A stretch of 64,000 nucleotides of DNA from Actinomycetes bacterium. Its GTDB lineage: Bacteria > Actinomycetota > Acidimicrobiia > Acidimicrobiales > Ilumatobacteraceae. This document shows positions 1 to 64,000 of the stretch, in pieces (positions within the stretch are counted from its first letter, which is position 1; every line of letters begins with the position of its first letter). A model generated the notes under the pieces. The model saw only the letters and a list, made by a program, of their open reading frames with translations. It was not told where the DNA came from and did not search any database. Location: assembly GCA_025360105.1 (NCBI GenBank), contig JANYCT010000040.1, forward strand, positions 1 through 64,000. The letters are read 5' to 3'. Made by a program: the position numbers and the translations under genes.

Positions 1-402
<402 letters not shown>

Positions 403-466
403 TTCAAATTAGCTCGTGCTTGCTCTGGAGTCCTTGAGGTCGCTGATGCGACTCATTGACACAAGA

Positions 467-584
<118 letters not shown>

Positions 585-594
585 TTCGAAATCA

Positions 595-630
595 CATGCC
601 CCCAGCGCGAGCTGGGGGCATGTCGTATTT
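595..630 (+). terminator. Rho-independent-like terminator of the rRNA operon
   Basis: A perfect 12-bp stem (CATGCCCCCAGC at 595-606, GCTGGGGGCATG at 611-622) closes a GCGA loop, which fits the GNRA tetraloop class. It is followed by TCGTATTTTT. It lies 10 nt after 5S, so it most likely ends the rrn transcript. An open frame beginning at 596 runs through this hairpin and is not the real start of the next gene. Confidence 0.9.
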
Positions 631-647
631 TTCATACTCGCTGGCCA

Positions 648-653
648 TAGGCT
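648..653 (+). promoter_or_regulatory. -10 element (TAGGCT), leaderless type, for the TPR gene
   Basis: TAGGCT ends 8 nt before the ATG at 662, so transcription would begin at or beside the start codon. It lies just after the rRNA terminator, giving the TPR gene its own promoter. The spacing matches a group of genes in this window with the same arrangement. Confidence 0.5.
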
Positions 654-661
654 ATTGGGCC

Positions 662-1660
662 ATGCCTCCTAGCCCTCGCCCTCGCCCCCGTCCCTCTCAC
701 ACCGGGCGGGACCACGGGGATTTCGGATCTAGTGGATCTGGCTCAGGTGGGCAGGGTTCGGGCCGTCGTCAGGGTGAGCAGCGCACGCAGCGTCCGTTGA
801 CAGCAGCCGACAGGCGCTCCATGGAGGTTAAGGCCAAGCGTGGACTGCGAGATGAGTCGGCCCCCGCGAAGGTTTCATCATCTGCAGGCGGCAGCGAGCA
901 CGACTCCTGGGAACCCGAAACGTGGCAGGACGACGGCTCGGTGGGCGATGCGGCCCGAGAGGCGACTGCGAGGGCGCGCGGCGGTGAGGATGCTCCTGTT
1001 CGCGAACGCCGGATGGGCGATCCTTCCCGTCTCGATCCGTCGTGGGTGCAGGAGGTGGAGCGCGAGGCCGATGCGCGAACCTCGGCGCGCTACATGGAGC
1101 GCCTGGCCGCTGCGACGGAGGCCCTCGAGCGTGATCGGTACGGAGATGCTCTGCGCATGGTGCAGTCAGTGCTCAAGAATTTGCCCAACGTGGGCGCAGG
1201 CCACGAGGTGGCCGGCATCGCGCTGTATCGACTCGGAGAGTGGCGTAAGGCGGCAGCAGAGCTGGAAAAGGCGCGCGCGTTGCATCCCGCGCCCGAGCAG
1301 CTTCCCGTGCTCGCCGACTGCTATCGGGCGATGCGTCGCTATCGCGAGGTCGACGAACTGTGGCGAGAGATCCGCGAGACGTCGCCGGCGCCGTCGGTGA
1401 TGGCCGAGGGCCGCATTGTGGCCGCTGGTGCGCTCGCTGATCAGGGCGACATCGCCGGCGCACTCAAACTGCTGCTCAGAGTCGCAGATGCGCCCAAACG
1501 CGTGCGTGACTATCACCTGAAGCAGTGGTACGTGATCGCTGATCTCTATGACCGCTCCGGAGACGTCGTCAAGGCACGGAACTTCTTCAAGCGCGTCGCT
1601 GCTGTGGATCCCCGTTATGCCGATGTGAGTGATCGATTGTCGATGCTTGGGCGTCGCTGA
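662..1660 (+). CDS. Tetratricopeptide-repeat protein
   Basis: The product has 332 residues. The first 120 or so are low in complexity (Pro/Arg, then Gly/Ser and charged residues) and probably disordered. The C-terminal 200 residues form helical TPR-like pairs, for example the stretch with ALYRLGEWRKAAAELEKARAL and later YDRSGDVVKARNFFKRV. TPR proteins are scaffolds; the partner is unknown. A TPR gene close to HAD-tlyA-nadK-recN is also seen in mycobacteria (Rv1691 region), which supports orthology. I chose ATG 662 because upstream in-frame codons lie in the rRNA terminator and a TAGGCT hexamer ends 8 nt before it. No signal peptide or membrane segment is visible. Confidence 0.8.
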   Translation: MPPSPRPRPRPSHTGRDHGDFGSSGSGSGGQGSGRRQGEQRTQRPLTAADRRSMEVKAKRGLRDESAPAKVSSSAGGSEHDSWEPETWQDDGSVGDAAREATARARGGEDAPVRERRMGDPSRLDPSWVQEVEREADARTSARYMERLAAATEALERDRYGDALRMVQSVLKNLPNVGAGHEVAGIALYRLGEWRKAAAELEKARALHPAPEQLPVLADCYRAMRRYREVDELWREIRETSPAPSVMAEGRIVAAGALADQGDIAGALKLLLRVADAPKRVRDYHLKQWYVIADLYDRSGDVVKARNFFKRVAAVDPRYADVSDRLSMLGRR

Positions 1661-1860
1661 AGCGCCACCCCGAAACCTCGTCGCCCGAAACGGTGATGTC
1701 ATCATGGCTGTCACACCCCTCGCGTACGCTCTGTCACATCGGCTTCCCCCGTATCAACGCTCGACGCTGCGTGTCAGAGGGCTCGGTCATGTCGATCGCT
1801 TTTCGGCACCGCATGTTGCTGGGCAAAGACAACGCAACGTCTGGCCACAAGGGAGAAGTT
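1661..1860 (+). other. Non-coding stretch before the SSB-like gene
   Basis: About 200 bases separate the TPR gene and the SSB-like gene. The frame of the SSB-like gene stays open back to 1693, but the extension shows no protein-like features and the strong Shine-Dalgarno at 1851 argues against it. A TACGCT hexamer near 1725 could be a promoter -10. I see no tRNA or hairpin. Confidence 0.4.
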
Positions 1861-2220
1861 ATGAATGTTGTGATACTCAAGGGTCGACTCTCGAGCGAAC
1901 CTACGGTTCGAGAATTGGCGTCAGGGTCGGTGTTGATGTCGCTCGAACTCACCACCCGTGTGGAGGAGGTCGCGAGTTCGGTTCCACTCGTCTGGTTCGA
2001 CCCTCCTGCGAAAGTCGCCGTCGCCGGTGGCGATGAGGTGAGCGTCGTCGGCACGGTACGACGGCGTTTCTATCGGGCCGGTGGCAGCACCCAAAGCCGA
2101 ACCGAAGTGGTGGTCGAGCATCTCGGTCGCATAGCAGACAAGCGATCGCTCACCGCGCAACGCAAATGGATCGCAGCCGCCATGGGTGCCGCAGGGGTCG
2201 ACGGGCTACCATCTCGCTGA
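1861..2220 (+). CDS. Single-stranded-DNA-binding (OB-fold) protein, short form
   Basis: The product has 119 residues. It opens with MNVVILKGRLSSEPTVREL and has the beta-strand pattern of the SSB OB fold (VLMSLELTTRV, later DEVSVVGTVRRRFYRAGG). It would bind single-stranded DNA during replication or repair. It is shorter than housekeeping SSB (about 160-180 residues) and lacks the Gly-rich linker and acidic DDDIPF-like tip that recruits repair partners, so it is probably an accessory paralogue. The start is fixed by GGGAGAAG at 1851-1858, just before the ATG. The two Trp residues are not in typical stacking positions, so the family call rests on the N-terminal strands. Confidence 0.72.
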   Translation: MNVVILKGRLSSEPTVRELASGSVLMSLELTTRVEEVASSVPLVWFDPPAKVAVAGGDEVSVVGTVRRRFYRAGGSTQSRTEVVVEHLGRIADKRSLTAQRKWIAAAMGAAGVDGLPSR

Positions 2221-2268
2221 GAGCGCGACCATGGGGGTCGCGTTTCACGACACTCAGGAGACCGTACC

Positions 2269-3321
<1,053 letters not shown>

Positions 3322-3338
3322 TTGCCGGTCGCGCCCGC

Positions 3339-4541
3339 TCAGATGTCGAGGGGGCGAATCACCAAACCGGTGCGCAGCTTCGGCGTAAAGAAGGTGCTCT
3401 TCGGAGGCATGAGCAGGCCCTCGTCGGCAGTGCGTCGGATCTCATCGACGCTGACGGGTCGCAACAACACTCCGACGGCCGCCTGTCCGCTGGTCACGGA
3501 CGCGACGATGTTCGCGACGCCGTGCTGATAACTGAGCTCGAAATGCGGCACCCGTTTCAGCGCATGTTCGAGCCGTGCGCTATCGAGGTCGCGAACGCCG
3601 ACAAAGCACTCGGGTCGCGGCTGCATGTATGTGCCATGTCCATCGCTGTGAACGAGACACAGCGCCCCGTGCTCGACCACCGTGCGTGCGTGTCCTGCGC
3701 CGATGACGCCGGCCGGCGTCATCTCGAACAGTGGTGCGAAGCCCTCGAGGATCGCCCAGTCGGGAACCCCGTTGATCAATCGATGGATCGCTGCAACGCT
3801 CAACTGCTCGTCGACGAGTTCGCCCACGTAGGCCAGCGTGAGTTCCGAGGCCAAGGCGTGACTTCCCGTTGCTGTGCGCTGCTCGTCGCGGTAGGTGCGG
3901 CTGATGGCGTAGCGGTGATGCCCGTCGGCGATCACGACCGGTTGCGCGCTGATGGCGGCAGAGATCCGGCGAACACGATCGGGGTCCGCGACGCGTTCAA
4001 CGATGTGTGTGACCCCGTTTTCGTCGATGCACTGCCCAACGGCCTCGCCGGGGGGGATCAATATCTCGGTGAGTCCTGCGGCAAGCGACAGACCCCACAC
4101 GGGCGAGAGATTGGCATGCGTGGCACGGGTGAGATCAAGCCGGTCGGTCTTGGCCTTGGGGGTGGTCTGCTCGTGGGGCAGCACGCCTCCGGCACCTTCG
4201 TCGACGACCTCCAAAGCACCGAGCACGCCAACGGTTCGTCGTTCGGCTCCTGTTTCATCGGTGAACTGCATGCGATAGAGAGTGAACGATGGATTGGGGT
4301 CCGCCACCAGCACCCCTTGGGCGAGCCACTCGTGCAGCCGTTGGGCGGCGCGTTCGTAGCGCAACTCACCGTCCGACTCGCGGGGCACGTCGATGGCGAC
4401 GATGTTGTGCCGATCGAGCGCAAGGAGGTCCTTCACGTCGCGATCAGAAATGACGTCGTACGGCGGTGCGGCCACCAAGTCGAGCGATTCATCGGCGGAA
4501 TAGCGCAATGCGGGAAACGGTTCGAAGCGTGGCACCCGCAC
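3339..4541 (-). CDS. DUF1015 family protein
   Basis: A 400-residue cytoplasmic protein. Family hallmarks include the N-terminal APPYDVIS and the central GVLPHEQTTPKAKTDRLDL block, plus VIADGHHRYAIS near residue 215. DUF1015 proteins are widespread in bacteria and their biochemical role is not established. The HEQT and DGHHRY motifs look like nucleotide or metal sites, which is inference only. The GTG start has a CGGAG-like site about 10 nt upstream, and the gene diverges from the HAD gene with 33 nt between starts. No membrane segments are visible. Confidence 0.9.
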   Translation of the reverse strand: MRVPRFEPFPALRYSADESLDLVAAPPYDVISDRDVKDLLALDRHNIVAIDVPRESDGELRYERAAQRLHEWLAQGVLVADPNPSFTLYRMQFTDETGAERRTVGVLGALEVVDEGAGGVLPHEQTTPKAKTDRLDLTRATHANLSPVWGLSLAAGLTEILIPPGEAVGQCIDENGVTHIVERVADPDRVRRISAAISAQPVVIADGHHRYAISRTYRDEQRTATGSHALASELTLAYVGELVDEQLSVAAIHRLINGVPDWAILEGFAPLFEMTPAGVIGAGHARTVVEHGALCLVHSDGHGTYMQPRPECFVGVRDLDSARLEHALKRVPHFELSYQHGVANIVASVTSGQAAVGVLLRPVSVDEIRRTADEGLLMPPKSTFFTPKLRTGLVIRPLDI

Positions 4542-4574
4542 AGATTGCCATCTCCGCTGCGAGACTTGCTAGCT

Positions 4575-5342
4575 ATGCATACTCATGCGTTTCCGGTTCT
4601 GTGCGATCTCGATGGCGTGGTATGGCTCGCGCACCAACCAATCGCCGGCTCGGTCGAGGCGATTGCGCGCCTGAGAGCCGCAGGTCATCGGGTGTTGTTC
4701 GTCACCAACAACTCCGCATCACGGATCGGCGAGCAGGAAGCAGCGCTGGCCGATATCGGCATCACGGCGACTGGTGACGTGCTCTCATCAGCGTTGGCCG
4801 CAGCGCTTCTCGTGCGCGTCGGGGATCGGGTGATGGTTTGCGGCGGGCCGGGCATCGACGAAGCACTGGAGCGACGTGGTGCCGTCGTGGCAACGAGGGC
4901 ACCGTACGACGCAGTGATGGTTGGCTTCCATCGCAGCTTCGATTACGACGTGATGCGCGTCGCAGCAGATGCAGTGCGCGCGGGCGCGCGGCTGATCGGA
5001 ACCAATGACGATGCCACCTACCCGACTCCGGACGGACCGATCCCCGGGGGCGGCGCAATTCTCAGCGGCATCGCGACTGCCGCAGGAGTTCGCCCGATCG
5101 TGGCGGGCAAGCCGTACGCGCCGATGGCGGGGCTTGTGCGGGCCGAGACGGGGATGGAGGATCTCCGCGCTGTCGTGATGGTAGGTGACCGACCCGATAC
5201 GGACGGACGCTTTGCGCGCACACTCGGATGTCGCTACGCCCAGGTGTGGTCTGGCGTCACGGCACGCGAGGAGCATGTGTCTCCCACACCCTCGCTTGTC
5301 GGTGACAATCTCGCAGCGATCGTGACGCAACTGCTGACGTGA
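4575..5342 (+). CDS. HAD-superfamily IIA hydrolase (NagD/phosphoglycolate phosphatase-like)
   Basis: A 255-residue phosphatase. Motif I is LCDLDGVVW (residues 9-17, nucleophile Asp), motif II is VTNNS (about residue 43), motif III lysine is in AGKPYAPM, and motif IV is VMVGDRPDTDGRFA. The subclass IIA cap lies between motifs II and III. Family members remove phosphate from small metabolites such as phosphoglycolate, nitrophenylphosphate or glycerol phosphate; the substrate cannot be read here. The orthologous position next to tlyA in mycobacteria (Rv1692) is a glycerol-3-phosphate phosphatase, a useful guess. The frame is open far upstream, but that part is antisense to DUF1015, so ATG 4575 is used. 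Confidence 0.87.
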   Translation: MHTHAFPVLCDLDGVVWLAHQPIAGSVEAIARLRAAGHRVLFVTNNSASRIGEQEAALADIGITATGDVLSSALAAALLVRVGDRVMVCGGPGIDEALERRGAVVATRAPYDAVMVGFHRSFDYDVMRVAADAVRAGARLIGTNDDATYPTPDGPIPGGGAILSGIATAAGVRPIVAGKPYAPMAGLVRAETGMEDLRAVVMVGDRPDTDGRFARTLGCRYAQVWSGVTAREEHVSPTPSLVGDNLAAIVTQLLT

Positions 5343-5364
5343 CCAAACAACCGCCGAAGCGGAG

Positions 5365-5370
5365 TACGCT
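5365..5370 (+). promoter_or_regulatory. -10 element (TACGCT), leaderless type, for the phasin/H1-like gene
   Basis: TACGCT is followed by 7 nt and then ATG 5378. This supports the ATG over an in-frame GTG at 5339 that overlaps the HAD stop codon. Confidence 0.55.
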
Positions 5371-5377
5371 TTGCGGC

Positions 5378-5854
5378 ATGGATAAGAACGTGGTTCGCAA
5401 AGTCATCGAGTCAGGCGTGAGCTTCACCGAGGACTCACAGGCAAAGGCCGAGAAGTTGGTCAAGCAACTCGTGAAGGCAGGCGAGCTTCGCCGCAAAGAT
5501 GCCGAGAAGGCGGTGCAGGCGATTGTTGAGCGCGGCAAGGACACCAGCGAGCACATCGTGTCAATCGTGCAGCGCGAGGTCTCCAAGCAAATGGATCGCC
5601 TCGGCGGACGAGTCGATGGTCTCGAGCAGCGCCTCGAAGAAGTTGCCCGTCAGGTGGGTCTGAGCAAGAAGCCTGCGCCGGCGAAGAAGGCTGCACCGGC
5701 GAAGAAGGCTGCACCAGCGAAGAAGGCTGCACCAGCGAAGAAGGCTGCGCCAGCGAAGAAGGCTGCGCCAGCGAAGAAGGCTGCGCCAGCGAAGAAGGCT
5801 GCGCCAGCGAAGAAGGCTGCGCCAGCGAAGAAGGCTGCGCCGACCGCGAGTTGA
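5378..5854 (+). CDS. Small phasin/histone H1-like protein with APAKKA repeat tail
   Basis: The product has 158 residues. The first 98 or so form a charged, helical segment with heptad character (ESGVSFTEDSQAKAEKLVKQ..., then QMDRLGGRVDGLEQRLEEVAR), likely a coiled coil. This resembles the phasin-like N-domain of PhaF-type proteins. The tail is nine exact APAKKA hexapeptides plus APTAS, a Lys/Ala/Pro-rich sequence like the DNA-binding tails of bacterial H1-like proteins. It could bind DNA, rRNA or storage granules; the sequence cannot decide. The 18-bp DNA repeat makes copy number unstable in principle. It sits 3 nt before tlyA. Confidence 0.75.
   Translation: MDKNVVRKVIESGVSFTEDSQAKAEKLVKQLVKAGELRRKDAEKAVQAIVERGKDTSEHIVSIVQREVSKQMDRLGGRVDGLEQRLEEVARQVGLSKKPAPAKKAAPAKKAAPAKKAAPAKKAAPAKKAAPAKKAAPAKKAAPAKKAAPAKKAAPTAS
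5675..5836 (+). repeat. Nine tandem 18-bp units encoding APAKKA
   Basis: Units start every 18 bp at 5675, 5693, 5711, 5729, 5747, 5765, 5783, 5801 and 5819. The last five are identical (GCGCCAGCGAAGAAGGCT). Units 1-4 differ only at the third base of the first or second codon, so the peptide never changes. The gradient from variant to identical units indicates recent copying at the 3' side. Confidence 0.95.
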
Positions 5855-5857
5855 TTC

Positions 5858-6616
5858 TTGAGCCGACGACGTCGCCTTGATGCAGAACTGGTCCGGCGGT
5901 GCCTGGTAGAAAGCCGCACTCAGGCAGCCGACGCAATAGCATCGCAACGCGTGCTCGTGAACGGCGCTATCGCCGACAAGGCGTCGCGTCAGGTAGATCC
6001 TGCGGATGCCATCGTGCTGGAAGGCGCCCCACCACGGTTTGTGTCGCGGGGCGGAGAGAAGCTGGACGCCGCACTTGCTGGGTTCGATATTTCCGTTGTT
6101 GGGCGACGTGTGCTCGACGCGGGCGCGTCGACCGGTGGATTCACCGACTGTCTGCTCCAGCGGGGGGCAGCGCACGTCGTGGCTCTCGATGTTGGCCACG
6201 GCCAACTGCACCCGCGTATCCGCAACGACGATCGCGTGCTGGTGCTCGAGCGCGCGAACATCCGTGACGTCGAATCCGACGACATTGGGGGCCGTGTCGA
6301 CGTGGTCGTTGCGGACCTGTCGTTCATCTCGCTCACGAGGGTCATCCCGGCAATGCTGCGCGTGTGCGGGCCGTCGGCCCCGTTGGTTCTGCTCGTGAAG
6401 CCGCAGTTCGAGGCCGGCCGCCAAGAGGTGTCGAAGGTGAAAGGTGTGATCGTCGATCCAGCAATTCACGAACGAGTGAGATCCGAGATAGCCGATTCGC
6501 TCGTCGAGAACGGATGTCAGGTCAAGGGTTGGATGGACTCACCCCTTACTGGGGCCGACGGAAATCGCGAATTCCTTGTTTATGCCACTGCAGGTGCGGA
6601 AGGATCGATGCCGTGA
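5858..6616 (+). CDS. tlyA: TlyA family rRNA methyltransferase (2'-O-methylcytidine) / hemolysin-like
   Basis: A 252-residue protein with an N-terminal S4 RNA-binding domain (about 1-60, containing RRCLVESRTQAADAI) and an FtsJ-type methyltransferase domain. The linker motif FVSRGGEKL, the SAM site LDAGASTGGFTDCLLQ (about 87-102) and DVGHGQL are all clear. Orthologues 2'-O-methylate cytidines in 16S and 23S rRNA and set capreomycin susceptibility. The start is TTG 5858, 3 nt after the previous stop; it begins SRRRRLD as expected for the family. Its stop overlaps the nadK start (GTGA). Confidence 0.93.
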   Translation: MSRRRRLDAELVRRCLVESRTQAADAIASQRVLVNGAIADKASRQVDPADAIVLEGAPPRFVSRGGEKLDAALAGFDISVVGRRVLDAGASTGGFTDCLLQRGAAHVVALDVGHGQLHPRIRNDDRVLVLERANIRDVESDDIGGRVDVVVADLSFISLTRVIPAMLRVCGPSAPLVLLVKPQFEAGRQEVSKVKGVIVDPAIHERVRSEIADSLVENGCQVKGWMDSPLTGADGNREFLVYATAGAEGSMP

Positions 6617-7482
6617 CCTCTGTGTATATCGTGGCCCATCATCAGCGCAGTGACGCCGCCGCGTTGGTGCTTGCTGCCGTCGAATGGCTCGGCGCACGCG
6701 GGCACGATGCATGGATGCCGGCGACCGACGCAGACGCGATTGGCCTTTCAGAACTCGGCAGCTTGCGAAACCCAGCGGAGGCCGGTCTGGCCCTGAGTGT
6801 TGGCGGCGACGGAACGATGTTGCGCACTGTCAAATTGCTCGATGGCGCCGCGGTGCCCATTGTCGGGGTCAACGTCGGTCTGCTCGGATACCTCACCGAA
6901 GTAGAGCCGCCCGGACTGCTCGCAGCGTTCGAACGTTGGTTCGCAACCGACGGTGATAGTGATGACTGGCGCATCGAGGAACGGATGATGCTGCAGGTAT
7001 CGGTGCGGCGTGCCGGCGGTGTTGAGGACGACGGAAGCTGGCGCGGGCTCAACGAGGTCGTGCTCGAAAAAGGTGAGTCGGGCCATACGGTGCGGTTGAA
7101 CGTGAGTATCGACGGTTCACCCTTCACGTCGTACGCGGCTGACGGTCTGATCGTGGCGACACCAACCGGATCGACCGCGTATTCGCTGTCGGTGCGTGGC
7201 CCGGTGGTCTCGCCGCAGCATCGGGCGTTGCTGCTCACACCTGTGTCGCCACACATGCTCTTTGACCGAACGCTCGTCCTCGATCCGGATGAACTGATCA
7301 CGATCGAGGCCAGCGGCTATCGGCCGGTTGAGGTGTCCGTCGATGGTCAACGCGTGGCGCGCCTGCTCGAGGGCGATACCCTGCGGTGTACACCGGCGGC
7401 GGAGACCGCCCGTTTCGTGCGGTTCGGTCCGCGCCGGTTTCATCAGATTCTCAAGGCGAAGTTCGGACTGTCTGATCGCTGA
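6613..7482 (+). CDS. nadK: NAD kinase
   Basis: A 289-residue cytoplasmic enzyme that phosphorylates NAD to NADP with ATP or polyphosphate. Diagnostic motifs are GGDGTMLR (about residue 64), NVGLLGYLTEVEP (about 86-98) and TPTGSTAYSLSVRGPVVSP (about 180), with DGQRV near the C-terminus. The GTG start overlaps the tlyA stop by 4 nt, and the stop shares a base with recN, so tlyA-nadK-recN are translationally coupled, as in other actinobacteria. A PPK2 polyphosphate kinase is encoded elsewhere in the window. Confidence 0.95.
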   Translation: MTSVYIVAHHQRSDAAALVLAAVEWLGARGHDAWMPATDADAIGLSELGSLRNPAEAGLALSVGGDGTMLRTVKLLDGAAVPIVGVNVGLLGYLTEVEPPGLLAAFERWFATDGDSDDWRIEERMMLQVSVRRAGGVEDDGSWRGLNEVVLEKGESGHTVRLNVSIDGSPFTSYAADGLIVATPTGSTAYSLSVRGPVVSPQHRALLLTPVSPHMLFDRTLVLDPDELITIEASGYRPVEVSVDGQRVARLLEGDTLRCTPAAETARFVRFGPRRFHQILKAKFGLSDR

Positions 7483-9062
7483 TGCTCACTGAACTCCACA
7501 TCGAAGACCTCGGGGTGATCGCCAACCTCGACCTCGTGCTCGGTGCAGGCCTCACTGCCCTCACCGGCGAGACCGGTGCAGGCAAGACAATGCTGGTCGA
7601 GGCCATCAATCTCTTGGTCGGCGGCCGTGCCGACGCCACCATTGTGCGTCCCGGTGCGAACGAGGCGCGCGTCGAGGGACGTTTCGTGGTCGATGATGAC
7701 GAGTACGTGCTTGCTCGTGTGGTGCCGCGCGAGGGTCGCTCGCGAGCGTACGTGAACGGGCGTCTCGCGACGGTGGCAACGTTGGCCGAGGTCGGCGGCG
7801 CGTTGGTCGACCTGCACGGACAGCATGCTCACCAGAGCCTGCTCGGCACAGCGACCCAACGCAGTGCGCTTGATCACTTTGGATCGATTGATCTCACGGC
7901 CTTGCGTGCGGTGCGTGCGCGACTCACTGAGATCGACGCCGCGCTCGCGGCGCTCGGGGGCGACTCACGCGCAAGGGCGCGCGAGATCGATTTGCTGCGG
8001 TTCCAGGTCGACGATATTGAAGCTGCCCGGATCACCGGGCCTGGCGAGGAAGGCGAACTCGACACACTCGAAGATGTGCTCGCCGATGCCGTTGCACATC
8101 GTGAGTCCGCTGCGGCGGTGCTCTCAACGCTCTGCGACGACGACGGCCTGCTGGACAAGCTGGGGTCAGCGGTGTCGGCGTTGGCTGCTCGGGGTCCGTT
8201 CGTCAACGTGAGCGACCGGCTGCGCAGCATCGCGGCAGACATGGGTGATGTCGCCAGTGAGCTCCGCGATGCTGCCGAGGGCATCGATGAGGATCCGCAA
8301 CGACTGGTCGAGATCCGCGAGCGCCGACAGTTACTCCGCGATCTGAGGCGTAAATATGGCGACACGCTGGCCGAGGTCCTTGAGTTCCACGCGGACATCT
8401 CGGCCAGGCTTGAGGAGCTCGTTGGCTACGACGATCGAGCAAACGCCCTCGATCGTGCACGTACTGCTGCGCTCGCCGACGAGGCAGCGACGTCTGCGGC
8501 GGTCGGCGCCGCGCGTCGGGCTTGTGCCCCGCTGCTCGCTGAAGCCGTTCAACGACATCTTCACGAGTTGGCGATGCCCCACGCGACCCTCGAGGTGCAC
8601 GTCGGCGACGATCCGGGCGACGATGTCACATTCTTGTTGGCCGCAAATCCGGGCTCTCCGCTCCTGGCGCTCACGCGCGTTGCCAGCGGTGGCGAACTCG
8701 CGCGCAGCATGCTCGCGTTGCGTATGGTGCTGTCGGAGGATCCGAGCACGTTGGTCTTCGACGAGGTGGACGCCGGTGTTGGGGGAAGCGCGGCGGTTGC
8801 CGTGGGCCGAGCGCTGGCTCACTTGGGTGATCGGCATCAGGTACTCGTGGTGACGCACCTGGCGCAGGTGGCCGCACTCGCTTGCGCGCAGATCGTCGTG
8901 AGCAAGCACATCGACGACGGGAACACCTTCGCAGCCGTCGAAGCGGTAGACGGCGATCGCCGTGTGGATGAGATCGCACGCATGCTGTCGGGCATGGAGC
9001 ACAGTCGGTCTGCCCGTGATCATGCCATCGACTTGCTCGGTCAGCGACATTTGCAAGCCTGA
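7482..9062 (+). CDS. recN: DNA repair protein RecN
   Basis: A 526-residue SMC-like ATPase of double-strand-break repair. The Walker A motif is GETGAGKTMLVEA (about residue 28), the ABC signature is VASGGELARSMLALRMVL (about 402), and the Walker B is STLVFDEVDAGVGG (about 424). The middle is a shortened coiled coil with Glu/Arg/Ala-rich helices. It is slightly shorter than typical RecN (550-590), the difference being in the coiled coil. ATG shares one base with the nadK stop (TGATG). No SOS box is visible. Confidence 0.95.
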   Translation: MLTELHIEDLGVIANLDLVLGAGLTALTGETGAGKTMLVEAINLLVGGRADATIVRPGANEARVEGRFVVDDDEYVLARVVPREGRSRAYVNGRLATVATLAEVGGALVDLHGQHAHQSLLGTATQRSALDHFGSIDLTALRAVRARLTEIDAALAALGGDSRARAREIDLLRFQVDDIEAARITGPGEEGELDTLEDVLADAVAHRESAAAVLSTLCDDDGLLDKLGSAVSALAARGPFVNVSDRLRSIAADMGDVASELRDAAEGIDEDPQRLVEIRERRQLLRDLRRKYGDTLAEVLEFHADISARLEELVGYDDRANALDRARTAALADEAATSAAVGAARRACAPLLAEAVQRHLHELAMPHATLEVHVGDDPGDDVTFLLAANPGSPLLALTRVASGGELARSMLALRMVLSEDPSTLVFDEVDAGVGGSAAVAVGRALAHLGDRHQVLVVTHLAQVAALACAQIVVSKHIDDGNTFAAVEAVDGDRRVDEIARMLSGMEHSRSARDHAIDLLGQRHLQA

Positions 9063-9152
9063 TTCGCGTCTGGGCAGGTCAGCGACGGCGCGCAATGAGG
9101 GCCGTTGGTGGGCGTTCGCGATACGCTGATCTTCCGTCGTGGTTGTCGCTGA

Positions 9153-11412
<2,260 letters not shown>

Positions 11413-11416
<4 letters not shown>

Positions 11417-12345
11417 TGCCGCGCGATCTGCCATTGACCGCCGAGGAATTTCTCACGTGGATGGCCACCGAGCGGGGTAGGTCGCGAAATACGCTGCTTG
11501 CATATCGACGCGATCTCGGTGGCTATAACGATTGGCTCGTCGCCCACGGTTCGAGTCCGTCGGCGGTGACAACACCGTTGCTCGTTGACTTCGTCGGCGC
11601 CCGCCGCGATAGTGGCGCCGCCGCGGCCAGCGTGGCGCGTCAGCTCGCGGCAATTCGAATGTTGCACCGCTTCTTCGTCGAGGAGGGCATCCGCGCGGAC
11701 GATCCCACTGCAGATCTCAACGGTGTGCGGGTGCCAGCTGGCATCCCGCATCCGCTCACCGAGGCCGAAGTGAGCACGCTGCTGGCATCAGTACTGGGTA
11801 ACGACCCCATTGCTCATCGGGACCGGGCACTGCTGGAGCTGCTCTATGCGACGGGCGCCCGAATCAGCGAGGCGGTCGGGCTGAATCTCATCGATGTCGA
11901 CCTCGATGCGCGTCTCGTTCGACTGTTCGGCAAGGGGTCCAAGGAGCGCATCGTGCCGTTCGGACGCGCTGCGACCACGGCAATGCGCGAATGGCTCTCG
12001 TCGGCTGGTCGCCCCGCCATGGAACCGCTGCGATGGGCCCGACGTGGCGACACCGAGGCGCTGTTCCTCAATCATCGTGGCGCTCGGCTGTCGCGGCAAT
12101 CGGCCTGGTTGGTCGTGCGCACGTACGGTGATGCGTGCGGATTCGGCGAACGGCTGTCTCCACACGTGCTCCGGCATTCGTGCGCGACCCACCTGCTCGA
12201 TCACGGAGCAGATCTTCGTATCGTGCAGGAGATGTTGGGCCACGCATCGATCAGCACCACGCAGGTCTACACGAAGGTGTCCCAGGAGCGGCTTTGGCAG
12301 GCCTACCGCGCCGCGCACCCACGCGCGACAAAGGGGGCCGCATGA
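11413..12345 (+). CDS. xerD: Site-specific tyrosine recombinase XerD
   Basis: A 310-residue recombinase that resolves chromosome dimers at dif with XerC. It has an N-terminal SAM-like core-binding domain (about 1-90) and a catalytic domain. All active-site residues are visible: Arg in ATGARISE, Lys in GKGSKER, His/Arg in HVLRHSCATHLL, His in LGHAS and Tyr in TTQVYTKVS. Length and position after the Nudix gene match chromosomal XerD rather than a phage integrase. The ATG overlaps the Nudix stop; an ATG 3 nt later is also possible. No mobile element lies nearby. Confidence 0.93.
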
Positions 12346-12812
12346 CAACATCCGCGGGACCGTTCGGGCAGATCGGACACCTCGCCCGAAGGTTCGCGGG
12401 TGCGCTGTCGACGAGCCCGCCAGCACCAGCGGATCGCGACTGGGCGGTGGCATTCCTGCTGCCGACAGAGGCCGCGCTCTGGGAGCAGATGTCGGTTGCC
12501 GACCAGCGACACAGCATCGCGGTTGCGCGCCGATTCAGCGCCTCGCCGGGGCAGCACCATCGCGACGATGTTGCGGCGGCGTTGCTGCACGACATCGGCA
12601 AGCTGCGCAGCGGCCTCGGTACCTGTGGGCGTGTCGCCGCTACCGTGATCGGCCCGCGCACCCGTCGGTTCCGCGAGTACCACGACCACGAGCGCATCGG
12701 TGCCGAGATGCTGCGTGGAGCACGTTCAGCCGCCGAGACGATTGCGCTGATTGACGGAACCACCGAGCGTTCCGACGTACTGACGGCGCTGCGCAACGCC
12801 GACGACGTGTAG
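12342..12812 (+). CDS. HD-domain protein (putative metal-dependent phosphohydrolase)
   Basis: A 156-residue protein carrying an HD motif in ALLHDIGK (about residue 86) and further His residues in YHDHERIGAEML (about 112). HD proteins hydrolyse nucleotides or phosphoesters, with the metal bound by these residues. The substrate is unknown. The ATG overlaps the xerD stop (ATGA), so it is the last gene of the recN-xerD run. It converges on trpS with 7 nt between stops and no visible hairpin. Confidence 0.82.
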   Translation: MTTSAGPFGQIGHLARRFAGALSTSPPAPADRDWAVAFLLPTEAALWEQMSVADQRHSIAVARRFSASPGQHHRDDVAAALLHDIGKLRSGLGTCGRVAATVIGPRTRRFREYHDHERIGAEMLRGARSAAETIALIDGTTERSDVLTALRNADDV

Positions 12813-12819
12813 TAGCGCG

Positions 12820-13806
12820 TCAGCTGGTCAGGAAACCAACGCTGTCGTAGGCCCGCTGAAGGGTGGCGGCGGCCACGCCACGAGCTTTGACGGCACCGAG
12901 CCGCAGCAGTGACGACAGTTCGCCCCGATCACTCATCAGCTCGGCGTAACGTGCCTGAATCGGACGGAGCAGTTCGATCACGGCTTCACCCGTATCTGCC
13001 TTCAGCGGCCCGTACTGCGAATAGCGCTCGGCGACCGCAGAGGGAGTTTGCCCGGTGGCCGCAGCGTGGATTTCGAGCAGGTTGCTGATTCCAGGCTTGT
13101 TCTCGCGATCGAAGCGCACCTCGGTCTCACTATCGGTGACCGCCCGCTTGAATTTTTTGAGAATCGCTTCCGGTTCGTCGAGGAGATACACCAGCCCGCT
13201 GTCGGTGGTGGCGGACTTGCTCATTTTCGAACGTGGATCCTGTAGGTCCATGACCCGTGCGCCGGTCTTGGGCATGACAGCGTTGGGCACGACGAAGGTG
13301 TCGCCGTAGCGGGCGTTGAATCGCATCGCGATATCGCGGGTAATCTCGATGTGTTGGCGCTGATCGTCGCCCACCGGAACGTCGTGCGCGTCATAGAGAA
13401 GAATGTCGGCAGCCATGAGGGCGGGGTAGGTGAACAACCCCGCCGAGATGAACTCGCCGTCGCGCTTGGCCGACTTGTCCTTGAACTGAGTCATCCGACT
13501 GAGTTCGCCAAAGCTCACGTTGCACTCCATGATCCACGCGAGTTGTGAGTGCTCGGGCACGTGACTCTGCACGAACACCGTGGAAACCTGCGGGTTGAGT
13601 CCGACGGCGAAGAGCACTGCGGCGAGTTGCATCGTGGCCTGGCCGATGACGCCGGGTCGCTCGGTGACGGTGAGGGCGTGGAGATCAACGATGCCGTAGA
13701 AACCGTCGCAGTCCTGTTGTCCGGACACCCATTGACGCAGGGCACCCAAGAAGTTGCCCAAATGGACGTCGCCGGTCGGTTGAATACAAGACAGCACACG
13801 GTTCAC
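12820..13806 (-). CDS. trpS: Tryptophanyl-tRNA synthetase
   Basis: A 328-residue class I synthetase that charges tRNA-Trp. The HIGH-like sequence is VHLGNFLGAL (about residues 14-23), and the KMSKS loop is complete (DPRSKMSKS, about 192). GFYGIVDLHALT and DDQRQHIEITRDIA are family signatures. The GTG start has TAGCCT ending 6 nt upstream, typical of a leaderless transcript. It diverges from scpA with 71 nt between the chosen starts. Confidence 0.96.
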   Translation of the reverse strand: MNRVLSCIQPTGDVHLGNFLGALRQWVSGQQDCDGFYGIVDLHALTVTERPGVIGQATMQLAAVLFAVGLNPQVSTVFVQSHVPEHSQLAWIMECNVSFGELSRMTQFKDKSAKRDGEFISAGLFTYPALMAADILLYDAHDVPVGDDQRQHIEITRDIAMRFNARYGDTFVVPNAVMPKTGARVMDLQDPRSKMSKSATTDSGLVYLLDEPEAILKKFKRAVTDSETEVRFDRENKPGISNLLEIHAAATGQTPSAVAERYSQYGPLKADTGEAVIELLRPIQARYAELMSDRGELSSLLRLGAVKARGVAAATLQRAYDSVGFLTS

Positions 13807-13812
13807 GCCGCA

Positions 13813-13818
13813 AGGCTA
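13813..13818 (-). promoter_or_regulatory. -10 element (TAGCCT), leaderless type, for trpS
   Basis: On the minus strand TAGCCT is followed by TGCGGC and then the GTG start, a 6-nt spacing. It is back-to-back with the scpA hexamer at 13865-13870. Confidence 0.6.
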
Positions 13819-13864
13819 ACGAAACGGCGCGGGAACGGTCTCCTGAATTCGAGGCCCGGCCAAG

Positions 13865-13870
13865 TAACGT
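13865..13870 (+). promoter_or_regulatory. -10 element (TAACGT), leaderless type, for scpA
   Basis: TAACGT lies 7 nt before ATG 13878, favouring that ATG over in-frame GTG codons at 13869 and 13875. No Shine-Dalgarno is present. Confidence 0.6.
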
Positions 13871-13877
13871 GGCGGTG

Positions 13878-14657
13878 ATGACCTACGACGTATCGACCCC
13901 GGTGTTCGAGGGTCCGTTCGATCTGCTGTTGCACCTGATCCTGCGGGAGCAGGTAGATATCTACGAAGTGTCGTTGTCGACCATCGTGCACGCGTACCTG
14001 CTGGAGGTCGAGAAACTGCAGGCGATCGACCTCGATCTTGCGACCGAGTTCCTGCTCATCGCGTCGACGCTGGTCGAGTTGAAAGCACGTCGGTTGCTGC
14101 CGGGACGCGACGTTATCGATCTCGACGATGAACTCGCGCTCTGGGAGGAGCGCGACCTGCTGCTGGCCCGTTTGCTCGAGTGCAAGACCTTCAAGGATGT
14201 TGCAAGTGTCTTTTCAACGCTTGCCGACGACGCCGACTTGAGCGTTGCGCGCATGGTCGGACCCGATGATCGTTTCCTCGCGCTGATGCCGGACCTGCTC
14301 GAGGGCGTCAAGCCACGGCACCTCCACAATGCGCTCCTTCGTGCGATCACCCCGAAGCCCGTTCCAGTTGTAGATCTCTTCCACGTCTCTGCGGTGCGCG
14401 CGAGCGTGGCTGACGCGATGACGGAACTGCTCGACGAATTACCAAGGGTCGGGCGGATCTCGTTTCGTCGGCTCACCGACGGTCTTGTCGACAGGCTCGA
14501 GGTCATCGTGCGATTCCTGGCACTGCTCGAGTTGTTCAAGCAGGGCTTGGTGGAGTTGGACCAGACCGAGCGGTTCGGCGACATCGACATCATCTGGTTG
14601 TCCGACCACGAACCGGTCGCTGCCGGGTCGATTGCCATTGACGACTACGAAGGCTGA
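13878..14657 (+). CDS. scpA: Segregation and condensation protein A (kleisin)
   Basis: A 259-residue kleisin of the SMC-ScpA-ScpB condensin. The N-terminal SMC-neck-binding region (FEGPFDLLLHLI, about residues 9-20) and ATEFLLIASTLVELKARRLLP are classic ScpA. The C-terminal winged helix (VIVRFLALLELFKQGLVELDQ) binds the SMC head. It acts in chromosome compaction and segregation. The gene is followed after 3 nt by scpB, whose product binds the ScpA centre. Confidence 0.93.
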   Translation: MTYDVSTPVFEGPFDLLLHLILREQVDIYEVSLSTIVHAYLLEVEKLQAIDLDLATEFLLIASTLVELKARRLLPGRDVIDLDDELALWEERDLLLARLLECKTFKDVASVFSTLADDADLSVARMVGPDDRFLALMPDLLEGVKPRHLHNALLRAITPKPVPVVDLFHVSAVRASVADAMTELLDELPRVGRISFRRLTDGLVDRLEVIVRFLALLELFKQGLVELDQTERFGDIDIIWLSDHEPVAAGSIAIDDYEG

Positions 14658-14660
14658 GCG

Positions 14661-15368
14661 ATGTCCGACTACATCTCCGATCACACGTCAGGCGTGGCGG
14701 ACCCCACTGGGGCAACGCCGTTGCCTTGGACTGTTGCCGCGCTCGACGCCGACATTGTCCGGGCGATCGAGGCCATCGTGATGGTGGCAACGGAACCCGT
14801 GCCCACGGAGCAACTTGCACAGCTCCTCGAGCAGCCCCTCGCCGTCGTGCAGCAACTGTGTTCGGGTCTCGCCGATGCCTATAGCGAAGCCGGCCACGGC
14901 TTTCAATTCGTGCAGGTGGCGGGCGGTTGGCGGTACCAGTCGCACCCCGAATTATCGCCGTACGTCGAACGGTTCCTACTCGACGGACAGCGTGCGCGGA
15001 TGAGTGGCGCGGCGTTGGAGACGCTTGCGATCGTTGCCTATAAGCAGCCGATCTCGCGGGCACAGGTGGCCTCGATTCGCGGCGTTGATCCCGACGGGGT
15101 GCTCCGCACGTTGGCCGCGCGAGGTTACGTGACACAGGTGGCCATCGATCCTGGTCCGGGTCAGGCAGCGTTGTTCGGCACCACACCGCAGTTCCTCGAA
15201 AAGCTCGGCTTGAACTCGTTGTCCGATCTTCCTGCGCTTGCGGAATTCGTTCCCGCGGCCGAAGTCGTCGAAGCACTCGAGTATGGCCTGCGTGCCCCGG
15301 GTGCCGATCCCAAGCAACTCCGCGCGAATACGCCGACGCTGCCGGGTGCCGAGCCGGGGCCCGAGTGA
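14661..15368 (+). CDS. scpB: Segregation and condensation protein B
   Basis: A 235-residue protein with two winged-helix domains. IVRAIEAIVMVATEPV starts the first, and ALETLAIVAYKQPISRAQVASIRGV followed by LFGTTPQFLEKLGL marks the second, both diagnostic of ScpB. It dimerises and clamps ScpA on SMC. The Pro/Glu-rich last 25 residues look unstructured. It lies 3 nt downstream of scpA and 24 nt upstream of rluB, the standard actinobacterial order. Confidence 0.93.
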   Translation: MSDYISDHTSGVADPTGATPLPWTVAALDADIVRAIEAIVMVATEPVPTEQLAQLLEQPLAVVQQLCSGLADAYSEAGHGFQFVQVAGGWRYQSHPELSPYVERFLLDGQRARMSGAALETLAIVAYKQPISRAQVASIRGVDPDGVLRTLAARGYVTQVAIDPGPGQAALFGTTPQFLEKLGLNSLSDLPALAEFVPAAEVVEALEYGLRAPGADPKQLRANTPTLPGAEPGPE

Positions 15369-15392
15369 GCCGGTCAGCGTGACGAGGACGCG

Positions 15393-16187
15393 ATGAGCGG
15401 GCGAGAGTTCGAAAAGCCGTTGTGGGAACAGTGGGCTGATCAGCGCGCCACGGCGACTGGTGAGCGTCTGCAAAAGGTGCTCGCACTGCGTGGCTGGGGC
15501 AGTCGACGGGTCTGCGAGGACATGATTGCACAGGGTCGAGTCACGGTGAACAGTGAGGTCGCAGTGCTCGGCCGACGTGTCGACGCGGACACCGACACCG
15601 TCGAGGTCGACGGCGTGCAGATCGGCCTTCGCCCGGATCTGGTGTACTACTTGCTGAACAAGCCGGTCGGTGTGATCACCACATCGAGCGATCCGCAGGG
15701 ACGTCCGATTGTGACCTCGCTGGTTCCCGCAGAGCCGCGGGTGTTTTCGGTTGGCCGTCTCGATGCCGATACCGAAGGTCTGCTGCTGCTCACCAACGAT
15801 GGTGAGCTTGCGAATCGGATCGCCCATCCGAGCCGTGGTGTCGAAAAGGAGTACCTCGCATCTGTCACCGGCAACGTGCCCGGCAAGGTGCTGCATCGCC
15901 TGCGCGAGGGCATAGAGCTCGATGATGGAATGACCGCGCCGGCCCGAGTCAGCCAACTCAGTCCCGGACTCGTGCGCCTGACGATTCACGAGGGACGTAA
16001 TCGGCAGGTTCGAAGGATGTGTGAGGCCGTGGGCTTTCCGGTGCAACGTCTCGTGCGCGTGCGCATCGGACCGCTCCGCGACACGTCACTTGCGCCGGGA
16101 GAATGGCGTGAGCTGACGCTCGACGAGGTGCGCCAGCTTGTTGAAGCTGTTGCTGGCGCACCGCGCAGCTACGATCGACGGCCGTGA
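15393..16187 (+). CDS. rluB: 23S rRNA pseudouridine synthase, RluB/RsuA family
   Basis: A 264-residue enzyme with an N-terminal S4 domain (LQKVLALRGWGSRRVCEDMI, about 26-45) and a RsuA-type catalytic domain. The active-site block is VGRLDADTEGLLLLTNDGELANRIAHPS (about 118-146) with the nucleophilic Asp. EGRNRQVRRMCEAVG is the C-terminal signature. It isomerises a uridine in 23S rRNA helix 90/92 by homology. GAGGA at 15384-15388 precedes the start. Its stop overlaps tyrA (GTGA). Confidence 0.92.
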   Translation: MSGREFEKPLWEQWADQRATATGERLQKVLALRGWGSRRVCEDMIAQGRVTVNSEVAVLGRRVDADTDTVEVDGVQIGLRPDLVYYLLNKPVGVITTSSDPQGRPIVTSLVPAEPRVFSVGRLDADTEGLLLLTNDGELANRIAHPSRGVEKEYLASVTGNVPGKVLHRLREGIELDDGMTAPARVSQLSPGLVRLTIHEGRNRQVRRMCEAVGFPVQRLVRVRIGPLRDTSLAPGEWRELTLDEVRQLVEAVAGAPRSYDRRP

Positions 16188-17248
16188 GTACTCCCCGCCG
16201 CGCGAACATCATCGGCCTCGGTCTGATCGGAGGGTCGGTCGGACTCGCGCTCCGTGAGCGTGGTTGGTATGTGGCTGGCGACGATCACGATCAAACCCGC
16301 ATCGACCGTGCGCTCGAGATCGGTGCTATTGACGAGTCGGGCCTCCTCGAAGATGTGTCTGTCACCTTTGTGGCGACGCCGGTGCTCACTATTGCTGATC
16401 AGGTGAAACGAGCGCTTGGTGAGACCACTGGCATCGTCACCGATGTGGGCAGCGTGAAGGGCGCAATCGCTGCGGCCTGCGACGATGCACGCTTCATCGC
16501 AGGGCATCCGATGGCAGGCAGCGAACTCGAGGGTCTCGACGGCGCCGACGCCTCGATGTTTACTGGTGCAGTGTGGGTACTCACACCGACGCCAGCCACG
16601 GCTGACTCGACCTTTTCTGAGATGGCTTCGGTCGCCGCGGAGCTTGGTGCAGATGTCGTGGCTCTTTCTCCGGAGCGCCACGATCAGGTGGTTGCTGTGG
16701 TGAGCCACGTTCCGCATCTCGCCGCGGCCACCCTGATGGGTCTTGCGTCCGAACGCGCCGAGGAGCATGCCGCCCTGCTGCGCCTTGCGGCCGGTGGTTT
16801 TCGCGACATGACGCGCATCGCGAGCGGTAACCCCGGTATCTGGCTCGACATCTGCACGGAGAACCGCGACGCGATTCTCAGTGGGCTTGATGGCCTCATC
16901 GACGGGCTGCGACGAATGCGTGAGATCGTTCGCGATGATGATCGGGCTGCCCTGCACGATCGCTTACGGCGCGCCCGCGAGGCACGCGCAAATTTGCCGA
17001 CGCGTGGTACGCAACCCAACGAGCTCGCCGAGGTCCGTATCCCGATCCCCGACCGCACCGGGGCCGCGGCCGAGGTCTTCACGCTCGCCGCTGAATTGGG
17101 TGTCAACATCGCCAGCTTCGAGGTGGTGCACAGCGTCGAGGGCAACCGTGGCGTGGCCATCGTGTTGGTCGACATCAACAGCGCCGATCTGTTCCGAGGT
17201 GGCCTGCTCGCCAGGGGCTTCCGTCCGGCAGTGCAGCGGCTCGACTAA
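16184..17248 (+). CDS. tyrA: Prephenate dehydrogenase with C-terminal ACT domain
   Basis: A 354-residue enzyme converting prephenate to 4-hydroxyphenylpyruvate in tyrosine synthesis. The Rossmann motif is IIGLGLIGGSVGLAL (about residues 9-23). Catalytic-domain landmarks are TDVGSVKGA, FIAGHPMAGSE and LSPERHDQVVAVVSHVPHL. Residues about 285-354 form an ACT domain (VRIPIPDRTGAAAEVFTLAA...), implying allosteric control by an amino acid, probably tyrosine. The GTG start overlaps rluB by 4 nt, and the stop shares a base with aroA (TAATG). Confidence 0.92.
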   Translation: MSTPRRANIIGLGLIGGSVGLALRERGWYVAGDDHDQTRIDRALEIGAIDESGLLEDVSVTFVATPVLTIADQVKRALGETTGIVTDVGSVKGAIAAACDDARFIAGHPMAGSELEGLDGADASMFTGAVWVLTPTPATADSTFSEMASVAAELGADVVALSPERHDQVVAVVSHVPHLAAATLMGLASERAEEHAALLRLAAGGFRDMTRIASGNPGIWLDICTENRDAILSGLDGLIDGLRRMREIVRDDDRAALHDRLRRAREARANLPTRGTQPNELAEVRIPIPDRTGAAAEVFTLAAELGVNIASFEVVHSVEGNRGVAIVLVDINSADLFRGGLLARGFRPAVQRLD

Positions 17249-18591
17249 TGGGATTGGTCAATCCCGCCGGCGCACGGCCGAACACGGTGTATCAGGTACA
17301 GCCAGTAGGGCATCGTCTCGACGCGATCGTGTCTGTACCGGGCAGCAAGAGCATCGCCAACCGCGCCTTGGTCTGTGCCACGCTCGCCGACGGGATGTCG
17401 CGCTTGTCCCATGTGCCTGGCGGCGACGACACCGCCGCAATGCTCGACTGCGTTGCGCTGCTTGGTGCGGGCGTCGGGGCTGATTCACACGACGCCTCGG
17501 TGGTTCACATTCACGGCACCGGCGCTGTGTTGCGGCCCGGGCCGATGTTGCTGCCCACGCAACTCGCTGGCACGACCTCGCGCTTTGTTACTGCACTCTG
17601 CGCGCTCGGCTCGGGACACTATGACATCGATGGACTGCCTCCTCTGCGGGCGCGGCCGATGGGCCCGCTGCACGACGCACTGGTGTCGTTGGGCATCGCT
17701 GTAGCGCCGGGTGAGGCGTGGGGCCATCTCCCTGTCACCGTGGAAGGTCTCGGTGTCGACCACGCGCGCCGCTCGCATGCGACGTCAGCTGCAGTGGTTC
17801 GAGTGCCCGGCGATATCAGCAGCCAATACATCACTGCGTTGATGTTGATTGGCCCGTATCTCGCCGGTGGGCTTCGCATCGAGCTCACCACCGCTCTGAT
17901 CTCTCGCCCGTACATCGGCATCACTGTGGCCGTCATGGCCAGCTTCGGCGCGACCGACGTGGACGTGAGCGAGACGGTGATCACGGTAGGCCCAGGTCGC
18001 TACTCCGCGTTCGACTATGCCATCGAACCCGACGCCAGTTCGGCCAGCTATCCGCTTGCCGCAGCGGCAGTGTGTGGCGGTCGGGTGCGCGTGCCAGATC
18101 TCGGAGCCACCTCACTGCAGGGTGACGCAGCATTTGCCGACGTACTGGCATCGATGGGCTGCAGCGTTCATCGCGACGACACCGGCACCAGCGTCGAGTG
18201 CTCGCGGCCGCTTCATGGCATCACCATCGACATGGCCAATCTGTCTGATCTCGTTCCCACTCTCGCTGTTGTGGCGCCATTCGCAACCACACCAACGGTC
18301 ATCACCGGCGTGGGGTTCATCCGGTCCAAGGAGAGCGACCGTCTCGGAGACCTCGCTGCCGAGCTGCGCAAGTGCGGCATCGATGCAGTGGAGCGTGAAG
18401 ATGGCCTGCGCATCGCTCCCGGATTCAGTGGCGGAGCTGCACTGGACACGCATCACGATCATCGCCTTGCGATGGCGTTCGCGCTCTTGGGGATGCGGAT
18501 CCCCGGCGTGCGGGTGCACGATCCCGACGTGGTCTCCAAGAGCTGGCCGGACTTCTGGATGATGATCGCATCGTTGCGAGGTGAGCAGTGA
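17248..18591 (+). CDS. aroA: 3-phosphoshikimate 1-carboxyvinyltransferase (EPSP synthase)
   Basis: A 447-residue shikimate-pathway enzyme joining shikimate-3-phosphate and PEP. Motifs include PGSKSIANRALVCATLADG (about 29-48), AGTTSRFV (about 109), RVPGDISSQYITALML (about 186), FIRSKESDRL (about 353) and HDHRLAMAFALLG (about 408). These are the paired inside-out-fold substrate residues. It follows tyrA directly, making a small aromatic amino-acid operon, and its stop overlaps the next gene. The cmk gene that often follows aroA in actinobacteria is not here. Confidence 0.94.
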   Translation: MGLVNPAGARPNTVYQVQPVGHRLDAIVSVPGSKSIANRALVCATLADGMSRLSHVPGGDDTAAMLDCVALLGAGVGADSHDASVVHIHGTGAVLRPGPMLLPTQLAGTTSRFVTALCALGSGHYDIDGLPPLRARPMGPLHDALVSLGIAVAPGEAWGHLPVTVEGLGVDHARRSHATSAAVVRVPGDISSQYITALMLIGPYLAGGLRIELTTALISRPYIGITVAVMASFGATDVDVSETVITVGPGRYSAFDYAIEPDASSASYPLAAAAVCGGRVRVPDLGATSLQGDAAFADVLASMGCSVHRDDTGTSVECSRPLHGITIDMANLSDLVPTLAVVAPFATTPTVITGVGFIRSKESDRLGDLAAELRKCGIDAVEREDGLRIAPGFSGGAALDTHHDHRLAMAFALLGMRIPGVRVHDPDVVSKSWPDFWMMIASLRGEQ

Positions 18592-19217
18592 GCACCGTGG
18601 CGGCATTCGATTTCGATGGCACGCTGACCACACGCGACTGCGTGGTGCCCTTCCTCGAACTCCTCGCGGGGCGCGCCCGACTGATCGGGGGCATCATGAC
18701 CCATCCGATCGCTGCAGCGAGCGCAGCGGTTTATCGTGACCGAGACCGCTTCAAAGCGCTCGGAGTTCGCGCCGGGATTGCAGGGTGCGAGGACTCGGTG
18801 GTTGCGAGCGTGGGCGTCACGTTCGCGGAGCGCATTCGGCGTTCATGGCTCCGCGGCGATACCCTGCAACGCCTCGAGTGGCATCAGCGTGAAGGCCATC
18901 AGGTAGTGCTCGTCTCGGCCTCGCTTGGACCGTATCTGCATCCGTTGGGCGCAATGCTCGGAGTGGATGCAGTTCTTTGCACCGAGCTGCAGATCGGCAC
19001 TGACCTGCGCTATACCGGCGAACTTGACGGCCGCAACTGCCGGGGTCCCGAGAAGGTACGCCGCCTGCGGGCCTGGCTCGTCGAGCACGATCTCGAGCGC
19101 GCAGAACTCTGGGCTTACGGTGACAGCACTGGCGACCGCGAACTTCTCGCCTCCGCCGATTACGCATACTTCGTCAAGGATCTACAGGTGTCAGAAGTGC
19201 CGGAGAAGTCGTCATGA
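18588..19217 (+). CDS. HAD-IB (SerB-like) phosphatase, candidate decaprenyl-phosphoribose 5-phosphatase
   Basis: A 209-residue phosphatase. Motif I is FDFDGTLTTRD (residues 8-18), motif II is VLVSASLGPYL (about 106) and motif IV is AYGDSTGDRELL (about 175). It belongs to the HAD-IB group of phosphoserine-phosphatase-like enzymes. The GTG start overlaps aroA and its stop overlaps the UbiA-type phosphoribosyltransferase (ATGA). In mycobacteria the product of that transferase must lose its 5-phosphate before DprE1 acts, and a different phosphatase family (Rv3807c) is the proposed enzyme. The neighbour relation suggests this HAD enzyme does that step here; this is inference. Confidence 0.82.
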   Translation: MSTVAAFDFDGTLTTRDCVVPFLELLAGRARLIGGIMTHPIAAASAAVYRDRDRFKALGVRAGIAGCEDSVVASVGVTFAERIRRSWLRGDTLQRLEWHQREGHQVVLVSASLGPYLHPLGAMLGVDAVLCTELQIGTDLRYTGELDGRNCRGPEKVRRLRAWLVEHDLERAELWAYGDSTGDRELLASADYAYFVKDLQVSEVPEKSS

Positions 19218-20083
19218 TGCGCGCTCTCCTCAAGCAGGCGCGTCCGAAGCAGTGGGTCAAGAACCTGTTGGTATTTGCAGCACCCGGCGCGGCGGGAGTG
19301 CTGACCCATTCGGAGGCGTTAACACGAGCGCTGATCACCTTTGTTGCGTTCTGTCTCGCAAGCAGCGGCACCTACTACTGGAACGACATCCTCGACGTCG
19401 AAGCCGACCGTTCGCATCCCAAGAAGCGGTTTCGCCCGATCGCAAGCGGCGCTGTTCCCATTCGGTTGGCGCGTGTGGTCGGTACCGCGCTGATCATCCT
19501 CGGCCCGACGCTGGCATTTCTCGCGCGCTGGCAGGCCGGTGTGGCGTGTGTTGCCTATGTGGTGCTGACCAGCACATACAGCGCCGTGTGGAAACACATC
19601 GCCGTCGTCGACCTGATTGCTGTTGCCGCCGGATTCGTGCTGCGGGCCGTCGCCGGAGCGGCGGCCACCAACGTGCATATGAGCAAATGGTTCGTACTGT
19701 GCACGACGTTCGGCTCGCTCTTCATCGTGACCGGCAAGCGGTACGCCGAGTTGCGCGAACTCGGCGATAATCCCACGACAGCGCGCGCGACGCTCGACTA
19801 CTACTCGCTCGACTATCTCCGTACGGTGCTCTCGATCAGTTGCGGATCGGCGGTAGTGGCGTACTGCATCTGGGCGTTCGAGGCGAAAGAGCTGAGCGGC
19901 ACCCACTGGCCATCATATGAACTCTCGATCTTACCGATGCTCATTGCCTTGCTTCGATATCTGCTCATTATTGAGCAGGGCCAAGGCGCTGCGCCCGAGG
20001 AGATCTTTGCGGAGGACCGAACGTTGCAGATACTTGGTGTGATGTGGTTGGTCATCTTTGCGTCAGGGGTGTACATCAAATGA
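19214..20083 (+). CDS. ubiA: Decaprenyl-phosphate phosphoribosyltransferase (UbiA family, Rv3806c-like)
   Basis: A 289-residue membrane prenyltransferase with about 8-9 hydrophobic helices. Start RPKQWVKNLLVFAAP and the first Asp-rich motif NDILDVEADR (about residue 56) match Rv3806c-type enzymes, as does the second motif region GKRYAELRELGD (about 175). These transfer 5-phosphoribose from PRPP to decaprenyl phosphate, the first committed step to decaprenyl-phospho-arabinose. DprE1 and DprE2 lie about 1 kb downstream, which makes this specific call much safer than a general UbiA label. ATG overlaps the HAD gene stop. Confidence 0.9.
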   Translation: MMRALLKQARPKQWVKNLLVFAAPGAAGVLTHSEALTRALITFVAFCLASSGTYYWNDILDVEADRSHPKKRFRPIASGAVPIRLARVVGTALIILGPTLAFLARWQAGVACVAYVVLTSTYSAVWKHIAVVDLIAVAAGFVLRAVAGAAATNVHMSKWFVLCTTFGSLFIVTGKRYAELRELGDNPTTARATLDYYSLDYLRTVLSISCGSAVVAYCIWAFEAKELSGTHWPSYELSILPMLIALLRYLLIIEQGQGAAPEEIFAEDRTLQILGVMWLVIFASGVYIK

Positions 20084-20108
20084 TCGCAGACAACCCGATG
20101 GGAACGTC

Positions 20109-20858
20109 ATGACAGGAACGTCGTTCGACGAAGTCCTCGCTGAAGTCGCCGATGTCGACGGATGGATGTCGCCGGATCAGGCGAAGGCGCTGTTCGACGC
20201 TTCGTCTGGCTGTCGGGCCGGCGACCAGATTGTTGAAATCGGAAGTTTTCGGGGGCGCAGCACCATTGTGCTTGCCGCTGCGGCACGCGAAGGTGTGGGC
20301 GTCGTGGCGATCGATCCCCACGCGGGCAACGATCGCGGTCCACAGGAGATCGATGGCTTCGTCGAGGAAGCTGCGGGTGATCATGCAATCTTCACTGCCA
20401 ACCTCGCCAAAGCCGGTGTGACCGGGCGTGTCACGCACATTCGCGCGATGAGTAACGAGGCGCACCCGTTGGTGCATGGCGACATCGCAGTGCTCTACAT
20501 CGACGGTGCTCACCGATATGCGCCGGCGCTGCAGGACATCACCGAATGGGGTGCGCGAGTTCGAGCTGGCGGCACCCTGCTGATCCACGATTCGTTCTCG
20601 TCGGTCGGTGTCACCGGGGCCATTGCGCGAAACCTGATGTTTGGCAAGCGGTTTCGCTACGTGGGTCGGGCGCAATCGATGACCATGTATCACGCCGACC
20701 TCGATGGCAGCGCGCGCAGCCGAGCGCTCAACTCGCTCCGCCAGATCGTTCAGCTCCCCTGGTTTGTGAAGAATCTGCTGGTGAAGGTTCTGATCACGGT
20801 CAAGCTCGGCAAGCTCTGGCGCCTTGCCGGCCGTCCCGAACCCGAGTGGCCGTACTGA
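20109..20858 (+). CDS. Class I SAM-dependent methyltransferase (Methyltransf_24 type)
   Basis: A 249-residue enzyme with a SAM-binding glycine loop VEIGSFRGRSTIVLAAAA (about residue 40), an acidic loop AIDPHAG, and the YIDGAHRYAPALQDI block (about 125) typical of the Methyltransf_24 family. HDSFSSVGVT follows. The C-terminal 40 residues are basic and hydrophobic (VKNLLVKVLITVKLGKLWRL), perhaps a membrane-surface helix. It lies between the DPPR synthase and DprE1, so a wall-polysaccharide or lipid substrate is plausible. ATG 20109 was preferred over in-frame codons inside the previous gene. Confidence 0.82.
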   Translation: MTGTSFDEVLAEVADVDGWMSPDQAKALFDASSGCRAGDQIVEIGSFRGRSTIVLAAAAREGVGVVAIDPHAGNDRGPQEIDGFVEEAAGDHAIFTANLAKAGVTGRVTHIRAMSNEAHPLVHGDIAVLYIDGAHRYAPALQDITEWGARVRAGGTLLIHDSFSSVGVTGAIARNLMFGKRFRYVGRAQSMTMYHADLDGSARSRALNSLRQIVQLPWFVKNLLVKVLITVKLGKLWRLAGRPEPEWPY

Positions 20859-20898
20859 ATCGGTCGCCGTGGCAGCGGTAGGATGCTCCGGTGTTGCT

Positions 20899-22278
20899 GT
20901 GCCGGTCGACGTCGTGAACAAGCAGGTTGCGCTGTCCCCGCTCACCGGTTGGGGCCGTACCGGCGGTAGCGGGTCGAGCGTGTTGCCAGCGAGTTCTGCC
21001 AATCTCGGCGACGCTGTGGTACACGGGCCCGATCGTGGTGTGCTGATGCGCGGTCTCGGACGGTCGTACGGCGATGCCGCACAAAACGGTGGGGGACTGG
21101 TTCTGCGGCTGGCGGGGTCGGCCGGTGATGCCATCCTCGATGAAGCCACCCATCGGGTGACGGTCGGAGCGGGTGTCAGCATCGACGATCTGTTGCGCGT
21201 CACCGTGCCTCGTGGATACTTCGTGCCGGTGACGCCCGGGACGCGATTCGTAACGATTGGGGGAGCGATCGCGAGCGACATCCATGGCAAGAACCACCAT
21301 GGTGAGGGCTCGTTCGGCAACCACGTGCAGCGAATCACCATGCTGCTGGCCGATGGTTCCACCGTCGAGATCGGCCCTGATCGGGGGCCAGACCTGTTCT
21401 GGGCCACCGTCGGGGGTATGGGGCTCACCGGTGCGATCATCGAGGCCACGATCCAGATGATTCCGATCGAGACCAGTCGGTGCATCGTCGATACCACTCG
21501 CGCCCACGACCTTGAGCACATCCTCACGCTGATGGATGAGGGCGACCACCGTTATCGCTATTCGGTGGCATGGATCGACCTGATGGCCAAGGGCCGCCAT
21601 CTCGGACGTAGTGTCCTCACGCGCGGCGACCATGCGACGGTCGCCGAATTGCAGGGTGCAGCCACGGCTTCGCCTCGCGCCTATGACCCGCGGGTGATTG
21701 CGAGCGTGCCGCCCGTCGTGCCGTTGAGCGTGATCAATACACTGTCGGTAAAGGCGTTCAACGAGTTCTGGTTTCGCAAGGCGCCGATGTATCGCACCGG
21801 CGAGATCCACTCGTTGGCCGGCTTTTTCCACCCGCTCGACATGGTCGGGGCGTGGAACCGACTGTACGGCCCCCGGGGTTTCGTGCAGTACCAATTTTTG
21901 GTTCCGTTCGGCGAGGAGGAGGCCCTACGGCGGATTGTCGAGCGCTTCGCAGCATCGGGGGCAGCGAGCTTTCTCGCTGTGCTCAAGCGGTTTGGAGCGT
22001 CGAATCCGGCTCCGCTCAGCTTCCCCGCTCCGGGCTGGACGTTAGCGCTCGACATCCCGTCGTCATTCAACGGTCTGAGCGACATGTTGCACGACCTCGA
22101 TCGAATCGTGCTCGACGCAGGCGGTCGTCACTATCTGGCCAAGGATTCCCACACCACGCCCCACGCAATCAAGCGGGGCTATCCGCGGCTCGCCGAATGG
22201 CAGGCTGTGCGTGACCGCTTCGACCCAAGTGGTGTCTGGCGGAGCGACCTCGGTCGGCGCCTGGGCCTCATCGACTGA
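20899..22278 (+). CDS. dprE1: Decaprenylphosphoryl-beta-D-ribose 2-oxidase DprE1
   Basis: A 459-residue FAD enzyme, close to the 461 of M. tuberculosis DprE1. It oxidises decaprenyl-phospho-ribose at C2' to the keto form. The opening LTGWGRTGGS, the RGLGRSYGDAAQN FAD site, and PVTPGTRFVTIGGAIASDIHGKNHH are diagnostic, as is the C-terminal YLAKDSHTTPHAIKRGYPRLAEW. The cysteine attacked by benzothiazinones (Cys387 in M. tuberculosis, in WNICVDF) aligns with Ala383 here (WTLALDI, codon 22045-22047). Start choice is uncertain: GTG 20899 gives the family length, and TAGGAT at 20879-20884 lies upstream; GTG 20869 and 20914 are alternatives. Confidence 0.93.
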   Translation: MPVDVVNKQVALSPLTGWGRTGGSGSSVLPASSANLGDAVVHGPDRGVLMRGLGRSYGDAAQNGGGLVLRLAGSAGDAILDEATHRVTVGAGVSIDDLLRVTVPRGYFVPVTPGTRFVTIGGAIASDIHGKNHHGEGSFGNHVQRITMLLADGSTVEIGPDRGPDLFWATVGGMGLTGAIIEATIQMIPIETSRCIVDTTRAHDLEHILTLMDEGDHRYRYSVAWIDLMAKGRHLGRSVLTRGDHATVAELQGAATASPRAYDPRVIASVPPVVPLSVINTLSVKAFNEFWFRKAPMYRTGEIHSLAGFFHPLDMVGAWNRLYGPRGFVQYQFLVPFGEEEALRRIVERFAASGAASFLAVLKRFGASNPAPLSFPAPGWTLALDIPSSFNGLSDMLHDLDRIVLDAGGRHYLAKDSHTTPHAIKRGYPRLAEWQAVRDRFDPSGVWRSDLGRRLGLID

Positions 22279-22322
22279 CACACCGCTCGCTGCCACGCCA
22301 GCGCGGATCTGAGGAGATCATC

Positions 22323-23084
22323 ATGCAGAACGCTTTCGGAGAACCACAAACCATCCTGCTACTCGGTGGCACAAGCGATATTGGGCGTGCCATCGTCGGC
22401 AAGCTCGTCTCGCCGACGTGCCGCAACGTGGTGCTTGCGTGTCGCACTCCCTCGGCTGCTGAGCCAGCGATTGCAGCACTGCGCCGCGACGGCATGACCG
22501 TCACCTCGATTGCATTCGACGCAAGCGCACCGTTGACCCACGCTGAGTTCGTCGCCGATGTCGTGGCGCAAGTTGGCGATATCGACGTGGTCATTGTGGC
22601 TTTCGGTGTGCTGGGAGATCAAGCGACGTTCGATCATGATCCGGTCGCAGCGTCCGAAGCCGTCACAATCAACTACGTCGGCGCCGTCAGCGTGGGTTTG
22701 GCGGTTGCCGAGCAGTTCCGCAAACAGGGCCACGGTCAATTGGTCGTGTTGTCGAGCGTGGCCGGCGAACGGGTGCGCAAGTCGAACTTCGTGTACGGAT
22801 CATCCAAGGCCGGACTGGATGGGTTTGCTCAGGGCCTCGGTGACTCCTTGGAGGGCACCGGAGCCAAGGTGCTCGTTGTTCGGCCGGGTTTTGTGCACTC
22901 GGCGATGACCGCTGGTCTGGCTGCTGCACCGTTGTCGACCACACCCGACGCGGTTGCCGAGGCGACGGTAAAGGCGCTTCGCAGCGGTCGACGCACGGTG
23001 TGGGTACCTGGCGCGCTCCGGTACATGTTCATCGTTCTTCGACATCTCCCCGGCGCGGTGTTCCGTCGACTGCCGTTGGGGTGA
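22323..23084 (+). CDS. dprE2: Decaprenylphosphoryl-2-keto-beta-D-erythro-pentose reductase DprE2
   Basis: A 253-residue short-chain dehydrogenase. The NAD(P) loop is LLGGTSDIGRAI (about residues 12-23), NNAG is replaced by VAFGVLGD as in DprE2 proteins, and the catalytic Ser-Tyr-Lys appear in VLSSVAGERVRKSNFVYGSSKAGLD (about 140-165). It reduces the DprE1 product to decaprenyl-phospho-arabinose. A hydrophobic C-terminal stretch (LRYMFIVLRHLPGAVFRRLP) is usual for the family. A strong GAGGAG Shine-Dalgarno (22313-22318) fixes the start 44 nt after dprE1. Confidence 0.92.
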   Translation: MQNAFGEPQTILLLGGTSDIGRAIVGKLVSPTCRNVVLACRTPSAAEPAIAALRRDGMTVTSIAFDASAPLTHAEFVADVVAQVGDIDVVIVAFGVLGDQATFDHDPVAASEAVTINYVGAVSVGLAVAEQFRKQGHGQLVVLSSVAGERVRKSNFVYGSSKAGLDGFAQGLGDSLEGTGAKVLVVRPGFVHSAMTAGLAAAPLSTTPDAVAEATVKALRSGRRTVWVPGALRYMFIVLRHLPGAVFRRLPLG

Positions 23085-23090
23085 TCGGGC

Positions 23091-23885
23091 TCAGGACCCG
23101 ACGCGATAGATCTGCGCGGCCAGTGGCTGATCGGGTGAGATCCGCAACTCGGGTCGCACGACCTGATTGAACGTGACCGTACGGCGATGCATCATGTGAT
23201 CGACGGTGGATACCGCACGGGCGATGGCGGCGGGACCGACTGCGGACTTGCCATGGTGCACCACGGATGCCCCCTGGGCACTGGTCAGCATCACCGGATC
23301 AACGGGTCCGCGCACGTTGAACGGGATTGTCGTGGTCCAGCGCAGCGAAATGACGCGGTGCTCAAACCGGCTGTTGAGCATGCGCTCAACGTCGTGTTCA
23401 AGTCCGCTTCTGTGCAGATAGTCACCGATCTCGGCATCGAACGATGGCGAGCGTTTGGCCTCGAAATCGAGACGACCATCGATCACGCGGCACCACCACA
23501 GGTGAGTGGGGAAGTCGACGATCTTCGCGCTCGCCGCCTCAGGCACCTCGATGTATCCGGCCTTGGCGACGCGCATCATCTCGCGCATCACGGCGGCAGG
23601 ATCGGTGACGTGCTCGAGGAGATGCGAGCAGATCACGTAGTCGAAGGCGTCGTCGCTGAAGGGCATCGCTGCGGCATCGCCGTGGAAGAGCGGGCGCGTC
23701 ACCCTGGCCCTGTCGTAGCCCGACCGCTGGGCGGCACTCGACTCGTCGGGGAACCAGTCGAGTAGCACGTCGGCGCGCCAATGCGGTTTGTCGCCGGAGC
23801 CGATGTCGAGCACCACATCAGTTGGACCCACGGGGATCTGAATACGGCGCTGCCAGAAGTTCCTGACCTCGGTGATCACACTCAC
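23091..23885 (-). CDS. Class I SAM-dependent methyltransferase
   Basis: A 264-residue Methyltransf_11-like protein. SAM motif I is VVLDIGSGDKPHWRADVLLDW (about residues 25-45), and the post-I/IV region has FDYVICSHLLEHVTDPAAVMREMMRV (about 77-102). The substrate is unknown; the glycan context suggests a sugar or lipid carrier. GTG 23885 starts 10 nt after the stop of the upstream GT-C gene (same strand), with AGGCGG as a possible ribosome site. A longer frame to 24059 overlaps that gene and is not believed. Convergent with dprE2, 6 nt between stops. Confidence 0.82.
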   Translation of the reverse strand: MSVITEVRNFWQRRIQIPVGPTDVVLDIGSGDKPHWRADVLLDWFPDESSAAQRSGYDRARVTRPLFHGDAAAMPFSDDAFDYVICSHLLEHVTDPAAVMREMMRVAKAGYIEVPEAASAKIVDFPTHLWWCRVIDGRLDFEAKRSPSFDAEIGDYLHRSGLEHDVERMLNSRFEHRVISLRWTTTIPFNVRGPVDPVMLTSAQGASVVHHGKSAVGPAAIARAVSTVDHMMHRRTVTFNQVVRPELRISPDQPLAAQIYRVGS

Positions 23886-23895
23886 GAGAACCGCC

Positions 23896-25680
23896 TCATC
23901 CGCCCGCCGCACGTTGACGCGCCGACGGTACCCCAATGTCGGCGGGGCTGATGCCACCGCCCTGTGCGCACCGGCGATAGAGCAACATGAGGCCATTCTC
24001 GTACTGACGAACGAGACAGAAGTGATCAGCGACCACTTGATTCGGTGCTTGCGATCCATGATTGGACGAGGCGTTGGGTTCTTTCCATCCGGTCCACAAG
24101 TTCGAAAGAACGACCCAATCGGCCGACTGTACGTCGGCGGCGAGGCTGGAGCCCTCTTTGTCAGCTAGACCCGGGTCCATTTCGATGAAGTAGGTCGCAG
24201 GAGTGAGCTCGGGGAACATGTAGTAGAACATCACGTCGCTATAGATGGTTCTGCTCAGGTCGGCCGGTCCCACGAGCAGTCGCTCGCCCGGCTTCGACAT
24301 GCTGGCAAGGTCGCTGATCAACTCGTTCGACGCCTTGGCTGCGTGATACTCACCCATCCAGAACTGACGGCCATTGCGTTGCACCTCGAAGGGAACAGGC
24401 TTGTTCCCGACGGCGACACGGGTCTGCAGCAGATACGAGCGGTAGGTGAAGAATGGACAAACGACAAGGAACAGGCCAAAGACCAAGGAGCCGGCAATCA
24501 CAGCCCTCGGGCGCGGTGACAGTTTCGCCAAACGCCACTCGGCGAGTTCGATGAAACTCACCGGCAGCAGAGCGAAACCAATGCACGTGACCCACGCGAG
24601 GTGGGTGGAGTCGGGTCGCTGCAAACCCTGGGGCACGAGTCCGAGCCCGAATAGGCTGCCCACCATCAGCGTGATCGCTCTCGCGGGGTGACGGCCGCGA
24701 CGCAGGGCGATGAGCGCAACGACGACGTTGAACACGGCGGCGATCAGCATCAGGAAGAACCAGATGAACAGCTGATGACTAGCGCTGATCGCAGGGAGGT
24801 GCCACCACGGGGGCGGCCCTTCCGCCACGGCCTGCAGGGCGCCATCGATCACGCTCCAACTCGGCGGTCGGGGCAGCTCGCGTCCTGGGCGCAGGGCGAA
24901 GACCGGGTCGAGCACCATCCCCCGAAAGCTCGCGTTGAGCCCCGCGCGAAAAAGATGCACGATGAAGGCAAGCAGACCCACGCCGGCGCCGACGGCGAAC
25001 CCGCGCCACTCTCGACGGCGCCAGAGCAGCCATCCGTGAGCGAGGCCAAGCGCGATGATCAGGTCAGGACGGAAACACAACGCGAGTCCAGCGAGGAGCC
25101 CGGCGATCATCAGGTTGCGGTTGGCGTTCGAGCGTTGTTCGTGCGCGTGCGGACGTTGGGCGATGTTGTAGCTGCGTGCCGCGAACACCACACTCCAGAG
25201 TCCGAGTGCTACGCCACCCTCCCAGCCCAGCGCCGAGAGGCCGATCGGGGTGAGTATGAGCAGTGTGCACGCAACTGCGCAAGCGGTGGCTGCGATGTGA
25301 CCCCACGCCCGGGTGAGGGCGTAGACCGCGAAGATGATGCCAAGGTGCTGCAACAGTCCGAACGTGCGCTCACTCGCAAGCGAGTGCCCGAAGAGTCCGT
25401 ACCAGCCGGCGAGGGCATCGAGCGACGCCGGGCCATAGAGGTGCAAGAAGTCGACGTTGGGGACTGCGCCTGCGACGAGACGTTCGGGGAAGACGAGCAT
25501 GAAGCCCTCTTCCATCGTGCTGCCGGTGGATGCGTAGAGGCCGCGCAGCGGAATGGCCACGACTGCGGCGATGATTGCGAGACAGGTGAGATCAATGCGG
25601 CCAGGGAAGCGCCATCTCAGGGTGTCTCCGAGCACAAAGGCGCGCGGCGCGTCGGTAGCAGGAATAACAGGGGCAGACAC
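23896..25680 (-). CDS. GT-C type membrane glycosyltransferase (GT39/GT83-like)
   Basis: A 594-residue integral membrane protein with about 10-12 hydrophobic helices. The first extracytoplasmic loop has the acidic pair EEGFMLVFPERLVAGAVPNVDFLHLYGP (about residues 55-83), the pattern used by lipid-phosphate-sugar-dependent GT-C enzymes to bind metal and donor. A soluble C-terminal part of about 150 residues follows the last helix. It likely transfers a sugar from a polyprenyl-phosphate donor outside the membrane; donor and acceptor are unknown. TAGCAT lies 9 nt before the GTG start, consistent with leaderless expression. Confidence 0.8.
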   Translation of the reverse strand: MSAPVIPATDAPRAFVLGDTLRWRFPGRIDLTCLAIIAAVVAIPLRGLYASTGSTMEEGFMLVFPERLVAGAVPNVDFLHLYGPASLDALAGWYGLFGHSLASERTFGLLQHLGIIFAVYALTRAWGHIAATACAVACTLLILTPIGLSALGWEGGVALGLWSVVFAARSYNIAQRPHAHEQRSNANRNLMIAGLLAGLALCFRPDLIIALGLAHGWLLWRRREWRGFAVGAGVGLLAFIVHLFRAGLNASFRGMVLDPVFALRPGRELPRPPSWSVIDGALQAVAEGPPPWWHLPAISASHQLFIWFFLMLIAAVFNVVVALIALRRGRHPARAITLMVGSLFGLGLVPQGLQRPDSTHLAWVTCIGFALLPVSFIELAEWRLAKLSPRPRAVIAGSLVFGLFLVVCPFFTYRSYLLQTRVAVGNKPVPFEVQRNGRQFWMGEYHAAKASNELISDLASMSKPGERLLVGPADLSRTIYSDVMFYYMFPELTPATYFIEMDPGLADKEGSSLAADVQSADWVVLSNLWTGWKEPNASSNHGSQAPNQVVADHFCLVRQYENGLMLLYRRCAQGGGISPADIGVPSARQRAAGG

Positions 25681-25788
25681 AGTGTGCAGATGCTACGAGG
25701 TTTTCGGATGAAGGCGGGGGCAGGCCATCGTGTGCCGTACCATGTGTGCCCATGTCATGCCTCGTGTCGATCCGACGGTGAACCACGC

Positions 25789-26982
25789 ATGAGCAACGAC
25801 CGCACAGTGGGCGACTACGCCGATGAGATGATGCGCATGGGCGTTCGGCGTGTACACGTGTTGGCCTGGCGCGACTACGAGGATCCAGAGGCGGGCGGCT
25901 CCGAGTTACATGCCCACGAGTTCATGCATCGCTTTGCCGACGCCGGATTGCAGGTGCTGCATCGCACGTCGGCCGCTTCGGGCCAGCCCGCAACCCAGCA
26001 ACGCAGCGGTTATGCAGTGGTACGTCGGGGAAGCCGATATAGCGTGTTCCCGCGCACCGTTGCATCGGAGGTCACTCATCGAATGGGTGAATACGACGCG
26101 CTGATCGAGGTGTGGAACGGTGTTCCCTGGCTCTCGCCGTTGTGGTGCCCCAAGCCACGGATCATGTTTCTGCATCACGTTCATGGTCCGATGTGGGATC
26201 AACTTCTGCCCGGGCCTTTCGCGGCGGCGGGCCGTCTGATGGAAGCACGATTGGCCCCGCCGCTGTATCGTCGCACGCGTACGCTCACGCCATCGGAGGC
26301 CACCCGCGACGAGCTCATTCGACTGGGTTTCCACCCGGATCGCGTCACTGCCGTGAACAATGGTGTCGACCCGTTCTTTTCTCCCGATGGCGAACGTTCG
26401 CCCGAACCGCTCGTCGTCGGCGTTGGCCGGCTTGCGCCGGTGAAGCGTTTCGACCGTTTGATCGAGGCCGCGATAGTGGCGCGTCGGCGCGTCCCCGCGA
26501 TGCGACTCGTCGTGGTCGGTGAGGGGCCCGAGAAGCATCGGCTCGAGGAGCTCATCCAACTCCACGACGCTTCGTCGTGGATCACCCTCGCCGGACATCT
26601 GCGCCATCATGAGCTGCGTTCGATGTATCAGCAAGCCTGGCTCGTGAGTAGTGCTTCCCTTGCTGAAGGGTGGGGACTCACCATGACCGAAGCCGCGGCC
26701 TGTGGGACGCCTGCGGTCGCAACGAATATCAGCGGGCATCGTTGCAGCGTGATCGACGGCCGAACCGGTGTGCTCGCAGAACTCGACCAACTCGGCGACG
26801 TGATGGCCGATCTCCTTCTTGACGACTCTCGTCGGTTGGCATTGGGTGAGGAAGCGCTGCAGCGTGCCCGCACGCTCACGTGGGATGCCTCGGCGCTCGG
26901 TGTGATCAAGGGCCTGCACGGCGAGGTGCTCCGTCGCAAGCAACGCAAGGCAACGCGCTACGAGACGGCGCGACATGCCTAG
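25789..26982 (+). CDS. GT4 family glycosyltransferase
   Basis: A 397-residue cytoplasmic GT-B enzyme. The N-terminal acceptor domain has AGGSELHAHEFMHRFADAGL (about 29-48), and the C-terminal nucleotide-sugar domain has VGVGRLAPVKRFDRLIEA (about 200), VVGEGPEKHRLEEL and the EX7E-type loop SLAEGWGLTMTEAAACGTPAVAT (about 285-307). These are standard for GT4 retaining enzymes using GDP- or UDP-sugars. ATG 25789 is chosen; the frame is open much further upstream but that part is antisense to the GT-C gene. The next gene starts 8 nt before its stop. Confidence 0.88.
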   Translation: MSNDRTVGDYADEMMRMGVRRVHVLAWRDYEDPEAGGSELHAHEFMHRFADAGLQVLHRTSAASGQPATQQRSGYAVVRRGSRYSVFPRTVASEVTHRMGEYDALIEVWNGVPWLSPLWCPKPRIMFLHHVHGPMWDQLLPGPFAAAGRLMEARLAPPLYRRTRTLTPSEATRDELIRLGFHPDRVTAVNNGVDPFFSPDGERSPEPLVVGVGRLAPVKRFDRLIEAAIVARRRVPAMRLVVVGEGPEKHRLEELIQLHDASSWITLAGHLRHHELRSMYQQAWLVSSASLAEGWGLTMTEAAACGTPAVATNISGHRCSVIDGRTGVLAELDQLGDVMADLLLDDSRRLALGEEALQRARTLTWDASALGVIKGLHGEVLRRKQRKATRYETARHA

Positions 26983-28846
26983 CCCCATGACGAATGTTCT
27001 GGGTCGTATCCCAGGCCGAACTCGATTCGTGTTCGGCCTGACGATACTTGTCTGCCTACCGCTACTGATCGCGCTGGCTGCGCTGTCGCGGGCGCACTGG
27101 AGTCCGGTGCTTGACTTGGCCATGACCGAGTTGCGCGTTCGCGACGTCGGTACCCGTCATACGCCGCTCATCGGACTTCCCGGGCGGATCGGTAACTTTC
27201 CCGATCAGGGCAGCCATCCGGGTCCGTTGAGTTTCTATTTACTGACGCCCGCATACCGCGTGTTCGGGTCGACCGCGTGGTCGCTCGAGCTTGGCACCGT
27301 ACTGATCCACGGAGCGGCCGTACTCGCCGCGCTCTACCTCGCCTACCGCAGGGGCGGGCGACGGGCATGCTTGGCGGTGGCGGTGCTTATGGCGGTGATC
27401 CTGCGCGGCTACGGCGCCAATGTGCTCACGCAGCCGTGGAACCCCTACCTCCCGGTGATTTCTTGGATGGTGGTGCTGCTTGCCGCGTGGTCGGCGCTCG
27501 AGGGCGACATGCTGGGGCTGGTTTTCTTCGTCGTTGCCGGCTCACTGAGCGCCCAGACGCATGTTCCGTATGTGGGCCTCGTCGGAGGTCTGGGTGTCGT
27601 GCTGCTCGGCTGGTTGAGTGTGCGTCACTGGCTCGCAGTGCAACGCGGCATCGGCACCGTTGTGCCCTTGGTGGGCCTTCGCCGATGGTCGATCACTGCA
27701 GTGGTGTTGGGCGTGGTGCTCTGGCTGCCGCCGGTTGCCGATCAGCTCCGGCGCACACCCGGCAACCTGTCGATGTTGAGTCACTATTTCCGAAACCCGC
27801 CTGAGCAGAGCATCGGATTCGGCTCAGCGGCGCGTCTGTTGTTGCAACATCTGAACGTGAGGCGTCTTTTCGCGGCCGCGCTGCAGCACTCGGATTACTT
27901 TAAGACGGTCTCGTTCGATCTCCGTGGTTCGTTGCTGCCAGGCGTCGTCGTTGTGCTGCTGTGGGCGCTGTGTGCCATTGCTGCCTGGCGGTTGAGTAAT
28001 TGGCCGCTCGTGCATCTGCACATGGTGATCGGCGCGACGCTGCTGTTGGAGTGGATCGCAATGGCGCGCATTTTCGGCAAGCTCTGGTATTACCTCACCT
28101 TCTGGGCATGGGGTGTAACCACGCTGATCAGCTGGGCAATCGTGTGGACACTCGTAGTCGTGCTACGTCGTTGGCGGCCGGCGCTGGATCCGCAGATGCG
28201 CCGAACCGGGGTGTTCGTCGCCGCGGCGACGCTCGTGACGTCGACGCTGGCGTTCTCGTGGAGCGCACTGTCGGTGAAGCCGCCCGAAGCGCAACTGTCG
28301 CGAACGCTGGGTGCGGTGGTCGGCCCAACCGCTGATGCGTTGGATGCCGGCGTGGGTGCTGCCGATGGCAGGGCGGGCACGTATCTGGTCACGTGGACTG
28401 ACGTGGCATTCTTTGGCTCGCAGGGCTATGGGCTGGTCAATGAACTCGAACGCCGCGGATTCCACGTTGGTGTCGCCTACGCGTGGCGAGTGCCGGTCAC
28501 GCCGCAGCGAGTACTGCGGGCCGGTGACTCGACGGCCGAGGTGCATCTTGCGACCGGAAAGTTCATCGACGAGTGGCGCGCCAAGCCGGGTGTCACCGAG
28601 GTTGCATTCATCGAACCGCGTGACGCAAATCAACTCGCGCGATACAACAACTTGCGCGCGGGGGCGATTGCTGAACTGAAGCGACTTGGGCTCGGCGATC
28701 TCGTCGACGAGATCGACTCCAATCTGTTCAGCGTGCAACTCGATCCACGCGTGCCGCCGTCGTTGCAGGCGACCATTGATCAGATGTTGTTGCTCGGTCA
28801 GCCGACGGCGGTGTTCATCGCGCCGGCCGGTACGTCGGAGTCCTGA
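26975..28846 (+). CDS. GT-C-like polytopic membrane protein (paralogue of the protein at 30392-32449)
   Basis: A 623-residue protein with about 10-12 membrane helices followed by a soluble C-terminal part from about residue 430. The first loop (GNFPDQGSHPGPLSFYLLTPAY, about residues 70-90) and QPWNPYLPVISW match positions in the paralogue at 30392 (NNPGPLLFDLL, DPWQPHVLMLPF). The same order of LSAQTHVPYVG and LLVQTHLSYSF supports homology. A sugar-transfer role is inferred from topology and the glycan neighbourhood, not from a family match I can name. Start ATG 26975 overlaps the GT4 gene; ATG 26987 is possible. Confidence 0.68.
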   Translation: MPSPMTNVLGRIPGRTRFVFGLTILVCLPLLIALAALSRAHWSPVLDLAMTELRVRDVGTRHTPLIGLPGRIGNFPDQGSHPGPLSFYLLTPAYRVFGSTAWSLELGTVLIHGAAVLAALYLAYRRGGRRACLAVAVLMAVILRGYGANVLTQPWNPYLPVISWMVVLLAAWSALEGDMLGLVFFVVAGSLSAQTHVPYVGLVGGLGVVLLGWLSVRHWLAVQRGIGTVVPLVGLRRWSITAVVLGVVLWLPPVADQLRRTPGNLSMLSHYFRNPPEQSIGFGSAARLLLQHLNVRRLFAAALQHSDYFKTVSFDLRGSLLPGVVVVLLWALCAIAAWRLSNWPLVHLHMVIGATLLLEWIAMARIFGKLWYYLTFWAWGVTTLISWAIVWTLVVVLRRWRPALDPQMRRTGVFVAAATLVTSTLAFSWSALSVKPPEAQLSRTLGAVVGPTADALDAGVGAADGRAGTYLVTWTDVAFFGSQGYGLVNELERRGFHVGVAYAWRVPVTPQRVLRAGDSTAEVHLATGKFIDEWRAKPGVTEVAFIEPRDANQLARYNNLRAGAIAELKRLGLGDLVDEIDSNLFSVQLDPRVPPSLQATIDQMLLLGQPTAVFIAPAGTSES

Positions 28847-28934
28847 TCCCTGCTGCCCGGATCCCTGCTGCCCTGATCTGGGTGGCCCCGATCTGGGTGG
28901 CCCCGATCCGTGCTGCCCCGATCTGGGTCGTCTC
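28845..28934 (+). repeat. Six tandem 15-bp units at a convergent gene junction
   Basis: Units start at 28845, 28860, 28875, 28890, 28905 and 28920. Units 1-2 read GATCCCTGCTGCCC(G/T), units 3-4 read GATCTGGGTGGCCCC exactly, unit 5 is GATCCGTGCTGCCCC, and unit 6 degenerates after GATCTGGGTC. The array begins inside the stop codon of the upstream gene (TGA 28844-28846) and ends at the stop of the convergent one. It therefore fills the whole intergenic space. Confidence 0.9.
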
Positions 28935-30255
28935 ATGGACTCCGTTGCGGGAATCGCCTGCCCCAGTAGCGATCGAACAACCACGAGATAGTCGCCGCAG
29001 CCCCGATGGCGAAAAACGGCAGCAGGGGCATGTGAAAACGCGGGTTACCCCATAATTCGATGGGGATGATGAACAGGCTGAGCATGGTGACCCCGACGAT
29101 GGCGCGTCGCGGGCCCAAGACACGGTCGTGACGCCAGCCCCGAAACAGTAAGCCCGCCCCGGCGAGGGTGAGTAGCCAGCTGAGATGAAAGTACCAGTCA
29201 GCGGTGTACTTCACAGCGGTGCGCGCCGGGGAGACCATCCGCAGGTTCGACCCGTTTTCCTCGAATGCGAGCAACATGTCGCGATCGTTGCCCATCATCA
29301 GCCCCAAACGCTTGGGAATCTGACGTAGCTCTTCTCCGGGGTGATGCAGCACGAACGTGACGGCCATGCGCGTGTTGGCTCCGTTGCGCTCGGCATCTGG
29401 CATGTTGGGATCGACGCACCATGCGTGATCAGTCCATGAGAACCCGCCGTTCGAACCCGGGAATCGTGACATACACAGACCGTCGCCCAAATTGGTGGAG
29501 AAGGGGATCACGTGATGAAAGCGGGCCTCATTGCGCACCGTCCAAGGGATGAGCAACAACACGAGCGGTACGAGTACCCATGCAACGTGGTGCACGACGC
29601 TGCGCCAGCCCAGACCGCTGCACCAGACGGCAACGGCGAGTCCGAGCAGGATCGGTAGCGAGAACGGTCGGATCAGTGCCGAGATGGCCAAGGCGACGCC
29701 AAACCAGATCAGTCGCCTCCGCGACAGTGCACCCGTTGTCCACGAGTGATCGACAACGATCGCCACGGCCGCCAATAGGGTACAGATGAACGCAGTCTCG
29801 AGATGGAACGTTGCGGTACCGAGAATGAGACCGGGATAGAGCGCGGTGATCCACGCCGCGAGGAGACCAACACGGTGCGAGAAACAGCGTCGGGCAATCA
29901 GATAGACGAGCGCGATCGACACCGTCGAGAACGCCACGTTCATCACGGCGGTGAGCTGAGCATCGTTGCCCGGTAGCGGAGTGTGAAAGCCGAACCAGTA
30001 CACGAGCCCCAACAGGGCCGGAAAGCCGATGGGGTAGTACGCCGTCGCCGTGCCGGTGGTGTAGGAGATGTAACCCCTGCCGTGCGCGATCTCGCTCGCG
30101 TAGTACCAGTAGGAATACTGATCGCCCAAAATGGTTGGTGCCGCACGCATGGCCCACATCGCCCACCCAAGACGGATGACGAACCCGATCGCGACCACAG
30201 TGAGAACGCTGCGGCCTTCGGCAGTGCGACGAAACGTGTTGAGGCGTGGGAGCAA
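28933..30255 (-). CDS. GT39-like membrane glycosyltransferase
   Basis: A 440-residue polytopic protein. The first periplasmic loop carries GDQYSYWYYASEIAHGRGY and TAYYPIGFPALLGLVYWF (about 43-90), the well-known D.YxxxA..L..G.GY...YP.G.P pattern of PMT/ArnT-like GT-C enzymes. About 9-10 further helices follow. The likely donor is a polyprenyl-phosphate sugar. The TTG start is supported by GGAG about 10 nt upstream on the minus strand. It diverges from the gene at 30392 with 136 nt between starts. Confidence 0.82.
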   Translation of the reverse strand: MLPRLNTFRRTAEGRSVLTVVAIGFVIRLGWAMWAMRAAPTILGDQYSYWYYASEIAHGRGYISYTTGTATAYYPIGFPALLGLVYWFGFHTPLPGNDAQLTAVMNVAFSTVSIALVYLIARRCFSHRVGLLAAWITALYPGLILGTATFHLETAFICTLLAAVAIVVDHSWTTGALSRRRLIWFGVALAISALIRPFSLPILLGLAVAVWCSGLGWRSVVHHVAWVLVPLVLLLIPWTVRNEARFHHVIPFSTNLGDGLCMSRFPGSNGGFSWTDHAWCVDPNMPDAERNGANTRMAVTFVLHHPGEELRQIPKRLGLMMGNDRDMLLAFEENGSNLRMVSPARTAVKYTADWYFHLSWLLTLAGAGLLFRGWRHDRVLGPRRAIVGVTMLSLFIIPIELWGNPRFHMPLLPFFAIGAAATISWLFDRYWGRRFPQRSP

Positions 30256-30379
30256 GCGTGCGATTCTCCATCATGCCCGACCGCAGAGGTGCGTTCGTGG
30301 TCATGGACCGCACCGGGGCGCCCCTGTCAACCCCGTGTAGTCAGGATGCGCTGGTCGGTTGCCTCGCGATGTGGTGCGC

Positions 30380-30385
30380 TAACGT
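30380..30385 (+). promoter_or_regulatory. -10 element (TAACGT), leaderless type, for the gene at 30392
   Basis: TAACGT is followed by CTGGGT and GTG 30392, a 6-nt spacing. There is no Shine-Dalgarno. Confidence 0.6.
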
Positions 30386-30391
30386 CTGGGT

Positions 30392-32449
30392 GTGCGACGC
30401 GACCGAGCAGTTCCGGCCAGCGCGCAACCTGCCCTGAGCGCCGTTGCCGCATGGAAGCCGCGCCTTGGTGGACTCCCACATAATCGGGCTGGTCGTGCTG
30501 CGGTCATATCCGTGGTGGCCGCACTGACTCCGATTTTTGTCGCTGCCCTTCGTACCGCGATGCACCGATGGGTGCCGACGAGCGACAATGGTCTGTTGCT
30601 GCTCCGAACGGCCGACGTGGCCACCTCGAATCACCCGTGGCTCGGTACGTGGACGTCTGCCTCGTTGACGGCAGGGACCAACTTCAACAATCCCGGCCCG
30701 TTGCTCTTTGACCTGCTTGCTGGTCCGGTGAAGTTGTTCGGCTACGGCATCGGGATGCCCCTTGGGCTCGCGCTGGTGAACGGGGCCAGCGTGATCGGTG
30801 CTGCCTTGGTGGCGCGCCGTCAAGGCGGCTCACGCGCTGTTGTGCCGATGATGCTGGCCGCGGCTTGCATCGCCTGGGCGATGGGCAGCGAACTGTTGGT
30901 CGATCCGTGGCAACCGCACGTGCTGATGCTTCCGTTCCTGTTCATCCTCGCGCTGCTGTGGGGAATTGCCTGCGGTGATCTTGTGTTGGTGCCATGGTTC
31001 GCTGCGGTGGCCTCGTTGCTCGTACAGACCCACCTCAGCTACAGCTTCCTGATCCTGTTCTTTACCCTTGCTCTCGTTGCCGCAGTGGTGTTCCATGCGC
31101 GTCGAACGCCCAGCAAGCGGGCAGGCCTTGTGCGCATTGGGGTGACGACGGCGATCGTGTTCCTCGTGCTCTGGATGCAGTCGTTCATCGAGCAACTATT
31201 CGGCGACGGTCAGGGAAATCTCAGTCGACTCGTGTCGAGCTCATCGAGTTCACAGACCAAGATCGGCCTAAAGCTCGGCACCCGGCTGATCGCAGGCGTG
31301 ATGGTGCTTCCACCGTGGTTCGCGCGGTGGGCATTCGTCGACGCCGTTCCATCCACGCCCTACACGGGCACCGGTCCCTCCCAACAGCTGATCGTGAGCG
31401 GAGTGGTCTCGTTTCGCGTCGCTGCGCCGGCACTGCTTGTCTTCGTTGGACTCACGACCTTCTTGCTGTGGCGCGCCATCGTGGCTCGCCAGCGAGTAGT
31501 TGTTGCCGCCCTTGCGATGGTCGAGGGACTCGTGGTGTGCGCTGTCGCCGCCATGATCGTCATGCCGGCCGGAATCCTCGGCCTTTCAGCGCATCAGATG
31601 CGGTGGCTATGGACGATGTCGGCGTTCAACATCGTCGCCCTCGTGTCGTCGGCCGTCGTCGTGCTACGCCTTGAGCTCGCCGCGCGAGCAGAATGCGCTT
31701 CACCGAGGGTCGCGTCGGCGCGTTGGTCGACGCACATCGGCACGGCATCGATGGTGGGCGGGGTGGCGGCAACGATCGTCTTTGCCGCGATGGCCTGCCC
31801 GACCTTCTACCAATTAGCCGGACCAACAGCCGACCATGGCTCACGTGACACCGTTGCCGCGATGATTCGCCAGATGTCGGTGCTCCGAGGACACGCGCCA
31901 CTGCTGTTCGACGATACCGGCCTTCGCTTCGCCGAGTCCTACAGCGGAGCGGTGCTAGCCGAGCTCGGCCAACTCGACGTGCCGTTTGAGGTTGCGAACC
32001 CGATCATGGTGCGCCAAGTGGGCGACGGGCGCAAGGTCAGCGGGCGAGCTCACGAACGGCTATACATTCGCGAAGGCGATGACGCCGCGACGATTCCGCC
32101 GGGCGCGGATCGCGTTGTATTCGTGCCTGGCCTGTCTGCGTCAGATCTGGCCGAGCGCGATGCACTTGTCGAAGCGTGGACGGGACGCCTCACGGAGGGA
32201 ACGGTCACCCTGTCTGATGCGGGCAAGGAGGCACGTGCATCCGGAGAGCTCGGGCTCTCACAAGCCCAGATCGACGGTGTCGACAACCCTCGAGCCGTGG
32301 TGGACTTCGGTTTGCTGTCGGTTGCCGCCACACAGGGCTGGCTCGACCTGACTCAGCAGGAGGTCGACGATCTCGTTCGGCTGCAGCAACTGCAGGTGCA
32401 GTGGCGGTTCCGAACGGTTGGCCTCTTTATCGAGCCGCTGAACGTGTGA
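30392..32449 (+). CDS. GT-C-like polytopic membrane protein (paralogue of the protein at 26975-28846)
   Basis: A 685-residue protein with about 11-12 hydrophobic helices and a soluble C-terminal part of about 200 residues (from about 480). The first loop contains TNFNNPGPLLFDLLAGPVKLFG (about 94-115) and a later DPWQPHVLMLPF, both shared with the protein at 26975. Function is inferred as glycan assembly at the membrane from the topology and neighbours. The GTG start is supported by the leaderless -10 at 30380. It converges on the GT2 gene with 13 nt between stops. Confidence 0.7.
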   Translation: MRRDRAVPASAQPALSAVAAWKPRLGGLPHNRAGRAAVISVVAALTPIFVAALRTAMHRWVPTSDNGLLLLRTADVATSNHPWLGTWTSASLTAGTNFNNPGPLLFDLLAGPVKLFGYGIGMPLGLALVNGASVIGAALVARRQGGSRAVVPMMLAAACIAWAMGSELLVDPWQPHVLMLPFLFILALLWGIACGDLVLVPWFAAVASLLVQTHLSYSFLILFFTLALVAAVVFHARRTPSKRAGLVRIGVTTAIVFLVLWMQSFIEQLFGDGQGNLSRLVSSSSSSQTKIGLKLGTRLIAGVMVLPPWFARWAFVDAVPSTPYTGTGPSQQLIVSGVVSFRVAAPALLVFVGLTTFLLWRAIVARQRVVVAALAMVEGLVVCAVAAMIVMPAGILGLSAHQMRWLWTMSAFNIVALVSSAVVVLRLELAARAECASPRVASARWSTHIGTASMVGGVAATIVFAAMACPTFYQLAGPTADHGSRDTVAAMIRQMSVLRGHAPLLFDDTGLRFAESYSGAVLAELGQLDVPFEVANPIMVRQVGDGRKVSGRAHERLYIREGDDAATIPPGADRVVFVPGLSASDLAERDALVEAWTGRLTEGTVTLSDAGKEARASGELGLSQAQIDGVDNPRAVVDFGLLSVAATQGWLDLTQQEVDDLVRLQQLQVQWRFRTVGLFIEPLNV

Positions 32450-32462
32450 GTCCCTGACCGGC

Positions 32463-33239
32463 TCAGCGAGAAGTGCGCCACCTCTCGAGCGCACGCCAGA
32501 TCACGAACAGATCAGCGCCCGCGCGCAGTGACGCCATCGGGGTGAGCTTGCTGCCGGCAACGTCGGTCCAGACCTTCAGCGGAACCTCGAGAATCGAACC
32601 AGGATTGATCGGCTCCTGGCCGCGACCGCCGGCCAGGAGCCGACCGAGAAGTTCCACGTCGAACGCCCAGCGGCTGTTGAATGGTTCGGAGATCGCAGAT
32701 CGCAGTGCGGCCGTGCTTCTGAAGAACTTTGCACCGCACTGCGTGTCGTACACACGGATGTGCAGCACGGCGCTTGACGCAGTAGCAAAGAGACGACCGA
32801 AGTAATGGCGGGCGATGGATCGGTCGACCTGATGGCCGAGCAGGGCCACTCGGGTTGCCAACAACACGTCGAGTGACGGATTGTGCTGAAGCAGGTCGTC
32901 GAGCCTGAGCAATTCGCCAACGGGAGTCGCCATGTCGGCATCGCAGTACCCAACCACTGCAGAGCCGCGTGCAGCGGCCTGTTGCATGCCGACGCGGACC
33001 GCTTCGGCCTTACCGCGATTGGTGACGAGATCGAGCACTTCGACGCCGGCATGTTCCTTCGCGAGGTCGTGTAGCAGCGTCAGCGTCGCGTCGGTTGATC
33101 CGTCATTGACGAGCAGAAGCCGCATTCGAGGGTTCGCGACGAGAGCAGCGATGTCGCTGCGGTGCAGGCGCTCGACCTCGTTGAAGCAGGGGATGACCAG
33201 CGTCGTTTCGTCGACGGGATCGTCGACGGACCGCGACAT
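32463..33239 (-). CDS. GT2 glycosyltransferase, ALG5-like (polyprenyl-phosphate beta-glucosyltransferase)
   Basis: A 258-residue GT-A enzyme. VIPCFNEVERL opens the fold (about residue 15), LLVNDGSTDATLTLLHDL and the acidic DAD in GYCDADMATPVGELLRL (about 94-110) form the nucleotide-sugar site, and CGAKFFR (about 160) is typical of the dolichyl-phosphate glucosyltransferase group. It would make a polyprenyl-phosphate hexose donor for the GT-C proteins nearby. ATG overlaps the upstream methyltransferase stop (TGATG), so the two are co-translated. No membrane helix is visible in this short form. Confidence 0.85.
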   Translation of the reverse strand: MSRSVDDPVDETTLVIPCFNEVERLHRSDIAALVANPRMRLLLVNDGSTDATLTLLHDLAKEHAGVEVLDLVTNRGKAEAVRVGMQQAAARGSAVVGYCDADMATPVGELLRLDDLLQHNPSLDVLLATRVALLGHQVDRSIARHYFGRLFATASSAVLHIRVYDTQCGAKFFRSTAALRSAISEPFNSRWAFDVELLGRLLAGGRGQEPINPGSILEVPLKVWTDVAGSKLTPMASLRAGADLFVIWRALERWRTSR

Positions 33240-33982
33240 CAGCGAGTTGGGCGGCAGACCGCCCAGTACGACAGAGCGGGCAGATGCAGTCCGTGTCGGG
33301 ATGCGGCAAGGCCGACACGTGTGTCGGCTACGAGCGAAGCGGCGACAGCGTTGGTGAAGCGGGCACCATGATTCCATCCGCCAATGCCCTGCTGTGCTTC
33401 AACGCGGGGACCGCGAACGTGCTCAAGGATTGCCTGGACGCCACGGAGCGCGGTGGGCGACACGAACAGCGGCCCGTCGGAGATGATCTGTAGTTGCTCA
33501 CTGAGCAGTCGACGGATCGCCGCAGGTCGATAGCGGCGATGGTGACCCAGCATCGTGTCGTGCGCCGTGAACAGTCGAGGGTGGGCTGGCACGCTCACCA
33601 GCAGAACGCCCTCTGGGGCCAAGAAGGGAATCACTGTGTCGCGCAGGAACGCCGTGTCGTCATCGATGTGCTCGAGAACGTCCATCAGCAGCACCAGATC
33701 GAACCTGCCATCGGGCTGCACCGTGGTGCGCTCGATCGCGCAAGGCAGCGAGGAGTTGAGATCGTCAGTCGTGTAGTTGATGTCCCAGCACGTGACGGCA
33801 GCTGATTCGGCAAGGTCAGCAAGTAGTTCGCCCGCGAACCATCCGTCGCCGGCCCCGATGTCGAGCAGCGTCGAGACCTCCTGCAGTTCGACCGACGAAC
33901 CGATGATCCTGCGGAAGAAGTCGCTTCGGGCGACCTCCCACGGATGGCGTCGCATGCGGTCGCTGCGCTCTGAGAGATCCAT
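33239..33982 (-). CDS. Class I SAM-dependent methyltransferase
   Basis: A 247-residue protein. SAM motif I is TLLDIGAGDGWFAGELL (about residues 39-55), and FDLVLLMDVLEHIDDDTAFLRD (about 95) is the usual motif IV region. VSVPAHPRLFTAHDTMLGHHRRY is typical of Methyltransf_23/11 enzymes in glycan clusters. The substrate is unknown. I use the second ATG (33982), because TAGGCT at 33990-33995 sits 7 nt before it while overlapping the space of the first ATG (33988). It is coupled to the ALG5-like GT2 gene. Confidence 0.8.
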   Translation of the reverse strand: MDLSERSDRMRRHPWEVARSDFFRRIIGSSVELQEVSTLLDIGAGDGWFAGELLADLAESAAVTCWDINYTTDDLNSSLPCAIERTTVQPDGRFDLVLLMDVLEHIDDDTAFLRDTVIPFLAPEGVLLVSVPAHPRLFTAHDTMLGHHRRYRPAAIRRLLSEQLQIISDGPLFVSPTALRGVQAILEHVRGPRVEAQQGIGGWNHGARFTNAVAASLVADTRVGLAASRHGLHLPALSYWAVCRPTR

Positions 33983-33989
33983 CGGCATG

Positions 33990-33995
33990 AGCCTA
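33990..33995 (-). promoter_or_regulatory. -10 element (TAGGCT), leaderless type, for the methyltransferase
   Basis: On the minus strand TAGGCT is followed by CATGCCG and then ATG 33982 (7 nt). The first ATG at 33988 would lie inside the melted promoter, so the second ATG is the better start. Confidence 0.5.
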
Positions 33996-34031
33996 CCCAG
34001 CGCTCGACTTCCGCGGCCGGTGCGGGTGCCG

Positions 34032-35174
34032 TCACAGCACGGCGTAGGCAGCGGCGCTTAGCGCGATGGAGGCGCTCAGCCATACCAAAAGGATTCGACG
34101 CGGTGTGGAACGAATCGTGCGTACCGGACGTTCGACAACAACATGGAGTAACCAGGCAGCGACCAGGCACATCATCGCCCGTACACCGTTGGCCCCCAAC
34201 CCTGACTGTCCCAGAATCGGGGCGGGGGTGATGAGGATGATCGGCCAGTGCACGAGGTAGAGCGCAAAGCTGATGCGACCGAGCGCGACAAGGGGTGGCC
34301 ACGATGCGGCTCGGGCGAGGAGTCCCTCGGTCATCAACGCGATGATCACAGCGACCGAGAGGAATGCGACCAGGAAGATCCACCCCCCAAAGAGCACCTC
34401 CGGCGACCCGATGACGGCGGTGAAAAGCAGCACGAGAACGGCGAGACTGGCAGCACCGATGGCGCGCTTGATCACGACTCGGTCGGTGAACAGGTTCGGC
34501 CAACGGTGTACCGCGAGAGCAAGGAGCGCCCCGAGGGCGAGTTCAGCGGCGCGTGTATCGGTGCCGAACTCGAGGCGTGGGAGATAGTCGTTCAGCGAGG
34601 CCGAAATCGCGATAGACCCTGCTGTAACGGCGCACAACACAATCGCTATGGTGCGCAGGGCCTGTCGACCCCGAGCCACGAAGAAGAGTACGGCGATCGC
34701 GAAATAGAACTGTTCTTCGACCGCGAGTGACCACATCGGCCCGAGTGGCCCGAGGGTGTAGAGCACGTTCTGTCGACCTACATGGATGACGTGCCAGTTC
34801 ATCATGCTGAATGTGGCGGCGAGGGTGCTGCCGAACAGGCCGTTGGTAGACCATCCACGCTCGGTCACCTTGGTCGTGACGAGTACTGCCGCGACGGTGG
34901 CGAGCGTTGCGGCCGCGAGACGCTGGACGCGTCGCGACCAGAAACGCACGACGTCGACACGACCGGTAGCGCTCACCTCGGTGACAAGGTTGCGGACGAT
35001 GAGGAAACCCGACAATGTGAAGAACACCGACACCCCGAGGTAGCCGCCTCGGAACCATCCACCGGGGTCGAGGTGATAGAGCAGTACGACCGAGATGCAG
35101 ATGGCGCGGAGTCCGTCGAGTGCCGGGCTGTACTGGCTGGTCTGGACGCGCTCGCCGGACGTTCGGACCCTCAT
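34032..35174 (-). CDS. Acyltransferase 3 family protein (OafA/YrhL-like)
   Basis: A 380-residue membrane protein with about 10 helices. YSPALDGLRAICISVVLLYHL (about residues 14-34), the YLGVSVFFTLSGFLI block, and MWSLAVEEQFYFAIAVLFF (about 140) are diagnostic. These proteins move acyl groups (often acetyl or succinyl) to extracytoplasmic sugars. There is no SGNH tail, unlike the two larger family members in this window. TAGAGT lies 8 nt before the ATG. It diverges from the gene at 35257. Confidence 0.9.
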   Translation of the reverse strand: MRVRTSGERVQTSQYSPALDGLRAICISVVLLYHLDPGGWFRGGYLGVSVFFTLSGFLIVRNLVTEVSATGRVDVVRFWSRRVQRLAAATLATVAAVLVTTKVTERGWSTNGLFGSTLAATFSMMNWHVIHVGRQNVLYTLGPLGPMWSLAVEEQFYFAIAVLFFVARGRQALRTIAIVLCAVTAGSIAISASLNDYLPRLEFGTDTRAAELALGALLALAVHRWPNLFTDRVVIKRAIGAASLAVLVLLFTAVIGSPEVLFGGWIFLVAFLSVAVIIALMTEGLLARAASWPPLVALGRISFALYLVHWPIILITPAPILGQSGLGANGVRAMMCLVAAWLLHVVVERPVRTIRSTPRRILLVWLSASIALSAAAYAVL

Positions 35175-35182
35175 CCGAAACG

Positions 35183-35188
35183 ACTCTA
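35183..35188 (-). promoter_or_regulatory. -10 element (TAGAGT), leaderless type, for the acyltransferase
   Basis: On the minus strand TAGAGT lies 8 nt before ATG 35174. It is 55 bp from the divergent hexamer at 35244. Confidence 0.5.
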
Positions 35189-35243
35189 GCTGACGCCGAC
35201 GCTGCGATCATGAGACGACAGCGACCCATCGGCGGCAGAGGAG

Positions 35244-35249
35244 TAACCT
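35244..35249 (+). promoter_or_regulatory. -10 element (TAACCT), leaderless type, for the gene at 35257
   Basis: TAACCT is followed by GCTCAGC and then GTG 35257 (7 nt), which favours GTG over the ATG 3 nt later. AGAGGAG lies just upstream of it but would not be transcribed. Confidence 0.5.
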
Positions 35250-35256
35250 GCTCAGC

Positions 35257-36528
35257 GTGATGGGGGACATCGGGGCGGATCGCCGCAAGGACGCGTTGTT
35301 CAACGCGTCGGTACTTGCTGCAACGCTGCTTGCGGCGACGCTGCGGATGATGATGCTCGTCTCGAAGTGGCATCAAAGGTTGATGCTCAATGATTCGTTC
35401 TACTTCAGTTCGCAGGCCTGGCAGAACGCTCGAGGGCACTGGTTCCGGGACTTTCTCGGAACGCATCCCGCAGCTGAGCACGGGCCACTCACATCGATCG
35501 TGCTCGTTCCGGCAAGCCTGTTGCCACATCACGAATTCTGGCAACGGGCCACGAACACACTCATTGGAATTGCGGTCATTCCCGCACTTGCGCTCCTCGG
35601 GCGCCGCATCGCCGGGCGACGCGTTGGTGTGATCGCTGCGCTGATCGCGGCTGTGTACGCCAACCTCTGGATGAACGATTCGCTGATCATGAGCGAGACC
35701 ATCGCGACGTTGATGGTGGTGCTTGCGCTCGGATACGCGTTCGAGCATCGCGACCGCTTCGATCTGCGCAGCGCCGCCGTGTGCGGAGCGGTGGTCGGCG
35801 TCGCAGCACTCGCGCGAAGTGAGCTGCTGATCATGGCGCCACTCTTTGCGCTGATCGGTGTGCGCACGCGGCCCCGGAGGATCTGGGCCACACGCGCGGC
35901 CCTGCTCGTGGGCGTCGCGCTCGGGGTCCTGGTGCCCTGGGTGGCCTACAACGTTCCTCGTTTCGATCATCTGGTGCTGATCAGCACAAACGAGGGTGGT
36001 GCGCTCCGGGGCGCCAATTGTGATGACACCTACTCAGGGCCTGCACTCGGTGGGTGGTCGGTGCTCTGTGTGGTCGATACCGTCGAGCGGCCCAACGAGG
36101 ACGCATCGGGTCGAGCCATTCGGTTGCGGCGTGAGGCAGTCTCGTATGCCCGTCAACATGTCGGCCGACTTCCCGTGGTGGTTGGGGCCCGGATCCTTCG
36201 CTCGGTCGATGTGTACGGCCTCGACGATCTCGTTCGGTTCGATGTGGGCGAGGAGCGCGCTCGCTGGGCATCGTGGACCGGCATTGTGTCGTGGTGGTTG
36301 CTCGCTCCGCTGGCCGTGGTTGGTTGGTGGCGCCAACGCCGAACGAACGGTTGGATTCTGCTGGCCCCTGTCATCGGGGTAGCCATCACCACCGTGGTGT
36401 TCTATGGTGCTCATCGCCTCCGCTCGCCGATGGAAGCGGTTGTCGTGCTCTGCGCCTCGGTGACAATCGCCCCGCTGACGCCGGTTCGAAGAGCCATTGA
36501 TGCCCGACTTGTGGGCGGCGCAGAATGA
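35257..36528 (+). CDS. GT39/PMT-like membrane glycosyltransferase
   Basis: A 423-residue polytopic protein with about 9-10 helices. The first loop has LNDSFYFSSQAWQNARGHWFRDF and EHGPLTSIVLVPASLL (about 44-85), and NLWMNDSLIMSETIATLMVVLAL (about 140-160) recalls the MSE motif of ArnT/PMT-like enzymes. It probably uses a polyprenyl-phosphate sugar. The start rests on the promoter spacing; ATG 35260 is an alternative. Its stop overlaps the next acyltransferase (ATGA), so the two are coupled. Confidence 0.8.
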   Translation: MMGDIGADRRKDALFNASVLAATLLAATLRMMMLVSKWHQRLMLNDSFYFSSQAWQNARGHWFRDFLGTHPAAEHGPLTSIVLVPASLLPHHEFWQRATNTLIGIAVIPALALLGRRIAGRRVGVIAALIAAVYANLWMNDSLIMSETIATLMVVLALGYAFEHRDRFDLRSAAVCGAVVGVAALARSELLIMAPLFALIGVRTRPRRIWATRAALLVGVALGVLVPWVAYNVPRFDHLVLISTNEGGALRGANCDDTYSGPALGGWSVLCVVDTVERPNEDASGRAIRLRREAVSYARQHVGRLPVVVGARILRSVDVYGLDDLVRFDVGEERARWASWTGIVSWWLLAPLAVVGWWRQRRTNGWILLAPVIGVAITTVVFYGAHRLRSPMEAVVVLCASVTIAPLTPVRRAIDARLVGGAE

Positions 36529-38624
36529 CGCCCAGTTCAGAATCGAGGGCACGGATCCCGTATCAGCCGGCACTCGATGGTGTCCGCGCAATCGCAGTCG
36601 TGATGGTGCTGTTATTCCACGGAGGCGTGTCGTGGATGGGTGGCGGCTACTTCGGTGTCTCGGTGTTCTTCACGCTCTCGGGATACCTGATCACCTCGCT
36701 GCTCGTGCGCGAATTCGAGTCGACGCAGCAAATCGCTCCGTCGTCGTTCTACGTGCGCCGTGCGAAACGCCTGCTACCGGCCAGCTTGGTCTGCCTCTCG
36801 GCAGTAGCGATTTTGGCAGCGAACGACGTGTGGACCGGTGCCGACCAGCTCAAGCGCGATCTCCTCGGGTCACTGGCGCAGGTCGCGAATTGGGTACGGC
36901 TCTTCGCTGGCGAAAGCTACATCGATGTGCAGAGCAAGACGGCAGGATTGCGCTCGCCGCTCGACCACTACTGGTCACTCGCGATTGAGGAGCAGTTCTA
37001 TTGGCTCTGGCCGGTGGCGTTCTGGGCGCTTGCTCGCTGGGCCCGCTCTCGCGGGTGGAGCATGACCCGAGTGATCGGCGGCTGCACACTGATGGCGGCA
37101 GCCTGTGCGCCGGTGATTGCAGCGGCCTGGGGAAGCGACGCAGCATATTGGGCCACGCCGGCACGGGCGAGTGAGATTCTGCTGGGTGCACTGATCGCCG
37201 TTGCACTTGCCGAGCAGCGAATTCGGCCAGCGCGCTGGATGGCGCCGGCTGGGTTGGTCGCTGTGGTTGGACTCGGCCTCTTCCTGCCGATTTCCGGCGG
37301 ACCCGCCTACAGCGGGGCGTTCCCGTTGCTCGCATTGGCCAGTGTGGCGCTGCTGGTCGGTCTGCAGCGCAGCGGCACCGTGACCACGGTGCTGGGATGG
37401 CGTCCGTTCGTGGCTCTTGGCCGAATCAGCTATGGCGTCTACCTGTATCACCTGCCGATCTTTGTGTACCTGACAGCGGATCGATCGGGCCTCGACGGCT
37501 GGAGGCTCCTCATCGCGCGTCTCGGGCTCACCGTGGCGTGCTCTGTCGCCTCGTACTTCGTCATCGAGCGCCCGATCCGTCGGGCGACGTGGGCCGGTGC
37601 GCGCACGGCAACGGTTGCAGTTGGTGCATCGATGGTGGTCGTAGTGCTGGCTTTCACCGTTCCGGTCTCATCCGCAACATATTGGATGGCCAGTGCCGCT
37701 GCCGGGTCACGGGCAGCGATCCCTCTTGACGAACCCTCGGCCCCGCTGTCAGCGATGTCGGCGTCCACGACTTCGCTTGCACCGCGCACTGCCAAGAGCG
37801 AGCCAGACTCGACGACCTCGACGGTGGCCGTGACGATGGGCTTGGCGACCATCGGCTCGGCGACCATTGGGGTAGACGGCACCGCGCCTACCACGGCTGC
37901 GGTCCTCCCGGTGTTGAATCGACCGGTGCGCATCTTGGTGGTGGGCGATTCGACCGCGGAGGCTACGAGCAACGGGCTCATTGCTTGGGCTTGGACGAAC
38001 CCCTCGCTGGCAAGGGTTTCCGTAGCGGCTTCGCCGGGGTGCGGCTTCCTTCGAGGAGGATTGGTCGCGAGCGATAACGGCGTTGCATTTCAGCCGGCCT
38101 GTGACGATGTGCTCGACAAACAGCTCCCGAGGGCGCTGCGCCGACAGCGACCTGATGTCGTGATGCTGATGGTCACCGCTCGTGACATCTCGCCGCGTAC
38201 ATGGAGCGCGGCCGAGGGAGAGCTGACGACCGCTGACCCACTGTTCGTGTCCCGGCTCGAACACGACTTCAGCGCCATCCAGCGACTCATCACATCGTCA
38301 TCGTCGGCTCAGGTGGTGTGGATCCGCCCACCTCACGTGGATCCCTATTGGGCTCATGTGGAGTCGCCCGTCACCGATGATCATGCCCACGCCGTCGTCG
38401 ACGCCGCGATGACCAAGGTGATCGGCGAGAACAGCAGTCGTGCCGAGTTGCTCGACCTGCGCGCATGGACAGAGAACGACGGGATTTCGTTCTTGCACTC
38501 TGCTCGGCCCGACGGTTTGCACTTCACTCCGTCGGCTGCCACCGACGTCGCCGCGCGTTGGCTCGGTCCTCAGCTGTTACTCGCCGCCGCACGTGCAACG
38601 ACGAAGGCTGGTACTGGTCCGTAG
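36525..38624 (+). CDS. Acyltransferase 3 with C-terminal SGNH-like hydrolase domain
   Basis: A 699-residue two-domain protein. Residues about 10-400 form the membrane acyltransferase (ALDGVRAIAVVMVLLFHGG, YFGVSVFFTLSGYLI, YWSLAIEEQFYWLWPVAFW, and LGRISYGVYLYHLPIF). A Ser/Thr/Ala-rich linker (about 405-460) leads to an extracytoplasmic SGNH fold: VVGDSTAEATSNG (Ser nucleophile, about 475) and RPDGLHFTPSA (catalytic Asp/His, about 665). In related OafA-type fusions the SGNH domain completes acyl transfer to surface glycans. ATG overlaps the upstream GT gene. Convergent with an SDR gene, 3 nt apart. Confidence 0.88.
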   Translation: MTPSSESRARIPYQPALDGVRAIAVVMVLLFHGGVSWMGGGYFGVSVFFTLSGYLITSLLVREFESTQQIAPSSFYVRRAKRLLPASLVCLSAVAILAANDVWTGADQLKRDLLGSLAQVANWVRLFAGESYIDVQSKTAGLRSPLDHYWSLAIEEQFYWLWPVAFWALARWARSRGWSMTRVIGGCTLMAAACAPVIAAAWGSDAAYWATPARASEILLGALIAVALAEQRIRPARWMAPAGLVAVVGLGLFLPISGGPAYSGAFPLLALASVALLVGLQRSGTVTTVLGWRPFVALGRISYGVYLYHLPIFVYLTADRSGLDGWRLLIARLGLTVACSVASYFVIERPIRRATWAGARTATVAVGASMVVVVLAFTVPVSSATYWMASAAAGSRAAIPLDEPSAPLSAMSASTTSLAPRTAKSEPDSTTSTVAVTMGLATIGSATIGVDGTAPTTAAVLPVLNRPVRILVVGDSTAEATSNGLIAWAWTNPSLARVSVAASPGCGFLRGGLVASDNGVAFQPACDDVLDKQLPRALRRQRPDVVMLMVTARDISPRTWSAAEGELTTADPLFVSRLEHDFSAIQRLITSSSSAQVVWIRPPHVDPYWAHVESPVTDDHAHAVVDAAMTKVIGENSSRAELLDLRAWTENDGISFLHSARPDGLHFTPSAATDVAARWLGPQLLLAAARATTKAGTGP

Positions 38625-38627
38625 TCG

Positions 38628-39683
38628 CTATCTCGACCGCGGCAGTAACGCAGTGGCGTGCTTCAACAGCGTGAGTGCGCCCTGCTTTGCCGGGCGGCGA
38701 TGATGCGATTGGGTCTCGTCGTCCTGCGCCGCCATCGACCGCCGGTGCGACACGAACCAGTCGTAGCTCTCGGCGAACATCTCCTCGTTCGACCAGCGCG
38801 GTGTCCACCCGAGCGCCTCGGTTGCGTGTGTCGTGTCGAACCACATCGACTTGCTGTACATGATCCAGTGATATGGCGCGAACGGTGCGAGTCCGGCGGT
38901 TGCGACCAACCGCATCGCCAACGAGGCCGCACCGGCGGGGAGTGACCTCACCTGTGAGCCCGTACCGGCGTGCTCGCAGACGGCCTCAAGCGTCTCGCGC
39001 ATTGTGCCGAACCGATCGGTGCCGGCGTTGAAGATGGCCGGCCCGCTGCTCGCACCGGCGCGGATGCAGATGTCGGCGAGGTCATCGGCGTGGACGAACT
39101 GGTATCGATTTGAGCCGTTGCCGAGCACGAAGACATCGGCACCGTCGGCGATCCAATCGAACAGGATCCCGAAGATGCCGAGTCGGCCGTGACCCAAGAT
39201 GGTGCGTGGTCGCACGATGCTCACGTCGAGACCGTGCGCCGCTGCATTGAGGCACGCCCACTCCGCAGCGAGCTTGGCGTCACCGTAGGCCTCACGAGGT
39301 GACGGCACGGTGGATGGCAGAACCGGGTTGGATTCGGGCACACCGAACACTGCGCTCGACGAGGTGTGCACCACCTTTGCGACGGCTGCATCGCTGCAGG
39401 CGGCGAGCAGGATGCGGGTACCGTCGACGTTGACGGTGCGCAGCAAATGCTCGTCTTTGGCGAGGGGCACCTGGGCCACGTTGTGATACACCACGTCAAT
39501 GCCGTCGACAGCGGCGCGTACCACAGCGGCATTGCGGATGTCACCCTGCACGAAGTCGAGATCGCCGGCATCGTCGGGCGGATTCACGTCGAGGATGCGA
39601 ACCCTGTGTCCTGCGGCGCGAAGCTGCGTGGCGAGCAGGGCGCCGAAGTAGCCGCTGCCACCGGTAACGAGGGCCGTGGTCAC
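38628..39683 (-). CDS. NAD-dependent epimerase/dehydratase (extended SDR, 3beta-HSD-like)
   Basis: A 351-residue extended short-chain dehydrogenase. The NAD loop is ALVTGGSGYFGALLATQL (residues 4-21), DIRN follows at about 52, and catalytic Ser/Tyr/Lys lie in VVHTSSSAVFG and REAYGDAKLAAEW (about 105-140). RYQFVHADDLADICI is the usual C-terminal signature. Family members epimerise nucleotide sugars or oxidise 3-hydroxy groups. The GTG start overlaps the upstream SDR gene by 4 nt (GTGA). It is the last gene of a four-gene operon with a GMC oxidoreductase. Confidence 0.87.
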   Translation of the reverse strand: MTTALVTGGSGYFGALLATQLRAAGHRVRILDVNPPDDAGDLDFVQGDIRNAAVVRAAVDGIDVVYHNVAQVPLAKDEHLLRTVNVDGTRILLAACSDAAVAKVVHTSSSAVFGVPESNPVLPSTVPSPREAYGDAKLAAEWACLNAAAHGLDVSIVRPRTILGHGRLGIFGILFDWIADGADVFVLGNGSNRYQFVHADDLADICIRAGASSGPAIFNAGTDRFGTMRETLEAVCEHAGTGSQVRSLPAGAASLAMRLVATAGLAPFAPYHWIMYSKSMWFDTTHATEALGWTPRWSNEEMFAESYDWFVSHRRSMAAQDDETQSHHRRPAKQGALTLLKHATALLPRSR

Positions 39684-40726
39684 AGCTCTAGCCCCTCGCG
39701 GCGGCACCATTGAATGCTGCGGCGCATACCCTCGTATAGCGCGACCGCGGGTCGGTATCCGAGCTCGGTTTGCGCAGCACCGATGTCGCAGGCAATCGAG
39801 TGCGCCATCTCGCCCATCACATGCAACTGTTGCTGGTACCGGCCGGTGGATTGGATGATGCGGTCGGCCCGTTCGGCGACGCGACCGGCGATCACGGGCA
39901 GTGCCATCGCGCCCGGCTTGACCTCGTAGCCCTCGTCGGTAAGGGCCCGACCAACTGTCTCGATGATCTCGTTCACGGTGTAGGCGCGTTCGTCGGCGAT
40001 CCAATACGCACGCCCGCTCGGCCCTGGTGTGAGCTCGGCGCGCACGATGCCCTGGACGAGGTTGTCGACATAGACCATCGACCGGCGCTGCATGCCTGCG
40101 CCGAACTTCGGGAACCTGCCACCGCGCACAAGACGAAAGAACGTGGTTTGACGTGGCGGCTGAAGCGGGCCGTAAAACCATGGTGGACGCACGATGACGG
40201 CATCGAGGCCGGCCTGCACCTGATCGAGCACAGCGAGTTCGCCCTGCATCTTCGACTCGCCGTATCCCAGATACGGGTTGTAGGGCTCGTGAGCGCGGAA
40301 CGTGTCTTCGTCAGAAGCATTTGTGCCGAACGGTGAGTTGGATGACACGTGCACCATCCGCCGGAGGCCGGCTCGCTGGACTGCAGCCGCAACGTTGGCA
40401 GCACCACCCGCGTTGACCGCAAAGAAGTCGCTGACCTTGGCCGGGTGAATCACACCCGCGGTGTGGATGACGTCGGTGTCGGGCGGAAGTCCGACGAGCA
40501 GGCGTTCGAGCGAGTCCGGGTCGGTGACCGAGCCGATGATCGCGCGCGCTCTAGCGCTCACTGCGTGCACGGCATCGGCCTCTGTTTGGTTCAGCACGAG
40601 AGCGCGCACCTCGCCATCGCGCGCGTGATCGCCTGCGTCGGTTGCCAGATGGTGTACGAGCGCGCGGCCGAGCCACCCAGCTGACCCGGTAATCACCGTC
40701 GCCGCGGGCAGGGCGAGATCATCCAT
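39680..40726 (-). CDS. NAD-dependent epimerase/dehydratase (extended SDR)
   Basis: A 348-residue extended SDR. The nucleotide loop is TVITGSAGWLGRALVHHLA (about residues 10-28). HVSSNSPFG and PYLGYGESKMQGE (about 130-160) carry the catalytic Ser/Tyr/Lys. RSMVYVDNLVQGIVRAEL marks the C-terminal half. It is homologous to, but clearly different from, the SDR downstream. The ATG at 40726 lies 8 nt inside the GMC gene. The pair of SDRs after one flavoprotein suggests successive steps on one substrate. Confidence 0.86.
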   Translation of the reverse strand: MDDLALPAATVITGSAGWLGRALVHHLATDAGDHARDGEVRALVLNQTEADAVHAVSARARAIIGSVTDPDSLERLLVGLPPDTDVIHTAGVIHPAKVSDFFAVNAGGAANVAAAVQRAGLRRMVHVSSNSPFGTNASDEDTFRAHEPYNPYLGYGESKMQGELAVLDQVQAGLDAVIVRPPWFYGPLQPPRQTTFFRLVRGGRFPKFGAGMQRRSMVYVDNLVQGIVRAELTPGPSGRAYWIADERAYTVNEIIETVGRALTDEGYEVKPGAMALPVIAGRVAERADRIIQSTGRYQQQLHVMGEMAHSIACDIGAAQTELGYRPAVALYEGMRRSIQWCRREGLEL

Positions 40727-42194
40727 GTGGGCGCTCCGTCTCGATGAAACGCTGCGCGTTGCGAATGGCAAACGCCATTACAGAACCCTGCGGGTTCACG
40801 CCGGGAGCGTCGGGCAGCATGGACGCATCGTTGACCCATACATTCCGCATGCCGCGCACCTGTCCGAAGCTACCGGCAGCGCAGCGTGGGTGCTCGCCGA
40901 TGGGTACGGTGGAGCAGAGGTGCACCGTCATCACCGTGGCCTTCGTGGCCGCAAACGAGCGTTGCAGCGAGGCGATATCGGCGCTGCTGCGCACCACCGG
41001 AGCGTTGTGGTAGCTGGGGTACACCTCATCTGCGCCGGCGGCGAGCATCAACAGGGTGAGCCTGCTCAGCCCGCTGCGCAGCAGTTGCTTGTCGCGAGCG
41101 GTGAGGTTGTAGGTCACCAATGGGTCGCGCAGTCCGGGGATGGCCTTCACCCGTCCCTTGCCCTCACTGGTGATGGCTGCGTAGTACACACAGACTCGTT
41201 CCCACTCGTGCAGTGCGTGGCTGAACTCGCCCCAGTTGTCGGCCAGCGCGAGCGCAACCAGGCCGGGGTGGCTGGCGGAGCCCCCGAAGGAGATCTCCGG
41301 GGCGAACTCTTTGACCTGATGCACGGGCACGTCGTCGGGAATGTTGATTGGCTCGGCGAATCGGGCCGCCAGCTTCACCGTCGGATGCACAGCAAGTGTG
41401 TCACCGATGCGCTCACGTAGACCGCTGCGCTGCAGCAGCGCAGGCGTATGGATGGCCCCGCCACAGACGAAGACGTGGCGGAAATGGATCCGCCCGGGAG
41501 AGCCGTCGGCGAGCACGACGTCGGCGTCGCTGGCGCTGGTGCCCGAGATCGACAGCTTGCGCACACGACACTGCGTGAGCAGGCGCGCCCCGGCTCGTTG
41601 GGCACGCGGCAGGTAGGTGCGCGTCATGCTTTGGCGTTGTCCGCTCGATGCTGATCCGCCGGGGGGATATGTCATCCAACGCGGGCTCTCGCTGTTCTGC
41701 CACGCAAGCGCATCTGCACCTCGTCGCAACACGGCACTCGGCGCCGAAACCGCGCCGGGCACGGTGGTGACGTTGATCGCCGACTCGATCTCGTCGGCGA
41801 TGACGTACATCTCGTCGGGATCCAGATCGCGGATGTGGTACTGGCTGCGCCACCGCTCGAGCAGCTCGGCCGGTGGGCGGCGATAGAGACCACTGTTCAC
41901 TTCGGTGCCGCCTCCGGCACAGCGCCCCTCGGTGTAGGCAATCGACGGGAGTCCGAGCGCAACCGTGACGCCGCCGGAGCGGTATTGGCGGTCCATCTGC
42001 TCGAGTGAAAAGGAGACCACGCTGCCCTGCTCGACCCAATCGCCCTCTTCGACGACGAGCACGTCGAATCCGGCCTCGGCCAGTAACGCAGCGGTGGTCG
42101 CTCCACCGGCACCCGAGCCGATGATGAGTATCTCGGCGTCGTAGCGCGCCTCGGTGGCGGGAGTATGGATGGGCGTGCTCGCAGGACCGGTCAT
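40719..42194 (-). CDS. GMC-family FAD-dependent oxidoreductase
   Basis: A 491-residue flavoprotein. The FAD dinucleotide loop ILIIGSGAGGATTAALLAEAGFDVLVVEEGDW (about 22-53 as positions; GxGxxG plus acidic end) opens it. GRCAGGGTEVNSGLYRRPP is the second GMC signature, and WVNDASMLPDAPGVNPQGSVMAFAIRNA (about 455-482) is the C-terminal FAD site. GMC enzymes oxidise alcohols to aldehydes or ketones. Its start overlaps the small upstream gene by 4 nt. Substrate unknown; operon partners suggest a sugar or lipid-linked alcohol. Confidence 0.88.
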   Translation of the reverse strand: MTGPASTPIHTPATEARYDAEILIIGSGAGGATTAALLAEAGFDVLVVEEGDWVEQGSVVSFSLEQMDRQYRSGGVTVALGLPSIAYTEGRCAGGGTEVNSGLYRRPPAELLERWRSQYHIRDLDPDEMYVIADEIESAINVTTVPGAVSAPSAVLRRGADALAWQNSESPRWMTYPPGGSASSGQRQSMTRTYLPRAQRAGARLLTQCRVRKLSISGTSASDADVVLADGSPGRIHFRHVFVCGGAIHTPALLQRSGLRERIGDTLAVHPTVKLAARFAEPINIPDDVPVHQVKEFAPEISFGGSASHPGLVALALADNWGEFSHALHEWERVCVYYAAITSEGKGRVKAIPGLRDPLVTYNLTARDKQLLRSGLSRLTLLMLAAGADEVYPSYHNAPVVRSSADIASLQRSFAATKATVMTVHLCSTVPIGEHPRCAAGSFGQVRGMRNVWVNDASMLPDAPGVNPQGSVMAFAIRNAQRFIETERPHG

Positions 42195-42532
42195 TGTGCC
42201 GCCGAACCATCGGGCTGCGTGTTCGGCCACTGCTCCCAGATGTATGTGTATGCCAGCGACCGGACCATCCGCACGTATTCTCCGAGTAGCGGAAGGGGAT
42301 GCCGGATCAACCACAGGATCAGGCGGTCTGAACCTGGGGATGCAACGACGATGCGCATTGGCGCGGCTATCAGGTGCACACCGATTCGCAACACGCTCGG
42401 CAACTCGTCGACACGCTGCACGGTGAAGTCGGACACCTCGCCGCGCTGTTGTTCACTGAGTCCGGGTAGGTCGGCGCGGAGCAAGCGTTGTGCGAAGGGG
42501 CGCACGAGACCCCGTGAGGATTGACCAGCCAT
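42191..42532 (-). CDS. Small hypothetical protein, co-transcribed with the GMC oxidoreductase
   Basis: A 113-residue protein that I do not recognise. The first half is charged and helical (FAQRLLRADLPGLSEQQR, later VQRVDELPSVLRIGVHLIAAPMRIVV), and the second half has a hydrophobic patch near LILWLIRHPLPLLGEYVRMVRSLAYTYIW. It may sit on the membrane or bind the GMC enzyme as a small subunit, as in some dehydrogenase complexes. The four-base overlap with the GMC start means translation is coupled. TACACT lies 12 nt upstream of the ATG. Confidence 0.65.
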   Translation of the reverse strand: MAGQSSRGLVRPFAQRLLRADLPGLSEQQRGEVSDFTVQRVDELPSVLRIGVHLIAAPMRIVVASPGSDRLILWLIRHPLPLLGEYVRMVRSLAYTYIWEQWPNTQPDGSAAQ

Positions 42533-42575
42533 GACGAAACGCTCAGTGTAGTCGGGCCTGCTCGGACATGCCCGC

Positions 42576-42631
42576 GATCACTTGGGCATGATCACTTGTG
42601 CACGATCACACGGGCACAATCACACGCGAGC
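42576..42631 (+). repeat. Four tandem 14-bp units at the 3' end of an acyltransferase gene
   Basis: Units start at 42576 (GATCACTTGGGCAT), 42590 (GATCACTTGTGCAC), 42604 (GATCACACGGGCAC) and 42618 (AATCACACGCGAGC). The minus-strand stop codon of the acyltransferase (42620-42622) is in the last unit, so the array occupies the space between this stop and the start of the small gene. Confidence 0.82.
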
Positions 42632-44662
42632 GCACGCGCCTGGCGGTGTGTTGTACGCCGGGTCGTTCACCCAAGAGCCGTTGATCCACAAAGCTGGCGG
42701 CGTCGGAGTGACGCCGTCGAAACGGGCGGCGATCTCTCCCACTAACCAGGCGCCGACCATCGCAGCGCCTGATGCGCACAGGTGCACACCGTCCCACATC
42801 CGCTCGGGTACATGATCGCCATTGAGATCTGCGCTGTATCCCTGACCCCACACGACACGCGAGTCGAGGAACACGACATCGTCGGGCCACGCGCTGGCGA
42901 CGCGTATCGCAGCGTCGGCGAGTACGTCTACACCTGCAACGGTCTGATCAGATCGCATCGGCGGCACGGGAAGAATGACCAATTGGGCGTGCGCCGCGGC
43001 AACGATGTCATGCAACGACGCCAGTGCCGCGAATTGCCTGTCGCCGCCAAACGATGCGTCCCACGTGGACAACTGGATAATGACAATTTGCGGGTGGCTC
43101 GCGTTGATCAGTGTGATGATGTGGGGGAACTCCCCGTAGCCGGGTTGATTCACGAGACCGACGCCGGCGAGCGAACCCCGCACGAGCGTGACTCCAGACG
43201 GAAGGAACGCCGCAGCGACGCCGGGCTCGGTCGTTTCGGCAACGGAGTCCCCGAACATGGCAACGGTGTGCACCACGCCGCGTGTGGCCTGCGGGGGAGG
43301 CAATAGCGAGCTCGTTGCCGATGGCTGAGGCTCCGATATGGCGGCGAAGTTGCTCCTCCCCGTGTCTGCGAGGGGAGTCGGTGTCGGCTGAGTCGCACGG
43401 TGCGTGGCGCCGGTGATCAACGCCGCGTCAAGTGCTGCGGCGCCGCGTTGGGGGAGGGCCACCGTGATCGCGAACACCGCGGCGGCACCCACCGCAAGCG
43501 CGGCTGCAGGAGCAGTCATCCAGCGGGGTAGGCGTTGCAGGCCGAGCCGCGCGGGACGCTCGACCAGATGGTACGACGCGAGTGCCACGACCCACGTGAC
43601 CGTCAGCCGCAGGGTGAGCAGGGGCCACGCGGTGAGCCCGGTGCGCAGCGGGGTCAGCACCACAAAGATCGGCCAGTGCCACAGGTACAGTCCATACGAG
43701 ATGCGACCGATCGAGCGCAGTGCTCGCAGCGACAGCGCAGCGCGTACTGCGCCGAGCGGTGACCAGTTGCGCGTTGTCGAGAGCGGGATCGCCTGTGGGT
43801 CCTCCGACGACGTTGTGACCGCCGCAAGCAGCAGCCCCACTGCGGACGCAAATGCAGCGAAGCCGCCGTAGAACAACACAGCAGAGCTTCCGTCGGCGCG
43901 TGCAAAGGCCCACACGATGGAGCCACTGAGGACAAGTATCGTGACACCTGTCGCTGCGCGGGCGCAGCGCGACCGGTGTTGCACAACGTGTCGCACGAGG
44001 TGGCGAGCTGAGCGTGTTGCGAAGAGGCCGCCGATCATCATTGCCCCAACGCGTGTGTCTGTTCCCTCATAAACGCGCGTCGACGAGGCTGGGTCGTAGA
44101 GCACAGCCATGAGGACAAACGAGAGCACGGCACCGGTTGCGCACACCGTGGCCATTGTGCGATGCGGTCGTCGCGCCCAGCATGCGATCGCCAATGCCAC
44201 CACGGGCCAGACGAGGTAGAACTGCTCCTCGACTGCGAGGCTCCACAGGTGGGTGAGCGGCGATTGCAGAGCAAACGCTGTCCAGTAGTTGTGATGAGCG
44301 ACGATCTCGTGCCAGTTCATCAGAAATGACAATCCCCACAGCGTGTCGCCACGCAACGCGAGTCGCTCCGGGGCGGTTCCCCATCGCACGGACCAGAACG
44401 TGACGACGCACAGCATGATGGCCAGTGCGGGCAGCAGGCGTCGCGCGCGGCGCGCCCAGAATTCACCGAGACGCACCGTTGTGCTGCGATCGATCTCGCG
44501 TAGCAGCAGTCCGGTGATCAAGAAGCCGGAGATCACAAAAAAGGTGTCGACACCCAGAAATCCACCCTCGAGATGTCCGGCGTGGAACAACAAAACGGCG
44601 CACACGGCCACCGCCCGCAACCCATCGAGTGCAGGAAAATACCCTGGTTCTGCATCGTTCAC
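42620..44662 (-). CDS. Acyltransferase 3 with C-terminal SGNH-like hydrolase domain
   Basis: A 680-residue protein built like the one at 36525. The membrane domain starts YFPALDGLRAVAVCAVLLFHAG and contains FLGVDTFFVISGFLI, THLWSLAVEEQFYLVWPVVAL and IGRISYGLYLWHWPIFVV. After a Pro/Thr-rich linker (about 425-465) an SGNH-like domain has MFGDSVAETTEPG and WDGVHLCASGAAM. The likely job is acyl transfer to a surface glycan. I chose GTG 44662 (GGGGGG upstream); a GTG at 44719 would add 19 residues. Confidence 0.86.
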   Translation of the reverse strand: MNDAEPGYFPALDGLRAVAVCAVLLFHAGHLEGGFLGVDTFFVISGFLITGLLLREIDRSTTVRLGEFWARRARRLLPALAIMLCVVTFWSVRWGTAPERLALRGDTLWGLSFLMNWHEIVAHHNYWTAFALQSPLTHLWSLAVEEQFYLVWPVVALAIACWARRPHRTMATVCATGAVLSFVLMAVLYDPASSTRVYEGTDTRVGAMMIGGLFATRSARHLVRHVVQHRSRCARAATGVTILVLSGSIVWAFARADGSSAVLFYGGFAAFASAVGLLLAAVTTSSEDPQAIPLSTTRNWSPLGAVRAALSLRALRSIGRISYGLYLWHWPIFVVLTPLRTGLTAWPLLTLRLTVTWVVALASYHLVERPARLGLQRLPRWMTAPAAALAVGAAAVFAITVALPQRGAAALDAALITGATHRATQPTPTPLADTGRSNFAAISEPQPSATSSLLPPPQATRGVVHTVAMFGDSVAETTEPGVAAAFLPSGVTLVRGSLAGVGLVNQPGYGEFPHIITLINASHPQIVIIQLSTWDASFGGDRQFAALASLHDIVAAAHAQLVILPVPPMRSDQTVAGVDVLADAAIRVASAWPDDVVFLDSRVVWGQGYSADLNGDHVPERMWDGVHLCASGAAMVGAWLVGEIAARFDGVTPTPPALWINGSWVNDPAYNTPPGACARV

Positions 44663-44734
44663 ATTGCCCCCCGGCGCTGTTGCGCTCGCACACGGTGAGG
44701 TGTCGACCCCGAAAGGCACCTCCGACAGTGGCGT

Positions 44735-45457
44735 CTACCTGTGCTGCTTCAACCGTTCGTTCAGCACCGAGTATCGCACAATGCAGATCACGGCACGCAC
44801 CCCGTCGCGCCAACCGATCTTTTTGCCCTCGGCGTAGGTGCGTCCTGCATAAGAGATGCCTACTTCGTAGATCTGCCACTTGCCGCGCGCCAGCTTGGCA
44901 GTCACCTCGGGTTCGAATCCGAAGCGGTCCTCTTCGATGTCGATCGATTGGATGACCTCTCGCCGAAATGCTTTGTAGCAGGTCTCCATGTCACTCAGGT
45001 TGAGGTCGGTGAACATGTTCGAGAGCAAGGTGAGCAGACGGTTACCGAGGGAATGCCAGAAGTAGAGCACCCGATGGGGGCGGCCGCCGAGAAACCGCGA
45101 GCCGTACACGACATCGGCCTGCCCAGACTCGAGTGGTTCCATCAGTTGGCCGTATTCGGACGGGTCGTACTCGAGATCGGCGTCCTGCACCACCACGTAG
45201 TCGCCGGTGGCGGCAGCGAAACCGGTGCGCAGGGCGGCACCCTTACCCTGGTTGTACGGCTGCACAATCACTCGCACACGCGGGTCGGACACCGTCGCCA
45301 GCAATTCGCGAGTGGTGTCGGTGGAGCCGTCGTCGACCACGATCACCTCGTGGATCCACGGCGATGCACACACCTTGTCGAGCAGGGTCAGAATGGTTGC
45401 TTGCTCGTTGTAGCAGGGGACAACGGCAGTCAGGCAGGGGCGAGGAGGTATAGACAC
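44735..45457 (-). CDS. GT2 glycosyltransferase (polyprenyl-phosphate sugar synthase-like)
   Basis: A 240-residue GT-A enzyme. [36 protein letters not shown] (about 38-53), [29 protein letters not shown] (about 71-99) and the [11 protein letters not shown] motif (about 156-166) are standard for this group, which charges polyprenyl phosphate with a hexose. It has no C-terminal membrane helices. The GTG start follows TAACCT by 9 nt. It lies 12 nt after AftD on the same strand. Confidence 0.85.
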
Positions 45458-45469
45458 AATGTGCGTAGG

Positions 45470-48400
45470 TTAGTCACTGGTGGCATCTCCGTAGCGGCCT
45501 CCGACGCAAATCCCTGCAAGGAGGAGCACGACCGCGGCCATGCCCAGACGATGTAGATCGTCGAAGACGATTGGCCAGCCGGCATCGGGGAACGGATGAA
45601 GTCGTGAGACGCGGTACACCATGACCCCGCCGACGTAGCACACGATGCCGATCGCAACGACTCCGATGAGGTGCGGTCGGCGCAACAACGCCACACAGAC
45701 AAAGGCGATAGCACCGCAGATCGCACCCCATAGCGGTGCGACGACCAGGGCTCCCATCACTGTCGCGATTGCGATAGATGTCGTGCCGGAGCTGCGGATG
45801 GACCGGAGTCGTGCGATGCTCGGCCGCCCCCACAGCGCTGCGAGTCGGGGTGGCGCGAATTCGCGCAGGTCACGTCGCTTGCGATCGAACCAGATCAAGC
45901 CGAGGCATGCAAGGAGGGCCAGCGCAGTGATCAGTAAGCCCTTGTTCACGGTGCGCTGACCTTGCCAGTTGAGGTGCACAACGCGACTCGAAGCGCTGGG
46001 CGTGAGATACCAGCCGTTGAAGCCGCCGTCTACCGGCTGTTGCTGCCCGAGCGAGGCCCCGCTGGTCTGAGCGGTCCAGCCCAGGTTGAAGCCCTCGCCG
46101 AACACCAGCCAGCAACCGACGGGGCACGCCTCGACGTGTACGTCGCGGGTCGTGCGGCTGGTGCTGAGCACGATTGCCTTCGTGGCCGGCGCCGCCGTAT
46201 CGGATGACGTGGCGCCTTCGCTGCGCATCACGACCCGGTTGATGTCGATGCCTGTGTCGGCACCGGCGAAACTACGAAGAATGTGTTCGCCGACGCCGAG
46301 CGCGAGTGTCGGGCCGGCGCACAGCGACACGGTGGCGTCATGATCGGTAAACAGATCGCTTGTCGACCCGCTCACACGAACCGGAACCGACTTGCCATCG
46401 ATGGTGACAAGACTGTTCACGCAGCCCGTGTCGAGCTTCGTCGGCAGAGTAGCCGGAACGATGCCGGCTCCGGAGATCTCCGAGATCCCAACGGGCAACC
46501 GCACGGATTGTCCGTAGCGGCGATCGACGGTGCTCGCATCGTTCGTGCCGGTGATCGTCACCGACAGGATTTGCCCTGTTACGGCGCCGAAGTCGAGTGT
46601 GCTGATTCCGGCGGCGTCCGGTGCGGGCACGGGCACCGTGACGGCGCCGCTGTTGCTACGAACCTCGACCTCGGTGATCGTGGCCAGTTGATCGGAGACG
46701 GGCTGGCGGAGTGTGAGCGACGTCGTGGTCTGACTGGTAGCGAGCGTCATGGTGAGGCTGCTGCCAATCGCGTGGTCGAAGGGAGACACCCACGATGTGC
46801 TCGCGTCGCCATCCGTAGCTGCCCAGCCGCCCATCGCCGGCACCCCAGTGAGGTGGCGGTTGGAGACTGTGCCGCGCCAACCAAAGAGTCGGGCCAGGGT
46901 CGAGTCGTCGCCGCGTTGATCGATGCGCGCGGTCACTTTTGGCGTCACGGTGCGCTCCGTGCCGAGCGTGAACGATCGTGCGAGCACCGGCTCCGGATCG
47001 CTGCGGTATCTGTTGGTCGGCCGCGTGCGGAGGCGGGTCAGTACCATGTCGAGCGATTGCTTGCTCGAGAGCGTCGGGAGTACGTTGCTTGGGACGCGAA
47101 TTACTTCTTCGGTCGCACTGGGCCCTGTTGTCGCTTCAGCGAAACCAACACCGTCGAGGCCCTCGCCGGTGTGCAGCGCAGCGTGGTCGGTGCCGTCGAT
47201 AGTGATCGTGACGACACTCGATGGCTCGTGCAACGCCACTGTCTGGCCGACCACTGAGCGCGAACTGCTGCCGAGATCCACGGGGAACGAGCCCGACGCG
47301 TCAGAGATCGTAATCCGAGTGATCCATCGGTTCCGAAGGTCTTGCGGCTGCACCAACGTGATGGAGTTGACCTCGTGATTCGTTGTCAGGCGAAGGAACT
47401 CGCCTGTGGGGTCGGCGTGGTCGCCAACGACCCACGATGTTCCCGGATTACCGTCAACGGCCATCGCTGCGCGATCTTCCGGACGGTACGCAAACGGCTC
47501 GCCGTAGGCGCTTGCTGCGGCGTGCACTGCACCGCGCTGCTCTGCGATCGTCATGTCAGCAGTTGTTGCATTTGCAAAGATTGGCAGCCGCTGATCCGCG
47601 CTGTCGAACCGAAGCACGCCACCACCAGGTGTTCCGTCCTCCGTGAACCCGGTAACATCCTGCGAGCCCCTCCACTGATGGGCGCGATCGCGGTTGCTGT
47701 CGGTGACGATGACCCGATCGGCGCGAGCGATGGCGTCGTTGCCGCCCGCTGCGCCCACAAGGTCGGCGGTGTATCGGATCAATTCGGTCCCATCGATGAG
47801 CCCAGCCGCGGCGGCGTCGACGAGTCCGTCACCACTACCAGCCACAGCGACGGTTCCCTGCTTGATGCGGATGATCGGTTGCGGATCGACAACAGGAACC
47901 AGCGCCACCGGGGCAATCGGTGTACCGATAGCGGCGTTGCTGATCGATTGCTCGTCGATCATGGGCACCTGCGGGATGTTCGGAGTGGGTGTCCCGTAGG
48001 TGACTGCGGGTCCGAGCTGGGTGTTCGCGGTGCTGAACAGTTGACTGATCGTCTCCGGTCGCGGCGAGCGGAAACGCTCAAATGCCATATCGCCCGGCAA
48101 CCAGATGGTGTCGGTGGCGAACAGCCGAGCGATCGGTGCAATCGAGGGCAACTCGATCGTGCCCTCTTGAAAGCGATCGTCGAGCGAGTAGATCGTATCC
48201 ATCGCCGCTGGGCTCCCAAGCGGCAGCAGATCGCGCGAGATGAATGGCTTCTTCGTGAGCCCCGGCAGGGGAGGGTCGACGGTGTATCCCCACCGGAACG
48301 CGCCAAACTCGTTGCCTGGCAACTGCATCACGCGAGTGGCGGCCGAGTTGGTGTCGAGCGCGTTGGATGCTTGCGTCCAAGCAGCGGGTGGCTGCTCGTC

Positions 48401-49696
48401 ACGAGTCAGGTTTGGATCGACGAGACCGCCGCTGAGGAGCGATGGCAGATTGAGAATGGCAAGACCAGTGACAAACCACGGGGCCACACTGCGCAGCGGC
48501 CAACGTGTGCGTCCGACAGCTACCACGAGTGCGCCTGCGCCAAGAGCGAGTCCGAGCGTGCTGAGCGGCAGCGCGCGAGTGCTGCTGCGCATCGCAAGCG
48601 CCAACGACGAGCGTGAGTTCGTGGCAAGTGGGGACATCAGCGCTGACGAATTGTTGATCGGGTGCACACCCACTGCGAGCACGACGCCGACGAACACCAG
48701 AAGTGCGGCGTATCGACGGCTTGCCCATCGGGTGAGCACGAGGCCGAGTAACGAGGCGACGAGAAGAGCGAACGATATGGCGATGAGTCGTCCCGAGGTC
48801 ATGTACCGCAGGGACGAGGTCGTCGCGAAGCCGATGGGATCCCGCACGTAGAAGAGCCAGTAGCCCATGCCGCGGAGCACCTCGGCGCTCGAGGATGTGT
48901 ACGACACTGCCTGCAGCGTCTCGGAGTACCCGAGTACGTCGGCGCCATAGCGGCCCTGCACCGACAGCATCGCAATCCACCACGCAGATACGGCGAGGCT
49001 GATCACTGCGAGTTTGGCGGCCACTGTGACGGCGCGCTTCCACGTGATGACGCGTCCCCACGCTGCGTGCAGCAGCCATAGCGCTGGGCCGGGCGCGATC
49101 ATCATGATCGCGGTGGCGTTCGGCGCGGCAACAGTGAGCATCACGAGACCGAACACACCAACGTCGCGCCACGTCGAACGCGTCGCAGCGCGGATGGTGA
49201 GGCCGATCAACCACCCGAGACCGGCCCAGGGCAGCAACATTGCCGAGGTACGCGATACATACGGCAGGACATAGGGCGACAGTTGATACACAACGGCAGC
49301 GACGAGCGCGCCGGTGGCAGGAATGCCCAGATGTTTCGCTGCCCATCGCACCCCAAGACCAGCCATCAGGAGCAAGGTGCCGAGCCAGAGTCGTTGGGCA
49401 ATCCAGTCGGGCACTCCGAGTGCGCTGCAGACCGAATACCACGGACCCGATGGCCAGAGATAACTCAGCGTCTGATGAGGCACCCAGCCGGCGAACTGGC
49501 GGCTATCCCAGGAGTATGGCGCGTCGCCGGTGAGCCTGGCGGGATTCAGGTACAGGTAGAGCTTGGTGTCTGCGGGCATTTTGCCGGGTGCCGACGTCAG
49601 GGCAGGGACGTATGCCAGCACCGCCAGCAGGGCGACGTGCAGCCAGTTACGTGTACGCCCGAGTCGATCGAGGAAATCAGAAAACGAGGCGCTCAT
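45470..49696 (-). CDS. aftD: AftD-like alpha-(1->3)-arabinofuranosyltransferase (DUF3367 domain)
   Basis: A 1408-residue protein, the length class of mycobacterial AftD. Residues about 15-440 are a GT-C core with some 11-13 helices; the first loop PGKMPADTKLYLYLNPARL (about 37-55) with its Asp pair is an AftD hallmark. Then come large extracytoplasmic beta-rich regions, including two discoidin-like (F5/8 type C) modules recognisable by DGNPGTSWV (about 752) and DGDASTSWV (about 960), and a few helices near the C-terminus (about 1275-1400). AftD adds arabinose branches to arabinogalactan and lipoarabinomannan from decaprenyl-phospho-arabinose, which the dprE genes here would supply. ATG start; no leaderless hexamer. 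Confidence 0.88.
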   Translation of the reverse strand: MSASFSDFLDRLGRTRNWLHVALLAVLAYVPALTSAPGKMPADTKLYLYLNPARLTGDAPYSWDSRQFAGWVPHQTLSYLWPSGPWYSVCSALGVPDWIAQRLWLGTLLLMAGLGVRWAAKHLGIPATGALVAAVVYQLSPYVLPYVSRTSAMLLPWAGLGWLIGLTIRAATRSTWRDVGVFGLVMLTVAAPNATAIMMIAPGPALWLLHAAWGRVITWKRAVTVAAKLAVISLAVSAWWIAMLSVQGRYGADVLGYSETLQAVSYTSSSAEVLRGMGYWLFYVRDPIGFATTSSLRYMTSGRLIAISFALLVASLLGLVLTRWASRRYAALLVFVGVVLAVGVHPINNSSALMSPLATNSRSSLALAMRSSTRALPLSTLGLALGAGALVVAVGRTRWPLRSVAPWFVTGLAILNLPSLLSGGLVDPNLTRDEQPPAAWTQASNALDTNSAATRVMQLPGNEFGAFRWGYTVDPPLPGLTKKPFISRDLLPLGSPAAMDTIYSLDDRFQEGTIELPSIAPIARLFATDTIWLPGDMAFERFRSPRPETISQLFSTANTQLGPAVTYGTPTPNIPQVPMIDEQSISNAAIGTPIAPVALVPVVDPQPIIRIKQGTVAVAGSGDGLVDAAAAGLIDGTELIRYTADLVGAAGGNDAIARADRVIVTDSNRDRAHQWRGSQDVTGFTEDGTPGGGVLRFDSADQRLPIFANATTADMTIAEQRGAVHAAASAYGEPFAYRPEDRAAMAVDGNPGTSWVVGDHADPTGEFLRLTTNHEVNSITLVQPQDLRNRWITRITISDASGSFPVDLGSSSRSVVGQTVALHEPSSVVTITIDGTDHAALHTGEGLDGVGFAEATTGPSATEEVIRVPSNVLPTLSSKQSLDMVLTRLRTRPTNRYRSDPEPVLARSFTLGTERTVTPKVTARIDQRGDDSTLARLFGWRGTVSNRHLTGVPAMGGWAATDGDASTSWVSPFDHAIGSSLTMTLATSQTTTSLTLRQPVSDQLATITEVEVRSNSGAVTVPVPAPDAAGISTLDFGAVTGQILSVTITGTNDASTVDRRYGQSVRLPVGISEISGAGIVPATLPTKLDTGCVNSLVTIDGKSVPVRVSGSTSDLFTDHDATVSLCAGPTLALGVGEHILRSFAGADTGIDINRVVMRSEGATSSDTAAPATKAIVLSTSRTTRDVHVEACPVGCWLVFGEGFNLGWTAQTSGASLGQQQPVDGGFNGWYLTPSASSRVVHLNWQGQRTVNKGLLITALALLACLGLIWFDRKRRDLREFAPPRLAALWGRPSIARLRSIRSSGTTSIAIATVMGALVVAPLWGAICGAIAFVCVALLRRPHLIGVVAIGIVCYVGGVMVYRVSRLHPFPDAGWPIVFDDLHRLGMAAVVLLLAGICVGGRYGDATSD

Positions 49697-49769
49697 AGTC
49701 GAAGGGCGGCAACTGGTACCAGCGGCGGCAATCTAACACGCTGTTGCGCCAACTCGGAGGCGGTGGCGC

Positions 49770-49775
49770 TAGCGT
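49770..49775 (+). promoter_or_regulatory. -10 element (TAGCGT), leaderless type, for the Ppm1-like gene
   Basis: TAGCGT lies 8 nt before GTG 49784. No Shine-Dalgarno is present at the proper distance. Confidence 0.5.
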
Positions 49776-49783
49776 GACGCACC

Positions 49784-50524
49784 GTGCAAACGGTTGTCGT
49801 GGTCCCCACGTATCAGGAAGCGGAAAATATCGTCCGATTCCTGGGTGCCGTGCGCAGCGCTGTACCCGAGGCCGCGATACTCGTCGTCGACGACAACAGC
49901 CCCGATGGCACCGGTGTCTTGGCCGAGCAGACCGCGCTCATGTTGGGCAACATCACCGTGTTGCACCGTGTCGCGAAGCAGGGTCTCGGCAGTGCGTATC
50001 GCCATGGCTTTGCCGAGGTACTCGCCGGCGATGCAGAGGTGATCGTGTCGATGGATTGTGATTTCTCGCACGACCCAGCAGCGATCGCCTCGCTGGTGCA
50101 ACGCATCGAGCAGGGCGCCGATGCGGTGGTCGGTTCGCGTTACGTGTCGGGTGGCGGCACCGTGAACTGGCCGATGCACCGTCGACTGCTGTCGCGCTGG
50201 GGCAATCGCTACACCAGTGGAGTGTTGCGACTGCACATTCGCGATTGCACGTCTGGTTTCCGTGCGTATCGCACGAGTGCGCTACGCGCCATCAATCCCA
50301 CATCTACCGAAGCCGAGGGCTACGCCTTTCTCACCGAGCTAGTGCGACGTCTCGTCCGAAACGGTTACACGGTCGTCGAGCAGCCGATCACGTTTGTGGA
50401 TCGCGAATTCGGTACGTCAAAGATGTCGGGTCGCATTGTTGCAGAATCAATGATGCTCGTCACCGGCTGGGCGGCGGCCGATGTATTGGCCAAAGTGCGT
50501 GGCCGCGACCCGAACGCTTCCTGA
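49784..50524 (+). CDS. Polyprenol monophosphomannose synthase (Ppm1/DPM1-like GT2)
   Basis: A 246-residue enzyme that transfers mannose from GDP-mannose to polyprenyl phosphate. Signatures are VVVPTYQEAENI (about residues 5-16), ILVVDDNSPDGTG (about 32-44), KQGLGSAYRHGF (about 66), SMDCDFSHDP (about 89-98), RDCTSGFRAYR (about 155) and EFGTSKMSGRIVAESM (about 207). All match Ppm1 catalytic domains. It lacks the N-terminal Lnt-like domain found in the fused mycobacterial protein. The product would feed the PIG-V-like and other GT-C enzymes. Convergent with the next gene, 6 nt apart. Confidence 0.9.
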   Translation: MQTVVVVPTYQEAENIVRFLGAVRSAVPEAAILVVDDNSPDGTGVLAEQTALMLGNITVLHRVAKQGLGSAYRHGFAEVLAGDAEVIVSMDCDFSHDPAAIASLVQRIEQGADAVVGSRYVSGGGTVNWPMHRRLLSRWGNRYTSGVLRLHIRDCTSGFRAYRTSALRAINPTSTEAEGYAFLTELVRRLVRNGYTVVEQPITFVDREFGTSKMSGRIVAESMMLVTGWAAADVLAKVRGRDPNAS

Positions 50525-50530
50525 TTCTGT

Positions 50531-51796
50531 CTACGGGATTGCACCAAAGACGCCGTACAGGCCGGTCAGCGTGACGAGGCCCGCCGCACAGAGGGCGAGC
50601 ACAACGGTCCAGAGTTCGTGGCCGCTGGAGAGCTCCTCGTTGTCGTGTTCGTGCGCGAGTTCCAGGTCTCGAATCCATGCAGCGGCAGAGATAAGCAGCG
50701 GGAACGCAGTGAACAGAAAGCGCGGCCGGGCAGTGACCGTACTGGGGGCAAGCATCAATATCAGCACGACCGCCGTGTAGGTGACCATCGGCCATGGCAG
50801 CCGCTTCTTGTAGGCCATGAAGACGAGCACCAATGTGGTCGCGAACGACACAGCAGTGATGATGTCGGTGGGCGAAGCGAGCGGTCGGGTGAATGCCTGC
50901 ATCGAGTTCCGGATCGCCGTGAGCCCGAAACTGGTCCCCTCGTGCCATGCCTCGCTTTGGACGCGGAACCATGCGAACTTCTCGCCCGTACGCCGCCAGA
51001 GAAAAAGATGAAAAACGAGGAAACCAATGGGCGCGATCAGGGGGGCAGTCAGCGATCGCCATTCCCGGCGCTCGCGTATCGCCAAGATTGCCCCCACAGC
51101 GCACGCTGCGATCAGCGCGATGCCGTTTGGTCGCGTAGCTGCAGCGAGCGACGCCAGCACTCCTGCGGCCAGCCACTGGCGCCGTTGCAGGCAGAGCAGA
51201 CAGCCGGCAGCAAAGACCAACAGCGTCGCCTCGCTATAGGCAAACGAGAGTACGAAACTGCCCGGAAAGAACGCCATCAGCAGCATCGCCCGATACGCAA
51301 CACGTTCGTCGAAGAGTTCTCGCGCAAGAGCGCCGACCAGATATACCGCAAGACCACCGAGTAGAAAATTCAAGAACAGACCGGCAAAGACGTCGCCCCC
51401 CGGAAGAATTTTGTCGAACCATCGCACGAGATCGGGATAGACCGGAAAGAACGCAGCGCGCGCCTGATAGTCGTCCCACGTGACGTGGGGAGGGATGTGT
51501 GAGGGATAACTGTCTCGAATGATGGCGAAGTACCACCTGCCGTCCCACGAGGTGAGCACATCGGAGATGTTGCGCAAAGCGTTGTTGGGGCGCGGGATGC
51601 CGTCGATTCGATCCTGCACCACCCGTTGAGTGGCGACCACCGCCGCACCGGCCACCACGCACAGTCGGCTGAGCACGTAAGCGATCGACGCGCGTCGAAC
51701 CAGGCGCCCCCACTGACTCGGCCGATCAACGGCCATACCGTCTACATTCGGCGGACCGGCCGGTGGAGTCGTCGTGGGATCGAGCGTGTCAGTCAT
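50531..51796 (-). CDS. PIG-V-like membrane mannosyltransferase
   Basis: A 421-residue polytopic protein with about 9-10 helices. SWDGRWYFAIIRDSYP (about residues 82-98), ARAAFFPVYPDLVRWF (about 110-125) and FVLSFAYSEATLLVFAAG (about 180) match the bacterial PIG-V family, which adds mannose from polyprenyl-phosphate-mannose. The acidic residue of WDG.WY is the candidate catalytic site. It faces the Ppm1-like gene, which would make its donor. ATG start; no close -10 hexamer, so probably a leader of about 25 nt after TACGCA. Confidence 0.85.
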   Translation of the reverse strand: MTDTLDPTTTPPAGPPNVDGMAVDRPSQWGRLVRRASIAYVLSRLCVVAGAAVVATQRVVQDRIDGIPRPNNALRNISDVLTSWDGRWYFAIIRDSYPSHIPPHVTWDDYQARAAFFPVYPDLVRWFDKILPGGDVFAGLFLNFLLGGLAVYLVGALARELFDERVAYRAMLLMAFFPGSFVLSFAYSEATLLVFAAGCLLCLQRRQWLAAGVLASLAAATRPNGIALIAACAVGAILAIRERREWRSLTAPLIAPIGFLVFHLFLWRRTGEKFAWFRVQSEAWHEGTSFGLTAIRNSMQAFTRPLASPTDIITAVSFATTLVLVFMAYKKRLPWPMVTYTAVVLILMLAPSTVTARPRFLFTAFPLLISAAAWIRDLELAHEHDNEELSSGHELWTVVLALCAAGLVTLTGLYGVFGAIP

Positions 51797-51861
51797 GGCG
51801 GCGGTGCCCGTTGCGTAGGCGTTGCGAAACTAACACGCACACCAGTGCGATCGTTGTCGGA

Positions 51862-52758
51862 TCACCATCGGTACATCGGCCGAATGCGCTGGCGCGGACC
51901 GAACTTCGGCGCTGCGTTTCCGGCGATCGCGAGCAGGCGAATCACCCGTCCCCGCTGACCGACGTAGGGCTCGAGCAATTGCAGCATCTGTTCGTCGTTA
52001 CCCCGCGGGTGCCCGGCCAGTGCCCATGCGACCATATTGGGGATGTGATAGTCGCCGACCGGCACCGCATCTGGGTCGCCCAGTGCTGGGCCGATGGCCG
52101 AGCCGATGGTCCAGGGTCCAATGCCTTTGAGCAGCTGCAGCTTGCCGGCGACTTGGGTCGGGTCAAGGGCCGACCACTCCGTGATTCGCTGGGCATGACT
52201 CGCTACGGTGCGCAGCGCTTCGGCGCGCTTGGCTTCGATGCCGAGTGGATGGAACCACCACGCCGGACGGGCCCTCAAGCGCTCCGGAGTTGGCGGTAGT
52301 CGCAGCGACGCGTGTGGACCTGGCGCACGATCGCCGAGTTCGGCGCAGAGTCGATGCCACTGTCCGATCGCTTCGCCTCCGGTGACTCGCTGGCCGAGCA
52401 CGTTCGGGAGGAGCTCGTGGTACAAGCTGCGACTCGCCCCGACACGCAGACCGGGGTGCTTGCGCGCCGCACGGGCAACGGCATGATGCGCGTCGTCGGG
52501 GCACGTGAAGCCGACATCGAGTGCACCAACGATGTGCGGGACGCCGTTCAACAACCAGTCGGCGCCATCACCCCAGGCCTCGGCGTCGAGATGTGCGCCC
52601 GACCACTGCAGATGGAGGGTGCCCGGACCGTCAGGAGTCAAGGTTGCCCGCCAGAAATCGGTGTCCCCCAGCTGTGTTGTGGGATCGTGACGGCCGAACC
52701 GGTACACCGACAGCGTCGATCGCACGTCGCAGACCGGGCTGAGCTGGGCGGACGTCAC
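51862..52758 (-). CDS. alkA: DNA-3-methyladenine glycosylase II (AlkA, HhH-GPD family)
   Basis: A 298-residue base-excision repair glycosylase. The helix-hairpin-helix is LQLLKGIGPWTIGSAIG (about residues 203-220), with the catalytic Asp some 15-20 residues later in VPVGDYHIPN. The N-terminal domain (about 1-110) is the small AlkA-type sheet domain. It removes alkylated purines. I chose GTG 52758, because TACGGT ends 7 nt upstream; a GTG at 52767 and a TTG at 52809 are less likely. It diverges from the crotonase gene. Confidence 0.85.
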   Translation of the reverse strand: MTSAQLSPVCDVRSTLSVYRFGRHDPTTQLGDTDFWRATLTPDGPGTLHLQWSGAHLDAEAWGDGADWLLNGVPHIVGALDVGFTCPDDAHHAVARAARKHPGLRVGASRSLYHELLPNVLGQRVTGGEAIGQWHRLCAELGDRAPGPHASLRLPPTPERLRARPAWWFHPLGIEAKRAEALRTVASHAQRITEWSALDPTQVAGKLQLLKGIGPWTIGSAIGPALGDPDAVPVGDYHIPNMVAWALAGHPRGNDEQMLQLLEPYVGQRGRVIRLLAIAGNAAPKFGPRQRIRPMYRW

Positions 52759-52765
52759 AACGGGC

Positions 52766-52771
52766 ACCGTA
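52766..52771 (-). promoter_or_regulatory. -10 element (TACGGT), leaderless type, for alkA
   Basis: On the minus strand TACGGT is followed by GCCCGTT and GTG 52758 (7 nt). It overlaps the in-frame GTG at 52767, ruling that start out if the promoter is real. Confidence 0.55.
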
Positions 52772-52808
52772 GCGTGTCGGCGCGCTCGGTAGACGGACGT
52801 GCGGGGCA

Positions 52809-53630
52809 ATGCGCAACGATGTGTGGATGGCAGTCATCGACATCACCCGGCCGCGTGAGGGCATCGCCCAAATCACCTTGAACCGGCCTGAGCGGCTCAA
52901 TGCAATGACCACCGAATTGGTGCAGGGATTGCATGACGCCTTCGATCTGCTCGCCGTAGATCTCACCGTCCGGGTCATCGTACTCACGGGTGCCGGCCGC
53001 GGGTTTTGCGCGGGCCTCGACCTGAGGGGATACGGCAGGTCGCCGCACACCGCAACACTCGGGCCCATCCAGGCAGGCTTCGCAGTGCAGAAACACATCG
53101 CCGGTCTGATCCCGCACATGCGTTCGCTGCCTCAGCCAATTATCGCAGCGGTCAACGGCGCCGCTGCCGGTGGGGGTCTCGCCCTGGTGCTCGGTTCCGA
53201 TGTGCGCCTCGGGTCTACTTCGGCCACCTTCAACGCTGCATTCATTCGCATCGGGTTGTCGGCCTGCGATATCGGTACCAGCTGGTTGCTGCCACGAATC
53301 GTCGGCGCGGCTCGGGCGCAAGAACTGATGCTCACCGGCCGGGTGTTCAACAGCGCCGAGGCGTATCGAATCGGACTCGTCGTGGAGCTTCACGACGACG
53401 CTGCCCTGCTTGATGCCGCATACGTCAAGGCCGAACAGATCATGCTGAACGCCCCGATGGGAGTGGCGCTGACCAAGGAAGGTATGTGGACAGCGCTCGA
53501 GATTCCAGCGATGCAGTCGGCGATCGATCTGGAGAACCGTCAACAGATCATGCTCGGCCAGACCGCCGACTTCCGTGAGGCGATGTCGGCGTTCCTCGAC
53601 AAGCGGGCCCCGAACTTCACCAACACGTGA
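52809..53630 (+). CDS. Enoyl-CoA hydratase/isomerase (crotonase) family protein
   Basis: A 273-residue crotonase-fold protein. The oxyanion-hole segments are GRGFCAGLDLRGYG (about residues 60-73) and VNGAAAGGGLALVLGSDVRL (about 115-134). The two glutamates of classical hydratases are not at the expected places: GGGLALVL instead of GGGxEL, and FIRIGLSACDIGTSW instead of xxPEIxLG. An Asp in ACDIG is conserved in several isomerase-like members. It is therefore safer to call it a crotonase of unknown reaction on a CoA thioester. Start ATG 52809 or ATG 52827. Confidence 0.85.
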   Translation: MRNDVWMAVIDITRPREGIAQITLNRPERLNAMTTELVQGLHDAFDLLAVDLTVRVIVLTGAGRGFCAGLDLRGYGRSPHTATLGPIQAGFAVQKHIAGLIPHMRSLPQPIIAAVNGAAAGGGLALVLGSDVRLGSTSATFNAAFIRIGLSACDIGTSWLLPRIVGAARAQELMLTGRVFNSAEAYRIGLVVELHDDAALLDAAYVKAEQIMLNAPMGVALTKEGMWTALEIPAMQSAIDLENRQQIMLGQTADFREAMSAFLDKRAPNFTNT

Positions 53631-53633
53631 CGC

Positions 53634-53669
53634 GGGCCGATGCCCGGGTCGATGCCGGGGTCGGCGATC
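53634..53669 (+). repeat. Three 12-bp units at a convergent gene junction
   Basis: Units are GGGCCGATGCCC (53634), GGGTCGATGCCG (53646) and GGGTCGGCGATC (53658). They fill the space between the crotonase stop (53628-53630) and the OppF stop (53668-53670). CGGGC at 53633-53637 and GCCCG at 53642-53646 can also pair as a small hairpin. Confidence 0.6.
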
Positions 53670-54696
53670 AGGAGCCTGCCGTGCGAATACTCACAGGTGC
53701 TTCGCCACCGTGCACGGGATAGTGACACGCTACGAAATGGCCGGTGTTGATTTCGCGCAATTGCGGCTCCTCGTTCTGGCAGCGCTCCTGCATACCCGGG
53801 CAGCGTGTATGGAAACGGCATCCGGCAGGGGGAAAGACGGGGGATGGGATCTCGCCTTCGATGGCTGTGCGTTGCACCGCGATCTCCGGATCTGGCACCG
53901 GGATCGAGTTGAGCAGCACGTTGGTGTAGTGGTGTGCGGGCTCACGATAGAGATCGTCTGATTTGGCAACCTCGCAGATCTTGCCGAGGTACATCACCGC
54001 GACCCGGTCGCTGATGTTCTTCACGACTGCGAGGTCGTGGGCGATAAAGATCAGGGTGAGACCGTACTGCCGTTTGAGATCCTCGAGCAGGTTCAATACC
54101 TGAGCCTGCACGCTCACGTCGAGCGCCGACACTGGCTCGTCGCAAATGATCAGCGATGGGCTGAGCACCAGCGACCGGGCGATGCTGATGCGCTGGCACT
54201 GCCCGCCGCTGAATTGATGCGGTTGACTTTCAGCCGCTCGCTGGGGATCGATGCCCACTTCTTCGAGCACCTGATCGACGCGTGCGTTCCTTTCGGCGAC
54301 AGTGCCACGCTTCCAGATGGTCAGTGGCTCCATCACGATGTCGCGCACCTTGCGCCGTGGATTGAGCGACGAGATCGGGTCTTGGAAGATCATCTGCATG
54401 CGCGTGCGTGCTTCGCGCATCGTGTCGCCCGTCATGCTCGTGAGCTCACGGCCCTCGAACATCACCGAACCGCTGGTGGGCCGGGGGAGTTGCATGATGG
54501 CTCGGCCGGTGGTGCTCTTACCGCAGCCGGATTCGCCGACCAGCCCGAGGGTCTCGCCCTTCAAGACGTCGAGGCTGATCCCGCTGACTGCGTTGACGAA
54601 CAAACCGGTTCGTCCGACGGGGAACCTGACGACGAGATCCTCGACTCGCAGCAGAGCGTCTTCGGTGCGCAGATGCGCCTTGCCGGTGCCCGCCAT
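53668..54696 (-). CDS. oppF: Oligopeptide ABC transporter ATP-binding protein OppF
   Basis: A 342-residue ABC ATPase. Walker A is GESGCGKST (about residues 54-62), the Q-loop is in MQMIFQDPISSLNPR, the signature is FSGGQCQR (about 165), and Walker B is LIICDEPVSALDVS. The C-terminal oligopeptide-transporter domain has CRFHTRCP, which in this family may bind an iron-sulfur cluster or structural metal. It drives peptide uptake with OppD. The ATG overlaps the OppD stop by one base. It is the last gene of the operon. Confidence 0.93.
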   Translation of the reverse strand: MAGTGKAHLRTEDALLRVEDLVVRFPVGRTGLFVNAVSGISLDVLKGETLGLVGESGCGKSTTGRAIMQLPRPTSGSVMFEGRELTSMTGDTMREARTRMQMIFQDPISSLNPRRKVRDIVMEPLTIWKRGTVAERNARVDQVLEEVGIDPQRAAESQPHQFSGGQCQRISIARSLVLSPSLIICDEPVSALDVSVQAQVLNLLEDLKRQYGLTLIFIAHDLAVVKNISDRVAVMYLGKICEVAKSDDLYREPAHHYTNVLLNSIPVPDPEIAVQRTAIEGEIPSPVFPPAGCRFHTRCPGMQERCQNEEPQLREINTGHFVACHYPVHGGEAPVSIRTAGS

Positions 54697-55769
54697 CAGT
54701 CGAGACCTCCTACGGCGACGGGCGTCTCCGCAAGACGCGCCTTTGCTTGGTAATACTCGGCTGAGCCCACCGGGTACCAGCAGGCGTAGGTGTGCTCGGG
54801 GTTGTCGGTGGCGCGCAGTGGTGGCTCCTCGGTGAGGCACCGATCACGGGCATAGAGACATCGCGGCGCAAAGCGGCATCCGTTCGGAGGATTGACAAGG
54901 TCAGGAGGGCGACCGCCGATCGCGAGCAGGCGCGTATGGCTCGGATCGTCGATCTTGGGGATGCTTTGCATGAGTGCCTCGGTGTAGGGCATCTTCATGT
55001 CTGCGAAGAGCACGCGTGTCGGTGCCTTCTCTACGAGCTTTCCGCCGTACATGACAGCAATCTCGTCGGTGTGCCCGGCCACGACGCCGAGGTCGTGGGT
55101 CACCAGGATCAATGACATGTTGCGCTCTTTGCGTTGATCGTTGAGCAAGTCCAGAATCTGTGCCTGCACCGTGACGTCGAGTGCCGTCGTGGGTTCATCT
55201 GCAAAGAGCAGCGTGGGACCACACGCCATGGCAATGGCGATCATGACTCGCTGGCGCATACCCCCGGACAGTTCGTGCGGATACTGATGCAGGCGTCTGG
55301 CACCCTCGGGAATGCGGACATCCTGGAGCAGTCGCTCTGCGGTAGCCCACGCATTGTCCTTGTCCATGCCGAGATGAATCTCGAGCGGCTCAGTGATCTG
55401 CCTGCCGATCTTCATCAGCGGATTCAGCGAGGTCATCGGATCTTGGAAGATCATCGCCATTTCTCTGCCCCAGATGTGACGCATCTGCTTTCGTCCCAGG
55501 TTGCCGATCTCCTGGCCTTGGAAACGAATGGAGCCGTGCCGTTCGGTGCCCTTGGTGGGCAGCAGTCCCATGATCGAACGCGACAGGATGGTCTTTCCGG
55601 AACCGCTCTCGCCCACGACACCCAACGATTTGCCGCGCTCGAGGGTCAGGCTCACGCCATCGACGGCGCGGACCAGACCGCGCCGCGTTCGAAAGTGTGT
55701 CTTGACGTCGGTGAGCTCGAGGAGGGGCGCTCCCGTATCTCGACTCGAGGCCTGACTGATGTTGCTCAT
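54696..55769 (-). CDS. oppD: Oligopeptide ABC transporter ATP-binding protein OppD
   Basis: A 357-residue ABC ATPase. Walker A is GESGSGKTI (about residues 54-62), [14 protein letters not shown] is the Q-loop region, [14 protein letters not shown] the signature (about 165), [14 protein letters not shown] the Walker B, and [10 protein letters not shown] the H-loop. The C-terminal family domain has [14 protein letters not shown]. It pairs with OppF under the OppBC channel. The start overlaps oppC by 4 nt. Walker A has TI instead of the usual TT/ST, a conservative change. Confidence 0.93.
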
Positions 55770-56698
55770 ATTGCTGCCTCACGAATGTCGAAGCGCCGGG
55801 CCAGCCGGTCGCCGAGCATGTTGAACGAGACCACGGTCAGGAACAGGAACGTCGCTGGAAAGACCGTTGCCCACCATGCCCGTTTGAGATCGGCGCGGCC
55901 ATCAATGATCATCTTGCCCCAGGTGACCGGACGCTCGACACCTAGGCCAAGAAATGCCAGCGCGCCCTCGGCGGCGATCAGAATCCCGAGACCAGTAATG
56001 GCGACGGTGACCATCGCCGGAACGAGGTTTGGCAGGATCTCACGCAGGATGACTCGACCGCCCTTTGCCCCAAGACTTCGCGCCGCCAGCACGAACTCGC
56101 GCTCGCGCAGGCCCATGGTTTGCGCCCGAACGATTCGTGCGAGCGGAGCGGTGGCCAAGATGCCGAGCGTGAGGGTGATCTCCCACTTGCGATCAAGCCA
56201 GCCGAGCCATGTGTACACCGACTTGAGATCGTCCATCCGGTAGACCAACAGCAGCGCCAAGAGCAGTGCGGGAAGCGCAAGGAGGCAGTCGACGATGATC
56301 GAAACAACCCGGTCGACCTTGCCGCCGAAGTAGCCGGCAAGCACTCCTAGGATCGTGCCGAGCACCAGCCCCATAATCGTGGCGAGGACGCCGATCATGA
56401 GAGTGATGCGCGCCCCGTGGATACTGCGCGCGAACACATCGTGCGAGCTTGCATCGGTGCCCATCCACGCTGTCCAGCCGGGGCCCAGGTTGTATCGACC
56501 CGTCTTTCCGTTGACCTTGATCTGTGTGTCGTAGTCGCGGATGAACGGGATGTACGCGGCAAACAGTGTGCAGACGGTAAGCGAAATGAGCCAGATGAAC
56601 GCGAACACCACGCCCAGCGAGGGAAACTTGCGGCGTCGTCGAGGCGGTTTGGTTGCGAGCAGGATGTCTGCAGAGATGAGCTCTGCGGTGGCACTCAT
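55766..56698 (-). CDS. oppC: Oligopeptide ABC transporter permease OppC
   Basis: A 310-residue membrane permease with an N-terminal helix (about 28-50) and five more in the BPD_transp_1 domain. GTDASSHDVFARSIHGARITLMIG (about 78-101) is typical of OppC, as is the EAA-type loop QTMGLREREFVLAARSLGAKGGRVILREILPN (about 195-226), which contacts the ATPases. It lies 14 nt downstream of oppB and overlaps oppD. The large periplasmic loop typical of the subfamily is shortened. Confidence 0.93.
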   Translation of the reverse strand: MSATAELISADILLATKPPRRRRKFPSLGVVFAFIWLISLTVCTLFAAYIPFIRDYDTQIKVNGKTGRYNLGPGWTAWMGTDASSHDVFARSIHGARITLMIGVLATIMGLVLGTILGVLAGYFGGKVDRVVSIIVDCLLALPALLLALLLVYRMDDLKSVYTWLGWLDRKWEITLTLGILATAPLARIVRAQTMGLREREFVLAARSLGAKGGRVILREILPNLVPAMVTVAITGLGILIAAEGALAFLGLGVERPVTWGKMIIDGRADLKRAWWATVFPATFLFLTVVSFNMLGDRLARRFDIREAAI

Positions 56699-56712
56699 GT
56701 GTGGGATGTTCC

Positions 56713-57678
56713 TTAGCTCAGTGCTCGGGCGTGGCGGATACGGGGATCGATCAATGCATAAGAGAGGTCGACGCCAAGGTTCACCAGCACGACGCAGGCA
56801 ACCAGGATCGCCGACACCGCCTGCACGGTGAAGAGGTCACTCGACAGAATGGCCACCACGAGCAACGAGCCCATGCCTTTCATGTTGAAATACGCCTCGA
56901 CAATGAGCGCACCACCAACGAGGCCGCCGAGTTGGAAGCCAACGCTAGTGACCAGAGAAAACACCGAGTTGCGCAGTGCGTGGCCCCACAGCACACGCGA
57001 TGGCGGGACACCCTTCGCGCTCGCAAGGGTGATGAAATCGCTCTGCAATGTCTGCACCATGTCGGCGCGCAGCAGGCGGGTCCAGACGGCGGCAAGGGGA
57101 ATGGTGAGGACGAGCACCGGCACGAAGAAGTTCTTGAAGTGACCCACGAGATCGTCCCACGGATAGATCTTTGAACTGAGGCGGGGGAACCAAGCGAGCC
57201 AGTCAATGAACACGTACTTGAGCAGTGGAGCGAGTACCACGGCCGGCACGGAGATGAAGAAGAACGTTGCGAAGCTACTGAGCTTGTCGAAGCTGCGATC
57301 GCGCTTGTAGGCCTGGTACACAGCGAGCGGCACGGCGATGACCAACGCGAAGAAGATCGAGTAGACACCGAGGAACACCGTGGTGAGTACCCGTGGCTTG
57401 AGGTACGTGGTTACCGCCATGTTGTTCGGTGCCGAATACCCGAAGTCGAGCGTGAGCATTCCCTTCAACCAGAACCAGTACTGCACGAAGTAGTTGCTGT
57501 CGAGGTGAAACTTCGCAGTGGTGCTGTCGATGAGTTCCTGGCTCACGGTTCCACCGAGCATGGTCCGAGCCGGATCGCCGGGCTTGTTCAACCCGATGCG
57601 CATGAACACCATCACCCCGAACGTGACGAGGAAGAAGACGATGAGGAATTGGGTGAAACGTTGCAACGCGTAACGCAA
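56713..57678 (-). CDS. oppB: Oligopeptide ABC transporter permease OppB
   Basis: A 321-residue membrane permease with six predicted helices. It begins RYALQRFTQFLIVFFLVTFGVMVF, the standard OppB first helix; the EAA loop (TLASAKGVPPSRVLWGHALRN) is at about 220-240. I use TTG 57678, because CGAGG lies 6 nt upstream; TTG at 57693 is the longest possibility. No ATG is available. It begins 119 nt after oppA, separated by a strong hairpin, so its expression is probably lower than oppA. Confidence 0.92.
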   Translation of the reverse strand: MRYALQRFTQFLIVFFLVTFGVMVFMRIGLNKPGDPARTMLGGTVSQELIDSTTAKFHLDSNYFVQYWFWLKGMLTLDFGYSAPNNMAVTTYLKPRVLTTVFLGVYSIFFALVIAVPLAVYQAYKRDRSFDKLSSFATFFFISVPAVVLAPLLKYVFIDWLAWFPRLSSKIYPWDDLVGHFKNFFVPVLVLTIPLAAVWTRLLRADMVQTLQSDFITLASAKGVPPSRVLWGHALRNSVFSLVTSVGFQLGGLVGGALIVEAYFNMKGMGSLLVVAILSSDLFTVQAVSAILVACVVLVNLGVDLSYALIDPRIRHARALS

Positions 57679-57735
57679 GAACAACCTCGACAATCAACGA
57701 TTCGAACAACTGAACAGTGTGGTGAGCTGAGTGGT

Positions 57736-57769
57736 TAGTTGGGGCCGCCCATTCGGGCGGCCCCAACTA
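57736..57769 (-). terminator. 15-bp hairpin between oppA and oppB
   Basis: A perfect inverted repeat (57736-57750 with 57755-57769) has a 4-nt loop (ATTC on the plus strand, GAAT on the minus strand) and a very G/C-rich stem. It lies 28 nt after the oppA stop on the transcribed minus strand. There is no T-run on the minus side, so it may be a partial terminator or an mRNA-stabilising processing stem rather than a full stop. Confidence 0.85.
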
Positions 57770-57797
57770 CTCGGTATTGCGTGGTCGAACGACCTTG

Positions 57798-59612
57798 TCA
57801 GGACTTGATCCAGAGTGTGCTCACCCAGAATTGTCCGCTGAAGCCAGCACCGTCGTTGGCAGTGCTGCCATCGGGAAGGGGAGCAGTGCCGAGGCCCTGC
57901 ACCTTGGGATTGTGCGGGGTACCCCACAACGTCCACGACGTGGGGATCTGGTAGCACATCTTGGCCATCTGCTTGTTCACGTTCTCGGCAGCGGTCTTGC
58001 GAGCCGCGGCGTCGGGATTACTGCGTGCGTCAGCAAGATTCGAGTCGACGATCGGATCGTTGATGCGGGCGAAGTTGAGCGAAATGCCCTGGCCGTCTTT
58101 TGCGGCACCTGAGGAGTTCCACCAGAAGTTCTGGGAATCGATGTAGATACCAGCATGCTGGCGCCATCCGTAGATGTAGAAGTTCTTGTCACCGAGCAAC
58201 GCGTTGGTGATGAACTTGTCCTGCGGGACAACTTCCACGGTGGTGGTCACGCCGATCTTGGCCCAGTAGCCCTTGAGTAATTCAGCGGTCTGATCGCCGA
58301 GCGCAGTGGCCGTGTGACCGTACTTGACATCTACGCTCGTTGCGCCCGTGGCCGCCTTGTACTCGTCGATCAACTTCTGGGCACCGGCCACATCCTGCTT
58401 CGGATCGAAGCCGTTGTCGGCCAGATAGCCCTCTTGGCCGGGCGAGAACACGCCGTTGGCCGGCGTGCCAAGACCACTGCCGACGAGGTCGATCAGCTCT
58501 TGGCGATTAATGGCCTTCGAGAGTGCGCAACGAACGCGCGGGTCCTGAGTCGGACCAGTCTTGTCGCCGTCGATCAAGAGGTAGTTCGTCTCGACGTACT
58601 TGTCCTGCTCCTTCATCGGGAAGTCCTTGGCGACACTGCGGAAGTCCTTGATGACGGCGTCACTGGAGGTCGAGAAGATGTCGATCTCGCCCTTCTTGAG
58701 CGCCTCGGACGCCACTTGGCTGTCCTCGATGACCTTGAAGTCGATCTCGTCGAGGTACGGCAACTGCACGCCGGCGGCGTCCTTTTGCCAGTAGTTCGGA
58801 TTGCGCTTCACGACAAGGGTGTCGCGAGGGGTGTAGCTCGCCACGATGAACGGCCCCGAGCCCACCGGCATCGTGGCCTTGGTGGGATCGGCCTTCACTT
58901 CATCGAGCCACTTCGGAGAGGCAACGAGGCCCCACTGGCCGGTGAGGTACTGGTCCATACCTGGCCATGCGAGCGGCTGCGCTGCGTCGCCACCCTTGCC
59001 GGTGTAGATGGTGAACGTGGAGTCGTCGGTCTTGACGATCTTGAGTTCCATCTTGGTGGGGTCGGCCGCCGAGGGGACCTTGGCGATGTCAACGAGTGCC
59101 TTGCTGATGAGCAGGCTCGTACCGGTCTCTTGCAGGTTACGGATCACTGCGTCGGCGTTCACGGGTGTGCCGTCGGTGAAGCTGATACCGCTACGGACCT
59201 TGATGGTCCATTCGGTGAACGCTGCGTTCGGCGTGATGCTTTCGGCGAGATAGGGGTGCACCTTAAGGTCGGTGCCAACTGCAGCGACGCTGTCGAAAAA
59301 CGATTTGGCACGCTGGTAGCAGTACGAGTCGCACTGCATTGCGGCCGGTGTCCAGGGACTGCCGACTTCGGCCTCACCGCTGACGACGAGCTTGCCGCCA
59401 GCAACGGGCTTGGCAGCAGGCTCGGTGGACGGCGTCGTGCCGGGTGTAGTACCACCGGCTGCTGTGCCTGCGGTGGTGGGCTTGGTCGTGCCTGCCGACG
59501 AGCCGTTGTTGTCCTTCTTGCTACATGCACCGGCGACGAGCGCAAGGCTCACCACCACTGCGCCGAGCATCACGCCCGGTCGGCGCCTCGCTGATCGTTC
59601 TGTGGTCCCCAT
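57798..59612 (-). CDS. oppA: Oligopeptide-binding lipoprotein OppA (SBP_bac_5)
   Basis: A 604-residue solute-binding protein. An N-terminal signal (basic RSARRRPG, then hydrophobic VMLGAVVVSLALVAGA) ends in a lipobox with Cys30, so it is lipid-anchored outside the membrane. A Gly/Thr-rich linker (about 35-75) follows, then the SBP_bac_5 domain with YCYQRAKSFFDSVAAVG, SGISFTDGTPVNADAVIRNL (about 168) and DPRVRCALSKAINRQELID. It catches peptides for OppBCDF. ATG 59612 has GAGGGGGAG just upstream on the minus strand. The longer frame upstream is leader. Confidence 0.94.
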   Translation of the reverse strand: MGTTERSARRRPGVMLGAVVVSLALVAGACSKKDNNGSSAGTTKPTTAGTAAGGTTPGTTPSTEPAAKPVAGGKLVVSGEAEVGSPWTPAAMQCDSYCYQRAKSFFDSVAAVGTDLKVHPYLAESITPNAAFTEWTIKVRSGISFTDGTPVNADAVIRNLQETGTSLLISKALVDIAKVPSAADPTKMELKIVKTDDSTFTIYTGKGGDAAQPLAWPGMDQYLTGQWGLVASPKWLDEVKADPTKATMPVGSGPFIVASYTPRDTLVVKRNPNYWQKDAAGVQLPYLDEIDFKVIEDSQVASEALKKGEIDIFSTSSDAVIKDFRSVAKDFPMKEQDKYVETNYLLIDGDKTGPTQDPRVRCALSKAINRQELIDLVGSGLGTPANGVFSPGQEGYLADNGFDPKQDVAGAQKLIDEYKAATGATSVDVKYGHTATALGDQTAELLKGYWAKIGVTTTVEVVPQDKFITNALLGDKNFYIYGWRQHAGIYIDSQNFWWNSSGAAKDGQGISLNFARINDPIVDSNLADARSNPDAAARKTAAENVNKQMAKMCYQIPTSWTLWGTPHNPKVQGLGTAPLPDGSTANDGAGFSGQFWVSTLWIKS

Positions 59613-59633
59613 GGGCTCCCCCTCATTGTCGTT

Positions 59634-59669
59634 GGTGTTGCTGGTGTAGCTGGTGTTGCTGGTGTTGCT
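59634..59669 (+). repeat. Four 9-bp units in the oppA leader region
   Basis: GGTGTTGCT, GGTGTAGCT, GGTGTTGCT and GGTGTTGCT start at 59634, 59643, 59652 and 59661. On the oppA strand this reads as AGCAACACC repeats 22-57 nt before the oppA start. They have no obvious secondary structure and could keep the leader open. Confidence 0.85.
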
Positions 59670-59815
59670 GGTGGGTTGCATGTGTTGGTCGTGCACACTT
59701 GCCGAGAGTGGGTTCTGGATGCACAACTCGTTCGTTGTGACCCCCGCCACAGCGAACGTTTGCACCTTAGTCACAACAAAGATGGCGTGCACGACCCGAA
59801 CCCGATTTGGCGCTT

Positions 59816-59821
59816 TAGCGT
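59816..59821 (+). promoter_or_regulatory. -10 element (TAGCGT), leaderless type, for the DUF5522 gene
   Basis: TAGCGT lies 8 nt before ATG 59830 (or 5 nt before GTG 59827). This chooses a start slightly upstream of ATG 59848. Confidence 0.5.
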
Positions 59822-59829
59822 TCATCGTG

Positions 59830-60066
59830 ATGCTGCGGGACGATCACATGGCAACCCCTGATGCCCGACGGCTCAGCCCCGGCCACCGTCATTTTGCAGA
59901 AATCATGCGGCGCCACCTCGCCGCCGTCGAACGTGGGGAACCCACATATCGCGACCCTGTCAGCGGCTTTTCAGTGTTCACAGCGGAGTTCCTCGCCCGG
60001 CGCGGTTACTGCTGTGACAGCGGGTGCCGACACTGTCCGTTCGCGGCCGGCGGTCCGTCCCGCTGA
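59830..60066 (+). CDS. DUF5522 family small protein with Cys-rich C-terminus
   Basis: A 78-residue protein. The middle reads GEPTYRDPVSGFSVFTAEFLARRGYCC, followed by DSGCRHCPF, the family pattern of GYCC..GC..CP. The four closely spaced cysteines suggest a metal or iron-sulfur site. The role is unknown. ATG 59830 is chosen by promoter spacing; ATG 59848 with GCGGGA upstream is the alternative. Between oppA and this gene lie 217 nt with a 9-bp repeat and an 8-bp inverted repeat. Confidence 0.78.
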   Translation: MLRDDHMATPDARRLSPGHRHFAEIMRRHLAAVERGEPTYRDPVSGFSVFTAEFLARRGYCCDSGCRHCPFAAGGPSR

Positions 60067-60093
60067 GCGTCTCGATGAGTCGAGCCGCTCGGC

Positions 60094-60099
60094 TACGGT
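60094..60099 (+). promoter_or_regulatory. -10 element (TACGGT), leaderless type, for the PPK2 gene
   Basis: TACGGT is followed by CGCGCCC and ATG 60107 (7 nt). No Shine-Dalgarno is present. Confidence 0.6.
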
Positions 60100-60106
60100 C
60101 GCGCCC

Positions 60107-60919
60107 ATGCCAGACAACGTGCTCACTCGGCTCCGGGTCAAGCCCGGCTCGAACTTCAGCGTGAAGCGACGAAATCCCGACGAGCGCTTCGGGTGGGACA
60201 AGGATGCCGCGAAGGCCGAACTTGCTCAACTGCATGTGCGTATCGACGCACTGCAGCAGCGGTTGGCGGCCCAACGGACACACAGTCTGCTCGTGGTTCT
60301 GCAGGCCATGGACGCATGTGGCAAGGATGGCACGATTCGGTCTGTGTTCGGAGCAATGAACCCGGCGGGCGTGAAGGTGCACAGCTTCAAGGCACCTGCG
60401 GGCAGCGAGACTGACCACGACTTCCTCTGGCGAGTGCACAACGTTGTGCCGGCACGCGGCGAGATCGCAGTGTGGAATCGCAGTCACTACGAGGACGTGC
60501 TCGTGGTTCGCGTGAAGGGCCTGTTGCCCAAACATCAGTGGGAGCGTCGCTATCGCCACATTCGTGAGTTCGAGCGCCTGCTCGTCGACGAGGGCACGCG
60601 CATCGCGAAGATCAATCTCAATGTGTCGTTCGTCGAGCAGGGTCTGCGTCTCCAGGATCGTATCGACGACCCCAGAGAGCGCTGGAAGTTTCGGATCGGT
60701 GACCTCGATGATCGCAAGCTCTGGCCCGAATACATGAAGGCGTACGACCAAGCGATCTGCGAGACGAGCACCGAGCACTCGCCGTGGTATGTCGTGCCGG
60801 GAAACCGCAAGTGGGTGCGCAACCTCGCGGTCGCGAAGATCCTCCTGCACGAGCTGCAACAACTCGACCCTCAGCTACCCCCGGACGATCCCGCAATCGC
60901 GGGCCTGCACGTGGTGTAG
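60107..60919 (+). CDS. Polyphosphate kinase 2 family protein
   Basis: A 270-residue P-loop kinase. The Walker A is AMDACGKDGTI (about residues 66-76) and the Walker B/catalytic part is VWNRSHYEDVLVVRV (about 122-136), with the lid Arg block QWERRYRHIREFERLL. These are PPK2 hallmarks; the enzymes move phosphate between polyphosphate and nucleotides (usually making ADP/ATP or GTP from polyP). The NRSHYEDVLV variant marks the common single-domain group. ATG start is supported by the promoter at 60094. Subclass (NDP or NMP preference) cannot be told. Confidence 0.9.
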   Translation: MPDNVLTRLRVKPGSNFSVKRRNPDERFGWDKDAAKAELAQLHVRIDALQQRLAAQRTHSLLVVLQAMDACGKDGTIRSVFGAMNPAGVKVHSFKAPAGSETDHDFLWRVHNVVPARGEIAVWNRSHYEDVLVVRVKGLLPKHQWERRYRHIREFERLLVDEGTRIAKINLNVSFVEQGLRLQDRIDDPRERWKFRIGDLDDRKLWPEYMKAYDQAICETSTEHSPWYVVPGNRKWVRNLAVAKILLHELQQLDPQLPPDDPAIAGLHVV

Positions 60920-60939
60920 GGCCACGCACGGGGTCGTGG

Positions 60940-61233
60940 TCAGCGCTGCGCGCTCTCCCACACCTCGTACTCGGCGCATGTGGGCGCGTGCGACACGTCT
61001 CCCATCAGTGCCTCGACACGTTCGACGGTGTCGCTGTCGATGGATTTCCACGCGCTTCGCGAATCCCACCAGATCTGCATGACGACGACACCATCGGCCT
61101 CGGCAATCCACACTTGCTTGTCGATGAAGCCCACGCAGGTCACGAGGAACGTCGTCCAGACCTCGTGATCCCGTTGGAGGAACCGTTGGCGTACCGACTC
61201 GTGCACGGCGAAGCGGAGCTCCTCGACGATCAT
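60940..61233 (-). CDS. TIGR03792-type small protein
   Basis: A 97-residue protein. MIVEELRFAV..SVRQRFLQRDHEVWT, GFIDKQVWI and VVVMQIWWDSRSAWKSI follow the TIGR03792 pattern known mainly from cyanobacteria and some actinobacteria. The fold is probably a dimeric alpha/beta barrel (ABM-like); no function is established. The start is fixed by TACGAT ending 6 nt before ATG 61233; a longer frame to 61287 is less likely. Convergent with PPK2, 20 nt apart. Confidence 0.75.
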   Translation of the reverse strand: MIVEELRFAVHESVRQRFLQRDHEVWTTFLVTCVGFIDKQVWIAEADGVVVMQIWWDSRSAWKSIDSDTVERVEALMGDVSHAPTCAEYEVWESAQR

Positions 61234-61239
61234 TCGCGC

Positions 61240-61245
61240 ATCGTA
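61240..61245 (-). promoter_or_regulatory. -10 element (TACGAT), leaderless type, for the TIGR03792-type gene
   Basis: On the minus strand TACGAT, GCGCGA and ATG 61233 follow one another with a 6-nt spacing. Confidence 0.55.
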
Positions 61246-61348
61246 GTTGGCCAGACATGCCGAGCTACCCGGATTGGTTGCGCACACGAAATCTTTCCTC
61301 GATGTGAAGCAAGCGACGTGCGTGTACGAAATGTAACGTCATGGCGAC

Positions 61349-62200
61349 ATGAACGCCCTCGTTCCCACACAACTTGATGAAGCGCTCCGTGTCATCGGCA
61401 CGCACCCGGATGCGCTTGTGGTGGCCGGGGGCACCGACGCGATGGTCGAAATCAATGCTGGGCATCGTCGGCCGCGGATGGTGATTGCCGTGAATCGTGT
61501 TGCTGAGCTCCGATCATGGACCTACGACCCTGCTGGGGCCACTGTACGAATCGGCGCAGCGGTGACCTACTCCGAGCTGATGGAGTCACCCCTCGCCGAG
61601 CTGATTCCGGCTCTGGCCGAGGCGTCGCGAACTGTCGGCTCGCCGCAGATCCGCAATGCCGGAACCCTCGGAGGCAACCTCGGTACGTGCTCACCTGCGG
61701 GAGATGGTCTGCCTGTTTTGGCGGCGCTCGGCGCGGTTGTACATCTCGCCAGCGCTACTCGCGAACGGTCACTGCCGGTGAGCGACTTCATGGTCGGCGT
61801 GAAGCGCACGGCCCTCGAAGCTGACGAGTTGATCACCGCTATCACCATTCCGGTGCTCGCCGGTTGGCAGGGTTACAGCAAGGTAGGCGTGCGTAACGCA
61901 ATGGTGATTGCACTTGCAAGTGCGTGCCTCGCTACGGACGTGACGACATCGTCGGTGCGATTGGCCGTTGGTTCGGTAGGTCCCACCATCATTCGCTGCG
62001 CTGACGCCGAGGCATTCGCCGGCGAGTCGGTGAGCTTTGCACGGAGGAGCGCCACACCCGCCACCGTGGCGCGTTTCGGCGAACTTGCTGCGGCCGCAAG
62101 TCACCCCATCGACGATCATCGCGCCACAGCCGCATATCGTCGGCACGCTGTGGGTGTGCTTGCGAGCCGACTTCTGCGAAGGGCGTTTCCGAATGACTGA
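61349..62200 (+). CDS. FAD-binding subunit of a molybdenum hydroxylase (CoxM/XdhB-like)
   Basis: A 283-residue flavoprotein subunit. ALVVAGGTDAMVEINAG (about residues 22-38) is the VAGGTD FAD motif, and GSPQIRNAGTLGGNLGTCSPAGDGLPVLAALGA (positions about 98-130) is the second, family-defining block. A C-terminal CO-dehydrogenase flavoprotein domain follows. It passes electrons from the FeS subunit to FAD and an acceptor. TAACGT at 61334-61339 lies 9 nt before the ATG. It overlaps the next gene by 8 nt. Confidence 0.9.
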   Translation: MNALVPTQLDEALRVIGTHPDALVVAGGTDAMVEINAGHRRPRMVIAVNRVAELRSWTYDPAGATVRIGAAVTYSELMESPLAELIPALAEASRTVGSPQIRNAGTLGGNLGTCSPAGDGLPVLAALGAVVHLASATRERSLPVSDFMVGVKRTALEADELITAITIPVLAGWQGYSKVGVRNAMVIALASACLATDVTTSSVRLAVGSVGPTIIRCADAEAFAGESVSFARRSATPATVARFGELAAAASHPIDDHRATAAYRRHAVGVLASRLLRRAFPND

Positions 62201-62726
62201 CGATTTCGACTCGAGTCGCGGGTTGCACTCCGACGTGTTCGCCCTGAGCGAGATCTACGCGCTCCACGTGAATGGAGGCACCCACGAGGTCCGCGATGCG
62301 TGGATCGGCGAGAGCCTGCTCTTCGTGCTGCGCGAGCGACTCGGTCTGATGGGCAGCAAGGGCGCTTGCGAGCAGGGTGAGTGCGGATCATGCAGTGTGA
62401 TGGTTGGCGGCGAGCTCGTGTGCAGTTGCCTCGTGCTCGCAGCGAGCGCCGTCGAACAGTCCATCGTGACCATCGAAGGTATTGCTCCGGTGGGCTCGCC
62501 AAGCGATGTGCAGCAGGCATTTGTCGACGCAGGAGCCGTGCAGTGCGGGTTTTGTACACCGGGACTCATCATGGCGACGCACGCACTCTTGGAGCGTTCA
62601 CCAGAGCCGACAGAATTCGAGATACGTGAGGAACTGAGCGGCAACGTGTGTCGCTGTACCGGATATGGCCGCATCATCGACGCCGTCCAACGCGTTGCCG
62701 TCCGCCGCCGAGCAGTGCAGCCATGA
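62193..62726 (+). CDS. [2Fe-2S] subunit of a molybdenum hydroxylase (CoxS/XdhC-like)
   Basis: A 177-residue protein. The plant-type ferredoxin cluster motif is CEQGECGSCSVMVGGELVCSC (positions about 60-80; four Cys). The second cluster has QCGFCTPG (about 117) and CRCTGYGRII (about 153). The first 20 residues are extra compared with typical 155-165-residue subunits. It links the molybdenum centre to FAD. ATG overlaps the FAD-subunit gene, and the stop overlaps the large-subunit gene (ATGA), giving one translational unit. Confidence 0.92.
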   Translation: MTDDFDSSRGLHSDVFALSEIYALHVNGGTHEVRDAWIGESLLFVLRERLGLMGSKGACEQGECGSCSVMVGGELVCSCLVLAASAVEQSIVTIEGIAPVGSPSDVQQAFVDAGAVQCGFCTPGLIMATHALLERSPEPTEFEIREELSGNVCRCTGYGRIIDAVQRVAVRRRAVQP

Positions 62727-64000
62727 GCGCGCTCGTCGGCGAGCGCACACGAGCAGGACGTCTGGGAGACAGCATCACCCGTCCAGACGGTACTGCCAAA
62801 GTGCAGGGCAGCTTTCAGTTCTCGTCGGACCTCAACGCCGAGAACTGCCTGTGGGGCGCGACACTTCGTTCACCGCACCCATCGGCGCGCATCGTCAGTA
62901 TCGACCTGTCAGCGGCTTACCGAATCAGCGGGGTCGAGGCCATTGTCACGGCGGCCGACGTGCCCGGCCAGGCCACCTATGGTTTGATCAGCCAAGACCA
63001 GCCGGTGTTCGCGAGCGACGTCGTGCGTTACGTTGGCGAGCCCATCGCCGCTGTCGCCGCCGATCACCCCGAGACCTGCCGCCGAGCCCTCGAGGCGATC
63101 GTGGTGGTGTACGAGGTCATGGCGCCGCTCACCGACCCCGAGCGGGTGCTTGATGGTAGTCATCCCCCGATCCACCCCGATGGCAACCTCATTCGTCACC
63201 AGCGGGTCCTATGTGGAGACGCCAATGCAACCGGTCCGATCGTGGTCGAGGGAACCTACGAGATCGGCATGCAGGATCAGGCGTTCCTTGGTCTCGAGGC
63301 GGCATTGGCACTTCCCGATCCGGGCGCGGCCGGGGTGGAGTTGTATGTCGCCACGCAGTGGTTGCACGAAGACCAAAAGCAGATTGCCGCTTGCCTCGGC
63401 CTGGCTCCCGCAGCCATTCGACTGACCCTTGGGGGAGTCGGCGGTGCCTTCGGCGCTCGCGAAGACATCAGCCTGCAGGTGCACACATGTCTGCTAGCGC
63501 TGCGCACGGGGCGTCCCGTGAGGATGCATTACAGCCGCGAGGAGAGCTTTCTCGGTCACGTGCATCGTCATCCTGCACGCATCTGGATGCGCCATCACGC
63601 AACTGCTGACGGTCTGCTCGTGAAGGTCGAGGCACGGATGGTCTTCGACGGTGGCGCATATGCGTCGACATCGTCGGCCGTTTTGATCAATGCCGTCACG
63701 CACACGCAGGGTCCGTACCGTTGTCCGAACGCGGTTGTCGATGGTTACGCCGTGCGCACGAACAACCTTCCATGCGGCGCGATGCGCGGGTTCGGCGTGG
63801 TACAAGCGTGCTTTGCGCACGAGGGACAGATGGACCGACTCGCCGCAGCGTGCGGTATTGATCCGGTTGATCTCCGGCTCCGCAATGCCATGGTCATCGG
63901 CGACAAGCTCATCACCGGTCAAGTCATCGAGAACGTGGCTCCTGTCGAGCGATGTATTCGTGAGACGGCCGCGTTGCCGCTGCCGGACGAGCCCGTGGGA
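62723..64000 (+). CDS. Molybdopterin-binding large subunit of a molybdenum hydroxylase (CoxL/XdhA-like), cut by window end
   Basis: The frame stays open from ATG 62723 to the last base, giving 426 codons of an expected 750-800. RLGDSITRPDGTAKVQGSFQFSSDL (positions about 13-37) is the typical entry; an Ala_xan_dh_C domain is followed by the first molybdopterin segment with LGGVGGAFGAREDISLQ (about 235) and the AMRGFGVVQA motif (about 354). AMRGFG is the xanthine/aldehyde oxidase type, not the CoxL AYRCSFR loop, so CO dehydrogenase is unlikely. The catalytic Glu near the C-terminus lies outside the window. Substrate unknown (purine, aldehyde or N-heterocycle). Confidence 0.9.
   Translation, partial: MSALVGERTRAGRLGDSITRPDGTAKVQGSFQFSSDLNAENCLWGATLRSPHPSARIVSIDLSAAYRISGVEAIVTAADVPGQATYGLISQDQPVFASDVVRYVGEPIAAVAADHPETCRRALEAIVVVYEVMAPLTDPERVLDGSHPPIHPDGNLIRHQRVLCGDANATGPIVVEGTYEIGMQDQAFLGLEAALALPDPGAAGVELYVATQWLHEDQKQIAACLGLAPAAIRLTLGGVGGAFGAREDISLQVHTCLLALRTGRPVRMHYSREESFLGHVHRHPARIWMRHHATADGLLVKVEARMVFDGGAYASTSSAVLINAVTHTQGPYRCPNAVVDGYAVRTNNLPCGAMRGFGVVQACFAHEGQMDRLAAACGIDPVDLRLRNAMVIGDKLITGQVIENVAPVERCIRETAALPLPDEPVG

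Follow-up and report, generated by a model that had tools for sequence, protein, structure and literature searches.

What does a four-gene cassette, encoding a small protein, a GMC flavoprotein and two extended short-chain dehydrogenases/reductases (SDR1 and SDR2), do in a glycan locus that also encodes DprE1 and DprE2? The DprE1/DprE2 pair is the textbook bacterial route for epimerising lipid-linked pentose and a well-known antibiotic target. A first-pass annotation of this DNA had proposed that the cassette follows the same logic, flavin oxidation followed by nicotinamide-dependent reduction. If such a non-homologous route does exist, lipid-linked pentose chemistry would have arisen more than once, an unreported envelope sugar would be predicted in Acidimicrobiia, a large environmental actinobacterial class, and a testable role would fall to a so far uncharacterised block of genes on rhizobial plasmids. 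A search of the open-access literature found no paper on the cassette by title, which is no proof of absence. We refer throughout to computational comparisons that start from a 64,000-nucleotide stretch of DNA from a member of the Ilumatobacteraceae (contig JANYCT010000040.1), hereafter the window.

The cassette is an operon within a glycan locus

The cassette consists of four minus-strand ORFs (113, 491, 348 and 351 aa) with successive overlaps of 4, 8 and 4 nt; the first-pass annotation had described a four-gene operon with short overlaps, and all four ORFs were recovered where it had placed them (Table 1). The GMC gene starts at an ATGA that overlaps the stop codon of the small gene, and a longer ORF of 531 aa is the same frame begun at an upstream GTG. 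The glycan setting of the cassette is real, with DprE1, DprE2, UbiA and AftD all encoded in the window.

Table 1. Cassette genes and glycan-related features of the window.
Feature	Position	Strand	Remarks
HAD-IB phosphatase	18588-19217	+	adjoins UbiA
UbiA, decaprenyl-phosphate phosphoribosyltransferase	19214-20083	+	NCBIfam 349 bits vs cut-off 207
DprE1	20899-22278	+	NCBIfam 585 bits vs cut-off 500; PF01565/PF04030
DprE2	22323-23084	+	NCBIfam 338 bits vs cut-off 250; PF00106 (adh_short)
AT3-SGNH acyltransferase	36525-38624	+	convergent with SDR2
SDR2, extended SDR (PF01370), 351 aa	38628-39683	-	GTG start; overlaps SDR1 by 4 nt
SDR1, extended SDR (PF01370), 348 aa	39680-40726	-	overlaps GMC by 8 nt
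GMC flavoprotein, 491 aa	40719-42194	-	PF00732/PF05199
Small protein, 113 aa, probable GMC subunit	42191-42532	-	ATG start
AT3-SGNH acyltransferase, SucT-like	42620-44719	-	far under SucT cut-off; 87 nt upstream of small gene
AftD-type arabinofuranosyltransferase	45470-49696	-	PF11847 1.9e-75

The cassette genes are co-inherited in Acidimicrobiia

Among 148 sampled Acidimicrobiia genomes, GMC and SDR1 are each encoded in 16, and these are the same 16. Among 61 relatives, GMC (E<=1e-120) was found in 18 and SDR1 in 17, and the sole mismatch is a genome (G006) in which GMC is cut by the contig end. Orthologs of GMC were taken as hits with E below 1e-120 only, out of 30 loci. Across 35 Acidimicrobiia stretches from 33 genomes, the window included, the small gene is followed directly by GMC in 32/32 stretches that hold both, and SDR1 by SDR2 likewise in 32/32. 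Adjacency was scored by gene 3' ends, with one row cut by a contig end (L043) counted as adjacent; small-protein counts rest on a clean alignment (A1) from which long ORFs were excluded, and duplicates of contigs already in the set (L031-L035) were removed from the counts. Of the 30 stretches that hold all four genes, 21 have them in the same row, and the other nine differ by a rearrangement of the small-GMC pair with respect to the SDR1-SDR2 pair. In one genome (G145), GMC sits on another contig. The cassette is a conserved unit with a gene order beyond chance. Whether the genes stay together in other genomes was the check that the first-pass annotation had suggested, and they do; the scattering among relatives that it had named as evidence against its proposal was not seen.

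DprE1 is commoner in genomes with the cassette, being present in 15/16 of them compared to 49/132 of the others (Fisher p 1.3e-5, uncorrected for kinship), an association that shared ancestry of envelope types, not function, could also cause. UbiA of the DPPR-synthase family is found in 15/16 cassette genomes, over the cut-off in 14, and it occupies one place per genome with the exception of G156. A dedicated second UbiA in Acidimicrobiia was rejected, with a single place per genome in 14/16. UbiA lies inside the stretch in 5/35 of the Acidimicrobiia cassette stretches, and AftD profile matches occur in 17/35.

Family assignment and catalytic motifs

The flavoprotein has the features of the GMC oxidoreductase superfamily, namely both domains (GMC_oxred_N, 9.4e-31; GMC_oxred_C, 5.2e-13), the FAD motif GxGxxG and the catalytic His with its His/Asn partner. 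Its catalytic motifs are intact, the His and the Asn each being invariant in 54/54 aligned relatives. The protein scores below the NCBIfam cut-offs for MftG (TIGR04542; 58.5 vs 400) and pyranose oxidase (30.9 vs 544.9), as it does for choline dehydrogenase (61.6 vs 605) and cholesterol oxidase (31.9 vs 850). On the last two scores we rejected a catabolic sterol/choline oxidase identity, a grouping that would have spoken against the first-pass proposal. The nearest GMC relatives beyond the orthologs are fused proteins that carry a Gluconate_2-dh3-like N-terminal domain.

Both SDRs match the Epimerase family PF01370 (SDR1, 6.3e-28; SDR2, 6.4e-38) and retain their catalytic motifs: YxxxK is invariant in SDR1 (39/39 aligned), as are YxxxK and the Asp after beta-2 in SDR2 (40/40 aligned). 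The best-scoring NCBIfam families for the two are HpnA and OleD, at 110.6 and 78.2 bits; because the respective cut-offs are 367.65 and 580 bits, neither SDR is a member of these families. Curated cut-offs for dTDP-glucose 4,6-dehydratase and GalE are likewise missed.

The small protein probably resembles a domain of fused GMC relatives

The small protein of the window matches no Pfam family, even at E up to 10. Gluconate_2-dh3 (PF13618) had no match at E<=10 in the four small proteins tried, and none at E<=1 in three rhizobial ones, and matched the N-terminal stretches of the fused GMC proteins in 7/10 cases, two of them over the cut-off. We compared the small proteins with a fused set of 14 such N-terminal stretches (3 from GMC ortholog-search hits, 11 from fused-relative candidates). 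The second group of small proteins matched this set at 67% with a score of 32.4, against 18.4 for the best of 48 decoys, and the first group, which includes the protein of the window, at 1.9% with a score of 17.9, one decoy scoring higher. The cysteines of a C-x5-C-x3-C cluster are found in 9/9 rhizobial rows and, with this exact spacing, in 10/14 fused rows, the other four having a longer first gap; they are missing in 31/31 Acidimicrobiia small proteins. Judged by these sequence comparisons, which lend moderate support, the small protein most likely corresponds to the Gluconate_2-dh3-like N-terminal domain of the fused GMC relatives, here encoded as a separate polypeptide. The earlier suggestion that it may be the partner of GMC is thus strengthened by gene order (32/32) and by this remote similarity.

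An orthologous set on rhizobial plasmids

Unexpectedly, an orthologous set turned up on nine rhizobial plasmids, including pNGR234a. In all nine, the row reads SDR2, SMR-family protein, small protein, GMC; SDR1 is present in eight, and in the ninth the stretch is cut off by the start of the record. Identity to the proteins of the window is 39-41% for GMC, 45% for SDR1 and 50-52% for SDR2. Ten rhizobial records were considered, and one of them, R. leguminosarum NZ_CP071629.1 (23.8%), was not counted among the orthologs. The genes run UbiA-SDR1-SDR2-SMR-small-GMC on a single strand in R. gallicum, and the block lies ~9 kb from nodS on pNGR234a, which provides a genetically tractable host for study. 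The rhizobial gene names y4nM/J/L/G returned no paper on the subject by title in the open-access literature.

A UbiA match is located near the cassette in 8/9 rhizobial stretches, one of them just a fragment, and linkage to UbiA-type genes is found in two phyla. On the rhizobial plasmids HAD and UbiA form a single protein of phosphoribosyltransferase-like kind. The rhizobial UbiA passes NF006088 (617 vs 351), and its next-best family, decaprenyl-phosphate phosphoribosyltransferase, is not reached (133 vs cut-off 207). DprE1 was found in none of the nine plasmid records, a count that applies to these replicons only. The SMR protein is closest to the ArnE flippase (39.8 vs cut-off 92). The rhizobial membrane protein has no similarity to the 29 Acidimicrobiia gene clusters with which it was compared (best probability 2.7%), and was rejected as a homolog of the glycosyltransferase-like clusters of that class.

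A proposed pathway and its alternatives

Co-inheritance and the rhizobial linkage to UbiA without DprE1 therefore favour a DprE1/DprE2-like, non-homologous system, and we see an even chance that the cassette remodels a lipid-linked sugar in parallel to DprE1/DprE2. A more specific version, which we advance tentatively and would put at somewhat under even, is a DprE1-independent remodelling of polyprenyl-phosphate pentose. GMC, with its small subunit as a separate chain, and the two extended SDRs would act on the UbiA product to give a lipid-linked furanose other than arabinose, both in the Acidimicrobiia envelope and, in nodulating rhizobia, as a self-contained plasmid module that brings along its own UbiA as well as a putative flippase and a putative transferase.

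In the mycobacterial pathway, UbiA forms polyprenyl-phosphate-5-phosphoribose, which a HAD phosphatase then trims. The proposed pathway would open with these same two steps. GMC, in complex with the small subunit, would then oxidise one hydroxyl of the polyprenyl-phosphate pentose to a keto-sugar, and the two SDRs, with NAD(P)H, would rearrange and reduce this keto-sugar to a different polyprenyl-phosphate furanose. Plain 2'-epimerisation takes one oxidase and one reductase, so the second SDR exceeds what that reaction needs. In Acidimicrobiia, the cassette would form a branch beside DprE1/DprE2 and supply a second donor sugar with which an arabinan-type envelope glycan could be decorated. In its rhizobial plasmid setting the cassette would operate without DprE1; lipid flipping may fall to the SMR protein and sugar transfer to a membrane protein with many helices. 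Epimerisation as the reaction, the sugar acted on, its attachment to a lipid, the order of steps, the carbon inverted, the product and the binding of the small protein to GMC are all predictions of this scheme. Several sequence features weigh against a polyprenyl-phosphate pentose: the rhizobial UbiA falls under the DPPR-synthase cut-off, some GMC relatives are fused proteins of an alcohol-oxidase kind, and both SDRs also score with lipid-acting SDRs (OleD, SdmB, 3-beta-HSD).

The substrate could instead be soluble, either a sugar or a nucleotide sugar; the SDRs would then be ordinary NDP-sugar enzymes, and the position of the cassette in the locus would reflect a shared glycan alone. Both SDRs are indeed PF01370 proteins, and in NCBIfam as well as the PDB they match dTDP-glucose dehydratases and UDP-glucose epimerases. 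However, all of these matches lie far under the family cut-offs, and the company of UbiA and an SMR protein in rhizobia is suggestive of a lipid carrier in the membrane and makes a soluble substrate unlikely. If the cassette modifies the lipid part, a polyprenol or other long-chain alcohol, GMC would act as an alcohol oxidase and each SDR as a 3-beta-HSD/OleD-like reductase. The fused architecture of the nearest non-ortholog GMC relatives fits this, as do the best score of SDR1 with OleD and those of SDR2 with OleD and SdmB, but the OleD and SdmB scores are under cut-off and the linkage is specific to phosphoribosyltransferase-type UbiA, not to polyprenol synthesis. We do not adopt a long-chain alcohol oxidase as our preferred reading and keep it as a decidedly improbable rival. 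Least probable is a cassette that makes the DprE1/DprE2 product itself, decaprenyl-phosphate arabinose, serving as a reserve route in Acidimicrobiia and standing in for DprE1/DprE2 in rhizobia: the apparent entry point (UbiA) is the same and DprE1 is missing from the nine rhizobial replicons, but DprE1 is kept in 15/16 cassette genomes, 49/64 DprE1 genomes of the 148-genome sample have no cassette, and the gene count differs (two SDRs).

Comparison with known systems

The rhizobial form of DprE1/DprE2 is noeC-noeH-noeO of Azorhizobium. Like the cassette, the DprE1/DprE2 systems combine a flavoenzyme with a nicotinamide-dependent SDR, and their genes lie near those for a UbiA-type phosphoribosyltransferase and for a HAD phosphatase, in an envelope or Nod-factor glycan setting (PMC2443382, PMC5080398). 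A phosphoribosyltransferase-type UbiA accompanies the cassette in 8/9 rhizobial stretches and occurs in 15/16 cassette genomes. At the level of families the two differ. DprE1 is a FAD_binding_4/ALO protein, whereas the cassette flavoprotein is a GMC enzyme (PF00732/PF05199) with a small protein; DprE2 is a classical SDR (adh_short, PF00106), whereas the cassette has two extended SDRs (PF01370). Neither SDR belongs to the DprE2 family, and by Pfam GMC has another fold than DprE1, to which it is unrelated, so the likeness is one of analogy. The shared logic put forward in the first-pass annotation is reinforced by the nine rhizobial plasmids, eight with a UbiA match beside the cassette and none with DprE1 on the replicon, and does not extend to a family-level relation.

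Two kinds of GMC enzyme also resemble parts of the cassette. In the fused Gluconate_2-dh3-like/GMC oxidoreductases of Actinomycetota, the GMC domain is 34-38% identical to the cassette GMC and the N-terminal domain is collinear with the small protein, but in one chain; unlike the cassette, three stretches that encode them (L056-L058) contain neither SDR1 nor SDR2 and no separate small gene. The FAD glucose dehydrogenase of Burkholderia, with its 'hitchhiker' Gluconate_2-dh3 subunit, pairs GMC with a small partner gene, as the cassette does. Unlike that enzyme, the cassette has no heme subunit and no secretion signal by eye, and its small protein differs from Burkholderia-type subunits in having no PF13618 match and, in 31/31 Acidimicrobiia sequences, none of the cluster cysteines. 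The 3Fe-4S ligands of the Burkholderia subunit, Cys212/218/222, have the same C-x5-C-x3-C spacing as the rhizobial orthologs of the small protein.

Cassette organization and conservation in Acidimicrobiia

The four genes lie on the minus strand exactly where the first-pass annotation had placed them, with consecutive overlaps of 4 nt (small protein and GMC), 8 nt (GMC and SDR1) and 4 nt (SDR1 and SDR2). Canonical DprE1, DprE2 and decaprenyl-phosphate phosphoribosyltransferase are also encoded in the window, each scoring above its NCBIfam cut-off, as is an AftD-type arabinofuranosyltransferase. AT3-SGNH acyltransferases with weak similarity to SucT (91.0 and 90.2 bits against a cut-off of 1275) are found on both sides of the cassette. 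Two large proteins of the window, belonging to clusters c6 and c3 and present in 16/36 and 22/36 stretches respectively, match no Pfam or NCBIfam family and may be unrecognised glycosyltransferases. Among named entries of the genome collection, the closest relatives of the window's organism are Actinomycetota assembled from freshwater or groundwater metagenomes, two of which carry the label Acidimicrobiaceae.

Features of the cassette and its surroundings in the window
Feature	Position	Strand	Length (aa)	Family match
Small protein	42191-42532	minus	113	no Pfam match
GMC	40719-42194	minus	491	Pfam GMC_oxred_N/C
SDR1	39680-40726	minus	348	Pfam Epimerase PF01370
SDR2	38628-39683	minus	351	Pfam Epimerase PF01370
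AT3-SGNH acyltransferase	36525-38624			
AT3-SGNH acyltransferase	42620-44719			
Cluster c6 large protein	23896-25635			
Cluster c3 large protein	30512-32449			

GMC orthologs (E ≤ 1e-120) were found in 18 of 61 relatives and SDR1 (E ≤ 1e-40) in 17 of 61, the mismatch being genome G006, in which a contig end cuts the GMC gene. Of 148 genomes of the class, 16 carry GMC (E ≤ 1e-80), and the same 16 and no others carry SDR1 (E ≤ 1e-40). At E ≤ 1e-30, SDR1 was detected in 5 of 296 phylum genomes, comprising four of the same cassette-bearing Acidimicrobiia and one 31%-identical protein. A small-protein profile searched against 198 phylum genomes gave 22 matches at E ≤ 0.1; the four strong ones (E ≤ 1e-32) all fall in cassette genomes, and the best match after them is at 0.013.

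How often the four genes stay together, a check proposed with the first-pass annotation, was counted in 35 stretches from 33 genomes. The GMC gene is immediately downstream of the small gene in 32/32 stretches with both, and SDR2 immediately downstream of SDR1 in 32/32. All four stand in one row in 21 of 30 stretches; the remaining nine differ in where the pairs lie or how they are oriented. In G033, 17.6 kb separate GMC from the SDR pair. In G145 (stretches L138 and L085) the GMC gene is on a separate contig and the small gene remains near the SDRs. Within the 35 stretches, AftD occurs in 17, DprE1 in 6 and UbiA in 5.

A related cassette on rhizobial plasmids

Searching 72,556 plasmids with the GMC protein returned 19 records; ten of these are rhizobial, and nine of the ten show 37–41% identity. 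A search with SDR2 (E ≤ 1e-50) returned the same nine rhizobial records and two haloarchaeal plasmids. Compared with the window's proteins, identity is 39–41% for GMC, 45% for SDR1 and 50–52% for SDR2. All nine rhizobial stretches have SDR2, the SMR-family protein, the small protein and GMC in that order, with SDR1 in 8/9, a membrane protein of ~658 aa in 8/9 and a UbiA match in 8/9 (one a fragment). The ninth stretch, pMLa, stops at the start of the circular record, and its near twin L151 has SDR1 and UbiA past that point. The Acidimicrobiia small-protein profile recognises the rhizobial small proteins: run against a set of 20 proteins it gives E-values from 3e-9 to 1e-7, and run against the stretches it gives 20–25 bits in 9/9.

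In stretch L141 a HAD domain and UbiA form one protein, which passes NF006088 (617 vs 351 bits). The second-best family of the rhizobial UbiA is decaprenyl-phosphate phosphoribosyltransferase, below cut-off (133 vs 207), and the SMR protein has its nearest match, also below cut-off, in ArnE, a subunit of the aminoarabinose-lipid flippase. In Rhizobium gallicum a single strand carries UbiA, SDR1, SDR2, SMR, small protein and GMC in succession. UbiA and GMC are each split in two in the record of its plasmid pRGM101a (L145:5463-6907 and 9890-11412), and this copy may therefore be decaying or misread. In NGR234 the block is flanked on one side by an IS21 element adjoining nodS-nodU and on the other by further plasmid genes. 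Immediately upstream of the Sinorhizobium garamanticum cassette are genes for a HAD hydrolase and a member of the phosphoribosyltransferase family (L146:5148-6618). A Natronococcus plasmid (L149:9965-15285) encodes an SDR2-like protein (36%) in the neighbourhood of UbiA, a DolP-mannose mannosyltransferase and a GT39 protein, a hint that UbiA has SDR2-type companions in haloarchaea as well.

Catalytic residues, phylogeny and electron exit

The GMC catalytic His and Asn are invariant in 54/54 aligned sequences, and the SDR Tyr and Lys in 39/39 (SDR1) and 40/40 (SDR2). SDR2 also has an Asp following the second strand (40/40), which in SDRs is usually a sign of NAD(H) use. Reading the cassette proteins by eye, we saw no evident secretion signal. 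Rhizobial, first-group and second-group clades, the latter two from Acidimicrobiia, are recovered in the GMC, SDR1 and SDR2 trees. Support is 1.0 in all three for the rhizobial clade, 0.999, 0.82 and 0.997 respectively for the second group, and 0.98 in the SDR1 and SDR2 trees for the first group, which carries no value in the GMC tree. Acidimicrobiia as a whole form a single clade in the GMC and SDR2 trees; the SDR1 tree, rooted at its midpoint, does not recover them as one.

A C-x5-C-x3-C motif is found in 9/9 rhizobial GMC proteins and, exactly, in 10/14 fused relatives (GMC proteins of other Actinomycetota with an extra N-terminal domain). Its spacing equals that of Cys212/218/222, the 3Fe-4S ligands of Burkholderia glucose dehydrogenase (PMC6719666). 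Because all 31 Acidimicrobiia GMC proteins, the window's included, lack the cysteines that their rhizobial orthologs keep, the electron acceptor has probably changed between the two branches; in Acidimicrobiia the exit is perhaps O2.

The small protein as a putative GMC subunit

The fused relatives are 600-odd aa long, with an N-terminal domain of ~135–155 residues. Of ten such N-terminal stretches, seven give a Gluconate_2-dh3 (PF13618) hit with E ≤ 0.1 and two of these exceed the cut-off, and three further relatives scanned whole gave one match (0.064); the window's small protein has no Pfam match. In profile comparison, second-group small proteins align with the 14 fused domains at 67% probability; the alignment runs collinearly through 93 columns and scores 32.4 (best of 48 decoys, 18.4). 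All 30 small proteins together reach 25% (26.2 vs 17.9), and the first group alone, which includes the window's protein, 1.9%, with one decoy scoring above; the two groups are related to each other at 96%. Given this comparison and the fixed position upstream of GMC, the best reading of these sequences, held with moderate confidence, is that the small protein is a split-off GMC subunit.

A proposed role in lipid-linked sugar synthesis

Of the 148 class genomes, 64 have DprE1 (NF053785, E ≤ 1e-80): 15/16 with the cassette and 49/132 without (Fisher p 1.3e-5, a statistic that ignores kinship). The exception, G156, is 85% complete and has its UbiA in three pieces; DPPR-synthase-family UbiA is found in 15/16 cassette genomes, at a single place in each except G156. 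Since 15/16 cassette genomes carry DprE1, and UbiA likewise, the cassette supplements the DprE1 route in Acidimicrobiia and does not replace it. On the nine whole rhizobial plasmid records, DprE1 was found in 0/9 at E ≤ 1e-10, with a positive control detected in Corynebacterium glutamicum.

Two published accounts relate Azorhizobium noeC, noeH and noeO to mycobacterial decaprenylphosphoryl-arabinose synthesis genes and describe noeP as the likely transferase (PMC2443382, PMC5080398). The nine plasmids share the noe layout, UbiA/HAD standing at its head, and differ in that the GMC set takes the place of the DprE1/DprE2-type genes. The element common to both phyla is therefore GMC, small protein, SDR1 and SDR2 together with a phosphoribosyl-transferring UbiA type. 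We infer that the 3' part of the plasmid layout, in which a small SMR protein is joined by a membrane protein with many helices, would suit the flipping of a lipid-linked sugar and its transfer.

In the proposed pathway, the UbiA product would be dephosphorylated, GMC and the small protein would then oxidise it, and the SDRs would rearrange and reduce the oxidised product to a lipid-linked furanose other than arabinose. We give this conversion about an even chance. We regard action on a soluble or nucleotide sugar as unlikely, and chemistry on the lipid chain as more doubtful still. A product identical to that of DprE1/DprE2, the pair whose chemistry the cassette's would resemble, is the least probable of these alternatives.

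In the open-access literature searched, we found no description of the cassette. The first-pass annotation had proposed the same logic as DprE1/DprE2, and for the non-arabinose furanose pathway the resemblance of chemistry would hold: flavin oxidation would be followed by nicotinamide reduction of a lipid-linked sugar. The likeness does not extend to the proteins, which are unrelated, and the cassette is set apart from DprE1/DprE2 because neither of two defining features tested is present.
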